Shown: piece by piece, positions 1-64,000 of the stretch
Layout: every line of letters begins with the position of its first letter
Position numbering within the stretch: the stretch's first letter is position 1
Source of the DNA: Lytechinus variegatus
Lineage: Eukaryota; Echinodermata; Echinoidea; Temnopleuroida; Toxopneustidae
Length of the DNA stretch: 64,000 bases
Direction of reading: 5' to 3'
NCBI RefSeq assembly: GCF_018143015.1
Contig: NC_054752.1
Location: 4,265,216 to 4,329,215 of the forward strand
Program-made: the position numbers and the translations under genes
Notes under the pieces: model-generated
What the model was told of the DNA's origin: nothing
Databases searched by the model: none
Seen by the model: the letters and a program-made list of their open reading frames with translations, nothing else

Positions 1-1105
1 TCTCACTCTTGTGAAAATTAGTTTCCCTGTTCGCATGTTACATAATTTATTTAGGGCTTGTAGAGGTTATTTTGAATGTCAAAATACAGTATTTATCACC
101 TGTATGGTAGAAGAAATGCGATGATTAAAAAAAATGTTTTCAAATAACGTTTTACTCATACAACAGGATTACATGTATATGGATGTCATAGTCAAGCAAA
201 TCCAAATTCTCACAAAATTATATGTCCCAATTCACATTGTAGATAATACTGTTAGGGCCTATAGGGGCCATTTTGAATTTCATAATACAGTATTTATCTC
301 ATGCATGACAAAAGAAATGATATGTCTTGCTATAAAACACGTTGTCAGACAATATTTTATTCATAGATCACAATTACATGCATTTTTTGTTTCTTACTCG
401 TGTGAAAATTAGTTTCTCTATTCGCATTGTACATGATTAATATAGGGGCTATGGCGGCCATTTTGAATTTCAAAATACAGCATTTACCACATAAATGGCA
501 TTTTTACAATTATGTTTTTAGTCAGTATTCCACTCGTTTATCTTAATAATCTGCATTTTAATGCTCAATCATGTCATTTTTTTGGCCCCGGCCATTGCCA
601 TTGTACATAATACTCTTTGGGCCAGTGGCGGCTATTTTAGATATCAAAATACAGCAATGTTCCAATATTTGACATAATAAATAATATATCTCATTAGTAA
701 TGATGATTTGCATATATTGTTTCGTTCATACATCGCGATTTTTGCAGTTTAGTGCTCATTTTTGTGAAAATTAGTTTTCCTATTCATAATGTACATGATA
801 GTGTATACAATGGCCTATGGCGGCCATTTTGAATATCAGGAAAATAAATATTTTGTCAAAATTATTTTTAAGACTGTATTTCACTCCTGACACACAATTT
901 CATGCATATCACAGCCAATGTGAGGACAATTTTATGAGTTTCATGGGTAATTTGCATATTTTGGCGGCCATATTGGATTTTGCCAATTTGCGGAAAATGC
1001 TCAAGGTTACACGAGTGGCATCATTCAGATTCGTAATCAGCACCCTCGAATTGACAAGAAACCATAAAAAAATATTGTATATATAAAAAAACAAGGTTTG
1101 GTCAA
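1..1105. repeat. Degenerate tandem array, about 180-200 bp period
   Basis: A core resembling GGCGGCCATTTTGAAT followed by TCAAAATACAG recurs near 70, 272, 453, 634 and 826. A second block, GTGAAAATTAGTTT, recurs near 11, 402 and 765. The spacing indicates an old tandem array with roughly 180-200 bp monomers, perhaps organised as dimers. Small ORFs here are frame accidents. The array is cut by the window start and ends against the foldback element. Confidence 0.6.
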
Positions 1106-1130
1106 TTTTCAATGGGGCCTATCCTGGACT

Positions 1131-2230
1131 ATATTCAACCGAAAGCCGGACAAGCAAATGACCCCATAGCTGGATGGCATGGACCTTGAAGTTTACAAAA
1201 ATGCATTGCTGCCGGGTTCTATGCGTGGTCTTCCCTCCGAAATGACGTAATATATGACGTCACTACAAAATGGCCCTATTTCACCATTTTTCAGACATTC
1301 TACACATAGCATGAAGTCAAGGGAGAATATCTCAGCCAAATCATGCTTGTTTTGTATGAAACTTTCACAATATATTGTTCAAGTAGTGCACAAGAGATAT
1401 GCAAAATTTCACGAACAGAAATTATTGTTTACATATGCAAATTACGTAATGAAATTTGCATATCATTAGTTTTGGAGATTTCTTGCATAAAAAATTGTCG
1501 AAAATCGATTCAGAAATTTATTTTCTTTTTTAGTGTACTTTATTTGATATTTTTCCTCTCAAGCATAATATCATTGTCTTTATCTATATCTGTACTTTAA
1601 GAAAATATATGTCAGTAATTGGAAATGACATTATAGACTGTGATTTCAGCCCCCTTTTCAATATGGTGCGCACATTGAAATCGTGCGTTTTGGGCCTATT
1701 TTCACCATATAGCTGAGGTGGGCGACCGATATGCCTACTTTATTAGTGCTTCTTGCATTTTGCATGATATTAAATCTTCCAAACAACATATTTTCATCTT
1801 CATTTTGACTCTGGTGATACATCAATGATTTCAGCACAGATTGATTGCCCATTGGGCAGTCTATAGGCTACGTTTTCAGCCTAGTTTTCAACAACGAACC
1901 TATACCATGTAAGACTGCATCGTTGTAGTCGAGTCGGATAAGAGGTTCCTGTGTACCATCAAAATATTTTTCACTTAATTTTTCAATCAAAGTTTTGGTA
2001 TTTGTCTAAACGGTCTCGTTAATGGATCTTGATGTTCCCTTCCCAAAATCGTGTCCAACGGGGTTCAAAATTGATATCTTTGGCGGCCCTCTTGGACTTT
2101 TTTAAAATGAAAATCAATTATTTTCATATTTTATTGCACAGAGTCTGACAATGGGACAATCTTTTAATCAATACGCATTTCTCTATGATTGGGATAGTAG
2201 AAATCGATTTAATTCGTTTTCTGATGATAT
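1131..2230 (+). repeat. Left long terminal inverted repeat of foldback copy 1
   Basis: This arm of about 1.1 kb pairs with the reverse complement of 4985-6070. Shared blocks include the AACCGAAAGCCGGACAAGC start, the CATATGCAAATTACGTAATG segment and the GGCGGCCCTCTTGGACTTTT segment near the inner end. Similarity fades just past GGATAGTAGAAATC. Translated reading frames in this arm appear identically on the opposite strand in the other arm, so they are repeat shadows. Confidence 0.75.
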
Positions 2231-2444
2231 ATTTTGAAATAAAATTTATCCCGAAATGGGCATGATTTTGGTCAAAAATTTGCATGTGCATTGATCTATC
2301 TGTTCAATCATTAACATCAACAAATATTTCAAAATACAGCATTCGACACGAGATATAATATACCGATAATACTGTAACGCTTCCTGACAGTATGTATGTC
2401 TTTATTTGCTTAGTTAAAGGGCAAATACCATTATTACCCATTTA

Positions 2445-4600
2445 TTGGAAAATATGCCACTTTGGAGCCCATATTAAGGCAAAAAACGTTTCTGATATGG
2501 AATAAAGCCACTTTCATTCTTTTTAAACTACATGGAGATAAGAAGGGTAGAGTTTCCTCTATCTGCTACTAGCATACTGAAGCATACCCACTTCAGGGAG
2601 CGTCGAAATCACCCACCCTTTTTCATATTTTACCTATTTGTGGGAAAATATGCTTTTCCAAGCCCCCATTGAGGCAAAAAGTGTTGCTGCTATGTAGTAC
2701 GGCCACTTTCATTGTTTTTAAACTATGTGGAGACAAGAGTAGAGTTTCCCCTATCTGCTACAAAAAAGGTGTGCTGGTACAGCAAAGCCTACCCCTCTGA
2801 GGACTGCTGAAGTTACCCGATAATTATACGTATTTTGCCCATTAATGGGAAAATATGCTATTTTCGAGCCCCCATTGGGGCAAAAAGTGATTCTGCTATT
2901 TAGTAAAACCACGTTTATTATTTTCAAACTATATGGAGACGAAAGAGTAGAGTTTCTTCTATCTGCTACATATAAAGAGGTGTTGGCATATTGGAACATA
3001 CCCTCTTAGGGGGTCACCAAAATCACCTACCCTATTTCATATTTTAATTATTTATGGGAAAATATGCTATTTTCGAGCCCCCATTGAGGCAAAAGGTGTT
3101 TCTGCTATGTAGTAAAACTACTCTTATTGCTTTTAAACTATATGGAGACAAAAGAGTAGAGTTTCTTCTATCTGCTACATATAAAGAGGTGTTGGCATAT
3201 TGGAACATACCCCCTTAGGGGGTCACCAAAATCACCTACCCTATTTCATATTTTAATTATTTATGGGAAAATATTCTATTTTCGAGCCCCCATTGAGGCA
3301 AAAGGTGTTTCTGCTATGTGATAAAACTACTCTTATTGCTTTTAAACTATATGGAGACAAAAGAGTAGAGTTTCCTCTATCTGCTACATATAAAGAGGTG
3401 TTGGCATATTGGAACATACCCCCCTTAGGGGGTCACCAAAATCACCTACCCTATTTCATATTTTAATTATTTATGGGAAAATATTCTATTTTCGAGCCCC
3501 CATTGAGGCAAAAGGTGTTTCTGCTATGTGGTAAAACTACTCTTATTGCTTTTAAACTATATGGAGACAAAAGAGTAGACTTTCCTCTATCTGCTACATA
3601 TAAGAAGTGCTGGTACAGTAAAGCCTACCCCCTTTGGGAACTGCCAAAGTTACCCGCCCCTTTTACGTAATTTGCAAAATCATGGTAAAATGTGCTATTT
3701 TCGAGCCCCCATTGAGGCAAAAGGTGTTTGTGCTACGTAGTAAAACTACTCTTATTGCTTTTAAACTATATGGAGACGAAAGAGTAGAGTTTCCTCTATC
3801 TGCTACATATAAAGAGGTGTTGGCATATTGGAACATACCATCTTAGGGGGTCACCAAAATCACCTACCCTATTTCATAATCTAACTATTTTTGGGGAAAA
3901 TATGCTATTTTCGAGCCCCCATTCAGGCAAAAAGCGTTTCTGCTATATGGTGAAGCCAGTTTCATTCTTTTGAAACTACATGGAATTAAAGGAGTAGACT
4001 TTCTTCAATCTGCTGCTAATAAGTGGTTGCACAGCAAAGTCTATCCCCTCCGGGGGTTCCGAAAGTCACCCACCCCTTTTCCATATTTTTTCCAATATGG
4101 GGAAAATCTGCCAATCTTGGAGCTTCTGAAGAAGGTAGCAGTCGATGTGCCAGCACTTTTTTTTTACATGTAGCTGATAGAAAAAAATGCCTCTTCTTTT
4201 ATTTTCAAGTGGTTTCCAAAATCAAAGCTAGCTTTACAATATAGCAGAAATGCCCTTTTGTCTGAATGGGGGCTCAAACATTGCATTTTTTACAATAAAG
4301 AATGAAAATAGACATATGTAACTGATAAAGAAGATCCTACTTTGTCATCTTTATGTGGTTACAAAACAAAAACAAGGGCTTTACCGCAAGGCAGAAACAC
4401 TGTTTGCCTCAAAATGACTAATTTTCCGAGAAACTGGCAAGATACAAAAAAAGATTGGGTGACTTTGGCAGCCCCTGAGGGTTAGGCTTTGCTATGCCCC
4501 AATTTCTTTATATGTAGCTGATAGAGAAAAGTGATTTAAAGGAAAAAATTACATACTCAAAACAAAATTTTACCACATTGGGGGCTCCGAAATGCACGAT
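2445..4600 (+). repeat. Internal array of about nine 209-bp monomers plus inverted monomers (copy 1)
   Basis: Direct monomers begin near 2445, 2640, 2847, 3056, 3266, 3476, 3683, 3893 and 4098. Each contains TCGAGCCCCCATTGAGGC and ACTATATGGAGAC. The central units are exactly 210 bp apart. From about 4230 to 4600, monomer-like sequence continues in inverted orientation (GGGGGCTC, GTAGCTGATAGAG). Because 210 is a multiple of three, each central monomer has the same 67-codon frame starting MGKY and ending with a stop. The array is nearly identical to 59716-61790. Confidence 0.8.
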
Positions 4601-4984
4601 ATCATAATAGTCAAGCTATGGATAATGGTATGATACTGTACGTAACATTTTACTGGTTCTTGTGGGACTATGCTTTAAGGTGCCCGAGAGTAATTGCATG
4701 CAACATGAAAATGCAGAGCAATGCCTCGAACTTCTATCTTTTTCAAGAGATTTAATTATCATAAAAATTGCTTTGTGTAGAAAATGCCTTTTACCCTCAT
4801 ACACATGATACAAGTAATACATACCTTTCTATCGATCGCTAAGTACGTTATTTTCTGCATGTTAGACACATCAACAAAGGCGATCGGATGCAAGATGAAA
4901 CAGATAGATGTCAATGCACATGAACATTTTGGTTCAAAATTTTTGATGAATTCTTTTTTTTAATATATTAACCGGACTATTCAG

Positions 4985-6070
4985 AAAACAATTTCAACCG
5001 ATTTCTACTATCCAAATCCTAGTGAAATGCGTATTGATTTAAAATTTCCCATTGTCAGACTTTGTGCAATAAAATATGAAAATAATTGATTTTCATTAAA
5101 AAAAGTCCAAGAGGGCCGCCAAAGATATCAATTTTGAACTCTGTTGGACACGATTTTGGGAAGGGAACATCAAGATTCATTAACTAGACACTTTAGGCAA
5201 ATACCAAAACATTGAGTGAAAAATATTTTGATGGTACATAGAAACCCCCTTATCCGACTCGACTACAACGATGCAGTCATACATGGTATAGGTTCGTTGT
5301 TGAAAACTAGGCTGAAAACGTAGCCTATAGACTGCCCAGTGGGCAATCAATTTTTGCTGAAATCATTGATTGATCACCAGAGACATAATGAAGAGGAAAA
5401 TATGTTGTTTGGAAGATTTAATATGCAGGAAACATCAATAAAGTAGGCATATCGTTCGCACACCTCAGCCATATGGTGAAAATAGGCCAAAAACGCACGA
5501 TTTCTACGTGCGCACCATATGGGAAAGGGGACTGAAATCACAGTCTATAATGTCTTTTTCAATTACTGTTATATATTTTCTTAAAGTACAGATATAGATA
5601 AAGACAATGATATTATGTTTGAGAGGAAAAATATCAAATAAAGTACACTAAAAAAGAAAATAAATTTCTGAATCGATTTTTGACAATTTTTTATGCGAGA
5701 AATCTCCAAAACTAATGATATGCAAATTTCATTACGTAATTTGCATATGTAAACAATAATTTCTGTTCGTGAAATTTTGCATATCTCTTGTGCACTACTT
5801 GAACAATATATTGTGAAAGTTTCATACAAAACAAGCATGATTTGGCTGAGATATTCTCCCTTGACTTCATGCTATGTGTAGAATGTCTGCAAAATGGTAA
5901 AATAGGGCCATTTTGTAGTGACGTCATATATTACGTCATTTGAGAGGGAAGACCACGCATAGAACCCGGCAGCAATGCATTTTTGTAAACTTCAAGGTCC
6001 ATGCCATCCAGCTATGGGGTCATTTGCTTGTCCGGCTTTCGGTTGAATAAACCTCCTGGGCTGCCGGACT
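4985..6070 (-). repeat. Right long terminal inverted repeat of foldback copy 1
   Basis: This is the inverted counterpart of the arm at 1131-2230. It keeps the full outer tip (AACCTCCTGGGCTGCCGGAC), which copy 2 shows at its left end. It abuts a short MITE that begins two or three bases after the tip. Confidence 0.75.
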
Positions 6071-6072
6071 AA

Positions 6073-6266
6073 AAGGCATGGTCACACCGAGCGGTCGTGG
6101 AGCGGAGAGAAAAAAATCATCACCGCTCGCTACCATTCACCATTTTCGATTATGTTTCCGATTTTTGTTTTCGATTTCTTCCCCAATTTTGTGAGCGAAA
6201 TTCGACCCTCTCTTCCTACAGCTCCACGACCGCTCCAGCAACGCTCGGGCGGTGTGACCAGGCCTT
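6073..6266. mobile_element. MITE family 1, copy 1
   Basis: A short element of about 194 bp with inverted ends AAGGCATGGTCACACC and GGTGTGACCAGGCCTT. Subterminal blocks GAGCGGTCGTGGAGC and GCTCCACGACCGCTCC are also complementary. A second copy lies at 55956-56164. It sits directly beside the right end of the foldback element. Confidence 0.75.
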
Positions 6267-6446
6267 AAAGCTGTTCGTAAGTTTATAAGAGCGACTTTAA
6301 GAACGAATGGCGATCCTTTCTTATATTCACCATTAATGTTCATTGGTGATTATTTAGCGCGTGACGTTCGGCTCAGGCAACGTAAAGGTTCACAAGTCGT
6401 TCTTCAAGTCGATCTTAACGTACGAACAGCTTTATGAAACGGCCCC
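6267..6446. mobile_element. MITE family 2, copy 1
   Basis: Inverted arms AAAGCTGTTCGTAAG and CGTACGAACAGCTTT enclose further complementary stretches (AGCGACTTTAAGAACGA). The right tip continues into ATGAAACGGCCCC, but the matching left tip is missing where MITE family 1 abuts. A fuller copy is at 58025-58193. Confidence 0.65.
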
Positions 6447-6849
6447 AGGTCTCCTTTAACTCATTGCTTGCCACCCCAGTTTGACATCATTTATTCAAGT
6501 CCATTTATTGACATGATTAATGGCATTATTTCTAGACTATGGCAAAGATAATAAATGAAATAGTAAGGATGGGCTTGCCAAGAAAAAAATGCTTGTACGA
6601 GAAGCGATTCCCATGACTAAGAGTCAATAAATCAGCATTCAACAAACCAGTTTAATATATACAAAAACAGTGAGAACGGAAACAATAAAAAGAAACATTA
6701 ATCAAATATCAGTACGAAAAAATCGCAAAAAATAAAGAATATCGATACCAGCGAGAGTGAAATGAAGAGGAAAGGAAAGGGGTGGTGCATTTAATAATGG
6801 AAGTAAAAGGAGGGACAGGACATGGGCATGCCGCGGGCGAAACAGGGGC
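6447..6849. other. No recognisable feature
   Basis: AT-rich sequence between MITE family 2 and the G-rich repeat. No gene, tRNA, inverted repeat or known transposon end was recognised. Confidence 0.4.
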
Positions 6850-7230
6850 CTTGGAGCGGGATTATTGTAAAAAGGAGGGTCCTCGGAACGGGCTTCGGAA
6901 CTACAAATGTTTGTGTAAACGGGGGTCATTGGAACGGATCGCCAGCGTGTGAGTGCGTACGCATCCCTATGGAACGGGTATGCGTGTATGATGCAGCTAG
7001 CCCGGCGGCACGGCCGCCGGGTGCGCTCGCGCAGAGGCGATGGTCGGACAGTGCTCTGCGGCCGCTTTTCACCAAAATTGCAGCTCGTGCGGCGTAACGA
7101 AAAATATGCGAAGCTTTGGAGCGGATTTCTTTCTTCTTTTTTCTCGATAAGAAGAAAATGCTATGCTTTGGAGCGGCTATCTTTGTTCTTTTTCTCAATA
7201 AGACAAAAATGCAATTACCTTGGAACGGAA
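6850..7230. repeat. Degenerate short repeat with TTGGARCGG core
   Basis: The motif TTTGGAGCGG or TTGGAACGG recurs about eight times (near 6855, 6886, 6927, 6968, 7117, 7165 and 7211). The last three units also share an approximately 48-bp context with a pyrimidine run, CTCGATAAG and AAAATGC. The block is more GC-rich than its surroundings. ORFs on both strands through it are not supported as genes. Confidence 0.5.
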
Positions 7231-7902
7231 ATTTGAGTGTAAAAATGGGGATCCCCTCCGTATACTGAGTGCCCCCCCGGCATCATTTTTTATCTCTTAT
7301 CTTTTGATGTCTTTGGGATGAAGGTTGAAAACTCTTCCGTTCAACAACAAAGACAATAAGACAATGCTACATGTCTGTCAGACATAAATTATGTACCCGG
7401 TTTCGACGAGTGGTCTGGGGCACTAACCGCACCATGGAAGTCCGAGAGTCGAAATAGGCATAGCCTCTTGTCGAGGTCCTGGCGGTTGCTTCCCGAGCGA
7501 AGCGAGGGCTTTCCAAATAATATTGCGCGAGCCAGGGCCTCTTGACATCTGAGCTGAATCATATATTCATGAAGAACGTCTTCCTAATGAATATACTCGA
7601 GTCACGATATTACCGGTCACCTAGTAAACTAATGAAATGTCAAAGCTGTTCGTCCGGGTTCGGAATATTATGTTAGTCCACTATTATGTAGGGAATTCTT
7701 TTAATCGCGGGACACTAAAGGGGATATAACCAGCTAAAATAGGCACAGTTGTCTGGCAAGGAATATTATCTACATTGCTATTTTATCTTTCCTCAAAGAA
7801 ATGAAAATGCTATATGTCTGTATGTGCTATATCGATACATACGTGTGCACGTGTTGAGGAAAAAAATGAATGAAAAAAAAATTAATGACGATGGTGACGA
7901 GT
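7231..7902. other. 3' flank of the GH3 gene
   Basis: This holds the presumed 3' untranslated region of the minus-strand GH3 gene at its right end. The remainder has no recognised feature. CGAGCGAAGCGAGGGC near 7495 is a small dyad. Confidence 0.35.
7700..7705 (-). promoter_or_regulatory. Possible polyadenylation signal of the GH3 gene
   Basis: The minus strand reads ATTAAA about 200 nt past the GH3 stop codon. The hexamer is common in AT-rich DNA, so only its position supports it. Confidence 0.25.
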
Positions 7903-10900
7903 CTAAACCACGTGATCAAACATGAAGTTAAGCATATTAACGGTACGGAGCCTTCGTGGGACCTTGTACTGGTTCGCAGTCGTATTGGTCGTGTTTACTA
8001 CATACTTCTTCAAATCTTCAAACGTGCCGGGTTTCATGATGTGAATACGAGGTCGGGAGATGGCGCCCTCTCTTCTTAGTCTCTCGTAATCGCTGTTTCG
8101 ATGACGGAGCTCCTTGTCAATCTACACAAATTCAAATTCAAAAGTTTATTGATATAACATGCTGACATTTAAGGATCATCATCAAAATCAAAGAAACATA
8201 AGACAAAATAATAATACAACATAAGCATAAAATAATAAAAACGAGGTATTAAAAAAAATACAAAGAAAAAAATACCAATCTTGGATGAAATATTAGATGC
8301 GAGATAGATAAATGCATACACATACTCACACATACATAATATACCTAAACATTAACACACCCATTATGCAAATTCATAAGCATAATGTCATATTTTTCTT
8401 TCATGCATCCTAAGTTTCTCCACGTACATATAACTTGCTCCTATAACACATAATTTGCTAATATCCATGTCATTGCTACATAATATTAATTGGAATTCGT
8501 TTTTGTTAGTTATTTAAAACCCGGCAGTGCCTCCTTTAACTTGTTAAATAATTCATTTCGGGGTTCTTCGAGGGCCTCACAGTGTACAGTGAATTGGTAT
8601 TCATCCTCTACAAAAGTCGAGCAAACAGGGCATATTCTATCGTTTACCATGTTAACAGCAATCCTATTATATCTACCTTGTTCTATAACATGTATAATAA
8701 ATTTACTATTGCTTATTCTTAACTTTGCAAAATTATTGATGTGCGTCTTTTCGGCATTAAACCGAAAGTGCATAAGAAAGTAAGGAACCCAGTTTTGCAA
8801 CACTATCTATTACTTATTACAAATAACTGCAAACAGGTGATGTTCCTGATATGTACTAACCAATTTCATGATTTCATCTGGTGTCGTGGCTGCCTGTTGA
8901 CCAAGCTCTAAGAACATCACGTAATACGGCATGTCTTCTGTCTCTTCAAAAGCTGAAGGGAAAATCAATTAGAAATCCAAGAACGAACTGTTAAAAAGCA
9001 AGTGCTTCGTGTTGTCTTGGCATGGTAGTTTTGTTAGCCGACTTATCTCTTCCACCCAAAACCAGGAATCAATCGAATTCGTTTATAATTACATGTATTT
9101 CACTTCAGTATTTTGTCAGATTAATAAAGAGTAGCAATTGCTTCAAGGAAAAGATAATGCTTCAGAAATTGCTTTCTTTTACATGAATAAAAAGAGAAAA
9201 ATCCAACAAGCATAACACTGAAAATGTCATCAAAATTGGATGTAAAATAAGAAAGTTATGACATCTTAAAGTTTCGCTTAATTTCACAAAACAGTTATAT
9301 GAGCATCCTGGTCAGTATGCAAATGAAGAGACTGATGACGTCATCCACTCACTATTTCTTTTTAGTTTTATTATACGAAATATGATATTTTTCTCCTTAT
9401 TGTTAAGTGAAACAAAGATCGGTACCTCCTGAACATGTGGAATTAGCACTGTTTAATACTATATGGTTCAGTCAAGTTGGTCCTTACTGTTAAATCTGTA
9501 AAACATGATATATTGTATAATCTAAAAAAAAAAAAAAAAAAAAGAAACAGTAAGTGATGGACATCATCGACTGTCTCATTCGCATGTCACTGAAATGTGA
9601 AAAATAAGCGAAAGTTTAGAATGTCATAACTTTCTTATCTTACATCCGATTTTGATGAAATTTTCAGCGTTTTGCTAGTTTGATTTTTCTCTTTTTTTTT
9701 ATTCAAATCATCATTTTTGGGTGGTGGACTTACAACCCGTTCCCACGACCTAGAACTATACTCCAACAAGGAAATCCCTGATTTGGATGGCTGGTGAACA
9801 AATTAACATTGTAGCTGAATGACAAAATGACATTGATCGTAATGTTTATGCAACGGATTCCACACACTCTAAACAAATGTGGAGTAAAAAGGCTCCATGA
9901 GGATTATGATGTGTCCATGAACATTGAGCATTTTTATTTATCCTGTTTGATGAAAATGTTGCCCATTGTATATTTTTCAACCTTACAGGACAATATGCTT
10001 CCCGCATTGGGTAAAAATACTGCCCAAAATTGGTTGGACACAGTCATGATTACCCTCGTGCTTGTTGCAATTTTCGCATACATTCGTAATTCCGAAGGCT
10101 CGTTATTCCGAAGTATTTCCGAAGGTTCGTAATTCCGACGGTTCGTTAGTCCGAAAACGAAATGAGGTTCGTAATTCCGAAGGTTCGTTAGTCCAAAAAC
10201 GAAGTGAGGTTCGTAATTCCGAAGGTTCGCTAGTCCGAAAACGAAATGAGGTTCGTAATTCCGAAGGTTCGTTAGTCCGAAAACCAATTGATTAACGAAC
10301 CTTATTTCGTTTTCGGGTTAACGAACCTTCGGAACAACGAACCTTATTTCGTTTTCGGGTTATCAAACCTTCGGAACATCGAACTTTATTTCGATTTCGG
10401 ATTATCGAACCTTCGGAATAACCCCACAAATGTTCGGATTAACGAACCCTTTTACGTTTTCGGATTAACGAACATCGAGATATAGGGAATTTTCGTGTTT
10501 CGGAATTACGAACCTTAGGAATAAAGAACCTTCGGAATTTCGAACCTTCGGAATTACGAAGTGTAAACACGATTTTACCCAATATTCCTTTTTTACAGTG
10601 TACGACCTACTTTTATAACATTGTGTAGAGCAATAAAATTAGTTTATCAAAGCAAATGACACTTATGACCCCCGTAAAATGCTATTGAGCTTACGTGGCA
10701 GTGTGATTGAATTAAGAATATAAAAAAATGTGGAAACTCATAATATACAATATAATATAACTTTACAGAACTGAGATTTTATCACCGATTTATGACATTT
10801 CAGAGGGGTCTATATAATATAATGGCTGGGAAGTGAACATGGTGAATATCAGATAGGAAATGAGTGTTATAGTTGAAGGTTGAAGATGCATTCATATCAA

Positions 10901-13900
10901 TATACGGAATCCTTGACCGATGACCTATTGGAAATAGCTTTAGGTCTGGTCTAAATCTGCACGTACTGACCGCACATAAATGTTGTTAGCGCTAACAATG
11001 CACTATTACCATGATTACAGAGGCCCTGTTACAACCGCTAACGGGGCAACGATGCCTATCAATGCATTACTTACACATTGCAATAAGTGTTCAACTTCCC
11101 AATTCCAAAGATGTGACTGGGCTTACTGCTGTTAGCGCTAACAACGTTTGTGTGGCCGGCTCTGGACGTTAGTAGTTATTTATTCTAAATACCTAACGTT
11201 GTAGAAAATGTTGTTAGCGCTAACAATGCACTAACATGGGCCCAGCTACAATCGGTGGCAGCGATGCATAATATTACAACAATGCACTACTTACACACTG
11301 AAATACATGATTTGACTTCCCAATCCGAAAGATGTGACTTGGCTTACTGTAAGCGCTCTGTTTGGCTAACAACGTTTCAGTGCGGCCGCTCTGGACAATG
11401 CTGGACGTCAGTAGTTATTTTGTTTTGAAAACCTTTCTGTGAGTGAGTGTAGGGTTTCCGAACAATTAAGCAACGTCTCGTACAGACCGAAGAGAAACCG
11501 TTGTGAGGGCCAACAATCAACTAACAGGGCCCCTGCTAAAACCGGTAATGTGGCAGCGATACCAAGTGTTACATTACTTAATGTTTTGACATCACAATCC
11601 GAAATATGTCACTGGGCTTACTGTTAGCTCTCTGTTAGGCTAACAAGGTTTCTGTGTGACCGGCACAGATCTAGACTAAGGTAGGTCCGGAGTCGGTTCT
11701 CCGATGTCGCTAATGTATGTAATTATTAAAAGGTACCTGGTGATGATTTCGGAATAAGGGTGCTCTCGGCTACTGCATAGTCGATTAGAATTACACCATT
11801 CAGCTGACCCACGGCCGACTGGAGACCTTCCTTTAGGACAACCTGATTCATCTTCTCATAACGCAAGTTCAGGATTAAGCCCATTCTGCCGAAAGAGGTT
11901 ATAATGACATACCAATAATACACAAAACCGTATACGCATTACTGTCGTAAGAATTACACACACGACGTAACTTCGGAACAGTTCTAACACTCCCGAGTCG
12001 AAGCCGAAGGTATTTGGTCTGTTTAAAAGGTAACAAATGTGTGCAATAATTTATGCCCGAATAAAATTTATGTTGTGGATTATTAATTTTCACTTGTTTT
12101 AGGTATCCTCGTTATTTGAAATTCACTCTCCTCTACATACCAGGAACAGTCAATAGAACAAGTCACTATAGTACCAGCCATTTGCAAATTTTCCTCTTAG
12201 CGAAAATAAATGATCAACAACGTGATAGATTAATAACCACTCATTTGATTACGATTACAGATCCATACCACCAATTAAAAAGTAACATTAATTACATTCT
12301 CGATATAGCCACAATGTAATTCTGACTTAACCGCAGTCGTTTTCTAGGATAAAAATTATGCCACATTCTATGAAATCCCAAACACTAACATTATGTTCCC
12401 ATATCTTCCTCTGCAATCAGTAGAAGTACACCTATAGGTCATATGAATAACTCCTTGCAGCCCGTCGAATGTATCACAATAAAGGTAACCAGATAATGGC
12501 AAGTCGCTCAATCTTTCAACCACGTTTACTCAAAAGCCAAAAACTAAAGATGAATTGTGGAAGCAATCCACAACTTTCCTGGGAACTGCGTACCCAGCGC
12601 AGGTTCTTTGCGTGGACGAGAAAAAAAAGCATTTGTTATTGAATAACATATGGATATCACGTCAGAAGTATTGCGATGTGTCATCCATTTGTTAATTCGC
12701 TAACCCTTTTTGCCATTCCTTGTTGAATTGTACATAAATTGCAGCAGGGAACAGCGTGCACATGGATTTATATTTTCACTTTCATTTCACAATTTATATT
12801 CTCATTATCCTTATTACGATTTCCTCACTTGGTAATTTTACTCACCGATACATGAATTCGAATGTAGGACAGTTGTAGTGATATCCGGTAATCCGTAAGA
12901 CATCTCCGACCCGATATCTATAGAGCCCACTATCTTGGGTGAAGACGATCTCGTATTCCTGCCCGACCTCGAGTTCATCGATTAGAAGAGTTTTAGGTTG
13001 GCTCTGTTTCCTAAAACGAATATTATATCAAACAAAAGTGAATACCGATTATACGCATTCTTGTCGCATCAGCAAAACCGATTATATAAACGACCCAACC
13101 TGTTACTTTCTATCAAATGACATATATCATCGGTAGGTGGGTAGGCGATTTCATTGGTGTGCCCTGTTCCATAACTCATAGTGGAGATGTCATAGAGACG
13201 CTGGTTACTTTTCGGCCCAACACTACTCTTGCGCCATCTACCGACGCACAGTGGGCCAGAATGAACCCAAAGTGCGACAAAACCCTTTTTTTTCACATAT
13301 TTATACGATTAAATTTGGTAGATAGGGGTAATTTCACCCGTAGAATTCAATAAAAGTATTTTCAAATATTGATGACGTCATTAAAATACTGTTTTCTGAT
13401 TGGCTGTTAACATTTGAGAAGAAATTACATGTTTCTAATTCTACAATAATTTTCAAATTTTCAGAAACTAGTTTTAGAGAAATTTCAGCAATAAGGAAGC
13501 ATATTAGCAAACAGCAAACACATAAACAGGCAAACAAACAAAAAAAAAGTCTGTGCTCGGGGTACAAACAATTCAATTTGTGACTTGAGTATCGCTTAAC
13601 CCTAAAAAGACTGGGGGCTGATTCAGCCCCCCCCCCTCGACATTTTTCGCGATAAATCCGCCGCGCAAAATTTTTTGACCGCGTCGCTCACTGACTTTTT
13701 ACTTTTAAGTCTCGGGCAACTTTTGAGACCAAAATTGTGACCCCCGGGTACTCGGTTCCGAAATTACGCAACATTTTGTAAGTGCATGCAGACCCCAAAT
13801 TACTCAAAAACGTGAATTTGTGTACAAATCCAATGCAAATAGTGTTTTCAGCCAAAATTCATAAATGTATCATTATTTTTCCTTTTACTGCTTAAAATCA

Positions 13901-16900
13901 ATTAATTAAGCCCCTGACAATTTACATTGAAAAAACAATAAAAAAACAAAAATTCGAAAAACAAAGAAATACATAAGAAATTTAGAAAACAATAGAAAAC
14001 ATAAGAAAATAAATGTGATGTTGAAATTTTTAAAAATAAATTTGATCAGATGCCTATCTAGAGTATGTGAAATAAAAATAAGCAATTCAGGGGCATTATT
14101 TTATTAATTAGAGCAAACTTATGGTTTTACGCATAAATTAGCATCATTAATGAGACATGAGATTTTTTGAAGAATTTGATGTTATAGTTTTGTAGGTAAT
14201 GCCAAGGGTAATGCGTGTGCCAATTTCCGTCGCGATCGCGCGATCGACGGCCGAGATCATAAGGGGGGGGGGGCTGAATCAGCCCCCCTCCGTCTTCTTA
14301 GGCGTCGAAATAGCCCAGTCTATTTAGGGTTAAAGAGGGCGCCCTACCATGAATCCGGAATTGTAAAATTCAAAGTGAAATTGTAAAAAAAATGCAAAGG
14401 GGTATTTTTATTCAATGGGTACAATGATTAACCACACCTACATGAATTAAAATGGATTGATGCCAGTATTGGACAGTGAAATCTTTAAAATAATTATCCC
14501 AATGATAAATAATAGAGGCCTAGAGGCCGGGTCCTCTGCAGATTAATCGGTACAAGGCCTACCTATATATTTCACCAAGAACAGCGTATACAAAGTTATT
14601 CCGAAACAGAGTCTCTCTCTGTTATCTCAACAACCATTATGTCTTTGGTGAGAGGATCTTTTAGCATACATGTACTTTGAACATCAGGAGGAAGAGGCTG
14701 TGCTTGTTGTACTCTTAAAAATTTGCTACTAATCACAATGTCACTTGTAACCATTAGTCTGTGGAATACATATAAAGTCAATAAGAGTCATAGACCAATC
14801 AATCCTTGAAATGATAATATGCACTTCCTTCTTGATTGATTTTAACAATAATTTATAGCAAATTTAGAATGAGCCAAGAGATAAACGAATTCATACGTGT
14901 ATGTGAAGTTACAAACCCTTCATTTTTTTTTTGGGGGGGGGGGAAATACTAATAATGATAATGCAACTTTATACATGTATAGATCCCACGTATCTGTCAT
15001 TTTCATTTTTTGGCAGAAAACTGAGTGAAACCAATCACATCCCTAGTCATGTGTGTTATAGCGATATACAGTAGGACTTGCTTTATGATAGCGATATACA
15101 GTAGGACTTGGTTTATGAACAACAAAACAAATTAATAATCTTACCCGGGAATCCTACCTTAAGAATTAATCTTCTCAGAATGACAGCATATATGCAACAC
15201 GGGATGGAACAGTTTGACATCAAAATGAAGTTGTTTTACATGTATTACTATATAGTTAGTGGAAGTGCAAATGACAGCTTGTCTTAACGTATGTTTAACG
15301 AAAATATTTTAGGAAGATACCAGTCTAAAGAACCAGACACCTGAGCCAGACACCCCCCTCCCCCTCTCCCACCACGCGACGGTGAGTTTCACAGAGATAC
15401 GGTCTTATACGGTCCCGAAGGGAGCGGGGAGTTTGTTTAATGTCACCAAAGACCCGCAACGTTCGGCACGCGCATAATGGGACACTAACTTGGAACGACT
15501 TTTTGTGATAAATACGGCGAACATGTGGTTGGAAAATTGGTTATATCTCCAGAAAATGCACGTATCTGCAGCTAAATTTGGTATCATTGTAAAGCATGAA
15601 CTATAACAAAGACCGTCATGGTATTTATATTGCAGCAATCGGCAGCAATTTGTAAAAGAAATGCTCATGAAAAAAAAAATGCTAAAACCCCCCATTGTCA
15701 AATGGTTTCGTCCAAAATTACCTCTGAAGGGATCATCATTTTATCTTGAAAATTTTTGATCACTTAAAACAATCATTCATCAAAAAGTACCGTGAATTAA
15801 AAATAAATTAAGCTATCCGTTTTGTTGAAACAGTGAAATATCTAAAACGTGTCATTTTCACATGCGGTAGCCGTAAAGGGTCATTTTTCCGGTAATATTG
15901 AATAAAATGGGCAACTAATAATCAATTTCATGGAGAAATATTGTATGGAGACATCCTACAGGTTCTTATCTTTGCTTAGAACAAAAAAACAAAATTTAAA
16001 GGCAAAAAGAAGCTGCTGAAAACTGCTTATCTAAAAAAAAGAGCCAATGGAGTAAACTAGAGTCAAAAGGGGCCTAAGCTTTCGATCCTAGCAGAATCTT
16101 CGTCGGAGGCAAAATGACAAACATATAAAGTGAAACAACCATGATATAGACCACAAACATCCAACAGCAACGCTAGAAACAAGGAGACAAAAGGGGCATT
16201 AGTGAGAAGAGATGACCAATCAGGTTAATGAAGGGGAAGAAAGAAAAGGAGTGGGTAGACACAAAGGGAAGTAGGTGTGAGTAAGGCCAAAGAAAGACCT
16301 CAAGCCAAGAGGGATTAAGATATGGAGCAGGCAACATCAAACAGGATCTGGAACAAAACAGTGATAAAGGGTATGAGGAAGAGATGAATAACAAGAGAAT
16401 TAGTGAGAGGTGGGTCAAACAGGTAACAAAGAAAGGCATAAAAAACTGGTGCAAAAGAGTGGGGGAAAAAGGGAAAGAATGGGAAACAACTGAACATGTG
16501 CAAAAGACATAAGTATGTATGAAAGAGCAAAAAAAAAAAAAACTAAGAGAGGAAAGTGAGTGTACAAATAAATCTGTAAGTATAAAAGTATGTAAATATA
16601 TCCAGGAAGGAATCTATGTGAATAAATATATAAATGTATATACATATGGTAGACAAAACTTATATAGTGATCCGCTGGGTGTGGGGGAAAAACAGCAGAC
16701 TATATATAAAAAAAAAACCTGTATATATGGAAGGGAAGAAAATGCCTAAAGGGTAAAAGCAAATAAAGAAGCTGATGCTGTATGAGAGAGGGGGTGTATT
16801 AAGTAAACATTACAAAGGCAAAATAAATAAGTGGTAAATATAAGAGGTGGGTGGAGAGAAAAAATAAATAAATATATGATGATTATAATATTGCCTGAAT

Positions 16901-19900
16901 AAGGGAGAAAAATTAGAGCTCAGGTTGTATGAGATATGGGAGGAAAGTAGAGGAAGAAACTATAAAGTGACTAATCTAAAAAAGCTGAGGGAAAAAATAT
17001 GTGTACACAAATGGAAAGTGGAAAAGAAGGGGTAATCAGTCGTTCCCCTCTTGGATGTTCAGGCCATGAGGTTGGATGGTGCGAAGTCGTCTCATCCAGA
17101 GCTTCTCTCTGCTAGTACGGACTGAGTCAGGACGGGTACCTAAAGATTCGATGCCCTGTAGCATCATGTCAGTGATGGAGTGGTTGGGAAGGTTAAAATG
17201 GCGGCCAACTGGAGTGTCCAGCTTTGCTGTGTTGACGGTGGATCTGTGCCCGTAGAATCGTTTCTTGAGTGTGGTCTTGGTTTCCCCTACGTATTGTACC
17301 CTACAAACTCTGCAAGTGATGAGATATACAACATTAGTGGTAGTGCATGTGATGTTACCCTTGGTCCGGTGAGAAAGGCTGGTAGAGTTGCTGGTGAGAG
17401 TGTCGCCCTCATGAATGTGTATTTCACATATGATACACCTGTTGCTGGTGCATTTGAAGGTGCCATGCTGTATGGGAGAAGAATGGTTAGTGAGGGAGGG
17501 CAATTCAGCACGAACAATGAGGTCCCTGAGATTCGGTGGGCGTCGGTATGCTAGAAGGGGAGTATCGGGAACGGCCTGTTGGAGACGATCAGAAGTGTGT
17601 AAAATGTGGTGGTTATCACACAGGATTTTGCGGAGAGGGGGTAGATTGGGATGGAAGGTGGTCACAAGCGGTATTCTGTCGGTAGTCTTGTCACTTTTAG
17701 GTTTGAGAACTTCAGATCTGGGGAGAGAACGAACTTTGTTGATTGCCAGCTGGACTGACCTGGCCCCGTGGCCCCTGGCACAGAGATGTTTCTGCAAATT
17801 CCTGGTATGGAAGGAGAAATCAGGGTCCTCGGAGCAGATGCGGCGAAGTCTGAGGGCTTGACTGTAAGCGATGCCGGTTTTGCAGTGACGAGGGTGGCAG
17901 CTGGATGAGTGGAGGTACTGGTGGGTATCTGTGGGTTTAGTGTACAGGGTGATGGTGATACCGTTAGGCTTTTTCTGGACTGTGACATCAAGGAAGTGGG
18001 TTTCCTGTTGGGAGAAATCAGAAGTGAATTTGATGGTCCTGTGGAAGGAATTAATGTGGTCAATGAATGTGTGGAGGCTATCTTCCTCCCTGGTCCAGAT
18101 GAAGAAAATGTCGTCGATGTAACGCCACCAAATCCAAGGGCGACAGGGGGCTGAATCTAACATCTGCTGTTCCAGCTTGGTCATGAAGAGACAGGCGAAT
18201 GAAGGAGCCATCCGAGTACCCATTGCTGTGCCGAATATCTGTAGGTAGTGCTGGTCCATGAAAGTGAAGTTGTTTTTTGTTAGTACATGAGACATCAGAG
18301 ATTTGATATCGGAAATGGGGGGGACTGGAATGGCCGCTGGCGGCCAAGGCTTCACATGATGCTTTGACACCTTCATCGTGGGGAATATTGGTGTACAGTG
18401 AAGAAACATCCAAAGTGCCGATGATCGCAGTCTCCGGTATCTGGTCTTTGATGTCATTGAGTTCTTTAGTTAAACAAAATTTGTTTCATGACCAAAAACC
18501 AGTTTTGGCGCACTTTTGCTCTCGCCTGGCCCACTGTGCGACGGTGCGCCGCTAAGAAGACTTTCTTTAGTTAATTAATGATACCAGCAAGCATTTTAAA
18601 ATGCTATAGGTCACGTGGTCTCTTACATGGACCAATCATTGCCGTGGATTCTACCCCGTGATAACCGTACGACAACGTCTCCACGGTCATCCTTTTTCAT
18701 CGTCCTGTAAATTTGTCTCAGCAACTATAAGGACTAATGAAAAGCTTGCAGGCATAAAATATTGGTTTGCTGAAATACCGGGGATGAAAATTAATGTGTA
18801 CTCAACGGCCGTTTCCAAACCTTTGTCGCACCATGGCCGTTGAAACATGGTAAAGCAAGTTGGAACTTGGTCTTGGTCTAGTTGATTAGTGCTAATCGGA
18901 ACCTGTACCCGCAGAGGGGCTGATTGAAACACGTCTTCGATTAGTTCTTGAAACCTGAAAAAAGCCTGTAATCTAGCATGTTCCGATTTCCTCAGCTACC
19001 CGGAAAGACTCTACGTAGTCTCTATTTTGGACGTGTCCGCAGCAAGCTGAGAACTACGTCAGTAGCAATTCGGAAAAGGACTTGCAGTACATTTTATCCG
19101 ACAAGTCCTTATTCATCCGGCATTTACCATTGCTCTTAACCGATTAAGATCTAAGAAAGATGATAGATCCGACAGTTTGTTGGACATATTTTTTTCATGA
19201 AACACTTTTCAGGTTATCATATCTCCATCATGCTTATAAGGGTAATGTAATGGCTTGATAGTATAATATTGTTTGATCGTTAGAAAAAAAAATATATATA
19301 CTCACGAGTCTTCTAGTCTGATGAACTCGAAGAAGGCCAAGCTTGGCCAGAATACCATACTACGGTTATCCTCATGATACCAAGGAGAACATGCGAGAAA
19401 CATCCCCTCTGAACTTCCGTATCCAAGATTCACTAATTGCAAGCCTAGATTGAAAAAGAAAATCCCAAAGAACTTTCAATTTGATTGATCATGATCAATC
19501 GCCTACATAACCCTTGTTTTAAACTAATTATATGATCGTTTAGACTCGTCAGACTGATAACATTTCATTTCCAGTAGGGAAATTAATTTTAAAAAAGGGG
19601 CTTAAAGACACGTCAACCCAAATATTCCATTAACTTTAATAATGATAATTACTGTCAATTTTAGTTCATGGTATTCTGAACATATTATCCTGTTCAGTGT
19701 AAAGATCACTGATGAACGACTGAAGAGGTGGACATATGGACAAGATGGAAACGGCGGCATTTTTTTACCTTTCAGAAAGAACATAATTAACATACCTGAA
19801 GCATATTTTTTCTTAAGATCCGGCCAAATTCCAGTGTTATCTACTCCGTATATGAGCTCAAGATTCGGCCACAATCTCCTCATTATGCCATCGAACCCTT

Positions 19901-21292
19901 GTTTGAACTGACGTCTAAGCTCGCCCGCCCTCTCCGGATGACCGTTGCCAAGAGCCTGCTCCAGAGACGATCTGATGCCATCATCATCAAACTTCACCTT
20001 CTCATTAATTGTTCCACGCTCGATATCACAAACAATGTCCTCCCAACATTGCTCCAACTGATTCATCATAGAGGCGAGGCTACCTATAAAGCCGCCACCG
20101 AGTGCTCCAAGATTCGGATCAAGGAGGGCAAACAGAAGATGAATGTAATTCGCTGTTTGAAAGGACTGGATTCGAAAGCCTAAGGGTGGTGTCGAATAGC
20201 ATGATGCAACGAGGCCATCATCCTCGTAAAATGACAAGGCAGACCTGATACTCCCTCCACTTTTAGCTCTAGAAATGACAGGATGGACATATTGGAATAA
20301 CCTTTTCTGAAGGAGTCCGAGGCGTGGGCAGATGTTATGAATATTGGCGAAAAGAATATCGAGTGCGATTGTTAAGACATACTTGTGATTTCTCTGTGGG
20401 AAATACTTTGAGGGACCAGTCGTTCCGGAAGTTTGAATAAACGCGTCTGGTATTGCCTGGGTCATAACACCACGCTCTCCTGCCATCACGCGCTCAATAA
20501 AGGGTTTGTAATCTTCATAGGTCGTCAACGGATGACTTTTGCGGAATTCTTCTACGTTCCGGATGTTCTTCAGCTTAAAGTTCCTTCCGTAGTCGGTGTC
20601 CCCATTCTCCTTTAGAACTCTCATGAGAAAATCTCCTTGCACACACCGTGGGTTTATCCATCCTGCCTTATGTTTTTGGAGGTGATACTTTCCTCTGATG
20701 TAAGAAGTACCAGAATAGTAAAGTTGATGCAGGACCGACAGAACTCCCTGCTGAGGAGATGGACGAAGAGTCAGTATCCACAAGAACAGGACAGAGATGC
20801 ACAGAGCGACAACAACAAGGAATCCTTGACATTAGAAATAGGAAAAATGAAAGCACAAGATTCGTTTCAATTGCAAAATAAATCTCCGAGTGACACCTGA
20901 GAGTTTTCTGATGGAAGCTGTTTCCTTGTTACATTAATGTCTATCTTAACATCCACCTTTTTTCTTGCAGACTTGTGTTTGGATTCCTTGTTTCGAGTTA
21001 CTGCATAATAGTTCAGCCACCTGGGCCTCGAAAGGAGGATATTGTAGTCGGAAAAAGATAGAGATTAGGCCATACAATATTATAATTTCTATGAATTACC
21101 GAATAATATTCTGCCAAATACTACTGATAATGTATCTTTCTGATCACAGAAATGCAAATGTCATGACTTACCATAAAACATTGGTGCCCAGGTTCCGTAA
21201 GGTAATGATGTTGCTTCATAAGTTGCCCGTGCTGCCATGGCTGCTATCGAACCCCATATACCAGAAATGGCAAGTAACTTGGAAGCAAGCAT
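7903..21292 (-). CDS. GH3-family acyl-acid amido synthetase-like protein, 8 exons, 650 aa
   Basis: Exons (minus strand): 21172-21292, 19796-20824, 19306-19444, 18909-18954, 12846-13003, 11737-11885, 8861-8952, 7903-8121. Together they total 1953 nt, phases agree at every junction, and all introns are GT/AG. Exon 4 is the least certain: its donor GTACAG is weak, and one six bases downstream (GTTCCG) also keeps frame. The protein has a hydrophobic N-terminus, a likely membrane helix at residues 41-58, TSGTTGPSK at 172-180, GYGSSEG at 391-397, GLYRYRVGD at 471-479 and a C-terminal QYKVPR near 629. These match the three nucleotide-binding motifs of the GH3 branch of adenylate-forming enzymes, which in plants join amino acids to acyl acids. 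Animal members (GHDC and relatives) have no settled substrate. Length and domain coverage look complete. Introns are loaded with transposons; intron 7 is almost wholly a LINE tail. Confidence 0.88.
8126..8803 (-). mobile_element. LINE 3' fragment filling GH3 intron 7
   Basis: The minus strand encodes a 97-residue piece with RICPVCSTFVEDEYQFTVHC, a Cys/His cluster typical of the C-terminal end of some non-LTR retrotransposon proteins. About 380 bp of AT-rich 3' sequence follows, ending in CTTTTGAATTTGAATTTG. The reverse transcriptase is absent, so this is a 5'-truncated copy. It spans nearly the whole intron between GH3 exons 7 and 8. Confidence 0.65.
9040..9745. mobile_element. Kolobok-like MITE with long inverted arms
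   Basis: The left arm (GAAAGTTATGACATCTTAAA, preceded by TTTTATTT-like sequence in reverse) and the right arm (GAATGTCATAACTTTCTTAT, then CATCCGATTTTGATGAAAT) are complementary over more than 100 bp. The ends carry CCACCCAAAA and TTTGGGTGGTGG. The same arm sequence occurs in 23035-23366 and, more diverged, at 53873-54066. It lies in GH3 intron 6. The superfamily call rests on the TTAA-flanked relative at 56581. Confidence 0.55.
10079..10570. mobile_element. Inverted array built from TTCGTAATTCCGAAGG units, copy 1
   Basis: The left half is a direct array of GGTTCGTAATTCCGAA and GTTCGTTAGTCCGAAAACG units. The right half (from about 10291) is the same array inverted (AACGAACCTTCGGAA). The result is a nearly 500-bp foldback structure in GH3 intron 6. 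A second copy, split by a SINE, is at 43140-43850. ORFs on both strands are artefacts of the repeat. Confidence 0.75.
10943..11682. mobile_element. Non-autonomous element with three tandem GTTAGCGCTAAC units
   Basis: Three units of roughly 230 bp start near 10975, 11210 and 11480. Each includes a TGTTAGCGCTAACA palindrome or a decayed version, followed by CAATCCGAAAGATGTGACT-like sequence and a CTTACTG...GGCTAACAACG block. The ends GGTCTGGTCTAAATCTG and CACAGATCTAGACTAAG are weakly complementary. It lies in GH3 intron 6, just downstream of exon 6. Confidence 0.5.
11886..12845. other. GH3 intron 5, nothing further recognised
   Basis: Intron between GH3 exons 5 and 6. No transposon end, tRNA or additional exon was recognised. 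Confidence 0.5.
13227..13285 (-). repeat. Short dispersed repeat (paired with 18503-18556)
   Basis: On the minus strand this reads TTTTGTCGCACTTT then TGGCCCACTGTGCG, closely resembling plus-strand sequence at 18503-18556 (TTTTGGCGCACTTTTG, TGGCCCACTGTGCGACGG). The two form an inverted pair within GH3 intron 4. Confidence 0.4.
13596..14333. mobile_element. piggyBac-like MITE with TTAA target duplication
   Basis: TTAA at 13596-13599 and 14330-14333 flanks an element starting CCCTAAAAAGACTGGG and ending CCCAGTCTATTTAGGG. Subterminal GGGGGCTGATTCAGCCCCC palindromes occur at both ends. TTAA duplication with CCCT-starting ends fits piggyBac-type elements; Kolobok is the alternative. No transposase is encoded. 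It lies in GH3 intron 4. Confidence 0.75.
14334..16020. other. GH3 intron 4, left part
   Basis: Mostly unrecognised AT-rich sequence. Near 15053-15118 there are two copies of a 32-33 bp unit containing AGCGATATACAGTAGGACTT. A pyrimidine-rich stretch lies near 15355. ORFs here show no family resemblance. Confidence 0.35.
16025..18475 (-). mobile_element. Penelope-like element, 5'-truncated
   Basis: The minus strand encodes the C-terminal half of a Penelope-like reverse transcriptase (DVSSLYTNIPHDEG, GTAMGTRMAPSFACLF, RYIDDIFF, ETHFLDVTV) followed by a GIY-YIG endonuclease domain (VVYLITCRVCRVQYVGET). The main frame is 17036-18457. The N-terminal part is missing and the copy is broken, with about one further break. 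A 3' tail runs to about 16025 and includes TCGAAAGCTTAGGCCCC, which I associate with this group. It sits in GH3 intron 4 in the same orientation as the gene. Confidence 0.85.
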
Positions 21293-23030
21293 TGTCGTGA
21301 TCACCAGCTTATTTCACTTATTCAGAATTTAAGTGGAGAACTTCTCTGATTAATTTGTAGCGAACTCTATGAACAATAGCTGTATTCTTGACGAGAAATT
21401 AGCATCGTTATTGGCAAAAGTTTCCTAAACTTTTCGTGGTTTTTTTTTGTCACGGTGGGACCTAACAGCTTAGAACTAATGCAGTGCAATCAGTCACTAG
21501 AATGGCATCGTGCCAGCGAATATTATGCAAAGTCATGTAGAACAGTTTAACTTATTACAGATAATGATCAACCTTCACTACCAAGGCAAACACATTTAAT
21601 CAAACAATGTTTTGCCGGTTGTAATCATTAAAGTTTATTAAGCTATACTTTACTAGCAATGGGCACAGGCAACAGGGGGACGGGGTTCATTTACACCTCA
21701 GACATTTTTAATACTTGTATGTTTTCAGAAAACTTTTTTTTAAATGTGTGCACGAAATCATTCACGTTCACTTTAGGAAGTACAGATGCAAGTACATTTT
21801 TAAGCTCGGTCGCTTCGCCCCTAATTTTCGAGTTTCTGTGGGTTTTGTAATGCGTCTTGCCCCCCGGAAATCATATCTGCATACGGCGATGCCACTAGCA
21901 TAACCATACACTTTTATTCATCTATTTTCCACGTCATCAGAACAATCAGGTACCTAGCATGCCTGGTTGACTGCCATAACAAATGTTGACCGAAATACAT
22001 TTTTATAATGCAACTTAATACGTCTAATATACCTTTTGTCTTTTAATCAGAATAATTCTCAAACTTTCTGTCGACATTACCATGATTACGCTGTCTGGAA
22101 TAAAACAGTGCTGGAATGTGTGTGTGTGTGGGTGTGTGGGTGGGCTCGGGGCTGCGACCACCTAGAGAAAACGGCATAAAGGAAAAAAAAGAAGATGCGA
22201 AATTCGATATCGTTTTCTGAATAGTATCCCGAAATCTATCACGAAATTAGCGTTGTTGTATTAAACAGGTCAATATTCTGGCAAGTTCGTTTCGTTCATT
22301 CGCACCTTTATAGATATTTTGCCCCATAAGCCATGTCCGGCCCGTTTAATTGTTAATGTTCATTACTCTTCTTTGTCTGGGGGGGGGGGGGCGACGACGC
22401 CATTTTTCCAGACTTGCTTACAAGAGGACATGAGGCAATACCTATGAACAATAAGAGGAAAACCTCTTGGAAACCTATGACATTAATCTTTTTTGCATGA
22501 TTCGTCTCGATTCTCTTTTTTTTCGACAACAAGAATTACCCTTCATTTGCTATTAAACAAAGCGTAATAATGACAAGAGGAGAGTGAAAACCGATACATC
22601 ACGTTGCTTCAACCTTTTTTTGACTTATAAATACATCGTAAAGAGTAATAATAATAAAAGAAAGATCAATAATTTCGCTTCGGTGCTCTTAAAATACACG
22701 TATAAACCGATGCATATTTTTATAGTGTGCAATACAGATAGATGGAATGAGGGGTGGGGGTGGGGTGTATTAGAAGTAGATATTTGTATTCAAAGTGCAT
22801 CCTAGTCGATCATTTACAAGGATATTAGCCGAGGTATTATCGCCCAAGGTTAAACTCAACAATTTGCACTAGAGACTAAACAGTAAATGCTTTTGCAACG
22901 TCTTTTATCTTGATAATTGTAACTCCCTCCTTTTTGGCCTTCCGAAGTGTAAGATTCGCCGATTACAGACAGTTCAAAACATGGCTTCCAGACCGTCACA
23001 AAATCCATACCTTCGACTCGCACTACCCAA
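21293..23030. other. 5' flank of the GH3 gene, no further gene recognised
   Basis: Upstream of the GH3 start codon. No clear TATA box lies in the first 150 bases. There is a GT-rich stretch near 22118-22145 and a G-run at 22380-22391. No transposon ends were recognised. Confidence 0.35.
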
Positions 23031-23034
23031 CTAC

Positions 23035-23366
23035 TTGAAGGTCAAGTCCACCCATAAAATGTTTAGAAATTGTAATTCAACAAATTCAGGGAGAAATGAA
23101 ACTTTGTATCACAGGACAATGAGGAGAAAATTAGATGATTCACACAACAAAATACAAAAGAAATGGTGAGTGATGTCATCAGTTCCCTAATTTCCATACT
23201 GACCCGAATGTGCATATAACTGTTTTGTGAAATTAAGCGAAACTTTAAAATGTCATAACTTTCTTATTTTACATCCGATTTTGATGAAATTTTCAGTGTT
23301 ATGCTTGTTGGATTTTTCTCTTTTTATTTAAATCAAATTTTTGCTGGGGTGGACTTGTCCTTTATA
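23035..23366. mobile_element. Kolobok-like MITE
   Basis: Ends GAAGGTCAAGTCCACCC and GGGTGGACTTGTCCTT are inverted copies. The right arm (ATGTCATAACTTTCTTAT, CATCCGATTTTGATGAAAT) is shared with 9040-9745. About 330 bp, no coding capacity. Confidence 0.65.
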
Positions 23367-23389
23367 GACATTCGCTTGCTTCCAGGAGA

Positions 23390-23915
23390 GCAACGCATTA
23401 AATATAAGATATTGCTTCTTACCTATATACCGTTCACTTCCTACCTTTGACCCTTCTTGTATTCCTCTCTCATTCATTGCTGTTCTGCTACTCGTACAGG
23501 TCTTCGCACATCTAGTCCCATCATACTAAAAGAACCCAGAACAATAAGGACATTGTGTGACAAAGCCACGTCTCTGGAACTCACTTCTCCACACAGTTCA
23601 AATCTCATCTTCTCATTAGTAGGTCCAAACAAACTTGAAAATCTTTATTTTATGTCCATTAATACATTTAATATAGTAGCCCCCTCTCCTAATGAATTAG
23701 AGAGTATTTTTATTATTAATATATGATTTAATATGTTTTCTAATTTATTGTTTATCATTTGAAATTGATATTGAACTGTCAGGCACCTTGAGCATTTCTT
23801 GGAGTGGATATGTAACTTGTTTTCTTTTTTCTTTTTTAATGGATTGACTGTATATTATTATAATCTGCCATCCATGCGCTTTGAAACACCAGTATAAAGC
23901 GCATTACAATTATAT
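23390..23915 (+). mobile_element. CR1/L2-type LINE 3' fragment
   Basis: The plus strand reads a decayed C-terminal segment (LRTSSPIILKEPRTIRTLCDKA) followed by a 3' region with TAAAGCGCATTACAATTATA, typical of the tails of CR1/L2-like elements in these genomes. No reverse transcriptase remains. Confidence 0.45.
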
Positions 23916-24348
23916 GTGCGCATTAGAAATTTGGTTATCATTATTAACAAACCCTCTACACCGAATTTACACCCCCCCCCCCCTTATAATGAAAGGCGTG
24001 AAAAAAAAACGTATAGGAAATTGCCGACAATTTCCCCCAAAAGATGCTGGCAATGGCATTTACTGAAGAGAAAACTCTTTCTGACATTTCCAGAGACCGG
24101 ACCCACCGAGGGGGAAGGGGATGGCTCTTGATATAGGCCTATCCATATCTAGCCTGTCCCCAATGCTTCATTGTTCATTCTCCTTTTTCCAATTTCGAAG
24201 AGCGCGATTTTCTTGCCTTTATTTTCGTCAGGATTTTTTTTAAAAATTCAAATTATCATCCATATACTCAGAATCCCATATTATGTGCCTAGCTCTAAAT
24301 TCATTGACATTGTTACCCATAGAAGAAAATCTAAAGTCCGTAGGGGAG

Positions 24349-24921
24349 AATGGGGTTAGTTGGAACGCGGGGTAACTTGAAACATTGTAATTTTTTTTAA
24401 CACTATAAATTAATTTATGCAATTTTATTGCCAATAGCAAGATTCATCCATCATATTACAGACAACACATGTGCAACAAGCCTGGTGAAGTTAGAAAGGA
24501 ATGTTTTTTTTTTCACCTCCTGAGTAGTTTATTCTCTTTCAAAAATGCTTTATTATCTCTGAGAAGTTTATAGATCAAGTTGCCAGTTCGGGGCTATAAT
24601 GAAAACTTGTACCAAGCTACAAAATAAAGTTATTAATATGCCACGGTGAAGTCCCTTTTAATGATAATAACAAAACATGGGATTTGCATAGCGCACTTTC
24701 CATCTTGATTAGATGCTCAAGGCGATTCAGAGCAGAACAAGAAAAACTATTTACATTTTATACATGTCTGAACAATATGTCAATGTTTATCACAAAGCAC
24801 TCTTATCAAGGTATATTTTTAGGCTGCCGTTGGAGGTGGTCACTAAAGTCTGGGTTTTCTTGAATAAATCTATTTGGACTTTACAGCCATTTTTGTCAAA
24901 AATGTTCCAGCTAACCCCATT
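24349..24921. mobile_element. MITE with AATGGGGTTAG ends
   Basis: Left end AATGGGGTTAGTTGGAAC and right end GTTCCAGCTAACCCCATT match at 17 of 18 positions when inverted. The interior of about 540 bp has no coding capacity. It includes a LINE-tail-like stretch at 24655-24735. Confidence 0.6.
24655..24735 (-). repeat. CR1/L2 LINE tail remnant
   Basis: GATTTGCATAGCGCACTTTC and GATGCTCAAGGCG match the 'position-dependent' tails seen at the 3' ends of CR1/L2 fragments here, in reverse orientation. Confidence 0.3.
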
Positions 24922-25285
24922 TATTGTCTAAATGTCACATTTGTAATTTGCAATGAACTATTTGACATAACTGTTCTGAACATTGGTTTACTTTTTTTAT
25001 ATTTGAAACAAATGCGGAAGCGCCTACAAAATAAAAATAAAAGAATATCCGGTGAAAGCAACCGAGCTTACAATGTCGATGGCGGTCTCACACGGGCTGC
25101 TAGAAATACATATCTATATGCTTTGAAGGAAACGCCATCTACGGCTTGCCCACAAATACAGGAAACTGTATATAAATGTATATCTTCCCATCCTCCTTTC
25201 AAGACTCGAAAAGACCACTTACACTGGTCGAAAGCTTGGCCTAAAATGAAAGCAGCTTCTTGGTTCTCGTGATCCGAATCGTGCT

Positions 25286-25469
25286 TAGTCTACAACTGTA
25301 GACCCACCATCTGCAGTGTGTGTATCACAGCTGATTCAAGGAGTTTGCATAGCAGACTAGGTCTACTGGAGCTGCAGATGTGGCTCGCTTTGCTCGCCCT
25401 TTCAGGCTGGTTCGCAAACCAGCTGCTGATCCCACTTCACGAGCCATTCAGAGTCTGCATAGCAGACTA
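25286..25469. mobile_element. 184-bp MITE with 9-bp target duplication
   Basis: AATCGTGCT is present directly on both sides (25277-25285 and 25470-25478). The insert begins TAGTCTACAACTGTAGACC and ends GCATAGCAGACTA, giving short inverted tips TAGTCT/AGACTA. A 9-bp duplication suggests a Mutator-like element. Confidence 0.65.
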
Positions 25470-25472
25470 AAT

Positions 25473-25940
25473 CGTGCTTATAGTGTAACTCGCCGGATAA
25501 GTTCGCGTTAAAGTGTTCTATTGCAAGTTTAATGTACGAGCGCGCAGTGAATGGGGAGTTTATGCGAGAAAATCACTTCAGTAAAAACAAAATATTCACG
25601 CACAAACACTGCATGTTTCATTTTTCCAACTACTTAAGTTTTTCTTTTGGGGTGGGGGTTGTAGTCCGTTCTAGAAAAACACATCTTTCTCATCACAAAA
25701 TAAAAGAGATTTAAGACATATAATAACCTGGTAAAAAAAAAATGCAGCATAGTTTTTCATTTAGAGCAAGTCATAGGCGATCGTGTACGTGTGCATGTAG
25801 TGGATCTTATGTGTGCATCCGGTGCGTTGGTGTCAGGTTGGTGTACAAACAAATGGTACCAAACAACACAGAGGCAGTGCGTGCACACAGGACACATTTT
25901 CAATAAGCTAGGGAGCGAGTTACACTATAGTTTAAGACCG
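25473..25940. mobile_element. MITE with TATAGTGTAACTCGC ends, invaded by the 184-bp MITE
   Basis: TATAGTGTAACTCGC near 25479 and GCGAGTTACACTATA near 25918 are inverted copies. The left tip probably extends into the sequence before 25277, now separated by the 184-bp insertion. No coding capacity. Confidence 0.5.
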
Positions 25941-26097
25941 TAACGGACGTGCCATCCTCGTAATCAATAATTCTTGGGTGAAGCATTGATCTATTGTCAA
26001 GATGGTGTCTGGTCACAGATCGTGAGTGTGACATCTGTTGTTTCCTGCAATGCCCAACAAAGAATATTACACCTTTTTAGTCCACCTGACCCCGGGT

Positions 26098-26890
26098 GAT
26101 TATTAAACCGAAAGCAGGGCAAGCAAATGACCCCATAGCTGGATGGAATGGACCATTGAGTTTACAAAAATTCATTGCTGCTAGGTATTATCCTACGCTT
26201 CCAAGGTCTTCCCACCGATATGACGCAATATCATGCGTTTCTAAACAGTTTAAACGTTGCAAAACCAAAAGACAATCTATCTCACCTTAATAAGAGTTTT
26301 TTGTTGATATATCAAGAACCTATTGTTAATTGAGAGACAAGCGAAATTTCAGCAACGCAAATCATCAGTTACATGTTATGCAAATTAGGTCGTGAAATTT
26401 GCATATAATTAGTTTTCGAGATAACTTGTTTTAAAAATTGCTGAAAATCGACTTTAAATTTCTTTTTCTGTTTTACTTTAATTTCTGTGAAATATTTGCC
26501 GTCAATCATCATATTATTGTCCATATCTCTTCCTTCAATACAAATTATCATGTCAGTAGTTTTAAGGGTCCCTTTTTATTTTTTATTTTTATTTCCTCTA
26601 TTTTTTTACTGATACAAAATTTTGTAAATGTTCTGATTGCTTGTGATTGTTTATGATTTGTCTTGATTTGTTTAATAAAATATTTTAAAATGGTTCTTTT
26701 TGTTTTCAGTCCCTTTAATCGTGGTTCGTACGTAGAAATCATGCATTTTAGCATGTTTTTTCACCTAGTAGCTCAGGTATATAACCGATATGCCAAGTCC
26801 GTGGATGTTTCCAGCAATATTATACTCAATATTGTAAACAAACTGGAAATTCATAACACGCACGCTATGAGACAAGATAGAAATACGTAT
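26098..26890 (+). mobile_element. Old relative of the foldback terminal repeat
   Basis: AACCGAAAGCAGGGCAAGC, AAATGACCCCATAGCTGGAT and later CGTGAAATTTGCATATAATT track the left arm of the foldback element (1131 onward) in order, but with many substitutions and small gaps. The end resembles the arm near 1720 (AACCGATATGCC). It is clearly older than the two long copies. Confidence 0.65.
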
Positions 26891-26902
26891 ATGTTATGAA
26901 AA

Positions 26903-29900
26903 TGAATTATAATAATATAATAACTTGAACTTATATAGCGCTTTTAATGAAATCATATCAAAGCGCTTTACAATGTAAAACATACAAAATATACAAATTA
27001 GAAATCATTAAACTGAGAAAAAAAAAAAAAAAAAAAATTCAAGGACACTGTAAATGGGGCGATGTTGGATATGCTTTCTTCATGAGGTACGTTTTTAAAT
27101 TTGATCGAAATGAAGTGATATTTGAGATGGAACGAAGGGAAGCTGGAAGAGTGTTCCAAAGACGTGGGGCAGAGCTTGAAAAGGACCTATCACCAAAAAT
27201 TTTAGTTTTTGCTTTTTTGACTGTTAAGAAATTTTGATTTGCAGAACGAAGGGACCTACTTGGAGTATATGCCTGGACCAATTCGGAGAGATATTTTGGA
27301 GCATGTCCATGAAGAGATTTGAATGTTAGGAGTAGAATTTTGAATTGTATACGGAATTTAATGGGGAGCCAGTGCAATTGTTTAAGAGTAGGGGTTACAT
27401 GGTCATGTTTTTTAGTGAGGGAAACTAGACGGGCTGCAGAGTTTTGAATTCTCTGCAGCTTAGAAATATCCTTTTCTGGAATTCCATGGAGCAGGCTATT
27501 GCAACTGTCAAGAAGTGAACTAATAAATGCATGAATGAGGACTTCAGTAGATGACTTTGAGAGATATTTTCGAATTTTACCAATTTTTCTTAGGGCGAAG
27601 GATGCTTTACGACAGATGCTGTTGACATGGGGACGCATTGAAAAGTTCTTATCAAACAAAACACCTAAGTTAGTAACCGTTTTAGAGGGATGTATATGAA
27701 CATTTGCAATTTGAATTGGAGGTAGCTCAGGGGTACGTCTACGATGGGAGGAGATATGCAGGACTTCCATCTTATTATCGTTAAGGAGTAAATAGTTCAC
27801 AGTCATCCAGGAACGAATGGCACCAAGACAATCTTCCAGTTTCTGCAACATTCGGAGAGCTTGTCCAGACTTGAATGAGATATATAATTGTGTGTCATCA
27901 GCATATATCATAGACGAGAAACCATAGGAATGAATAAGATCTTCCAACGGTGTCGTGTAGCATGTAAAGAGTACAGGCCCGATAACCGAACCTTGCGGCA
28001 CCCCCCATTTAAGTAGAGTAGGATCAGATCGTGAGCCGTCAATGATCACCTGTTGATATCGTCCAGTGATGTAAGAGTCAAACCACTTTGCTGCAGTCCC
28101 AGAGACACCAAATCGTGTTTTCAGCCTGGAAAGAAGAACATCGTGATCAACTGTGTCGAAGGCTGATGTTAGGTCCAAAAGTATGAGGATAGCATCATCT
28201 CCGGTATCCAAAGCTTGTAGAATATCATCTTGAACACGAAGTAGCGCAGTTTCCACACTATGATCTTTTCGATACGCAGACTGTCGGGATGCGAGAAGGG
28301 AGTTAGCAGTAAGGTATTCAGTAAATTGATTTGAGACAACTCGTTCTATTACCTTACCCAAAAAAGGTAAATTTGAAATTGGTCTGTAGTTCCTTAAACT
28401 TTTTGCATCCAGTGACGGTCTCTTTAGGGTGGGAATGACCAAAGCAGATTTGAGCGCCGAAGGGAAGACTCCGCATTCTAGTGAATCGTTGGTAATATCC
28501 GTGATAGGCGGTACCAGGAACTCTAGACACTGGCTAAGAATTTGCGCTGGAAGAGGATCTAGGCCACATGATTTTATTTTATGTGACCTGATAATCTTTA
28601 GAACATCTGCTTGGGAAACTGGTGCAAACTTCTCAAGACGATGATCACAGGCTTCCCCCTCCACAACAATAGAAGAGGAAGAAAATGAAGATCTCAAATG
28701 TTGAATTTTACTGTAAAAATACTTTAAGAACTTCTGGGCAATCTCAGCACTTGACTGATGTGGTGGCAATGATTTATCAGGCTTTTCAGCAGTCATCTTG
28801 TCAATCACATGAAACAGTTGTTTGCTGTTGCTAGTGGATATAAGTTCTTGAAGATGCTGACTCTTAAAGTTATTGACAAGTTGGTAATATTTTCTCGTTG
28901 CTTCCTTCATGTCGTCAGATACAACTGTTGTAGATGAACGCTTGGTCTTTCTCCATCTCCTTTCCCTTGCACGAAGGTCTTGTTTGGCATTGCGGATTGA
29001 GTCGTTGTACCAAGGAGCATAGGGACGCAATCTCACTTTCCTTTTCTTGATTGGAGCGTGGCGATCTAGATTAGAAGCTAGAGAGTCATTGAAAACATGT
29101 ACCTTCTGGTCAATTTCCATTTCCTCTAAGTTTGTAACTGCTTCGAAGGACTGGATGATATCTAACTTCAATTGATCAATGTCAAGTTCACGTAACATAC
29201 GGGCATGAATGACATTAGATGTTGGCGATGTTCTCACGAAGGGGAGTGAAAAGATTATTGCAGAATGATCTGATGGCAAAGTCTGGGTAACCACAATGTC
29301 CCTTATTGAGTGATCATTATCCCTCATAATTACCAAATCAAGAGTGTGTCCTTTAATATGAGTTGGTTTGGATATACGCTGACTCAATCCCGCTGACTCG
29401 AGTAGATCTTTAAAATTCTTTGCATCTGCATTTGTGTCACTGTCAACATGAATATTGAAATCACCCAAGATAACCACTTGATTCAGAAGCAAGTTGGCCG
29501 ATTCAAGAAATTCTGAGAACTCGATCAGAAAATGTCCAAATGACTGGCCACGCAAGCACGATGGTGGTCTATAGATTACAAACAAAGAGAGACTTCTCTG
29601 GCTACTCGTCTTTCTAGAGCTTACAGTCACCTCAAGGCATTCAAATGTGTCAAACACATGTGGCTGCTTTTTAGTAGAAAAAGAATTTCGCAAAATTACA
29701 CAGAGACCACCACCCCTCTTTCCTTTTCTGGGTAGTTTTAATAGCTTGAAATCCTGAAGTGTATTCTGTATGCCTGCTATTGTGGGAGAGTCTCTTCCAT
29801 CCCCTCTGAGCCACGATTCTGTGACAACCAAGACGTCAAGGCGTTCCGAGATGATAAAGTCACAAACTTCAGTCTCTTTGTTCATCAAAGATCTAGCATT

Positions 29901-30950
29901 CCAAAGTCCAATCTTTGTTGGAGAATTTTCATTTTCCTGGAGACTAGTGGTTTGTGGGATTTGCCTGAGATGCTGTGGTGGATGTTTGCTTTTGAAGGCA
30001 GATGCTCTTGATGTCCTAGAACTAATGACCACGGGAATGTAAGTGTCCTTTGGCTCTGCAACTTCAACAGATCCAAGCATGGTCAAGGATGGATTCTGAC
30101 GAGGCTTTCCTCCCCGTCTTTTACGACGAGTTCTCTTCTTCCGTTTCACCGATCTTCCTGTATCATGTTGCGAGATTCCAAGATCCAGTATAAGGTTTCT
30201 GACATTCATTGGAGGCTGTGCATGTGTCAAAATCCATGATGACTGATTAATAGACTTCATATATAGAGGATCATATCTATGCATAGCAGAAGGTATGTCA
30301 GACGTGCCAGTAATTCTGATCTTAACACCAGATCCATCATGTTCTACTGGGCCAGGATTAGGACACACGTCACCACATTTCATTAGCTGTAGTTGAAAGG
30401 ATGATGATGTGTTGGCATAGTACGGGATAGGGAGTCCAGAGAACTTCCTCAACACTTTGGGGTGACTTGAATATACATTGGTATCCTTGTACATACATGT
30501 GTGTGTAATACATGACAGTTGAAAGTTTGGTAGAGAGTGGCTGCATACTAGTACAATAAGATGAATAGATAGAAGATTAAGTAACTCCATTGTTCCATAG
30601 AAAATAAGCACAAACACTCAATGGAACAAGTTCAAAGGCTGGCTGATCATGAAGAATAGGGAGTCACAGTAGAGGCTTCTATGATGGCTGACTGTAGCAG
30701 GTTGATGCTCACTCCATTACAAACTTGATGAAATTTGTCTTACACTTATAGAAAGAAAACAGCAACAAGGATCCATCCAAAAAATGGCTACAAAACTCCA
30801 GGTAGTTGGATTAACACACTGGTAACCACAAATTAACCAAAAATTGCCAATAACATAGATAAACAATGAAAAATTCAGAGAGCCAAAAAGAGAGCGCCTG
30901 AAAGGGCGCTCAATCTTTTTGCGATTGTTGGGTATTATCATTTACGCAAA
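26903..30950 (-). mobile_element. CR1/L2-type LINE, apparently full length
   Basis: The element runs from a 5' region of about 330 bp (to about 30950, boundary approximate) through one long ORF to a 3' tail containing AAAGCGCTTTGATATG and AGCGCTATATAAGTTC, ending in a TTATTATA-type repeat near 26906. An A-run of about 19 bases (plus strand) lies just past the stop. Coding capacity looks intact, which suggests a young insertion. Confidence 0.8.
27039..30617 (-). CDS. LINE ORF: endonuclease and reverse transcriptase, 1192 aa
   Basis: A single uninterrupted frame. Residues 1-30 are hydrophobic. Residues 82-90 read GDVCPNPGP, a 2A-like NPGP motif. A basic stretch (RKKRTRRKRRGG) lies near 158-170. 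An apurinic endonuclease-type domain spans about 234-458 (IGLWNARSLMNK, TESWL, LGDFNIH, LPSDHSAI). Reverse transcriptase spans about 680-990, with LDLTSAFDTVDHD, WGVPQGSVIGP and YADD at 905-908. The C-terminal region (LQRIQNSAARLV, LHWLPIKFRIQFKIL, PRLWNTLPASLR) is typical of CR1/L2-clade elements. The product would copy its own RNA at a nicked target. Start at 30617 chosen as first ATG of the open frame; MEL eleven codons later is possible. Confidence 0.85.
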   Translation of the reverse strand: MFVLIFYGTMELLNLLSIHLIVLVCSHSLPNFQLSCITHTCMYKDTNVYSSHPKVLRKFSGLPIPYYANTSSSFQLQLMKCGDVCPNPGPVEHDGSGVKIRITGTSDIPSAMHRYDPLYMKSINQSSWILTHAQPPMNVRNLILDLGISQHDTGRSVKRKKRTRRKRRGGKPRQNPSLTMLGSVEVAEPKDTYIPVVISSRTSRASAFKSKHPPQHLRQIPQTTSLQENENSPTKIGLWNARSLMNKETEVCDFIISERLDVLVVTESWLRGDGRDSPTIAGIQNTLQDFKLLKLPRKGKRGGGLCVILRNSFSTKKQPHVFDTFECLEVTVSSRKTSSQRSLSLFVIYRPPSCLRGQSFGHFLIEFSEFLESANLLLNQVVILGDFNIHVDSDTNADAKNFKDLLESAGLSQRISKPTHIKGHTLDLVIMRDNDHSIRDIVVTQTLPSDHSAIIFSLPFVRTSPTSNVIHARMLRELDIDQLKLDIIQSFEAVTNLEEMEIDQKVHVFNDSLASNLDRHAPIKKRKVRLRPYAPWYNDSIRNAKQDLRARERRWRKTKRSSTTVVSDDMKEATRKYYQLVNNFKSQHLQELISTSNSKQLFHVIDKMTAEKPDKSLPPHQSSAEIAQKFLKYFYSKIQHLRSSFSSSSIVVEGEACDHRLEKFAPVSQADVLKIIRSHKIKSCGLDPLPAQILSQCLEFLVPPITDITNDSLECGVFPSALKSALVIPTLKRPSLDAKSLRNYRPISNLPFLGKVIERVVSNQFTEYLTANSLLASRQSAYRKDHSVETALLRVQDDILQALDTGDDAILILLDLTSAFDTVDHDVLLSRLKTRFGVSGTAAKWFDSYITGRYQQVIIDGSRSDPTLLKWGVPQGSVIGPVLFTCYTTPLEDLIHSYGFSSMIYADDTQLYISFKSGQALRMLQKLEDCLGAIRSWMTVNYLLLNDNKMEVLHISSHRRRTPELPPIQIANVHIHPSKTVTNLGVLFDKNFSMRPHVNSICRKASFALRKIGKIRKYLSKSSTEVLIHAFISSLLDSCNSLLHGIPEKDISKLQRIQNSAARLVSLTKKHDHVTPTLKQLHWLPIKFRIQFKILLLTFKSLHGHAPKYLSELVQAYTPSRSLRSANQNFLTVKKAKTKIFGDRSFSSSAPRLWNTLPASLRSISNITSFRSNLKTYLMKKAYPTSPHLQCP

Positions 30951-31860
30951 ATTCGTTTTGGTGTTTTATTGATTTGATTTGATTTAATGTTTTCTTCTGC
31001 ATCCATAACATTCGTATAATACATTTTTGATAACATAATAAACATAATATGTTAGCATTTTTGGCATGAATTATAAATAAAGAGTACTAAAAAGATAATT
31101 CCAGACGAAAATAATTATATGATATTTACAATTTGCAGGAGGATTGTCATCATAAGCAGATTACTTGAAAAAAAATGACAATCCCTTTATTATTCTCTCA
31201 TATTTTCCTCCATTTTAATGGACGTGGAAAAACTATATATATAGTTTATATATATATAATATAGGATATTCTAGAGGGAATTATTAGACCTCTATAATCT
31301 ATACAAAAAATGTTGGGTATTGGTTGTTATCAAAGGTCCCGTGACATTACACTGTGAATAATAAAAGTGTGCATCACTGTTTTCATGAAAGCGTAACCAA
31401 GAGAGAGAAAATCAGTATTTCATAATATCATTAGGTTTTGTTCTTATGTTTCTTATGTTTTTCACCATGCGTAACAGACTAATACGTTGATAATGATACA
31501 TAGTAGAAACTAAACACAAATATGACAAACAAAATGTGTTTGAAGCGCAGAGTCCCTTAAATAACATCATAGGTAAGTAATGCGTTTGAACTAAAACATG
31601 GCTCCAAATAAGCGTTCATGAAAAAAATATAGAACAAAACCTAAAATAATTCCCCCAATAGCATGTTAAGATATAGACATTGGCATCTTGAATAAAACTT
31701 TTAAAAATATCATCATTGTCCTCTGTTATAAAAAAGTATTCGGAAAAAAATATCATTTTTAGTAGACTGCGTGCAATAAATCCTTCATATTCTTCTTGAA
31801 TGATAAAACATTGTTATAAATTCGTATAAATAAACTGAATAAAGGTAATGAATGCCAAAT
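30951..31860. other. AT-rich intergenic sequence
   Basis: No gene recognised. TTGATTTGATTTGATTTAAT near 30970 resembles a retroposon tail. A TATATAGTTTATATATATATA stretch lies near 31235. Confidence 0.35.
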
Positions 31861-31869
31861 GCAAGGTTC

Positions 31870-32340
31870 TAGTTTTTATGATTAAAATAAATGTAATATA
31901 TCGTTAAAATATACATCTACATATCATATTCTTATATTCCTGCTTCTGTTCTGTCTCCTCAGGGTTTTCTTCCTCTTTCCATTCATAGACAATGCCAATT
32001 TTGGGAAAATTTGAGTTCAAGAAGCATTCTGGGGTAAAAGTTGGGAACCTGTCAATTTCACCTAATTTGAATGTGTTGAATCTGATAAGACCGGTTCCCA
32101 AGCCAATTTTTTATGCTTTAACCACCTTATTTCCATAAACAAAATGGCTGCCAAATTGACTATTTATAATCTTATTTCTACAATATTATTTTATCATATT
32201 CGCTTTCACCGATATGGATACTGCAAAATCCTGCATACATAACAAGAACCATTCAGGAAAATTTGTTATTTCTGTTTGCTGCTAATTAATTATGCAAATT
32301 TATGCATATTTAGCAAAAATGTGCTATAATTTGATAATTA
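31870..32340 (+). repeat. Dispersed repeat family A, copy 1
   Basis: Shares ordered blocks with two other places: AAGCATTCTGGGGTAAAAGT, CGGTTCCCAAGC and AACAAAATGGCTGCCAAAT with the reverse complement of 42610-43030, and TATACATCTACA plus TCTTCCTCTTTCC with 44616-44735. No inverted ends or coding potential seen, so the class is unknown. Confidence 0.6.
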
Positions 32341-33229
32341 CACCTAAAAAATATTATTCTGGGTATAAATAGCATTTGTATCATTACGATAAATGTTTGG
32401 CCCCCTAAATATAATATTTAAGTCAATTTTTATATGCATTTTTGATATTTATTCATGTTCTTGATTTTTTTGCCCTTTTCTTTGTATATGTTTGATGTGA
32501 GATTAAAAAAAAAAATGAAATCAATGGCAGACAAATATTAAGCATCAATCATTGAATCATTTGATAAACTTCTTCTGCTACAACTGTTAATTCTACTCAG
32601 GAACAAATACACACACATGCTCCCACACCCACACCTGTATAAAGAACGTAATATACTTGCAAGGTATATTATACATGCCCAATATAAAACACATTGATGC
32701 TGATCCTATAATCATGACAATTACCAAATTCGATGAACCCGTCAGAAAAGAAGGGTTTAGAAGTTAGAAAACCTGTAACCATGCTGGAATTAGATTCCTT
32801 GAAATATTTATATCAAAATGTGTTATATATCCTTTATAATTACATGTAGATAACAGACCCAATAATCAATCAAACGTATGATTTATGCAGTGTAGTTTAG
32901 CAATCGGATATAAGTATCAGTACATTGTTAACATCTTTGTAGCAAAATTACATATTTGATTCGGCTCCATCAGAACGGCAATCATGACAGTTAACAAAAG
33001 AACAATTTGTAATAAAGGCAAAGGGTCTGTATTACCGGATCACTTACTCAATTTTTTATCATTACCGATTTATTTATTTCCCCTGAGTCAACCATCAAAG
33101 TAATAACTGAAAACCACAGCTTCTATCCAATCGTTGCCATTGAAGATTCTTTGCCGAACGATACTGAATACAGAAGAGGAAATGATGAAAATAGGGGGCT
33201 AAACACAGATTAGCTCCGTGGTAAAAACA
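32341..33229. other. No recognisable feature
   Basis: AT-rich intergenic sequence without recognised transposon ends, exons or RNA genes. Confidence 0.4.
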
Positions 33230-33560
33230 TGGGCAAAACAAGAAGGTTTCCAGCCCAGTCAATGCCCAATGCAGAACAAATTTTCACACTGCGTCCTATG
33301 GTTGAAAGGTGCTAGGGATGCCGGATGAAGGTAAACCAGCATGGAGACAGTTTGCAGAAGTCCAGTCTAGAGGCTATCTGGTCATGGATGATATTTTCCG
33401 CACCACCTCATGTAAGACAGTGTCTGATCTCAGCAATTCTGAGAAGCTGGTAATATGCAGATTGGCAGACATGTGATGTGAGTTTCCTCATGCTCATTGT
33501 TCCAATAATGACTACGCCAAGATATCTAGCCTTGCATACTGGAGATATATAGCTTCCTCA
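33230..33560 (-). mobile_element. CR1/L2-type LINE fragment
   Basis: The minus strand reads a decayed reverse-transcriptase thumb segment (ARYLGVVI, MSMRKLTSHVCQSAYYQLLR, SRLDFC) resembling L2-type elements. It has several frame breaks and no flanking element parts. Confidence 0.5.
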
Positions 33561-33868
33561 CCTATTAAAACTTGGAGTTGTAGTCATAGTAATCCCGATC
33601 TTTTCGTTTGAGGACGCGCACGCTTATTTACGACGGAAGTTGATTTTGGAAGAGACTTTTTGGGCCCGTCATCATGGTCGTAAAACTCTGTCTTGCAATG
33701 CAAATTGTGTGACATGAAATTTTTGTTTCGTTTCGCATCTGCAACGGAAACATTCAATATGCGTTTCGTGTGCAAAATTCTGGTTGCTACTATGGTAACA
33801 GCGATATATCTGATTGGGGACGACTTTCCAAAGCCACATTTGACTCCTCCTAGAGCTCGAGAGGCCGC

Positions 33869-34157
33869 CCGGGGGGCCCACTTCCATTGATTAGTGGATA
33901 CCAGGAGCGACCACGCGTAAAAGGGGACAGAGTGGGCAAGTACGTTACGTATAGGCCTATGTAACGTTATAAGGGTGTCAAAACGATGTTTAAAATGATG
34001 AAAAAAAGGATATATATCCAATACTTGACAAGCCAAATACTTGTTAAGAGATGCATTTTCATAATCTGGAAAAGAATTGCTTCCATTGTTTAGGGTATTT
34101 TTCGAAACCCCATGGTCGTGCCTGGTATCCACTCATCAACTGAAGTGGTCCCCCCGG
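33869..34157. mobile_element. MITE with CCGGGGGG ends
   Basis: Left CCGGGGGGCCCACTTC then GTGGATACCAGG matches the inverted right end (CCTGGTATCCAC then GAAGTGGTCCCCCCGG). About 289 bp. A 182-codon minus-strand ORF crosses it and is not considered a gene. Confidence 0.65.
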
Positions 34158-34770
34158 AATTTGAATCTAATCCCCCATTTCTGGGGAAAGTAAAACATAA
34201 TGCCCATTACATCGTGTGCTAGAGGCATATCGTTTGTGTAGGAGTAAATAGAACAAAAGAAGCCCGTAAGCTCACGTATTGCATTTGCTGTGTACAGAAA
34301 TGGTTTCGGCTAGAGAGGTTGATCTGACCCATGAAATCAATTGCCAGTGATCCACCGATAATCCACATTAAATGCAATATCGATTCAATGGACTGTAATG
34401 ATCTATATCTAAGCCTTCATTCAGTAAGTTTTTCCTCACTCAATATGTACTCGATTTGTTTGAAAAACCACTTTCTTATCCATAAGAGGGCGCCGCTCTG
34501 TGGCGACCAACATCGGGGATTTTTGTCTGTGTTTTTGTGTCTAATTTATCATATTTTCTGTTCTGCCGTATGATATTTGCTCATTCTATCTTCTGGAAAG
34601 ATAGGTTGGTTATCCAGCAGAAGTTTCATACTACTTTGTTTAGTATTTTTGGTGCTCTCGATTGATTATGGATTTGGAATTGACTCAAATACTTGGACAT
34701 ACCCTAATAGTCTTGTGTACACACGGAATGAATTGCTTGAGATACGGGAATCGCTGGCGGCGCCTCCGCC

Positions 34771-35013
34771 CATAGGCGGCGGAAGCGGGGGGGGGGACGG
34801 GGGGACGTGTCCCCCCTAAATTTGAGGAGGGGGGACGGTCCCCCCTAAATTTGTAGTTGATGACCTTTTTTTTTTTTTTGCTTCTCAATTTATTTTCCTA
34901 CGCTTCCCCCTAAAATTTTTAGGTTGAGAAACTTTTTTTTTTTTTTTTTTTTGCTTGTCAAATTTTTTTCTTGGGTTGTCCCCTCCTTAAATTTTTGGCT
35001 TCCGCTGGCAACG
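34771..35013. mobile_element. hAT-type MITE, copy 1, inside the Rex1 LINE
   Basis: CCTCCGCC at 34763-34770 and 35014-35021 is an 8-bp target duplication. Ends CATAGGCGGCGGAAGC and GCTTCCGCTGGCAACG are inverted copies. Inside are G/C runs and long T runs. Removing it restores an open LINE frame (AAPPPYGCERF), which confirms the boundaries. Confidence 0.85.
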
Positions 35014-36522
35014 CCTCCGCCTTATGGATGTGAACGCTTTCCAAGGGAGATTAAACCACGTAAAAGAGGCAAGAGAGGAGGAGTCCGAGAGAAAGTAAGG
35101 AAAAGGGGTAATAAACCCCCATTACCTACTATGATTATTGGTAATGTTCGGTCATTGACGAACAAAATGGATGAACTTAGTACTTTATGTAAATATATGC
35201 ATGAATATAGAGAATCATGTTTGATGGCATATACAGAAACTTGGCTTAACGACAATATCCCTGATAGTGCTTTAGATCTACCTAACTTTGCTATGGTTAG
35301 GGCCGATAGGACAATTGATTCAGGAAAGACGAGGGGAGGCGGGATTTGTTTATACATCAGTCAGAGATGGTGTAATAATTGGACAGTGAAAAGTCAGATT
35401 TGTTCACCCGACATTGAACTTCTTGCAGTTGGACTAAGACCCTTTTACCTCCCAAGAGAATTCCCACAGGTCTTCATCATCACCGTCTACATTCACCCCC
35501 GAGCTGACGTCACGATCGCTAGTGAGACCATAGCTGAAAAAGTTCACGAACTCCAGACACAATCACCCGAAGCGCCGATTCTGATTAATGGGGATTTCAA
35601 TCAATGCCGATTGAACATTGTTCTTCCCAATTTTGAGCAGTATATTAACATTCCGACGAGAAATGATGCCACTTTAGACCTTTGTTATGGTAATATCCGC
35701 AACGCATATACAAGCAAGGCATGTCATCAGATTGGCAGCTCCGATCATACGAACATCCAACTCATACCGGTATACAAGCAGAAACTGAAAAGAGCGTCAG
35801 TTGCAACCAAGCAACGCTATGTCTGGTCTGATCACGTGACCGAGAAACTCCAAGCTTGTTTTGACTGCACGAATTGGAACGCCCTACTGGACTCATCGGA
35901 TACGCTTCATGAAGCAGTAGATGCCGTCACCGATTATATACGCTTTTGTGTTGACACAAACGTTCCCTGCAAGTCATCGAAAATCTACCCAAACAATAAA
36001 CCTTGGGTATCAAAAGAACTGAGAGACTTAATGAACTTTAAGAATGAAGCATTATGCTCCGGTAATCGGGTTGAAGTAAAAAATATCCAAAAACAAATCA
36101 AAGAAAAGGTCCAGTCGCGTAAAAGTTTGTATAAAGAAAAGATTGAAAGAAGTTTCAAGGATAATGACCCGAAAACTGCATGGAAAACCCTACAAAATGT
36201 AACTAACTACAAAACAAAACAAGGGGTACCCCAGTCAACTGTGTGTCAATCTTTTGTAGATAATCTAAATGAATTCTATTGCAGATTCGATAGGGAAGAT
36301 TTTTCATCTGAGAACAACGAACTAGCTCGGAAATTAAAAGGAAAAAAGATGGATGAATACGATAACAATAGAATTGTTTTGACAGAACATGACGTAAGAG
36401 TGTTGTTAGGTCATGTAAAGGTCAACAAGTCACCCGGTCCAGATTGTATCCCGAATAAAGTTTTGAAAACATGTAAAGACCAGCTCGCTGGTATTTTCAG
36501 ACAACTGTTTCAAATCGCACTC

Positions 36523-37010
36523 GACTGTGGTGTTATTCCGGAACTTTGGAAAACATCATCCATATAGTTCCTATTCCAAAAGTCAAGAACCCGGTTGATA
36601 TGAATGATTATCGACCGATTGCGTTAACATGCAGTATAATGAAATGTTTCGAGAAACTGATGTTAAAATATCTGTTGAAACAAACAGAGGCCCACTTAGA
36701 TCCATTACAGTTTGCTTATAGATCAAACAGGGGAGTAGAAGATGCAGTTTTACTGCACTTACACAGACTGTGGTGTTAATCCGGAACTTTGGAAAACATC
36801 ATCCATGCATAGTTCCTATTCCAAAAGTCAAGAACCCGGTTGATATGAATGATTATCGACCGATTGCGTTAACATGCAGTATAATGAAATGTTTCGAGAA
36901 ACTGATGTTAAAATATCTCTTGAAACAAACAGAGGCCCACTTAGATCCATTACAGTTTGCTTATAGATCAAACAGGGGAGTAGAAGATGCAGTTTTACTG
37001 CACTTACACA
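36523..37010 (+). repeat. 243-bp tandem duplication within the LINE
   Basis: Sequence from GACTGTGGTGTTATTCCGG (36523) to 36765 is repeated from 36766 to about 37010, with two extra bases near CATCCATGCATAG. The duplicated part covers the start of the reverse transcriptase (VIPELWKTSS through VEDAVLLHLH). It splits the LINE frame. Confidence 0.85.
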
Positions 37011-38239
37011 AAACATTGTCTCATTTAGATAAGTCTAAAACGTATGTGAGATCGGCATTTATCGATTTTTCAAGTGCATTTAACACTTTGGTTCCACATC
37101 TGCTAATTCAGAAACTAGATGAAAATAATGTTTATCCACAATTATCAATTCTACTTCTTGACTCTTTGCTGAACCGACCACAAATGGTTAAAGTTGGACA
37201 GATTAAATCAGGTGTTAGTTCAGTTAATGTAGGGGTACCCCAAGGGTGTGTTCTTTCCCCTGCTCTGTTCTCAATATATACAAGCGACTGTGTTAGCACA
37301 AACAATGAATGCTTGATTATTAAGTACGCTGATGATACCGTAATATCTGGGTTCCTTTCCGTGGACGCAAACCGCTACTTCTCAGAAGTATCACATTTCG
37401 TCAATTGGTGTGGCACTCATCATTTGCTTTTAAATGTAGGAAAAACAAAAGAAATAATCATTGACTTTAGAAGAAATGTTACTGAGCACATGCCACTCGA
37501 AATACATGGAAAGCCCATTGACCAGGTCAAGGAATACAAGTAACTTGGTACCACAATCACGAATACACTTGACTGGACTGAAAACACAATTTCAATTCAA
37601 AAGAAGGCAAATCATAGACTGTTTTTCATTCGCCAACTCAAAAAGCTCCATATGGATAGGTCGATTTTGTCCCTGTTTTACAAGTCTATCATCCAGTCAA
37701 TTGTAATGTTCGATGTAATTTGCTTCTATAGCAACCTTACTAAATCGAACAAAGAGAAGCTTGAACGTCCACGGAAAATTGCCCAGAAAATACTCGGTCT
37801 GGAATTACCCCCAATTGAAACTCTCTACAACGAAAGATTACTAGCTAAAGTTCAGGCCATCGTAAAAGATACATCTCACCCTCTACATTGCTATTACAAC
37901 TTCAATAGGTCCGGTGTTCGCCTCTGTGTCTCCCTTACTAACAAAGTACGTTTTAGGCAGTCTTTTGTCCCAAATTCTCAACATGTGTTTAATAGTACAG
38001 TTGTCAGATGGAATCACAAACCAATTAGTATTTGAATAATTAATCAATTCATATATCTGCAATTGTACTTTTCTATTATATTTGAAATAACGTATACGGC
38101 ATTTTGTTTTGTGTATTTAATCCCACGGTATTGTAAGTATATTTCATTCTGTATATGTGCATATGCATTTGTAATTTCTGTAAACCCGATGTGAAATGAA
38201 TTTCCTACACAGGACAATAAATACATTCAATTCAATTCA

Positions 38240-38499
38240 TGTCATAATCTATTTTAGGTCCTGCGTTTCGAATATCTCCAGCCATCAGTCGTAATATACA
38301 TTTATGTATGGTGCGGGTGTCGCGGGAAAGGATTTTGCACACGAAAAGCAGATCATTAGGGCCTGTAACCCCCCTGTAACACAAAGCTTAGCTTTGATTG
38401 TAGAGCAGTTTTCTACGTTTGATTCTATTGACTATAATGTACAATCAATCTTAAAAATCAAGTGTATGATTAAGCGTTAACTTTTGTGTTAGGGGACCC
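38240..38499. other. No recognisable feature
   Basis: Short intergenic stretch between the Rex1-like LINE tail and an older LINE fragment. Confidence 0.35.
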
Positions 38500-39080
38500 T
38501 AATATTAGCGTCCGTGAGGATTGCGAAAGGTCCCAAATTACGCATATGGAGATGACAGAACAAGATACTTCGCTTTTAATCGTTAAGCTCCAAGAAGTTG
38601 ACCTTCATCCAACATCGAATCGTCAATGGCAGCACCGACAACAGCAACTGCACGAACCTCTGTATCTTTAACTTTTGGATCAAAAGTGAGGTATACAGCT
38701 GGATGTCATCAGCATAGACACATAGAAGTGTACAAAAAGACCATGTTGCCACATTATAGAGCCAAGAGGAGTGATGTACAGTTTGAAGAACAAGGGACCA
38801 AGGACAGACTCCCAAGGTCATTGCAAAGGGTAGTTACAGGAAACTACATGCCAGTTGTGAATACAGCTTGTCCTCTGTTGGCAAAGTAAAGGGAAAGCCA
38901 TTGAAGTTCAGAATCATCAATTCCAAAACAGACTGTCAGTCTCCCAAGAATTAAAGAATGACATGTTCAGTGGTATCGAAACTGGTTGACAAGTCAAACA
39001 TTACTTAGGCAACTGATTTCTTCATAGAGAGAGATCTCCTGGCACACAATCGAAGAAATTCTCGACCTAGACTTTGATGG
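38500..39080 (-). mobile_element. CR1/L2-type LINE fragment, reverse-transcriptase core
   Basis: The minus strand reads a decayed reverse-transcriptase segment (LGVCPWSLVLQT, VYADDIQLYTSLLIQKLK) around the YADD motif. Family positions such as GPLLFTLY are shifted out of frame. Flanks are decayed. Confidence 0.55.
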
Positions 39081-40033
39081 TGATATCTCAGACTTGCATG
39101 CAGCCTATCTGAGCTGGATAAGCTATTGGATGCTGTTGGGTTTAATGCCGATCAAAAGAATTGGATTAATAGTAACCTACAGGAACACCAAATATGTCAG
39201 GAACGCACCATCCTCTGGAAGGTATCTTTGTTATTAATTAGAAATAATCTATCTTATGAAGATGTGTGTGTATTAGAAGTTCGATAAATTGCCAAGGGAG
39301 ACATTACACAACTCATTGCGGTATTGAAAGGTGCACTCCGAACATTTTAACACCTGAACCAAGATTTGGTCAGACAGCAGATTCTCTCTCAAGACAAAAG
39401 TTTAGGTTTTCTTTATGATCTGTGACATGAGAATCGGACATATCTCAAGAACACGCACACGATGACTTCGATACGAACTGCCTCCGCAGAATACTTGTGC
39501 TAAATTGATTTGATTTCAACAATTTTATAATATGAGGCTGCCCTATCAATCAAGCCATCCAATGGAAACCAGCTCGATGATAACTGACATTGATCATTCA
39601 ACACCCCGAAGGTGTATATCAAGCAGGGGGAAGCTGGATGCCTCTAAGTTGGATGAAGCGGCAATCCTTGATAGGACAGGTGCAGTACTGCATTGGAAAA
39701 GATTTATTATGGAGATGCACATGTAATCAGTTAATGAAGTACAATTATCAAAATTTGTTATTAAAAGGACATGCAGTGACTTATTTGTTGTGGAACTTTA
39801 GAAAACCACAGCCTGGCTTTTAAAACATGGAAAACGGTCTAATTGATGGGCAAAATGAGACATTAGATGGTTTATAAATATATGGGTTCAGTTCTGATTT
39901 TTTTTTTAATTGGACAATTTGACAAGCATAATGGAGAACACACAAGACATTTCATTTTCAGCAGACTCTTTTCACTTCATTTTGCTAAAGAAAAACACAC
40001 ATTATACATATATATATATATATATCTACTGTG
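39081..40033. other. Mostly unrecognised intergenic sequence
   Basis: No gene recognised. A short (TA)n tract lies at about 40006-40024. Confidence 0.35.
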
Positions 40034-40133
40034 TGACGAAGAGTGTGACTTTACCTTTCATTTTTTAGAGCTATGCTCCTTTTAAAATCTATGATTTTAT
40101 TTCTACGGCATTTACTATACCTTTTATGATTAT
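40034..40133 (+). repeat. 100-bp direct repeat, copy A
   Basis: Identical by eye to 40442-40541, starting TGACGAAGAGTGTGACTTT and ending CCTTTTATGATTAT. Copy A follows a (TA)n tract. Confidence 0.8.
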
Positions 40134-40441
40134 TTTATTCCATATGCCGAAGCAGACTATTTCTATTTTACTCAGGTACTTTTTACTGCTAAACTTCGAC
40201 TGTTGGCGGTGAGGCCCTTTTCAGATTTTCCTGTTTTGGAGCCGGAGATTCGCCATTGTCATCTTGCAGTCATGGCAACGCGTCTTTAGATGCGTCTTTT
40301 ACAGTGCGCTTCCTCCATCTTCAGCGCATTGATTTCTTTGAAAGGTGAGTTTCACAATCCGTATGCCCATGAACAGACGTGTTTTTCACGACTGTTTCAG
40401 AAACGGATTTTGAATTCTCTTTTTTGTCACATCATGGGCAC

Positions 40442-40536
40442 TGACGAAGAGTGTGACTTTACCTTTCATTTTTTAGAGCTATGCTCCTTTTAAAATCTAT
40501 GATTTTATTTCTACGGCATTTACTATACCTTTTATG

Positions 40537-40541
<5 letters not shown>
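40442..40541 (+). repeat. 100-bp direct repeat, copy B
   Basis: Second copy, 408 bp downstream of copy A, running directly into the long (TA)n tract at 40536-40609. Between the copies is about 308 bp of unrecognised sequence. Confidence 0.8.

Positions 40542-40609
<68 letters not shown>
40536..40609. repeat. (TA)n microsatellite
   Basis: About 36 TA units with one interruption (ACATA). It separates the 100-bp repeat from the Penelope-like remnant. Confidence 0.9.
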
Positions 40610-41460
40610 GTGAATCGCATATTCAACAGGAATACCCTCAAGGTCAGTTACAGCTGCATGCCGAACGTTGCCAGCATCATCAAGGCCCATAACAAGCTAT
40701 ACATGGAAGAAGGCAAGAAAACCAGTAGCATCAAAACAAGAACCTCTGCCCCCTTCAAGGGAACTGCTTGGCTACTAACATCATCTACAACGCCGAAGTT
40801 ACTAGCCCAAGCAAAACGATGGTCTACATCGGCCTTACGGAGCCCCCCTTCAAGTTGAGGTACAGCAGCCATCTCCTATCCTTCCGACATGAGAGGTATC
40901 AACACAGCACGGAGCTATCAAAATTCATCTGGGATCTAAAACGGCATGATACACCCTACACCATCAAGTGGTCGATTGCCCGACGTGCGCATCCTTACAC
41001 CAACGAGTCTAAGAGGTGTGACCTGTGCTTATCTGAGAAGCTGCTCATAATGAACGCTGACAAGCAATCACTCTTAAATAAGAGACCGGAACTCATTTCT
41101 AAATGCCGTCATCAGAATAAGTTCTACTTGTGCAACTTCAAGAAAGAATTTTCGTAATCGCTTTGCATCTTTTTGCCAACCCCAGTTTCACGGTCTTACT
41201 GGTGCATTGTCGCTTCATGCCCCCCCCCCCGCACTCTCTCTCTTCCTCTGTTCTCTCCCCCTCTCTCTTTCTTTTTCATAGAATTGTTAATATTCAAATG
41301 GTATTGCCACTAGCCTTTATTGTTGCCTGAAGGTCGCATCGGCGTGAAACTCCGAGTAGCAAATCAATAAAGTACTGATGAACCACACGTTATCTGTGTA
41401 ACTTTATTTATTTTATTTCATGCTCTGCCTCATCACAGACATCGAGCACTCTTAATTACA
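40610..41460 (+). mobile_element. Penelope-like element 3' remnant with GIY-YIG endonuclease
   Basis: The plus strand encodes LKVSYSCMPNVASIIKAHNK, then a GIY-YIG-type domain (NIIYNAEV, MVYIGLTEPPFKLRYSSH, STELSKFIWDLK, RCDLCLSEKLLI, LNKRPELISKCRHQNKF), ending near 41157. This differs from the element at 16025 and belongs to another Penelope lineage. The reverse transcriptase is missing and the copy is broken, with about one further break. The 3' part carries a hammerhead-like fold at 41315-41372. Confidence 0.75.
41315..41372 (+). ncRNA. Hammerhead ribozyme-like motif (type I) in Penelope tail
   Basis: Stem I pairs 41315-41322 with 41365-41372 (8 bp) and 41323-41326 with 41359-41362 (4 bp), with a 2-nt bulge. 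The core CTGA strand is at 41327-41333. Stem II pairs 41335-41337 with 41342-41344. GAAA is at 41346-41349. Stem III is a 3-bp mini-helix from 41349-41351 to 41355-41357, followed by the expected TA cleavage dinucleotide at 41357-41358. Nearly all conserved core positions fit; one or two deviate, so activity may be reduced or lost. Hammerheads with tiny stem III are known from Penelope-like elements. Confidence 0.65.
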
Positions 41461-41477
41461 AGGATAGCATTCACCAA

Positions 41478-41545
<68 letters not shown>
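41478..41545. repeat. (TA)n microsatellite
   Basis: About 34 TA units, directly before a small MITE. Confidence 0.9.
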
Positions 41546-41547
<2 letters not shown>

Positions 41548-41716
41548 TCTAAAAAAGGTTAACACAATATTGGGTAAATGGGGAACATGCATGTTGTTGG
41601 GTAAAAAGATTTTACGCAATGTTGCGTTGAAATATATAGGGTTAAAAAATACCTAGCAAACATGCATGTTCCCTTTTTACTCAATATTGGGTAAAATTTT
41701 ACTCAGTGTTTTTAGA

Positions 41717-41722
<6 letters not shown>
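41546..41722. mobile_element. Small MITE with ACACTCTAAAAA ends between (TA)n tracts
   Basis: ACACTCTAAAAA at the left and TTTTTAGAGTGT at the right are inverted copies. AACATGCATGTT and CAATATTGGGTAAA blocks occur on both sides. About 177 bp. It lies between two (TA)n tracts, which suggests insertion into a TA-rich target. Confidence 0.65.

Positions 41723-41726
<4 letters not shown>

Positions 41727-41771
<45 letters not shown>
41727..41771. repeat. (TA)n microsatellite
   Basis: About 22 TA units after a GTGTGTG stretch. Confidence 0.9.
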
Positions 41772-41775
<4 letters not shown>

Positions 41776-41867
41776 GTAAAGAAATGGATGAAGAGAACAA
41801 TGGTAGGCGTAGCTTCAATCAAGGTTCCCCAGAGCTATCTACCCTTTTGGAAAAATTGGTGATGCCG

Positions 41868-41873
41868 AAAAAA
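41868..41873 (-). terminator. Pol III terminator of tRNA-Gly
   Basis: Six T residues on the minus strand immediately after the tRNA 3' end. Confidence 0.6.
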
Positions 41874-41874
41874 T

Positions 41875-41945
41875 GTCTCTGCCGGGAATCGAACCCGGGC
41901 CCCCAGCTTGGAACGCCGGTGCCTTAACCACTAGACCACAGAGAC
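41875..41945 (-). tRNA. tRNA-Gly (anticodon UCC)
   Basis: The minus strand folds into a complete cloverleaf. The acceptor stem GTCTCTG/CAGAGAC has 7 perfect pairs. The D arm is GTCT/AGGC. The anticodon stem CCGGC/GCTGG carries loop GTTCCAA, giving anticodon TCC. The T arm is CCGGG/CCCGG with loop TTCGATT. No intron. One base past the acceptor, TTTTTT forms a Pol III terminator. A SINE head is the alternative, but the perfect stems and immediate terminator favour a functional or recently functional gene. Confidence 0.7.
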
Positions 41946-42042
41946 GGGTTAATGGTTAGGGCGAGCCTGATCCAATTGACCGTCAGATAGACAGATTTTC
42001 GACACCATACCAATTATAATTTCCTTTGTCGGGTGACAAAGG

Positions 42043-42044
42043 AT

Positions 42045-42070
<26 letters not shown>
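42043..42070. repeat. (TA)n microsatellite
   Basis: About 13 TA units. Confidence 0.85.
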
Positions 42071-42078
<8 letters not shown>

Positions 42079-42609
42079 GTGATCGGATTCTGTTGGTCGG
42101 GGAACATAGCAACTCCAAAGGATATTAAATGCGACTGATTAACTATTATGAGTTGAGATTTACAGTACTGTCATGATTCAAATTTCATAATCCATCATCT
42201 AAAACTTGAAATATGAATGAATTGATTGATATCATAATTTAAAGAAAAATTTTATATTCAAAATGTAAGCAATTAATAGTGACATTCGCTTGATTACAGA
42301 TAGGTTCAAGAAATTCGTTGGATCACCACCAGTGTTCTTTTAAATGGGAAGACCCTCCCTGCAGGAATTTACCTTTGTATGCAGATGTGACTGTGGGAGT
42401 TGGTGCATTCGTTAATGCCCATGGACATATACGAATACAAACGTGTAAAAATCATTGAAACTTATCATTTTCTTCCATTGATAATCAATATTTTGACAGA
42501 TCCCATAACAAAACATACACGAAACAAAAGGTACAAAACACAAAGAAATACATGAGAAATTCAAAAATTATAAAATGCATTAATATTCACTCTGATATTA
42601 TATTCTAAG
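42071..42609. other. No recognisable feature
   Basis: AT-rich intergenic DNA, no supported genes or transposon ends. Confidence 0.4.
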
Positions 42610-43030
42610 GGCCGTACAATTATTTTTAAGGTTGCAAAAAACTGTTTGTACCAAAAATATAAACATTTAAGCTGAAATTATCAAATTAAGCATAATGATC
42701 CAAAATATGCATAAATTTGCATAATTAATTAGCCGGAAACAAAAATAATTATTTTTCCCGAAAGGTACACGTACGTAGGCACGATTATGCAGTATTCATG
42801 TCTGTAAACGCGAATATAATTAAAGAAAATTGTCGAAATAATCTGAATTGTCCATTTGGCAGCCATTTTTGTTTATGCAAATTAGGTGGTCAAAACATGA
42901 GAAATTAGCTTGGGAACCGATCCTATCAGATTCAGCATAATTTGAATTGTGTGAAATAGTCCGGTTCCCGACTTTTACCCCAAAATGCTTCTTAAAGTTT
43001 ATAAAGGCCTCTTTTTCCAGAATGGCACTA
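42610..43030 (-). repeat. Dispersed repeat family A, copy 2
   Basis: In reverse complement, GGTAAAAGTCGGGAACCGG, TCGGTTCCCAAGC and AACAAAAATGGCTGCCAAAT follow the same order as copy 1 at 31870-32340, and ATGCATAAATTTGCATAA also matches. Confidence 0.6.
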
Positions 43031-43139
43031 GTTAACAATACTTATTGGGTGTTTTTATGATTATAACTTTTGTGACCCACCACATCTTTTCTATTTAAGC
43101 AATATACATTGATCACAAAAACCCAGGAACATGGGTTAC

Positions 43140-43850
43140 ACTTCGTAATTCAGAAACACGTAAGTTGCCTATACCTCGATGTTCGTTAATCCGAAAACGT
43201 AAAAGGGTTCGTTAATTATTATTATTATTATTATTATTTGTTTGGCGTCACCTGTGCCTGGGAGGCGAAAAGCGAACTGAATCACTGTGACCCGCAGGTC
43301 TCTCCTCCCGATATAACTGATTGGGGGAATGCAGGTGGACCACTACACCGGGGTTTTCCCCTACTCTTATACGAATAGTGCAATGGGTTCTTAACGTGCA
43401 TAGGTGGTGACTCTCCTCTACACGGGGCCTCCATTTAACGTCCTATCCGAGGGACGGAGTGTTTTCCATTGTAACATAGCCTGCATCTATGAAACATGGG
43501 AGAGACGTTTACACACAACGCACTGGCTTCAGTCATCCGCCCGGGATGGACTCGAACCCACGATCTTTGGCTCGACGGGCAGACGCGTTACCGACTGAGC
43601 CAACACCGAAGATTTGTGGCGTTATTCCGAAGGTTCGTTATTCCTAAGGATCGATAATCCGAAAACGAAATAAGGTTCGTTGTTCCGAAGGTTCGTTAAT
43701 CATTACGTTTAATTCCGACCAACGAACCTTCGGAATTACGAAGCTCATTTCATTTCGGATTAACGAACCTTCGGAATTACGAACCTCACTTCGTTTTCGG
43801 ACTAACGAACCTTCGGAATAACGAAGCTTCGGAATTACGAATGTATGCGG
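43140..43850. mobile_element. TTCGTAATTCCGAAGG inverted array, copy 2, split by a SINE
   Basis: The outer parts (43140-43216 and 43608-43850) consist of the same units as 10079-10570: TTCGTTAATCCGAAAACG on the left, CGAACCTTCGGAATTACG inverted on the right. The SINE at 43217-43607 separates them. Confidence 0.7.
43217..43607 (-). mobile_element. tRNA-derived SINE inserted in the inverted array
   Basis: On the minus strand the head reads GGTGTTGGCTCAGTCGGTAA (A box) and GGGTTCGAGTCC (B box). A body of about 300 bp follows, ending in an (AAT)n tail at 43217-43238. Head-to-tail order is that of a typical tRNA-derived SINE. Confidence 0.7.
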
Positions 43851-44264
43851 GAACATGTATACCATGTTTACTTGCCTATAATAAGTACCACTTGCTATAA
43901 AGTAACATGTTTTCTGCAACCGATTGTTAAAGGCCGTATGGTAAGATAATGAATTCGTTTAAGAGGTACTCATACTAAATAGATGCTTAAAAACGTAAAA
44001 CCTTGCACAAATCAAAATACCTCATGCTATAGTTTATATTTCCAAAAACGATATCTATGGGGTCCATTACATTGGCATAATGATACTTGTTGCAAGCTAA
44101 AACTCATCCTAAAACCAATCTTTCTCCATTTGGAATCCATAATTATTAGGAATTAACCTGAACATAATAATGTAAAAGATCAATCATTTATTAAATTGTT
44201 TGGTGCCTTTTATAGTAAAGGATTATTATTTTTTTTACTATACATGGTCATCAATGAATGATAA
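43851..44264. other. No recognisable feature
   Basis: AT-rich sequence between the inverted array and a LINE tail. Confidence 0.35.
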
Positions 44265-44608
44265 TAGACCTCATAATAATAATGATAATAATAATGGGTA
44301 TTTAGAGGCGCTAAAAACAAAAAGTACCATAGCGCGTGCAATGTAGGAGTAACAATTTAACATTTGCAATAATTACTACAATATTCAAGATAAAAAGGGA
44401 AAATTAATTATTTAGGAAAAAGGTATGTCTTAAGGGAAGATTTGAAGCCAAGAACACTGGAAGCATTTCTTATTGAAAGAGGGATAGCATTCCAGGTCTT
44501 GGCAGCTGCTACAGCAAACCGTTTTTCGGCAGAGGAGAGTTTTGACAAGGGAATGCAAAGTCTGCATGTATCAGTGATTGAACGAAGATTACTTTCCAAA
44601 CTTTCCAA
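44265..44608 (-). mobile_element. CR1/L2-type LINE 3' fragment
   Basis: The minus strand encodes a C-terminal segment (RLCIPLSKLSSAEKRFAVAA, KTWNAIPLSIRNAS, FKSSLKTYL), then a short 3' region with TAGCGCCTC, ending in (ATT)n near 44275-44295. The rest of the element is absent. Confidence 0.65.
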
Positions 44609-44615
44609 AACGATT

Positions 44616-44735
44616 TTATGATTAAAATAAGTGTACTATTTCGTTGAAATATACATCTACAAATCATATTCTTTCATTTCTGCTCATTTTCTGTCTCCCC
44701 AGGCTCTTTTTCTTCCTCTTTCCATTTATATTTCT
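44616..44735 (+). repeat. Dispersed repeat family A, partial copy 3
   Basis: ATGATTAAAATAAGTGTA, AAATATACATCTACA and TCTTCCTCTTTCC match 31877-31985. Confidence 0.5.
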
Positions 44736-45000
44736 ATTCCGACCTAAGTTCAATCTGTGCCCTTGAGAACACCTTTGAACAACCTTTTCTATTATTTTTC
44801 TATCAATCTATCACTAATATTGTATTTAATGCTTATCTTACGTTCTTCTATTCATGATTATTTCACAATATGATTAGTCTAAAAATAAGATTACTTTCTG
44901 TTGTACAAGAGATTGTTCATTCATTCTTTTTTTCTTCTAAGTGATCTTGTAGTCGGGGTAAGCGTTTTTCGGGAGAATCGTTGTTCAGGAGTGCTGCGTG

Positions 45001-46086
45001 TTAGTTCCGAACAGGTTCCAACGACTTCCATACTTTTTTCATTTTGTCCACCGACAGTTCACACTTAAGGTAATCTCCGGGTTGTCTCCCAGGATGAAGT
45101 CTCTTAAAGGTGTTCGCTCTGTCAACAATACCCATACCTCTTGATATCAAAAGTCTACCACAGTAAACATCGTCAAACGGTGTTTTTGGAGGCAGTTCTT
45201 TGGAAGATTCGTAGACTTTTGCTACGGCATCACGCGACAGCACATAACCATGACCAAATGGATACACCGGGTAAATGTCATCTGGGAACATTTCCTTCGG
45301 GCAGTACCATTTGCTGTTCACATCTCGTATCGGGGCAGTGGAGGTTGGCCATCCCAGGCAGAAGTTCGTACGAGACTCCGGTAGCGTTGTCAAGTCCTGG
45401 ACAAGGTTGGCAACGTCGATCATTACGTCATCGTCTGTTGACATCAGAAAGTCACTGTGGCGGCAAAAGTTTACGGTCCATTTGAATCCCATGATGAGCT
45501 TGATGGTAAGGTTGTAATAATGGTCTCTAAAACCGGCCTGCAGAATATCCCCGTGTAGTTTGGACTCCTCTCTTACGCGATCCTGGTCAGCTTCCTCCTT
45601 TGGGTTTCCTAGGATGAATAGCACCTTAGCGGGCATTCTACTCTCCTTGACAAACCTGATGTAAGTTTCCCGGATGACCTCTCTGCGTGAAAAATGAGAA
45701 GGTGCCGACTTTACCAAAATTAGTAGTGTGGTATTCCCTTCCTTACACGTATTCTCAGGATTGAGTACAAAATCATAGATGTCCAATTTCGGTCCTGATG
45801 CCATGCCTGGTACCCAGTCCACATTTTTGAGCCATCCGAGCGCTAGTAGTTTTGGCCGCAACGTCGCGTGTTGACCAGGCATTGCACTTGCGTTTTTGCC
45901 TCTCTGTGAATCAGATATGACAGACGAAAAGTGATTTGGGCCTCGTTTCCCAGCGGCTCCGGATCTGAGCCTCAACGATATTTGATTTACAATGCCCGCA
46001 TCCAAGACAAAAATGAATATGCATGCACATAGAGACGAAATAAGGCAAAGCATCACCACTATCCCCTTCAAATGAACTCGTGCCAT
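45001..46086 (-). CDS. GT31 beta-1,3-galactosyltransferase-like protein, single exon, 361 aa
   Basis: Expected to transfer galactose or N-acetylglucosamine in beta-1,3 linkage onto glycans in the Golgi lumen. It has a short cytosolic tail and a membrane anchor at about residues 8-28, making it a type II protein. Family motifs in order: RREVIRETY (134-142), KVLFILGNP (154-162), NLTIK (192-196), the metal-binding STDDDV (216-221), YPFGHGYVLS (275-284) and FDDVYCG (304-310). Possible N-glycosylation sites are N65, N118 and N192. Length fits the family, and lack of introns is usual for this group. The acceptor cannot be decided between galactosyl- and N-acetylglucosaminyl-transferases. All key motifs are present, so it appears functional. 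Confidence 0.88.
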   Translation of the reverse strand: MARVHLKGIVVMLCLISSLCACIFIFVLDAGIVNQISLRLRSGAAGKRGPNHFSSVISDSQRGKNASAMPGQHATLRPKLLALGWLKNVDWVPGMASGPKLDIYDFVLNPENTCKEGNTTLLILVKSAPSHFSRREVIRETYIRFVKESRMPAKVLFILGNPKEEADQDRVREESKLHGDILQAGFRDHYYNLTIKLIMGFKWTVNFCRHSDFLMSTDDDVMIDVANLVQDLTTLPESRTNFCLGWPTSTAPIRDVNSKWYCPKEMFPDDIYPVYPFGHGYVLSRDAVAKVYESSKELPPKTPFDDVYCGRLLISRGMGIVDRANTFKRLHPGRQPGDYLKCELSVDKMKKVWKSLEPVRN

Positions 46087-46528
46087 CCTCTTGTTATATG
46101 ATTCCAGAATAATAAGTTTATATCAAATGTTGTGCCGTACTATCGGCGATGTTTTAGAGATTTCTTGAAAACCCGGTAGCTTGTTCAAATGTCTACAACG
46201 TGGTTGTTCCAGAAAAAAAAAATATGGGAGGTATCGCCTAGATAGGCAAATCCAGGTGGCATGGTTTCTAGCGCTAATTGATTTGTGTGATGACACGGGA
46301 GGTCTGATACACGGAGACAAAATAATGTCTGGTATATATTCTAACACCAGATGATATGCGTGCTCATTGATTCTAGCAACGTGAGTGGGTGGGGCACTGT
46401 GTTTTTAGTACTCCTATTACCGAACTACATGCACATCAGCTGGCACTGTCTTATCTTACCGAACTGGAGAAAGAAGGCTATGATTTCATTCTCAGTCTCG
46501 TATTCCACAACCATTAAATAGAAACATC
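46087..46528. other. Upstream region of the galactosyltransferase gene
   Basis: Presumed promoter and 5' untranslated region of the minus-strand gene. No clear TATA box or other element was recognised. A long foldback element starts at 46529. Confidence 0.35.
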
Positions 46529-46963
46529 GGCCCGAATTCACAAATGTGGTTTTGAAAACCCACGGTTGAGTCCATGGTTTATGCAGATTTCCTGTATAAA
46601 TTACGCTTAATTTAGCGCGTATCGGGCGGGTGTATAAAACATGTCCAATGCTGATGCGCGCTTTTGTCACAGTGCGCCAAATTGACGCCTGTCACCATGG
46701 TTAGATACGCTAATTTATTCATGAGTCCACTGTTTTTATTCATGAGTCCACTCTTCAAACAGTGGACTCATGAATAAAATAGCGTTTATGACCATGGTAA
46801 CAGGCGTCAATTAGGCGCACTGTGACAAAAGCGCGCATCAGCATTGGACACATTTTATACACGCGCCCGATACGCGCTAAATTAAGCGCAATTTATACAG
46901 GAAATCTGCATAAACCATGGACTCAACCGTGGGTTTTCAAAACCACTTTTGTGAATTCGGGCC
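46529..46963. mobile_element. Foldback MITE, near-perfect 435-bp palindrome
   Basis: Starts GGCCCGAATTCACAAA and ends TTTGTGAATTCGGGCC. Arms of about 200 bp are complementary throughout, with the dyad centre near 46743 beside an extra copy of TTATTCATGAGTCCACT. Identical small ORFs appear on both strands as a consequence. Located about 440 bp upstream of the galactosyltransferase start codon. Confidence 0.8.
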
Positions 46964-47044
46964 ATAATCTCGGTAGAGGTCATTTTCTAAAGATACATGA
47001 ACCATTTTATGAAGTGCATGCTCCAAGACCTTACAATCTATCAT

Positions 47045-47605
47045 TAGAATATTGATGCTTTATTTATTTATTTCAAGTATTTAAAAGAAGGGTAGCCCTA
47101 TTAGTAGCAAGCTGGTTTTCGTTGGGGCCCTTCGTAAACAAACACAAATATAAGACATGGTGACACATAAACAAAGAATAGAGCATAAGTACTAATATTG
47201 ACAAATTAAATAATTATATAATCATAATTAATTATGGAAAATGACAAAAATAGACAAAATATCATACTGTACAAATGTTACCTACAAGTAAACGGAAATT
47301 ATATACATGTATACACATGAAAAAGATAAGATCTGTACAAAATGAGGAGAATGAATAAAATAGATTCCACCATAACTCCCTATGACATATGAAATGTTTT
47401 TCCCCCATTTTGCCATTTCCCGTTCTACGAATCGGAGGTGTTCGGGTAATTCATTCCAATGCTATGGGCCTGTGACAAAAATGATTTCTAATAAAAGGTT
47501 TGTACGAGTATATGGCGCCCTGATTATCATCTTATTTGTGTTCCTTGTTGTTCGAGATCCTCATTGGCCGCAATCTTTAACAAGACCAGTCAGGATAGTT
47601 GATAA
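47045..47605 (-). mobile_element. LINE 3' fragment
   Basis: The minus strand reads a decayed C-terminal segment (VTGPIALEWNELPEHLRF-like across frames) followed by AT-rich sequence, ending near a TTTATTTATTTATT stretch at about 47058. Clade not determined. Confidence 0.4.
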
Positions 47606-47984
47606 CTGGTATGCCTACTAATTACTATATTTAGTTACCAGACATGGCATAAGCATCACTATCTACATATAATATGCCTCCACATACATGCTCGGGAACT
47701 ACAATAATGGCACATGTGTTTTTTGTTTTACAATTTCTATTGAAACAATAATAACACAACGTATGCGTATAATTTTTTATGTGTATTATTTGCAGTGTCC
47801 AGATAAAACGTATTACTTCTTAATACGAACATATCTAACTTTGCGTAAATTGTATCATCGATTTTTTTTTATATTTTTTTTTTTAGATGAAACACTACGT
47901 TTTATAGCCCTGGGGTGTTTCACAAAGAGTTTAAGAATGACTTCAGGGGGTTTAGTACATTTTTAAGCAAGGATGTTTTGAATT

Positions 47985-49340
47985 AAATATATAAATGCAC
48001 CATTCAACCAACCTTTGGTTATTCTTGTATGGGGAAACTGGGGTGGTATTCTGTAACTCTGTCATAACTTTTGTCATAAATTTTGTCATTTCTCTCCGAG
48101 ATGTGACACCGCTATGATTGTCACAAATCGGTATTCTGAACATTGTCTTTTCCCTGTCATATCTCTCAAAGTTCCCGCCCATCTTTTCGGAAGCAATCCA
48201 ATCAAAATCATCGTTAGTTCCCAGTGGGAGCCCTTCTAGCCAATAGGAATGCCCCGTGACAGGTAGGGGTATTCCCAATTCTGTTGGTGGCATCGCGCAA
48301 CTACGCGAATATTGATGCGCTTAATTACAAAGAGAGACAGGGAGCTGTGAAGGATTTTAGAGGAGAAGTAGAAAAATAAGGAAAACAGAGAAAAAAAGAG
48401 AAATTAATATGTAGGGCCTAACTAATTGTAGCATGAAAAAAATAATTTTAAAAATTGTCGTGGATGATGAGTGAAACTAATACCACAATCTAATCTAAAT
48501 GATATCGTTATATGCTTGACATTCAGTCGGCAGGGTATCGGGATATTTGGTACTAAAAGATATGACAAAATTTATGACTGCTACCCCCTGTCATAACTTT
48601 TGTCATATCTTTTGCTTGTATAAAAGGATTACGCGCATTAAAGCCGCGTATTTTTGGTGCGCGCCAAAGAGATAAGACAAAATTTATGACAATTTTTGTG
48701 ACAAAAGTTATGACATCCACCAGAATACCGATTTTGTCATATCTCTGAGATAAGATAAAATATGGAGATAAGACAATGTTCAGAATACCGCCCCTGTTCT
48801 TTACAGCATAAGGAATACACTTTTACGATTACAGAAAAGGGATGCACGCATAGTAACATACAATTTTGATTATAATGTAAAAGACGTTAGTATAATTAAT
48901 TAACTTAAATGGCAAACTCTTGATATCAGACGTGATTACTTTTTAGCTTGTATAATGTATAACTGTATTCATGGAAAGGACCCAGTCCGAATGTACAATG
49001 AAGTGGATTGGTTTTTGAAAGACACTGTGTTAATGCTAGACTTACCGACACGTGAACGTCGTTTTACCAAAGCCTACTCTCGAATATTTTAAGAGTTGTT
49101 TTAGATATGCTGGCTGGTTGGTTTGGAATAGCCTTCCATCTGTTATTCAAAATGCAAATTCTCTGTAAGTTTTTAAAACGTATGTATAAATGCCATATTG
49201 TTCTCGAATTGACCGGCCTTCTTTTATTTCTTTCTCCCTCCTCTCTCTCCCCCTCTTTCTCTTACCTTCCTCTCTCGTCTTTCTTCTTTCTCTTATCCTG
49301 TACTCCTTCTAGGTCAGACCGTTTATGAACTTTTATATTG
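47985..49340 (+). mobile_element. L2-type LINE 3' fragment, split by a MITE
   Basis: After removing 48041-48793 plus one copy of the CTG duplication, the plus strand reads YGETVLYSIRNTLLRLQKRD, then YFLACIMYNCIHGKDPVRMY, a typical L2-type C-terminal region. Further frame damage follows and the tail runs to about 49340. Confidence 0.6.
48041..48793. mobile_element. Harbinger-like MITE inside the L2 fragment
   Basis: Ends GGGTGGTATTCTG and CAGAATACCGCCC are inverted. Further arms contain GTCATAACTTTTGTCATAA and its complement. CTG at 48038-48040 and 48794-48796 is a 3-bp target duplication, which with GGG-type ends suggests PIF/Harbinger. Confidence 0.65.
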
Positions 49341-49350
49341 TGAGCCATTG

Positions 49351-50231
49351 GGTGATTTCAAGTACGGTGTTGAAATCTGGTGTTGATGTTGCGACAACAC
49401 CATAACACCAGCCACATTACCGTACTTGAAATCAGACTGGTGTTGGGATTGACCTCGAAAAATGACGTATTTCCGGCAGTTCGTGTTGAAGAATGGTGTT
49501 GAATATCGTCTGCTAAACCCAGCACTGCGGCTGTTGTTGACGATCTACGTGCACTTTCCCAATTCACCAACACCAACCCCAGGGATTGGGAAAATCATGA
49601 TTTTAAGTTCGGTGTTGATGTTGGCAATCTCAAGCTCGTGAACAGGCGGCGAACACGATGAAACATCCTCGAAAAATTTGCTTTTACAGTTAAGATGAGT
49701 TCAAATTATTGGAATAATGTTCACTCTTTCGAATTCTTGAATTAATTAAAGCATTTGTATTCTGTACTGCATTTCTCTCCGATTTCATTTTCGTCGTCGA
49801 GACTTGCTCGCGTGAAGTTGAGATGATTTATAGCAGCGCAGCGCAGGGGCGTGACGTCATGTGCTATCGATAAACGCAACCGGTATCGTTCCTCTGAAAT
49901 ATGTAGGTGCCGTGGCCGGTATCGTTCCTCTGAAATATGTAGGTGCCGTGGCCGAGTGGTCTAAGGCGCCTGGCTATACATGGAAAGTCCGGGGTTGGAT
50001 CCCTGGCCTCGGCACCTATGCCCGTGAGCAAGGCATTTAATCTACAATGCTCTTTTATCCTGCTTTCAAATAAATGGAAATGCTATAGGCCTATGCATTA
50101 CTGGTGACTAGGTGTGCACTTGTTTAAAAAAAAGAAAGATAAAAAAAAGAACTGAGCTCGGTGTTGGAGCTCGGTTCAGCGGACCTTTTACGCTCTCAAC
50201 ACCAACACCGAACACCGTACTTGAAATCACC
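49351..50231. mobile_element. MITE with CATTG target duplication, invaded by a SINE
   Basis: CATTG at 49346-49350 and 50232-50236. Inverted ends start GGTGATTTCAAGTACGG. The interior repeats AACACCA and TGGTGTTG blocks. It contains a tRNA-derived SINE at 49942-50145 and a 36-bp tandem duplication at 49880-49951. Superfamily undetermined. Confidence 0.75.
49942..50145 (+). mobile_element. tRNA-derived SINE
   Basis: The head GGTGCCGTGGCCGAGTGGTC has acceptor-like ends GGTGCCG/CGGCACC and an A box. GGTTGGATCC is the altered B box. The body follows with GAGCAAGGCATTTAA and ends in an A-rich tail at about 50125-50145. The anticodon arm is decayed, so it is not a working tRNA. Confidence 0.65.
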
Positions 50232-50400
50232 CATTGTAGTCGTTACTCCTTTTTCAAAATATTGTTATGCATTGTACATATATTTTGTGTGTGTGTGTGT
50301 GTGTCGGGGCCATGATGTAAAACAGCCTCGGCTGATCATGTTTTATTTTTATCCTGAATAAATATTTTACAATGAAAATAAAATAAAGTAAATAAATTTC

Positions 50401-50662
50401 ACACTGGGATCTGCGTAGAGTTGTGTAGTGTTGCGTAGAGTTGCGTAGAGACTATACGCAAACTCTTCGCAACACTGCGCCGCCGTTCGTTTCGTCTACG
50501 CATAGTGGGTACGCGGGGAGGAGGGGGACGCAAACACATTAAACACGTGTATTTTTTGCACACGGTTGGCGTAGAGCCAGGTCTACGCAAGACTACTCAA
50601 CTGTACGCCACTCCTACCCAACACTACGTAACTACGCCACTCCTGAGCAACACTACGCCAAA
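50401..50662. mobile_element. MITE-like element with GCGTAGTGTTGC repeats
   Basis: GTAGTGTTGCGTAG on the left and CAACACTACG on the right are inverted. Variants of the unit recur four or more times per end. Ends cannot be set precisely. Confidence 0.45.
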
Positions 50663-51124
50663 ATGATGTTTCTCAAAACACTTTTTAAAACTTGCGTATG
50701 GAATGGCTGAAAATAATTTTAATTTTATCTATAAAAAGAGCAGAATTTACTGAACAAAATGCATTTTTAACAAAAAATAGCAATATTTTAAAGAAACCGT
50801 TTGACATGTATGTGCACTTTGTCATTAATATTTATTAGATGGGCTGATGATGAAATGTCCCCTACTCTTTTTTCTTATGCTATTATATTACATCATGATT
50901 ATTTGATATTTTCATACATGTGCGTACGATACATCTTTCTTATATAATAAAGTTGCAGCAATGAACATCCCATGCATTAGATTAGTCACCCATCGTTCCT
51001 TTGTAATTTTTGGAGAAAGAAATTTGAATGAACATAATTTGATATAATCTATTTCAAAAGAACAAGTAGGGATATAATACCATCACTTCTCGTATTGAAT
51101 ATTGATGAAGACATGCATAGAATC

Positions 51125-52024
51125 TGTTATATATAAGAAGAATTGTAAAAGCAATTACATTCATTTATTTAGTAATTTCCCCTTTAAGGATACTTTGGAA
51201 TGATCAAGAACATTCCACAACAAGTTTTTAAAAGCTTTTGTTAAGCAGGCCTCTGCCTATTTAAAGGCCAAGGATTATTGTTATTTGTGAATAGAGACTG
51301 CCAAACAATAGGATTAGCTATGTCGTTGATTTCAATGAGGTCATTCAAGAGTCTTCCAGAGTGTGATTGCTCCTGAAAGGAGAATGCTCTTTTAAAAGAC
51401 AATACTAGAACCTTCCATAATAGTGAATACTATATAGAAGCCTCTAGAATAGTGAATACTAGAATGATCTAGATTAGTTGAAATGTGTATATATAAACTG
51501 CAGTTTCTTCAAGGAGATCATCACATCATACCAGATCCCTTCACCAGATCAGATCAGAGCTAAGAGTTTCACGTCAGAATTTATTCCACCTGGAATAATT
51601 ATCTTCTGTGGAATTATTTGCACACCATCAATGAACTGTTTGCAGTTATTTTAGAGAGGAATTCTCAGTTCTCATCGAGATCATCAACCTGTTTAATGAA
51701 CACTCTTCAACCCATGGATTGCTGAAATTGACTGTTAATCATCGTCAACATCGTCTTCACGGACATTTCAACTCGTTACAGTGACTCTCGTTATTCATCG
51801 TGCTTCAACATCAGTTTCATCATCGCCATCATTGTGAATTTTCGCCAGCCAACTGGAATTTTATCATTTGGACCATAAATTCGGAATAACACCAGAACTG
51901 ATTTCAAGAGATGTAAGACTATTATTATTTATGATTTGTTTGTGTAAACTTAATTATTTCCTGTAATAAAAAAAGAGGAAATTAAACTTAAATTTTACTT
52001 GTTATTTGTTGCAGTATCGTAACA
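51125..52024 (+). mobile_element. Solo LTR of an LTR retrotransposon (fossil)
   Basis: A 900-bp sequence starting TGTTATATATAAG and ending ATCGTAACA is flanked by AATC at 51121-51124 and 52025-52028. Ends TGTTA/TAACA are inverted. A TATA box-like TATATAAA near 51490 and an AATAAA near 51965 have the right spacing for promoter and polyadenylation sites. No internal coding region remains, which indicates loss by LTR-LTR recombination. A 4-bp duplication is consistent with a Gypsy-type element. Confidence 0.7.
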
Positions 52025-52028
52025 AATC

Positions 52029-53872
52029 GTTTTACCGTAATATTATAATGCAAATATTTACGTCTTTATTTGCTATTGTCCGATTTTGATCAAATTTTAA
52101 GAGTTTTTTCAGATTTTTCTTAATCTCTGTATAATTGTCAACCTGGAGTACCCTTGTAAATGTGGCGTACTCATGCTGGATCCTTGTGTTTCTCGGAACG
52201 TTTTTTGTTATTTTAGAAAATAACTGGAAATAGTTCATGGAACTTGGGCATAAGGGAAATCCAGTATTCAAAATATGTTGCCTTAGTTTGAGGTTACATT
52301 ACCAAGATCGGAGGTCATTAGAGGTCAATGGACTTTTAACCATGTTGGGGTTATTTGTTGAATTGCATCATAACTTTGAAACTTTGAAAGTTTATGGAAA
52401 TATCTCATGAAAAGTAGACGTACGGGTGTTCAAATAGCACTGATCGTCTTGCACGAGTCTTAGGTCACATTGACAACTGTCACAGGCCCAGTGCAAAAGC
52501 AAAGGACAAAAAATACTCTAGAGAAAAGATAATTGCCTATGTACTGTTAACACAACAAATCACGAAAAAGAAAATGGATTGGAATCACAAATGAAATGAA
52601 ATATCTTTAATTATAATTAAATTCAGCACGTTCACATATGTGAGTAATATGGCATAGCATCAAAGAATAAATTTATAATGAAAGTTCAATTCGAATAACA
52701 TAAAGTCCCTAGCTGTTATCATTTCGTTGGGCCCATCGAAGAAAACTGACGAGTGTATCGCGATCAGTGGAGAATCCGAACATCGATGACTCATCACTAT
52801 GACGTCACACTGGAGGGCGATTCCCGAGACTTCTCTCCCGTCCGGAGTTCCCGTACGCACCCTCAGTACTCACTGTTGATACGGCTCTGCCTTCAGAATC
52901 TCGGTACTAAAAACCCTACAATAAATAGTAAACATGGAACCACACTTCTAATACATTGATCTAATCACGCAATTGATTCATTGATTAATATTGCATAATT
53001 AGCTGTCAATAAGTGTCCATGTTTGATAGATGGAAATTCATTTCAAAATATCCATAAAGTAATCTTTAATAATACATTTAATCTTACAAATACATTACAA
53101 ATTAGTTATGCCAATTCCTTATAGAATAAACTTCATAATTGTCAAACATGCAACCATGTTCAGGTATAGTATGTAAACAAATCCATTAAATGGACGTTAT
53201 GTCAAAAATCTTTTAAATTGTTTTAATTTGCAAAATTGAACATTAAATGAGTTTCATATAATCTGCAATTAAGTTAACACCATCTTTCGTGCAAATTCCC
53301 GTCTTAATTTTAAAGATTATGAAAATATCCTTGTAGGAAGTAATTTTGACTTACCACGTATGTGGGTTAAGAAATACATCATAGAAATCATCTAAAACTC
53401 CTTCCTGACATAGCAGCATAAAATACGATTAGCTCGTCGATAAAACAAATCCATATTATGTGTCTGCTAAAATTATAGCAAAATGAATAAAAACGATGAA
53501 GTTGGTATTGCCCCTAAGGCAAAAACAAATCGAGATAAATCATGTCAGCTCCATCCAAACCAATAAAACGTAATGAGCAAAATTAATAGGCCTACAGTAC
53601 ACGACGCCTTCAGATCGGGTTTTAGGGCGTAGTTCATTTGCCTAACAAAAGTTTTACGAGTAATTTGCATATACGTATGCACTTCGCCTAGACGTGACGT
53701 CCGGTCTTTAAGAAAAGCTCTAAATAAGTAAGATTCATTCATTTAACCTTGACAACAACTGATTAAGTGCATTGTTTTTTTCTTGCTGCACCTTATTTTA
53801 TCATAATAGAGACACATCATTTACACATGTATGAAACATTTACGATTTCATGTAATAACATAAGGAAAGGGA
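52029..53872. other. Mostly unrecognised intergenic sequence
   Basis: No supported gene. A minus-strand stretch at 52660-52860 has a somewhat protein-like open frame, but neither family nor splice signals could be confirmed. CCGATTTTGATCAAATTT near 52080 resembles the Kolobok-like MITE arm. Confidence 0.35.
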
Positions 53873-54066
53873 AAGTGGGAATGTAACACCATCAGCCCAC
53901 CTAATGAATGTTCATGACGATGGGCATATAACTGTTTTCACAAATATTGATGAAATTTTAAATTCAATAAATTCTTTATTTGGTATTCGATTTTGATGAA
54001 ATTTTCAGCATTTTGCTTTGTAAATATTTAGATTAAAAAAATATATTTTCAGCCGGAACCTTCTTC
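53873..54066. mobile_element. Diverged Kolobok-like MITE remnant
   Basis: GATTTTGATGAAATTTTCAG preceded by AATTCTTTATTTGGTATTC matches the right arm of the elements at 9040 and 23035. GGGCATATAACTGTTTT also matches. Confidence 0.5.
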
Positions 54067-55160
54067 TTCAGGATACATCTGCCTCCTTCAGGGTTGAGGT
54101 TTCTTTCAGATGGTTTATTTGGCATGTGTGTATGGCCAGGCCTTCCTTCGCCGACGCCCCAATACAAAAGTGACTGGCGCGCTGGAGTGATTGAAGGGCG
54201 CCATCATTTGGTTGGGTTTTATTTACAGTATAAAAATCACACTAAAATGCATTGCGTAAGATATGAGAATGAATATAAATATATAAACATGCGCATAAAG
54301 GTATACGGATGGATCGGTCTATTCAGAGGCATTCATATAATGGCTCTGTTCTTCCTAGAGGTCCAGTAATATTACATGTATTTCTACTACTACTCCGAAT
54401 ACTATGCCTACGATCACCCAGACCGCAGGTCCCTATGCTAATATATGCCCAATTCATCTGTACATTCATCCAAATCCTCTCATGGCTGAATCCCTCCCCT
54501 AAAAAAGTCTCATGAATCTTGACATTTTCTTTTTTCAAAGAATGAACCAAATTAGTCCTCAAGTCAAAATAAATGCCAATACACAATTGGATAGAGTAAG
54601 TATTTCTCTTTCATATTGGTCATTCATCATGTATGAAATATTTTGAAAAATAAGTGAAGTATAGGGCTAAAACTGTGCCTCAAAACTGAGTTTTTTCTCT
54701 TTTTTTTCAAATGTAAAACATTTTATTTTGAGCCTCAAAAATATCTACATGTTTCTCAGCACAAAGTTAAACTTCAGAGGCAGCCGTAGCTCAGTCGGTT
54801 AGTACGTAAATATATGTGTTTGTTATATGTGCTTTCGTTGCACGGATATGTCCTTCCGTTTCGCCGCACATCGATTGTCAATTAATAACAATAGAGCACG
54901 AGTATGCGGCACGACCACTTGATTTTTTTATTGGTTTTAGTTACAATGTTTAAAGCAACTCTATCTGCAAGGGGCCCCAGCTAGATCCACGAACGGACGT
55001 GCAAGACAGATTGTGACCGAGCCTTTGTGACCAAGGCTACAGGACTATAACGTACTTCCTATATTATTCTAACCGTTTAAAAGGTTGAACAGGCCATTTT
55101 CCTCGATATAGTTCAAGTAAATCTTGGCAAGAGGTGCATATTTACGTGCTTATTCCTTCA
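54067..55160. other. Upstream region of the second GH3-like exon
   Basis: No gene recognised. A tRNA A box-like piece (GCCGTAGCTCAGTCGGTTAG) at 54784-54803 has no following B box and is probably a SINE stub. Confidence 0.35.
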
Positions 55161-55164
55161 ATGT

Positions 55165-55173
55165 AATATAAAT
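55165..55173 (+). promoter_or_regulatory. TATA-like box for the second GH3-like gene
   Basis: AATATAAAT lies about 75 bp before the start codon at 55244, giving a plausible transcription start near 55200. Confidence 0.35.
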
Positions 55174-55243
55174 CTGCGGTAACACTGTGAATAGAAGATA
55201 GAATTGAACCATTATCGCTTCAGATTTAGAAGTGAGCAACACA

Positions 55244-55358
55244 ATGGTTGCTTTCAAGTTACTCATCATTTCTGCGATTTGGGGTGCGATTGCAGCCTGG
55301 TCCAGTTATCGAGCAGCAGCTCTTTCACATGAGAGGGGATGGGAATCATTATGGTTTG
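55244..55358 (+). CDS. First coding exon of a second GH3-like gene (partial)
   Basis: ATG at 55244 opens MVAFKLLIISAIWGAIAA, almost the same as exon 1 of the GH3 gene (MLASKLLAISGIWGSIAA). The exon is 38 codons plus one base, against 40 codons plus one base in the other gene. Both end in G followed by GTAAGT, so length, phase and donor agree. The N-terminus is hydrophobic, as expected for a membrane-anchored or secreted start. No later GH3 exon is seen between here and the window end, so the rest should lie further on the plus strand. A retained orphan exon of a dead duplicate is the alternative. Confidence 0.6.
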
Positions 55359-55607
55359 GTAAGTGACATGAATTGTAATCACTCCTCATTTTACTGTCAA
55401 ACACACCCGTCTAAGTCAAGATTGGTATAAAAGGACCTCGATACAATAGCCGCCGTTGGTGCGTGAAGTCGAGGTACAATGTGATTATCATTACCCTTAT
55501 GCATGTCTCCATATTATGTACAGGTGATATCATGATAAGTTCATGAAGTTAGAGATTACCGTTCTATTCCAATAAAACATAAGCACAACACTCTTGCCAG
55601 GTAGAAT

Positions 55608-55775
55608 CATAGGCGGCGGAAGCGGGGGGGGACCCCTCTAAATTTTAGGCGGTCCCCCCCCCCCAACTCCTAGACTGATAACCTTTTTTTGGGGCCCTTG
55701 TCCAATTTTTTACCTGTGTCCATCCCAAAATTTCAGGTGGACACCCCCTAAATATTTTGGCTTCCGCCGCCAATG
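55608..55775. mobile_element. hAT-type MITE, copy 2
   Basis: GGTAGAAT at 55600-55607 and 55776-55783 is an 8-bp target duplication. Ends CATAGGCGGCGGAAGC and GCTTCCGCCGCCAATG match copy 1 at 34771-35013. 168 bp, G/C-run rich. Confidence 0.85.
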
Positions 55776-55955
55776 GGTAGAATGAATGCTAATCTAGAAA
55801 TAAAGTGGCGATGGGGCAACCGGTGAGCTGGCGCTGGGAACGATATTTTCAAAAGGGTGTGCTGTATTTTGTTGAAGAATATACCATATGTCTGTAAGTG
55901 GCGGACTTATGGCACCTAGTAAAAACATGCCCCAGTCTTGCATCAAGTCCTTCGT

Positions 55956-56164
55956 AAAGGCCTGGTCACACCACCCGAGCGTAACGTTGTTGGAGCGGTC
56001 GTGGAGCGGAGAGAAAAAAATCGCCGATCTCTACCGTTCACCATTTTCGATTGTTTTTATTTTGTTTTCGATTTTCCCCCCAATTTTGTGAGCGAAATTC
56101 GACCCTTTCTCCCTACCGCTCCACGACCGCTCCAACAACGCTCGGGCGGTGTGACCATGCCTTT
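55956..56164. mobile_element. MITE family 1, copy 2
   Basis: AAGGCCTGGTCACACC and GGTGTGACCATGCCTT are the inverted ends, flanked by TA on both sides, suggesting a TA target duplication (Tc1/mariner-like). Interior closely matches 6073-6266. Confidence 0.75.
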
Positions 56165-56580
56165 AGTTTGTGGACAACTTTGTGAAAGATCCGAAAGCGT
56201 GAATTCTGTATGACTCTTTAGAAGCGGATGAGTTATTGTTGGTTAATCTGAACAATGGCATTCACAATAGATTTCCCAGGGATTTGACCCCGATATGCTA
56301 ATTCGCCTTCTTTTGTGTTGTACAAGCTATGATTATTGCTGCGCAAAATTGTTTACTTCTTCAAAGTCACTGAAAAGGTCAACATATTTGCGAAAATATT
56401 CCTGGCTGTGGAAAATAAAAATAGTCAGGTATTGGTTGTGAATATACCGCATTAACACCATTGAAACACAGGGGATACGACATTTGCTGGGGCGACATCT
56501 GCTCCGGGCTTCATTTGTCTAAGATATAGGGTTCAGGTTGAAATGGGGTTTTATGTTCGGTTTAGGTTAGGGTATAGTTT
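56165..56580. other. No recognisable feature
   Basis: Intergenic or intronic sequence without recognised elements. Confidence 0.35.
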
Positions 56581-57070
56581 TAAAGGGGAAGGTCATCCTG
56601 AAGATAAGTTTGTTGTAGAAATAATAGTAAAAACAAATATTGGTGAAGGTCTGAGAAAAATCCGTTAAGGATTATGAAAGTTGAAAAAAATCTAAGCTTT
56701 TGATTTTTGACGTCATAAACGAGCAGCTCTCCCCAAAATACATATATTGTATTAATTTCTTTTTTATTATGGCTCCTGATAACATATTTTTGTTTTCTAT
56801 TCATGATAAGAGTGTGAAATTATTTTTCTATTGTTATTCAAAAGATATAGTAAAAACCACTTTTAATTTTCTTAGAAATTGACATTTCATTGATGTTTAA
56901 ATTACCATTTGCTATGAAGGAATGCTGCGCCAATAGGACGTAACAAAATAATTAAAATTCTAATAACTTTTTTTTACGGATTTTTCTCAAACATTCGACA
57001 ATATTTTTTAAATATTCATTTTTTGTTATTTTTACAATAAAAGTTTTGTCAGGGTGAACTTCCCCTTTAA
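56581..57070. mobile_element. Kolobok-like MITE with TTAA target duplication
   Basis: TTAA then AGGGGAAGGTCATCCTGA at the left and TCAGGGTGAACTTCCCCT then TTAA at the right. About 490 bp, no coding capacity. The TTAA duplication and AGGG start fit Kolobok. Confidence 0.65.
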
Positions 57071-57384
57071 ATCCAGGGTTGAATTTGACCATTTCATGGT
57101 TAATGTGTGGAATTTGCCATTTTGGCCGAAGCAAACGCGAACGTCATGGAACCCCCCAAAAGAATCAAAATCAATAGATGTGAAATAATGAAATGAATGC
57201 TATAGGGAAGAGTCTGTTTCTTCGCAACGGTTGTAGAGCAGAAGTGCATGGGCCAAATAATCAAAATTATAATATAGCATTTAGAGTGCACCATATCCAA
57301 TTTCCTCTTCAGAGGGGCATAGAAAATAATCATAGAGAAGGGGGGGGGGGCTTATTTCGAATGTGATGAAAAAAGGGGCCTATT

Positions 57385-57882
57385 GCCCGTATTCTAAAGT
57401 CAGGTTTAAGTTAGACCATGGACTAACTCTTTGCTAAAATTATGGGAAGTCAAATATGTATACATCGTATGCCGCTCATATTTACAGTGCTTTTTTCCAA
57501 TTCTTTATGGTGAAGACAACTATCTTATTCATCTTCCCCAGAAAATTAGGAGTTATTCGAGACTGAAATGAGCTAATAAATATGATAATAACGTTTAATT
57601 TACCCAGGGTAGCCACTTCAATCATAAGACTGCTCTTTCGGCGGGCACTGCATAACATAATATGTTATTGTTACCCTTCTCAAGTCTAACTGCTGAGCGC
57701 CAAGCAAGAAGGCAGAAGGTCACATTTTTATAAGTATTTGGTAAGACTCTGCCAGGGATCGAACCCACGACCTCCCCTTCATGAGGCGGACGCTCTACCA
57801 CTGAGCCACCATGCCCGGGTATTAATCAACCTCTACAACTTTAAACCAAAGTCTAAATTAAACCTGACTTTAGAATACGGGC
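57385..57882. mobile_element. MITE with GCCCGTATTCTAAAG ends, invaded by a SINE
   Basis: GCCCGTATTCTAAAGTCAGG and CCTGACTTTAGAATACGGGC are perfect inverted ends. A tRNA-derived SINE at 57600-57818 occupies the interior. Confidence 0.75.
57600..57818 (-). mobile_element. tRNA-derived SINE
   Basis: On the minus strand, GTGGCTCAGTGGTAGAGCG (A box) and GGGTTCGATCC (B box) start the head at about 57818. The body ends with AACAATAACATATTATG and GCCCGCCG. The anticodon stem is decayed. Confidence 0.7.
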
Positions 57883-58022
57883 CAATGTCTTAAAGTTGGC
57901 TTTGAACGACTTAAAAGACTCGGCAATGTGTATTGTTGAAGAGAGTGCATTCCACAAATTTGCAGCACTATTAGCAAAAGATTTTTCACCAAATGAGCTC
58001 TTGATTTTACGAGGTGTCAACC
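57883..58022 (-). mobile_element. CR1/L2-type LINE C-terminal fragment
   Basis: The minus strand reads TPRKIKSSFGEKSFANSAAN and LWNALSSTIHIAESFKSFK, the C-terminal pattern of CR1/L2 elements. It lies between two MITEs, so the parent copy has been split. Confidence 0.55.
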
Positions 58023-58024
58023 CG

Positions 58025-58193
58025 GGGGCCGTTTCATAAAGCTGTTCGTAAGTTAAGAGCGACTTTAAGAACGACTGGTGAACCTTTCTTACGCGCTTAA
58101 CCATCACCAGTGAATATACCATTTACCACAAGAAAGAATCATCAGTCGTTCTTAAAGTCGCTCTTAACTTAAGAACACCTTTATGAAACACCC
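58025..58193. mobile_element. MITE family 2, copy 2
   Basis: GGGGCCGTTTCATAAAGC with TTAAGAGCGACTTTAAGAAC at the left and its inverse at the right (TATGAAACACCC). Same family as 6267-6446. Confidence 0.75.
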
Positions 58194-58357
58194 ACCTGGG
58201 GCCAGTTGCATAAAACTTTTTACCTGAGAAAACTCAGGTTGTTTTTTACCGAGTTTTTGCCCTGTGTTAAAGTCAATGGCAGAAACCAGACTAACCTTAG
58301 TTTTCAGATTTTACCAGAGTTTTCTCAGGTAAAAATTTTTATGCAATGGGCCCCAGG
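58194..58357. mobile_element. MITE family 3
   Basis: CCTGGGGCCAGTTGCATAAA and TTATGCAATGGGCCCCAGG are inverted ends, followed inward by ACCTGAGAAAACT and its complement. About 164 bp. Confidence 0.7.
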
Positions 58358-58379
58358 TTTCCGAAGATCTTAAATTCAT

Positions 58380-61300
58380 AGTCCGGCAGCCCAGGAGGTT
58401 TATTCAACCGAAAGCCGGACAAGCAAATGACCCCATAGCTGGATGGCATGGACCTTGAAGTTTACAAAAATGCATTGCTGCCGGGTTCTATGCGTGGTCT
58501 TCCCTCCGAAAGGACGTAATATATGACGTCACTACAAAATGGCCCTATTTCACCAATTTTCAGACTTTCTACACATAGCATGAAGTCAAGGGAGAATATC
58601 TCAGCCAAATCATGCTTGTTTCGTATGAAACTTTCACAATATATTGTTCAAGTAGTGCACAAGAGATATGCAAAATTTCACGAACAGAAATTATTGTTTA
58701 CATATGCAAATTACGTAATGAAATTTGCATATCATTAGTTTTGGAGATTTCTTGCATAAAAAATTGTCGAAAATCGATTCAGAAATTTATTTTCTTTTTT
58801 AGTGTACTTTATTTGATATTTTTCCTCTCAAGCATAATATCATTGTCTTTATCTATATCTCTACTTTAAGAAAATATATAACAGTAATTGAAAAAGACAT
58901 TATAGACTGTGATTTCAGCCCCCTTTCCAATATGGTGCGCACATAGAAATCGTGCGTTTTTGGCCTATTTTCACCATATAGCTGAGGTGGGCGACCGATA
59001 TGCCTACTTTATTAGTGCTTCTTGCATTTTGCATGATATTAAATCTTCCAAACAACATATTTTCATCTTCATTTTGACTCTGGTGATACATCAATGATTT
59101 CAGCACAGATTGATTGCCCATTGGGCAGTCTATAGGCTACGTTTTCAGCCTAGTTTTCAACAACGAACCTATACCATGTAAGACTGCATCGTTGTAGTCG
59201 AGTCGGATAAGAGGTTCCTGTGTACCATCAAAATATTTTTCACTTAATTTTTCAATCAACGTTTTGGTATTTGTCTAAACTGTCTCGTTAATGAATCTTG
59301 ATGTTCCCTTCCCAAAATCGTGTCCAACGGGGTTCAAAATTGATATCTTTGGCGGCCCTCTTGGACTTTTTAAAAATGAAAATCAATTATTTTCATATTT
59401 TATTGCACAGAGTCTGACAATGGGACAATCTTTTAATCAATACGCATTTCTCTATGATTGGGATAGTAGAAATAGATTTAATTCGTTTTCTGATGATATA
59501 TTTTGAAATAAAATTTATCCCGAAATGGGCATGATTTTGGTCAAAAATTTGCATGTGCATTGATTCTATCTGTTCAATCATTAACATCAACAAATATTTC
59601 AAAATACAGCATTCGACACGAGATATAATATACCGATAATACTGTAACGCTTCCTGACAGTATGTATGTCTTTATTTGCTTAGTTAAAGGGCAAATACCA
59701 TTATTACCCATTTATTGGAAAATATGCCACTTTGGAGCCCATATTAAGGCAAAAAACGTTTCTGATATGGAATAAAGCCACTTTCATTCTTTTTAAACTA
59801 CATGGAGATAAGAAGGGTAGAGTTTCCTCTATCTGCTACTAGCATACTGAAGCATACCCACTTCAGGGAGCGTCGAAATCACCCATCCTTTTTCATATTT
59901 TACCTATTTGTGGGAAAATATGCTTTTTCAAGCCCCCATTGAGGCAAAAAGTGTTGCTGCTATGTAGTACGGCCACTTTCATTGTTTTTAAACTATGTGG
60001 AGACAAGAGTAGAGTTTCCCCTATCTGCTACAAAAAAGGTGTGCTGGTACAGCAAAGCCTACCCCCTCTGAGGACTGCTGAAGTTACCGGATAATTATAC
60101 GTATTTTGCCCATTAATGGGAAAATATGCTATTTTCGAGCCCCCATTGGGGCAAAAAGTGATTCTGCTATTTAGTAAAACCACGTTTATTATTTTCAAAC
60201 TATATGGAGATGAAAGAGTAGAGTTTCTTCTATCTGCTACATATAAAGAGGTGTTGGCATATTGGAACATACCCTCTTAGGGGGTCACCAAAATCACCTA
60301 CCCTATTTCATATTTTAATTATTTATGGGAAAATATGCTATTTTCGAGCCCCCATTGAGGCAAAAGGTGTTTCTGCTATGTAGTAAAACTACTCTTATTG
60401 CTTTTAAACTATATGGAGACAAAAGAGTAGAGTTTCCTCTATCTGCTACATATAAAGAGGTGTTGGCATATTGGAACATACCCCCCTTAGGGGGTCACCA
60501 AAATCACCTACCCTATTTCATATTTTAATTATTTATGGGAAAATATTCTATTTTCGAGCCCCCATTGAGGCAAAAGGTGTTTCTGCTATGTGGTAAAACT
60601 ACTCTTATTGCTTTTAAACTATATGGAGACAAAAGAGTAGAGTTTCCTCTATCTGCTACATATAAAGAGGTGTTGGCATATTGGAACATACCCCCCTTAG
60701 GGGGTCACCAAAATCACCTACCCTATTTCATATTTTAATTATTTATGGGAAAATATTCTATTTTCGAGCCCCCATTGAGGCAAAAGGTGTTTCTGCTATG
60801 TGGTAAAACTACTCTTATTGCTTTTAAACTATATGGAGACAAAAGAGTAGACTTTCCTCTATCTGCTACATATAAAGAAGTGCTGGTACAGTAAAGCCTA
60901 CCCCCTTTGGGAACTGCCAAAGTTACCCGCCCCTTTTACGTAATTTGCAAAATCATGGTAAAATGTGCTATTTTCGAGCCCCCATTGAGGCAAAAGGTGT
61001 TTGTGCTACGTAGTAAAACTACTCTTATTGCTTTTAAACTATATGGAGACGAAAGAGTAGAGTTTCCTCTATCTGCTACATATAAAGAGGTGTTGGCATA
61101 TTGGAACATACCATCTTAGGGGGTCACCAAAATCACCTACCCTATTTCATAATCTAACTATTTTTGGGGAAAATATGCTATTTTCGAGCCCCCATTCAGG
61201 CAAAAAGCGTTTCTGCTATATGGTGAAGCCAGTTTCATTCTTTTGAAACTACATGGAATTAAAGGAGTAGACTTTCTTCAATCTGCTGCCACAGCAAAGT

Positions 61301-62449
61301 CTATCCCCTCCGGGGGTTCCGAAAGTCACCCACCCCTTTTCCATATTTTTTCCAATATGGGGAAAATCTGCCAATCTTGGAGCCTCTGAAGAAGGTAGCA
61401 GTCGATGTGCCAGCACTTTTTTTTTACATGTAGCTGATAGAAAAAAATGCCTCTTCTTTTATTTTCAAGTGGTTTCCAAATCAAAGCTAGCTTTACAATA
61501 TAGCAGAAATGCCCTTTTGTCTGAATGGGGGCTCAAACATTGCATTTTTTACAATAAAGAATGAAAATAGACATATGTAACTGATAAAGAAGATCCTACT
61601 TTGTCATCTTTATGTGGTTACAAAACAAAAACAAGGGCTTTACCGCAAGGCAGAAACACTGTTTGCCTCAAAATGACTAATTTTCCGAGAAACTGGCAAG
61701 ATACGAAAAAAAGATTGGGTGACTTTGGCAGCCCCCTGAGGGTTAGGCTTTGCTATGCCCCAATTTCTTTATATGTAGCTGATAGAGAAAAGTGATTTAA
61801 AGGAAAAAATTACATACTCAAAACAAAATTTTACCACATTGGGGGCTCCGAAATGCACGATATCATAATAGTCAAGCTATGGATAATGGTATGATACTGT
61901 ACGTAACATTTTACTGGTTCTTGTGGGACTATGCTTTAAGGTGCCCGAGAGTAATTGCATGCAACATGAAAATGAAGAGCATTGCCTCGAACTTCTATCT
62001 TTTTCAAGAGATTTAATTATCATAAAAATTGCTTTGTGTAGAAAATGCCTTTTACCCTCATACACATGATACAAGTAATACATGCCTTTCTATCAATCGC
62101 TAAGTACGTTATTTTCTGCATGTTAGACACATCAACAAAGGCGATCGGATGCAAGATGAAACAGATAGATGTCAATGCAAATGAACATTTTGGTTCAAAA
62201 TTTTTGATGAATTCTTTTTTTTAATATATTAACCGGACTATTCAGAAAACAATTTCAACCGATTTCTACTATCCAAATCCTAGTGAAATGCGTATTGATT
62301 TAAAATTTCCCATTGTCAGACTTTGTGCAATAAAATATGAAAATAATTGATTTTCATTAAAAAAAGTCCAAGAGGGCCGCCAAAGATATCAATTTTGAAC
62401 TCTGTTGGACACGATTTTGGGAAGGGAACATCAAGATTCATTAACTAGA
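58380..62449 (+). mobile_element. Foldback-type DNA transposon, copy 2 (right arm truncated)
   Basis: From AGTCCGGCAGCCCAGG at 58380 it follows copy 1 almost base for base through the left arm, the monomer array and the inner 200 bp of the right arm. It then stops abruptly at CATTAACTAGA (62449), the position corresponding to 5188 in copy 1. The remaining 0.9 kb of right arm is missing. It probably lies in the first intron of the second GH3-like gene. Confidence 0.8.
59716..61790 (+). repeat. Internal monomer array of foldback copy 2
   Basis: About nine direct monomers (starts near 59716, 59911, 60117, 60327, 60537, 60747, 60957, 61166 and 61363), then inverted monomer sequence, in the same order and with the same variant units as copy 1. 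Conservation of unit order shows the array was copied as a block. Confidence 0.8.
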
Positions 62450-64000
62450 ACTGCAATCGTTTCAGAACGATGTGCATGCATTGACGCCTCTGATTTAATA
62501 GAGGGCAAGAAACAGAAAGAGATAGAAAGAAAACTGTAGATGATATACATTCTCAAAATATTAGAGGACGCTATTTCTTAAAGGAATGGTCACTGATGCG
62601 TAAAACACAGATTATGTGAAATGATACAATTGGCAAACCCTGAAAATATGAGACAAAAATAAATTCAAAGGAAGTTATGGCAATTCAACAATTTTAAGAC
62701 TTTGCAATAGAGGGCGCTATTTCTAAAGTTATGGTCACTAATTATGGATAACATGTCTACCAAATTAGAATGAATTTTGATGAGGAACGGTGGCAGGGGA
62801 GGACTAACAAATATTACATGTTAATCAAATTGGATATTAGCACTTTTTGCTGTCCATAGGAAGTTACATTCTCGAGTAAAATTTTTTAGACCATATTGGC
62901 GGCCCATACGTGGTTGTTGAAAATGTGTGCATTGTGAGCAGTATACCATGTGTTCAGATTGACTTATCTTGAAATTTTCTGTTGTAACCTATGTCGTATT
63001 TGGTATCACTGGAAAGAGTATTCCAATGCGGTGACATTGATACCACTTTTATTTGTGTGGAGGCAATAGACCGGAAGTAAATGCCATATAAAGAAAGACA
63101 TTAAAAATGAAGGTTTTGCACAATAATTTTAAGCTACCGTCAGCAATTTGTTAGCTTCTGTTACAAAACATTAACGAACTGTTTAAGTATATATCAATAC
63201 TCATATCTGCCAAGTTAAAAAGAATAAGCTTCAATAATAAGGAAATAAGAGCAAGTTGAAGTTGTGCTGGCAGTAAAGTGCATTTTTGGGTATTTTGCTG
63301 ATTTTCGGGAGCATTTTTCAGATATTTCGTCAGTTGTAAGGTATATATTTTTTTAAATGGCATGAAAGGGCATATCTTGAAGACCCTAAATCCAAGAAAG
63401 GGTACGGGTTTGGCCATGCATGACGCAATGAGGGGCATTCAAAGGTAAGCGTTTTTGAAACTTTAGAGGGCGCTATTTCAATGACGGAAGATCAATGATG
63501 CGTGAAAACTTAGTAGCATGTATGTTATGATACCGTGATCAATTTCTGAAAGAATGAGCGCAAAATGAATAAAAACACAAAAGTTACGGCCATTTTACGA
63601 TTTTTAGACATTACATTTCAATAAATATGAAGTTTTTGAAGGAAGGCTATTTCGGATTTGAATTTAAGGCATAAAGATGGCATTTTGAAGGTCAAGTTAT
63701 ACGTCGCAGATGATGGAGCAACTCTTGGACTATCTATAGCAATTTGTTAGAAGTCTGTAGCATGCAGGATAACTGAGATATGAAAGAATGAAGAATGGTA
63801 TGCAAATGGACTTGAAATTGACAAAATGGCGCCTGGATGGTCATGCATGAGTGATTTTGGAAAGTGGAAGACGAGAGGCACAACTAGGGATGCTGGACAA
63901 CATGTCTACCAAATTTGGATGAATTTGGATCAGGGACGGAGTCAGGGTAGAGCTAACAAAACCATGTGTTAAACAAATGGGATTTTGGTGGAAGAAGAAG
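62450..64000. repeat. Degenerate repeat region
   Basis: AGAGGGCGCTATTTC recurs near 62560, 62703 and 63465. ACATGTCTACCAAATT with ACGG...CAGGG...GCTAACAAA recurs near 62750 and 63903, a spacing of about 1.15 kb. This points to an old large-unit repeat cut by the window end. No gene recognised. Confidence 0.5.

Follow-up and report, generated by a model that had tools for sequence, protein, structure and literature searches.

Does the plus-strand stretch at 55244-55358 encode the hidden first exon of a second GH3 gene, divergent from the one on the minus strand of the same window? By the window we mean the whole 64,000-nucleotide stretch of DNA analyzed (C13:4265216-4329215, in a genome of 869.6 Mb and 33 contigs), and coordinates above 64000 continue its numbering. 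The first-pass annotation had raised the question from a pattern, M-x-A-x-K-L-L-x-I-S-x-I-W-G-x-I-A-A, common to this stretch and to the first exon of the minus-strand gene (gene A), and the coordinates, strand, phase and donor that it gave are exact. The candidate first exon of the plus-strand gene (gene B) is 115 nt long, i.e., 38 codons and one base, and reads MVAFKLLIISAIWGAIAAWSSYRAAALSHERGWESLWF plus that base before GTAAGT (phase 1, donor G/GTAAGT). The first exon of gene A (21292-21172, minus strand, 121 nt) reads MLASKLLAISGIWGSIAAMAARATYEATSLPYGTWAPMFY plus one base from 21292, is also in phase 1 and has the same GTAAGT donor. The two exons lie on opposite strands, 33,952 bases apart, in keeping with the separation of about 34 kb proposed earlier.

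The rest of gene B was found past the end of the window. Inside the window, the plus strand after 55358 gave no tblastn match to exons 1-2 of gene A (E up to 10), and nothing better than E 0.6 with gene A exons 1, 3, 4 and 6. The 100 kb past the window was searched by tblastn with the gene A exons; exon borders were read from the sequence and the exons were then joined into gene models. The annotation had predicted a hydrophobic, phase-1 GH3 exon on the plus strand beyond 64000, and there is such an exon 2, with the hydrophobic start GFLAVATCCISILFLW, followed by exons 3-7. This exon begins with GFLAVATCCIS, 12,854 bases downstream of exon 1; it opens with GFLAVATCCISILFLWVLTL in phase 1, and TTTTCCAG stands directly before it. 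On the plus strand, exon 2 spans 68213-69241, exon 3 70198-70336, exon 4 70877-71041, exon 5 72168-72316, exon 6 74607-74725 and exon 7 75334-75552. The seven joined exons form an open frame of 644 residues from 55244 to 75552, in which every exon is homologous to its gene A counterpart, all borders are GT/AG and the phases agree. With GH3 exons 2-7 downstream in an open joined frame, the proposal that a second GH3 paralogue, divergently oriented, has its first exon hidden here holds, and the sequence makes it highly probable that 55244-55358 is the first coding exon of gene B, a plus-strand member of the GH3 family that is complete in seven exons.

Intron 1 is 12,854 bases long in gene B, compared with 347 in gene A and 3,730 in a third gene of the cluster, gene C. 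Its in-window part covers 55359-64000 (plus strand), and the remaining 4,212 bases lie beyond the window. Within it lies a repeat copy (58401-62449, plus strand) that is 98.8% identical to 1132-5188 and holds an inner 210-base tandem array. This repeat, which looks like a foldback-type element, has two copies of at least 4 kb in the window (1132-6071 and 58401-62449; 98.8% identical where both are present), each with inner arrays of 209-210 bases, and the left copy has inverted ends of about 1.17 kb at 90% identity.

The same kind of first exon occurs in related genes. A short ATG exon with M-x-[AS]-x-K-[LF], phase 1 and a GT donor, followed by a GH3 exon 2 on the same strand, is clear in genes A, B and C and in C17b, a gene on another chromosome whose exon 1 reads MISSKLLFISGLWGAIAGYLAYRTAYSPFGSLESMIY in phase 1 before GTAAGT. 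Another gene on that chromosome, C17a, has a weaker candidate, MSSSKFVVLSMISGTLSALLATHAGTKSIQNCLF, in phase 1 before GTGAGT. In gene C, exon 1 lies 3,730 bases before exon 2 and shares 35 of 38 residues with gene B; the linker encoded by exon 1 differs between gene A and genes B and C. The substitutions within exon 1 show pN 0.33 and pS 0.43 for A against B, and 0.30 for both measures for A against C17b; between B and C all three changes are non-synonymous, with 0 of 26.8 synonymous sites changed. From these sequence comparisons, exon 1 by itself appears to be under little protein-level constraint, which fits an anchor whose exact residues are of little importance or a relaxed constraint, and which alone is no proof of function.

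This weak constraint, together with the young repeat in the long intron 1, might suggest that the exon descends from a genuine first exon but has become stranded, i.e., that gene B now uses another promoter and first exon and that 55244-55358 is unused. However, the open frame, the intact donor and the matching phase have all been maintained since the split from gene C, and by bases exon 1 is the best kept of the seven exons between B and C (97.4%; others 85.4-96.4%), while the 325-column block around it is only 80.3% identical. Nor was any alternative hydrophobic ATG-to-phase-1 first exon for gene B found on the plus strand at 46200-68212, where the second of two such frames reaches only 0.91 and is insufficiently hydrophobic. 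We thus consider an unused exon improbable. The TATA-like box that had been attributed to gene B is present upstream of exon 1 (TATAAAT, 55167-55173, plus strand), but the corresponding position in gene C has TATGAAT, so that the box is weak evidence.

The preferred reading, 55244-55358 as exon 1 of gene B, was also weighed against a chance resemblance or a different gene with a similar leader exon. Exon 1 of gene B matches no Pfam family, and its structure is not in itself informative: the window has two ATG-to-phase-1-GTAAGT frames of 91-151 nt, and 50 shuffles give a mean of 1.1, so about one would arise by chance, although the two found are exactly the first exons of genes A and B. The argument rests on sequence similarity. 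An ungapped alignment of the two genes that starts 12 nt ahead of the ATG and runs to the end of codon 18 has 53 identical bases out of 66; across the full exon, 79 of 112 aligned bases are identical. A BLOSUM62 score against gene A, anchored at the ATG and taken over 18 codons, is 62 for exon 1 of gene B; gene A scores 85 with itself, the next best of the 2839 ATGs in the window reaches 22, and 200 dinucleotide-shuffled windows give at most 30. That A, C and C17b each have this exon ahead of their GH3 exon 2 likewise speaks against a chance resemblance or a different gene, and the GH3 exons downstream on the plus strand refute this reading, to which we give almost no credence. No match to 54800-56000 was found among plasmids.

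Gene A comprises seven exons and 637 residues from 21292 to 7903 on the minus strand. Following exon 1, these are exon 2 (19796-20824), which encodes the GH3 N-terminal domain (PF03321), exon 3 (19306-19444), exon 4 (12846-13010; GH3_M, PF23571, E 1.2e-21), exon 5 (11737-11885), exon 6 (8861-8952) and exon 7 with the stop codon (7903-8121). Its intron 3 holds a 477-residue frame (17036-18469, minus strand), presumably Penelope-like, whose matches to reverse transcriptase and GIY-YIG are weak and in both cases fall short of the Pfam cut-offs. A galactosyltransferase gene had been placed between the 5' ends of genes A and B, and an open minus-strand frame with a Galactosyl_T domain indeed lies there (45001-46122; PF01762, E 9.3e-41). 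Additionally, the window contains a retrotransposon frame of 1192 residues with endonuclease and reverse transcriptase domains (27039-30617, minus strand), near the start of which the sequence GDVCPNPGP resembles a 2A self-cleaving peptide. A 245-base tandem duplication (36523-37010, plus strand; 2.0 copies, 98%) is located between the two reverse-transcriptase-like frames of one element and probably breaks its frame. An Rfam scan returned one tRNA, a tRNA-Gly (TCC) at 41874-41945 (minus strand, 60.8 bits), and nothing besides.

Genes A and B belong to a cluster of at least four GH3 genes on one chromosome, A (minus), B (plus), C (plus) and D (minus), which with relic pieces lies within about 155 kb; no GH3 exon was seen in the 10 kb that precede the window. 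Gene C has seven exons and 644 residues (91201 to 108588, plus strand), and gene D is open over exons 2-7 (161354 to 157159, minus strand). In A, B and C the reading frame stays open up to the stop codon, and exons 2, 3, 4, 5 and 7 are equal in length across these three genes. Genes A, C and D have the domain set and exon phases of gene B, with 65-87% identity among the four, while intron lengths vary widely. The relics inside the cluster are exon 2 fragments with stop codons (131626-130300, minus strand) and a weak, lone exon 3 piece (113622-113699, plus strand; tblastn E 0.001). No recognizable exon 1 was found in the approximately 22.6 kb upstream of exon 2 of gene D; it may be further away, too diverged, or lost. 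Exon 1 may therefore be dispensable for some copies.

The first-pass annotation had described A and B as an inverted duplicate pair. The two genes are divergent as described, but they are not each other's closest relatives. Protein identity is 0.696 for A-B, 0.686 for A-C, 0.698 for A-D, 0.874 for B-C, 0.674 for B-D and 0.648 for C-D, and a tree of 21 of the 27 exon 2 matches in the genome (L033, L041, L044, L045, L046 and L047, which are shorter pieces or contain stops, were left out) groups B with the same-strand gene C at 100/100 support. Genes A, D, C17a, C17b and the B-C group belong to one clade (98/99) within which their order is not resolved. The dS is 0.80 for A-B and 0.165 for B-C, with dN/dS of 0.24 and 0.39, respectively. 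A and B are thus divergent neighbors in a larger cluster and not a sister pair, and the newest duplication in the local cluster is the tandem pair B/C. That gene B could be an assembly artefact, a haplotype copy of gene A put in the wrong place or orientation, is hardly conceivable, as the A-B dS and 70% protein identity are far too diverged for alleles and there is no N in the window or the following 100 kb.

Gene B is an ordinary new member of the known GH3 family. It scores 206.6, 94 and 69.4 bits against PF03321, PF23571 and PF23572 (cut-off 23.6 each), and in gene A, too, the GH3, GH3_M and GH3_C models exceed their Pfam cut-offs. The motifs SGTTGPSK (residue 171), YGNSE (390), YRIGD (460) and NQYKVPR (622) are kept in gene B. 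In GH3 proteins, SGTT..K, Y.xSE and YR.GD are nucleotide-binding, and NQYKVPR is the C-terminal lysine segment. Gene B shares its GH3 domain architecture with the plant acyl acid amido synthetases (4b2g, GH3-1; 4epm, GH3.12; 5ech, JAR1), and the best solved plant match is 4b2g (residues 89-632 of B, E 2.9e-54), with SGT-, Y-x-x-SE, YR-x-GD and NQYKVPR common to both in the alignment. By name only, gene B can be likened to the vertebrate GH3 domain-containing protein, GHDC, which we take to be an animal GH3-family protein. A GHDC-like, vertebrate-type assignment was rejected for gene B, since the model PF25146 (GH3_N_vert) gives 20.3 bits for B, and 28 for A, against a cut-off of 34.1.

Compared with plant GH3 enzymes, the gene B protein is longer by about 85 residues at its N-terminus, and this extension contains two hydrophobic segments. 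They cover residues of about 1-20 and 38-60 (hydropathy means over 15 residues reach 2.13 and 2.52), so that exon 1 would supply one short hydrophobic segment at the N-terminus plus a linker, and a second and stronger segment would come from the beginning of exon 2. The enzyme part (about residues 87-635) would then be tethered to a membrane, perhaps that of the ER. Judging from family knowledge, the gene B enzyme would use ATP to convert a carboxylic acid into an acyl-adenylate and then transfer the activated acid to an acceptor, which in plant GH3 enzymes is an amino acid. Both the membrane anchoring and the enzyme activity are predictions from hydropathy and motifs.

The whole-genome search gave 27 GH3 exon 2 matches, 21 of them long and uninterrupted. 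Many are on contig C13, and they include the near-identical pairs L027/L028, L037/L039 and L031/L034. Scans of viral and genome contigs with the gene A protein yielded no relatives. To our knowledge, the roles of animal GH3 proteins have been little studied; the literature matches listed deal with plant GH3 proteins or mention GHDC in passing, and none of them is a functional study of a GH3 enzyme from an animal. It is a tentative possibility, and rather a doubtful one, that this genome holds an unusually large GH3 set in which one subgroup, with a fast-diverging N-terminal membrane-anchor exon, conjugates small acids in ways undescribed for animals. What might interest specialists is how large the GH3 family of this genome is. 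For gene B itself, a first exon of 115 bases that lies 12.85 kb from the rest of the gene could be recognized via its paralogue, by pattern and splice phase. This exon gives gene B its correct N-terminus, and may decide whether the enzyme is membrane-bound.
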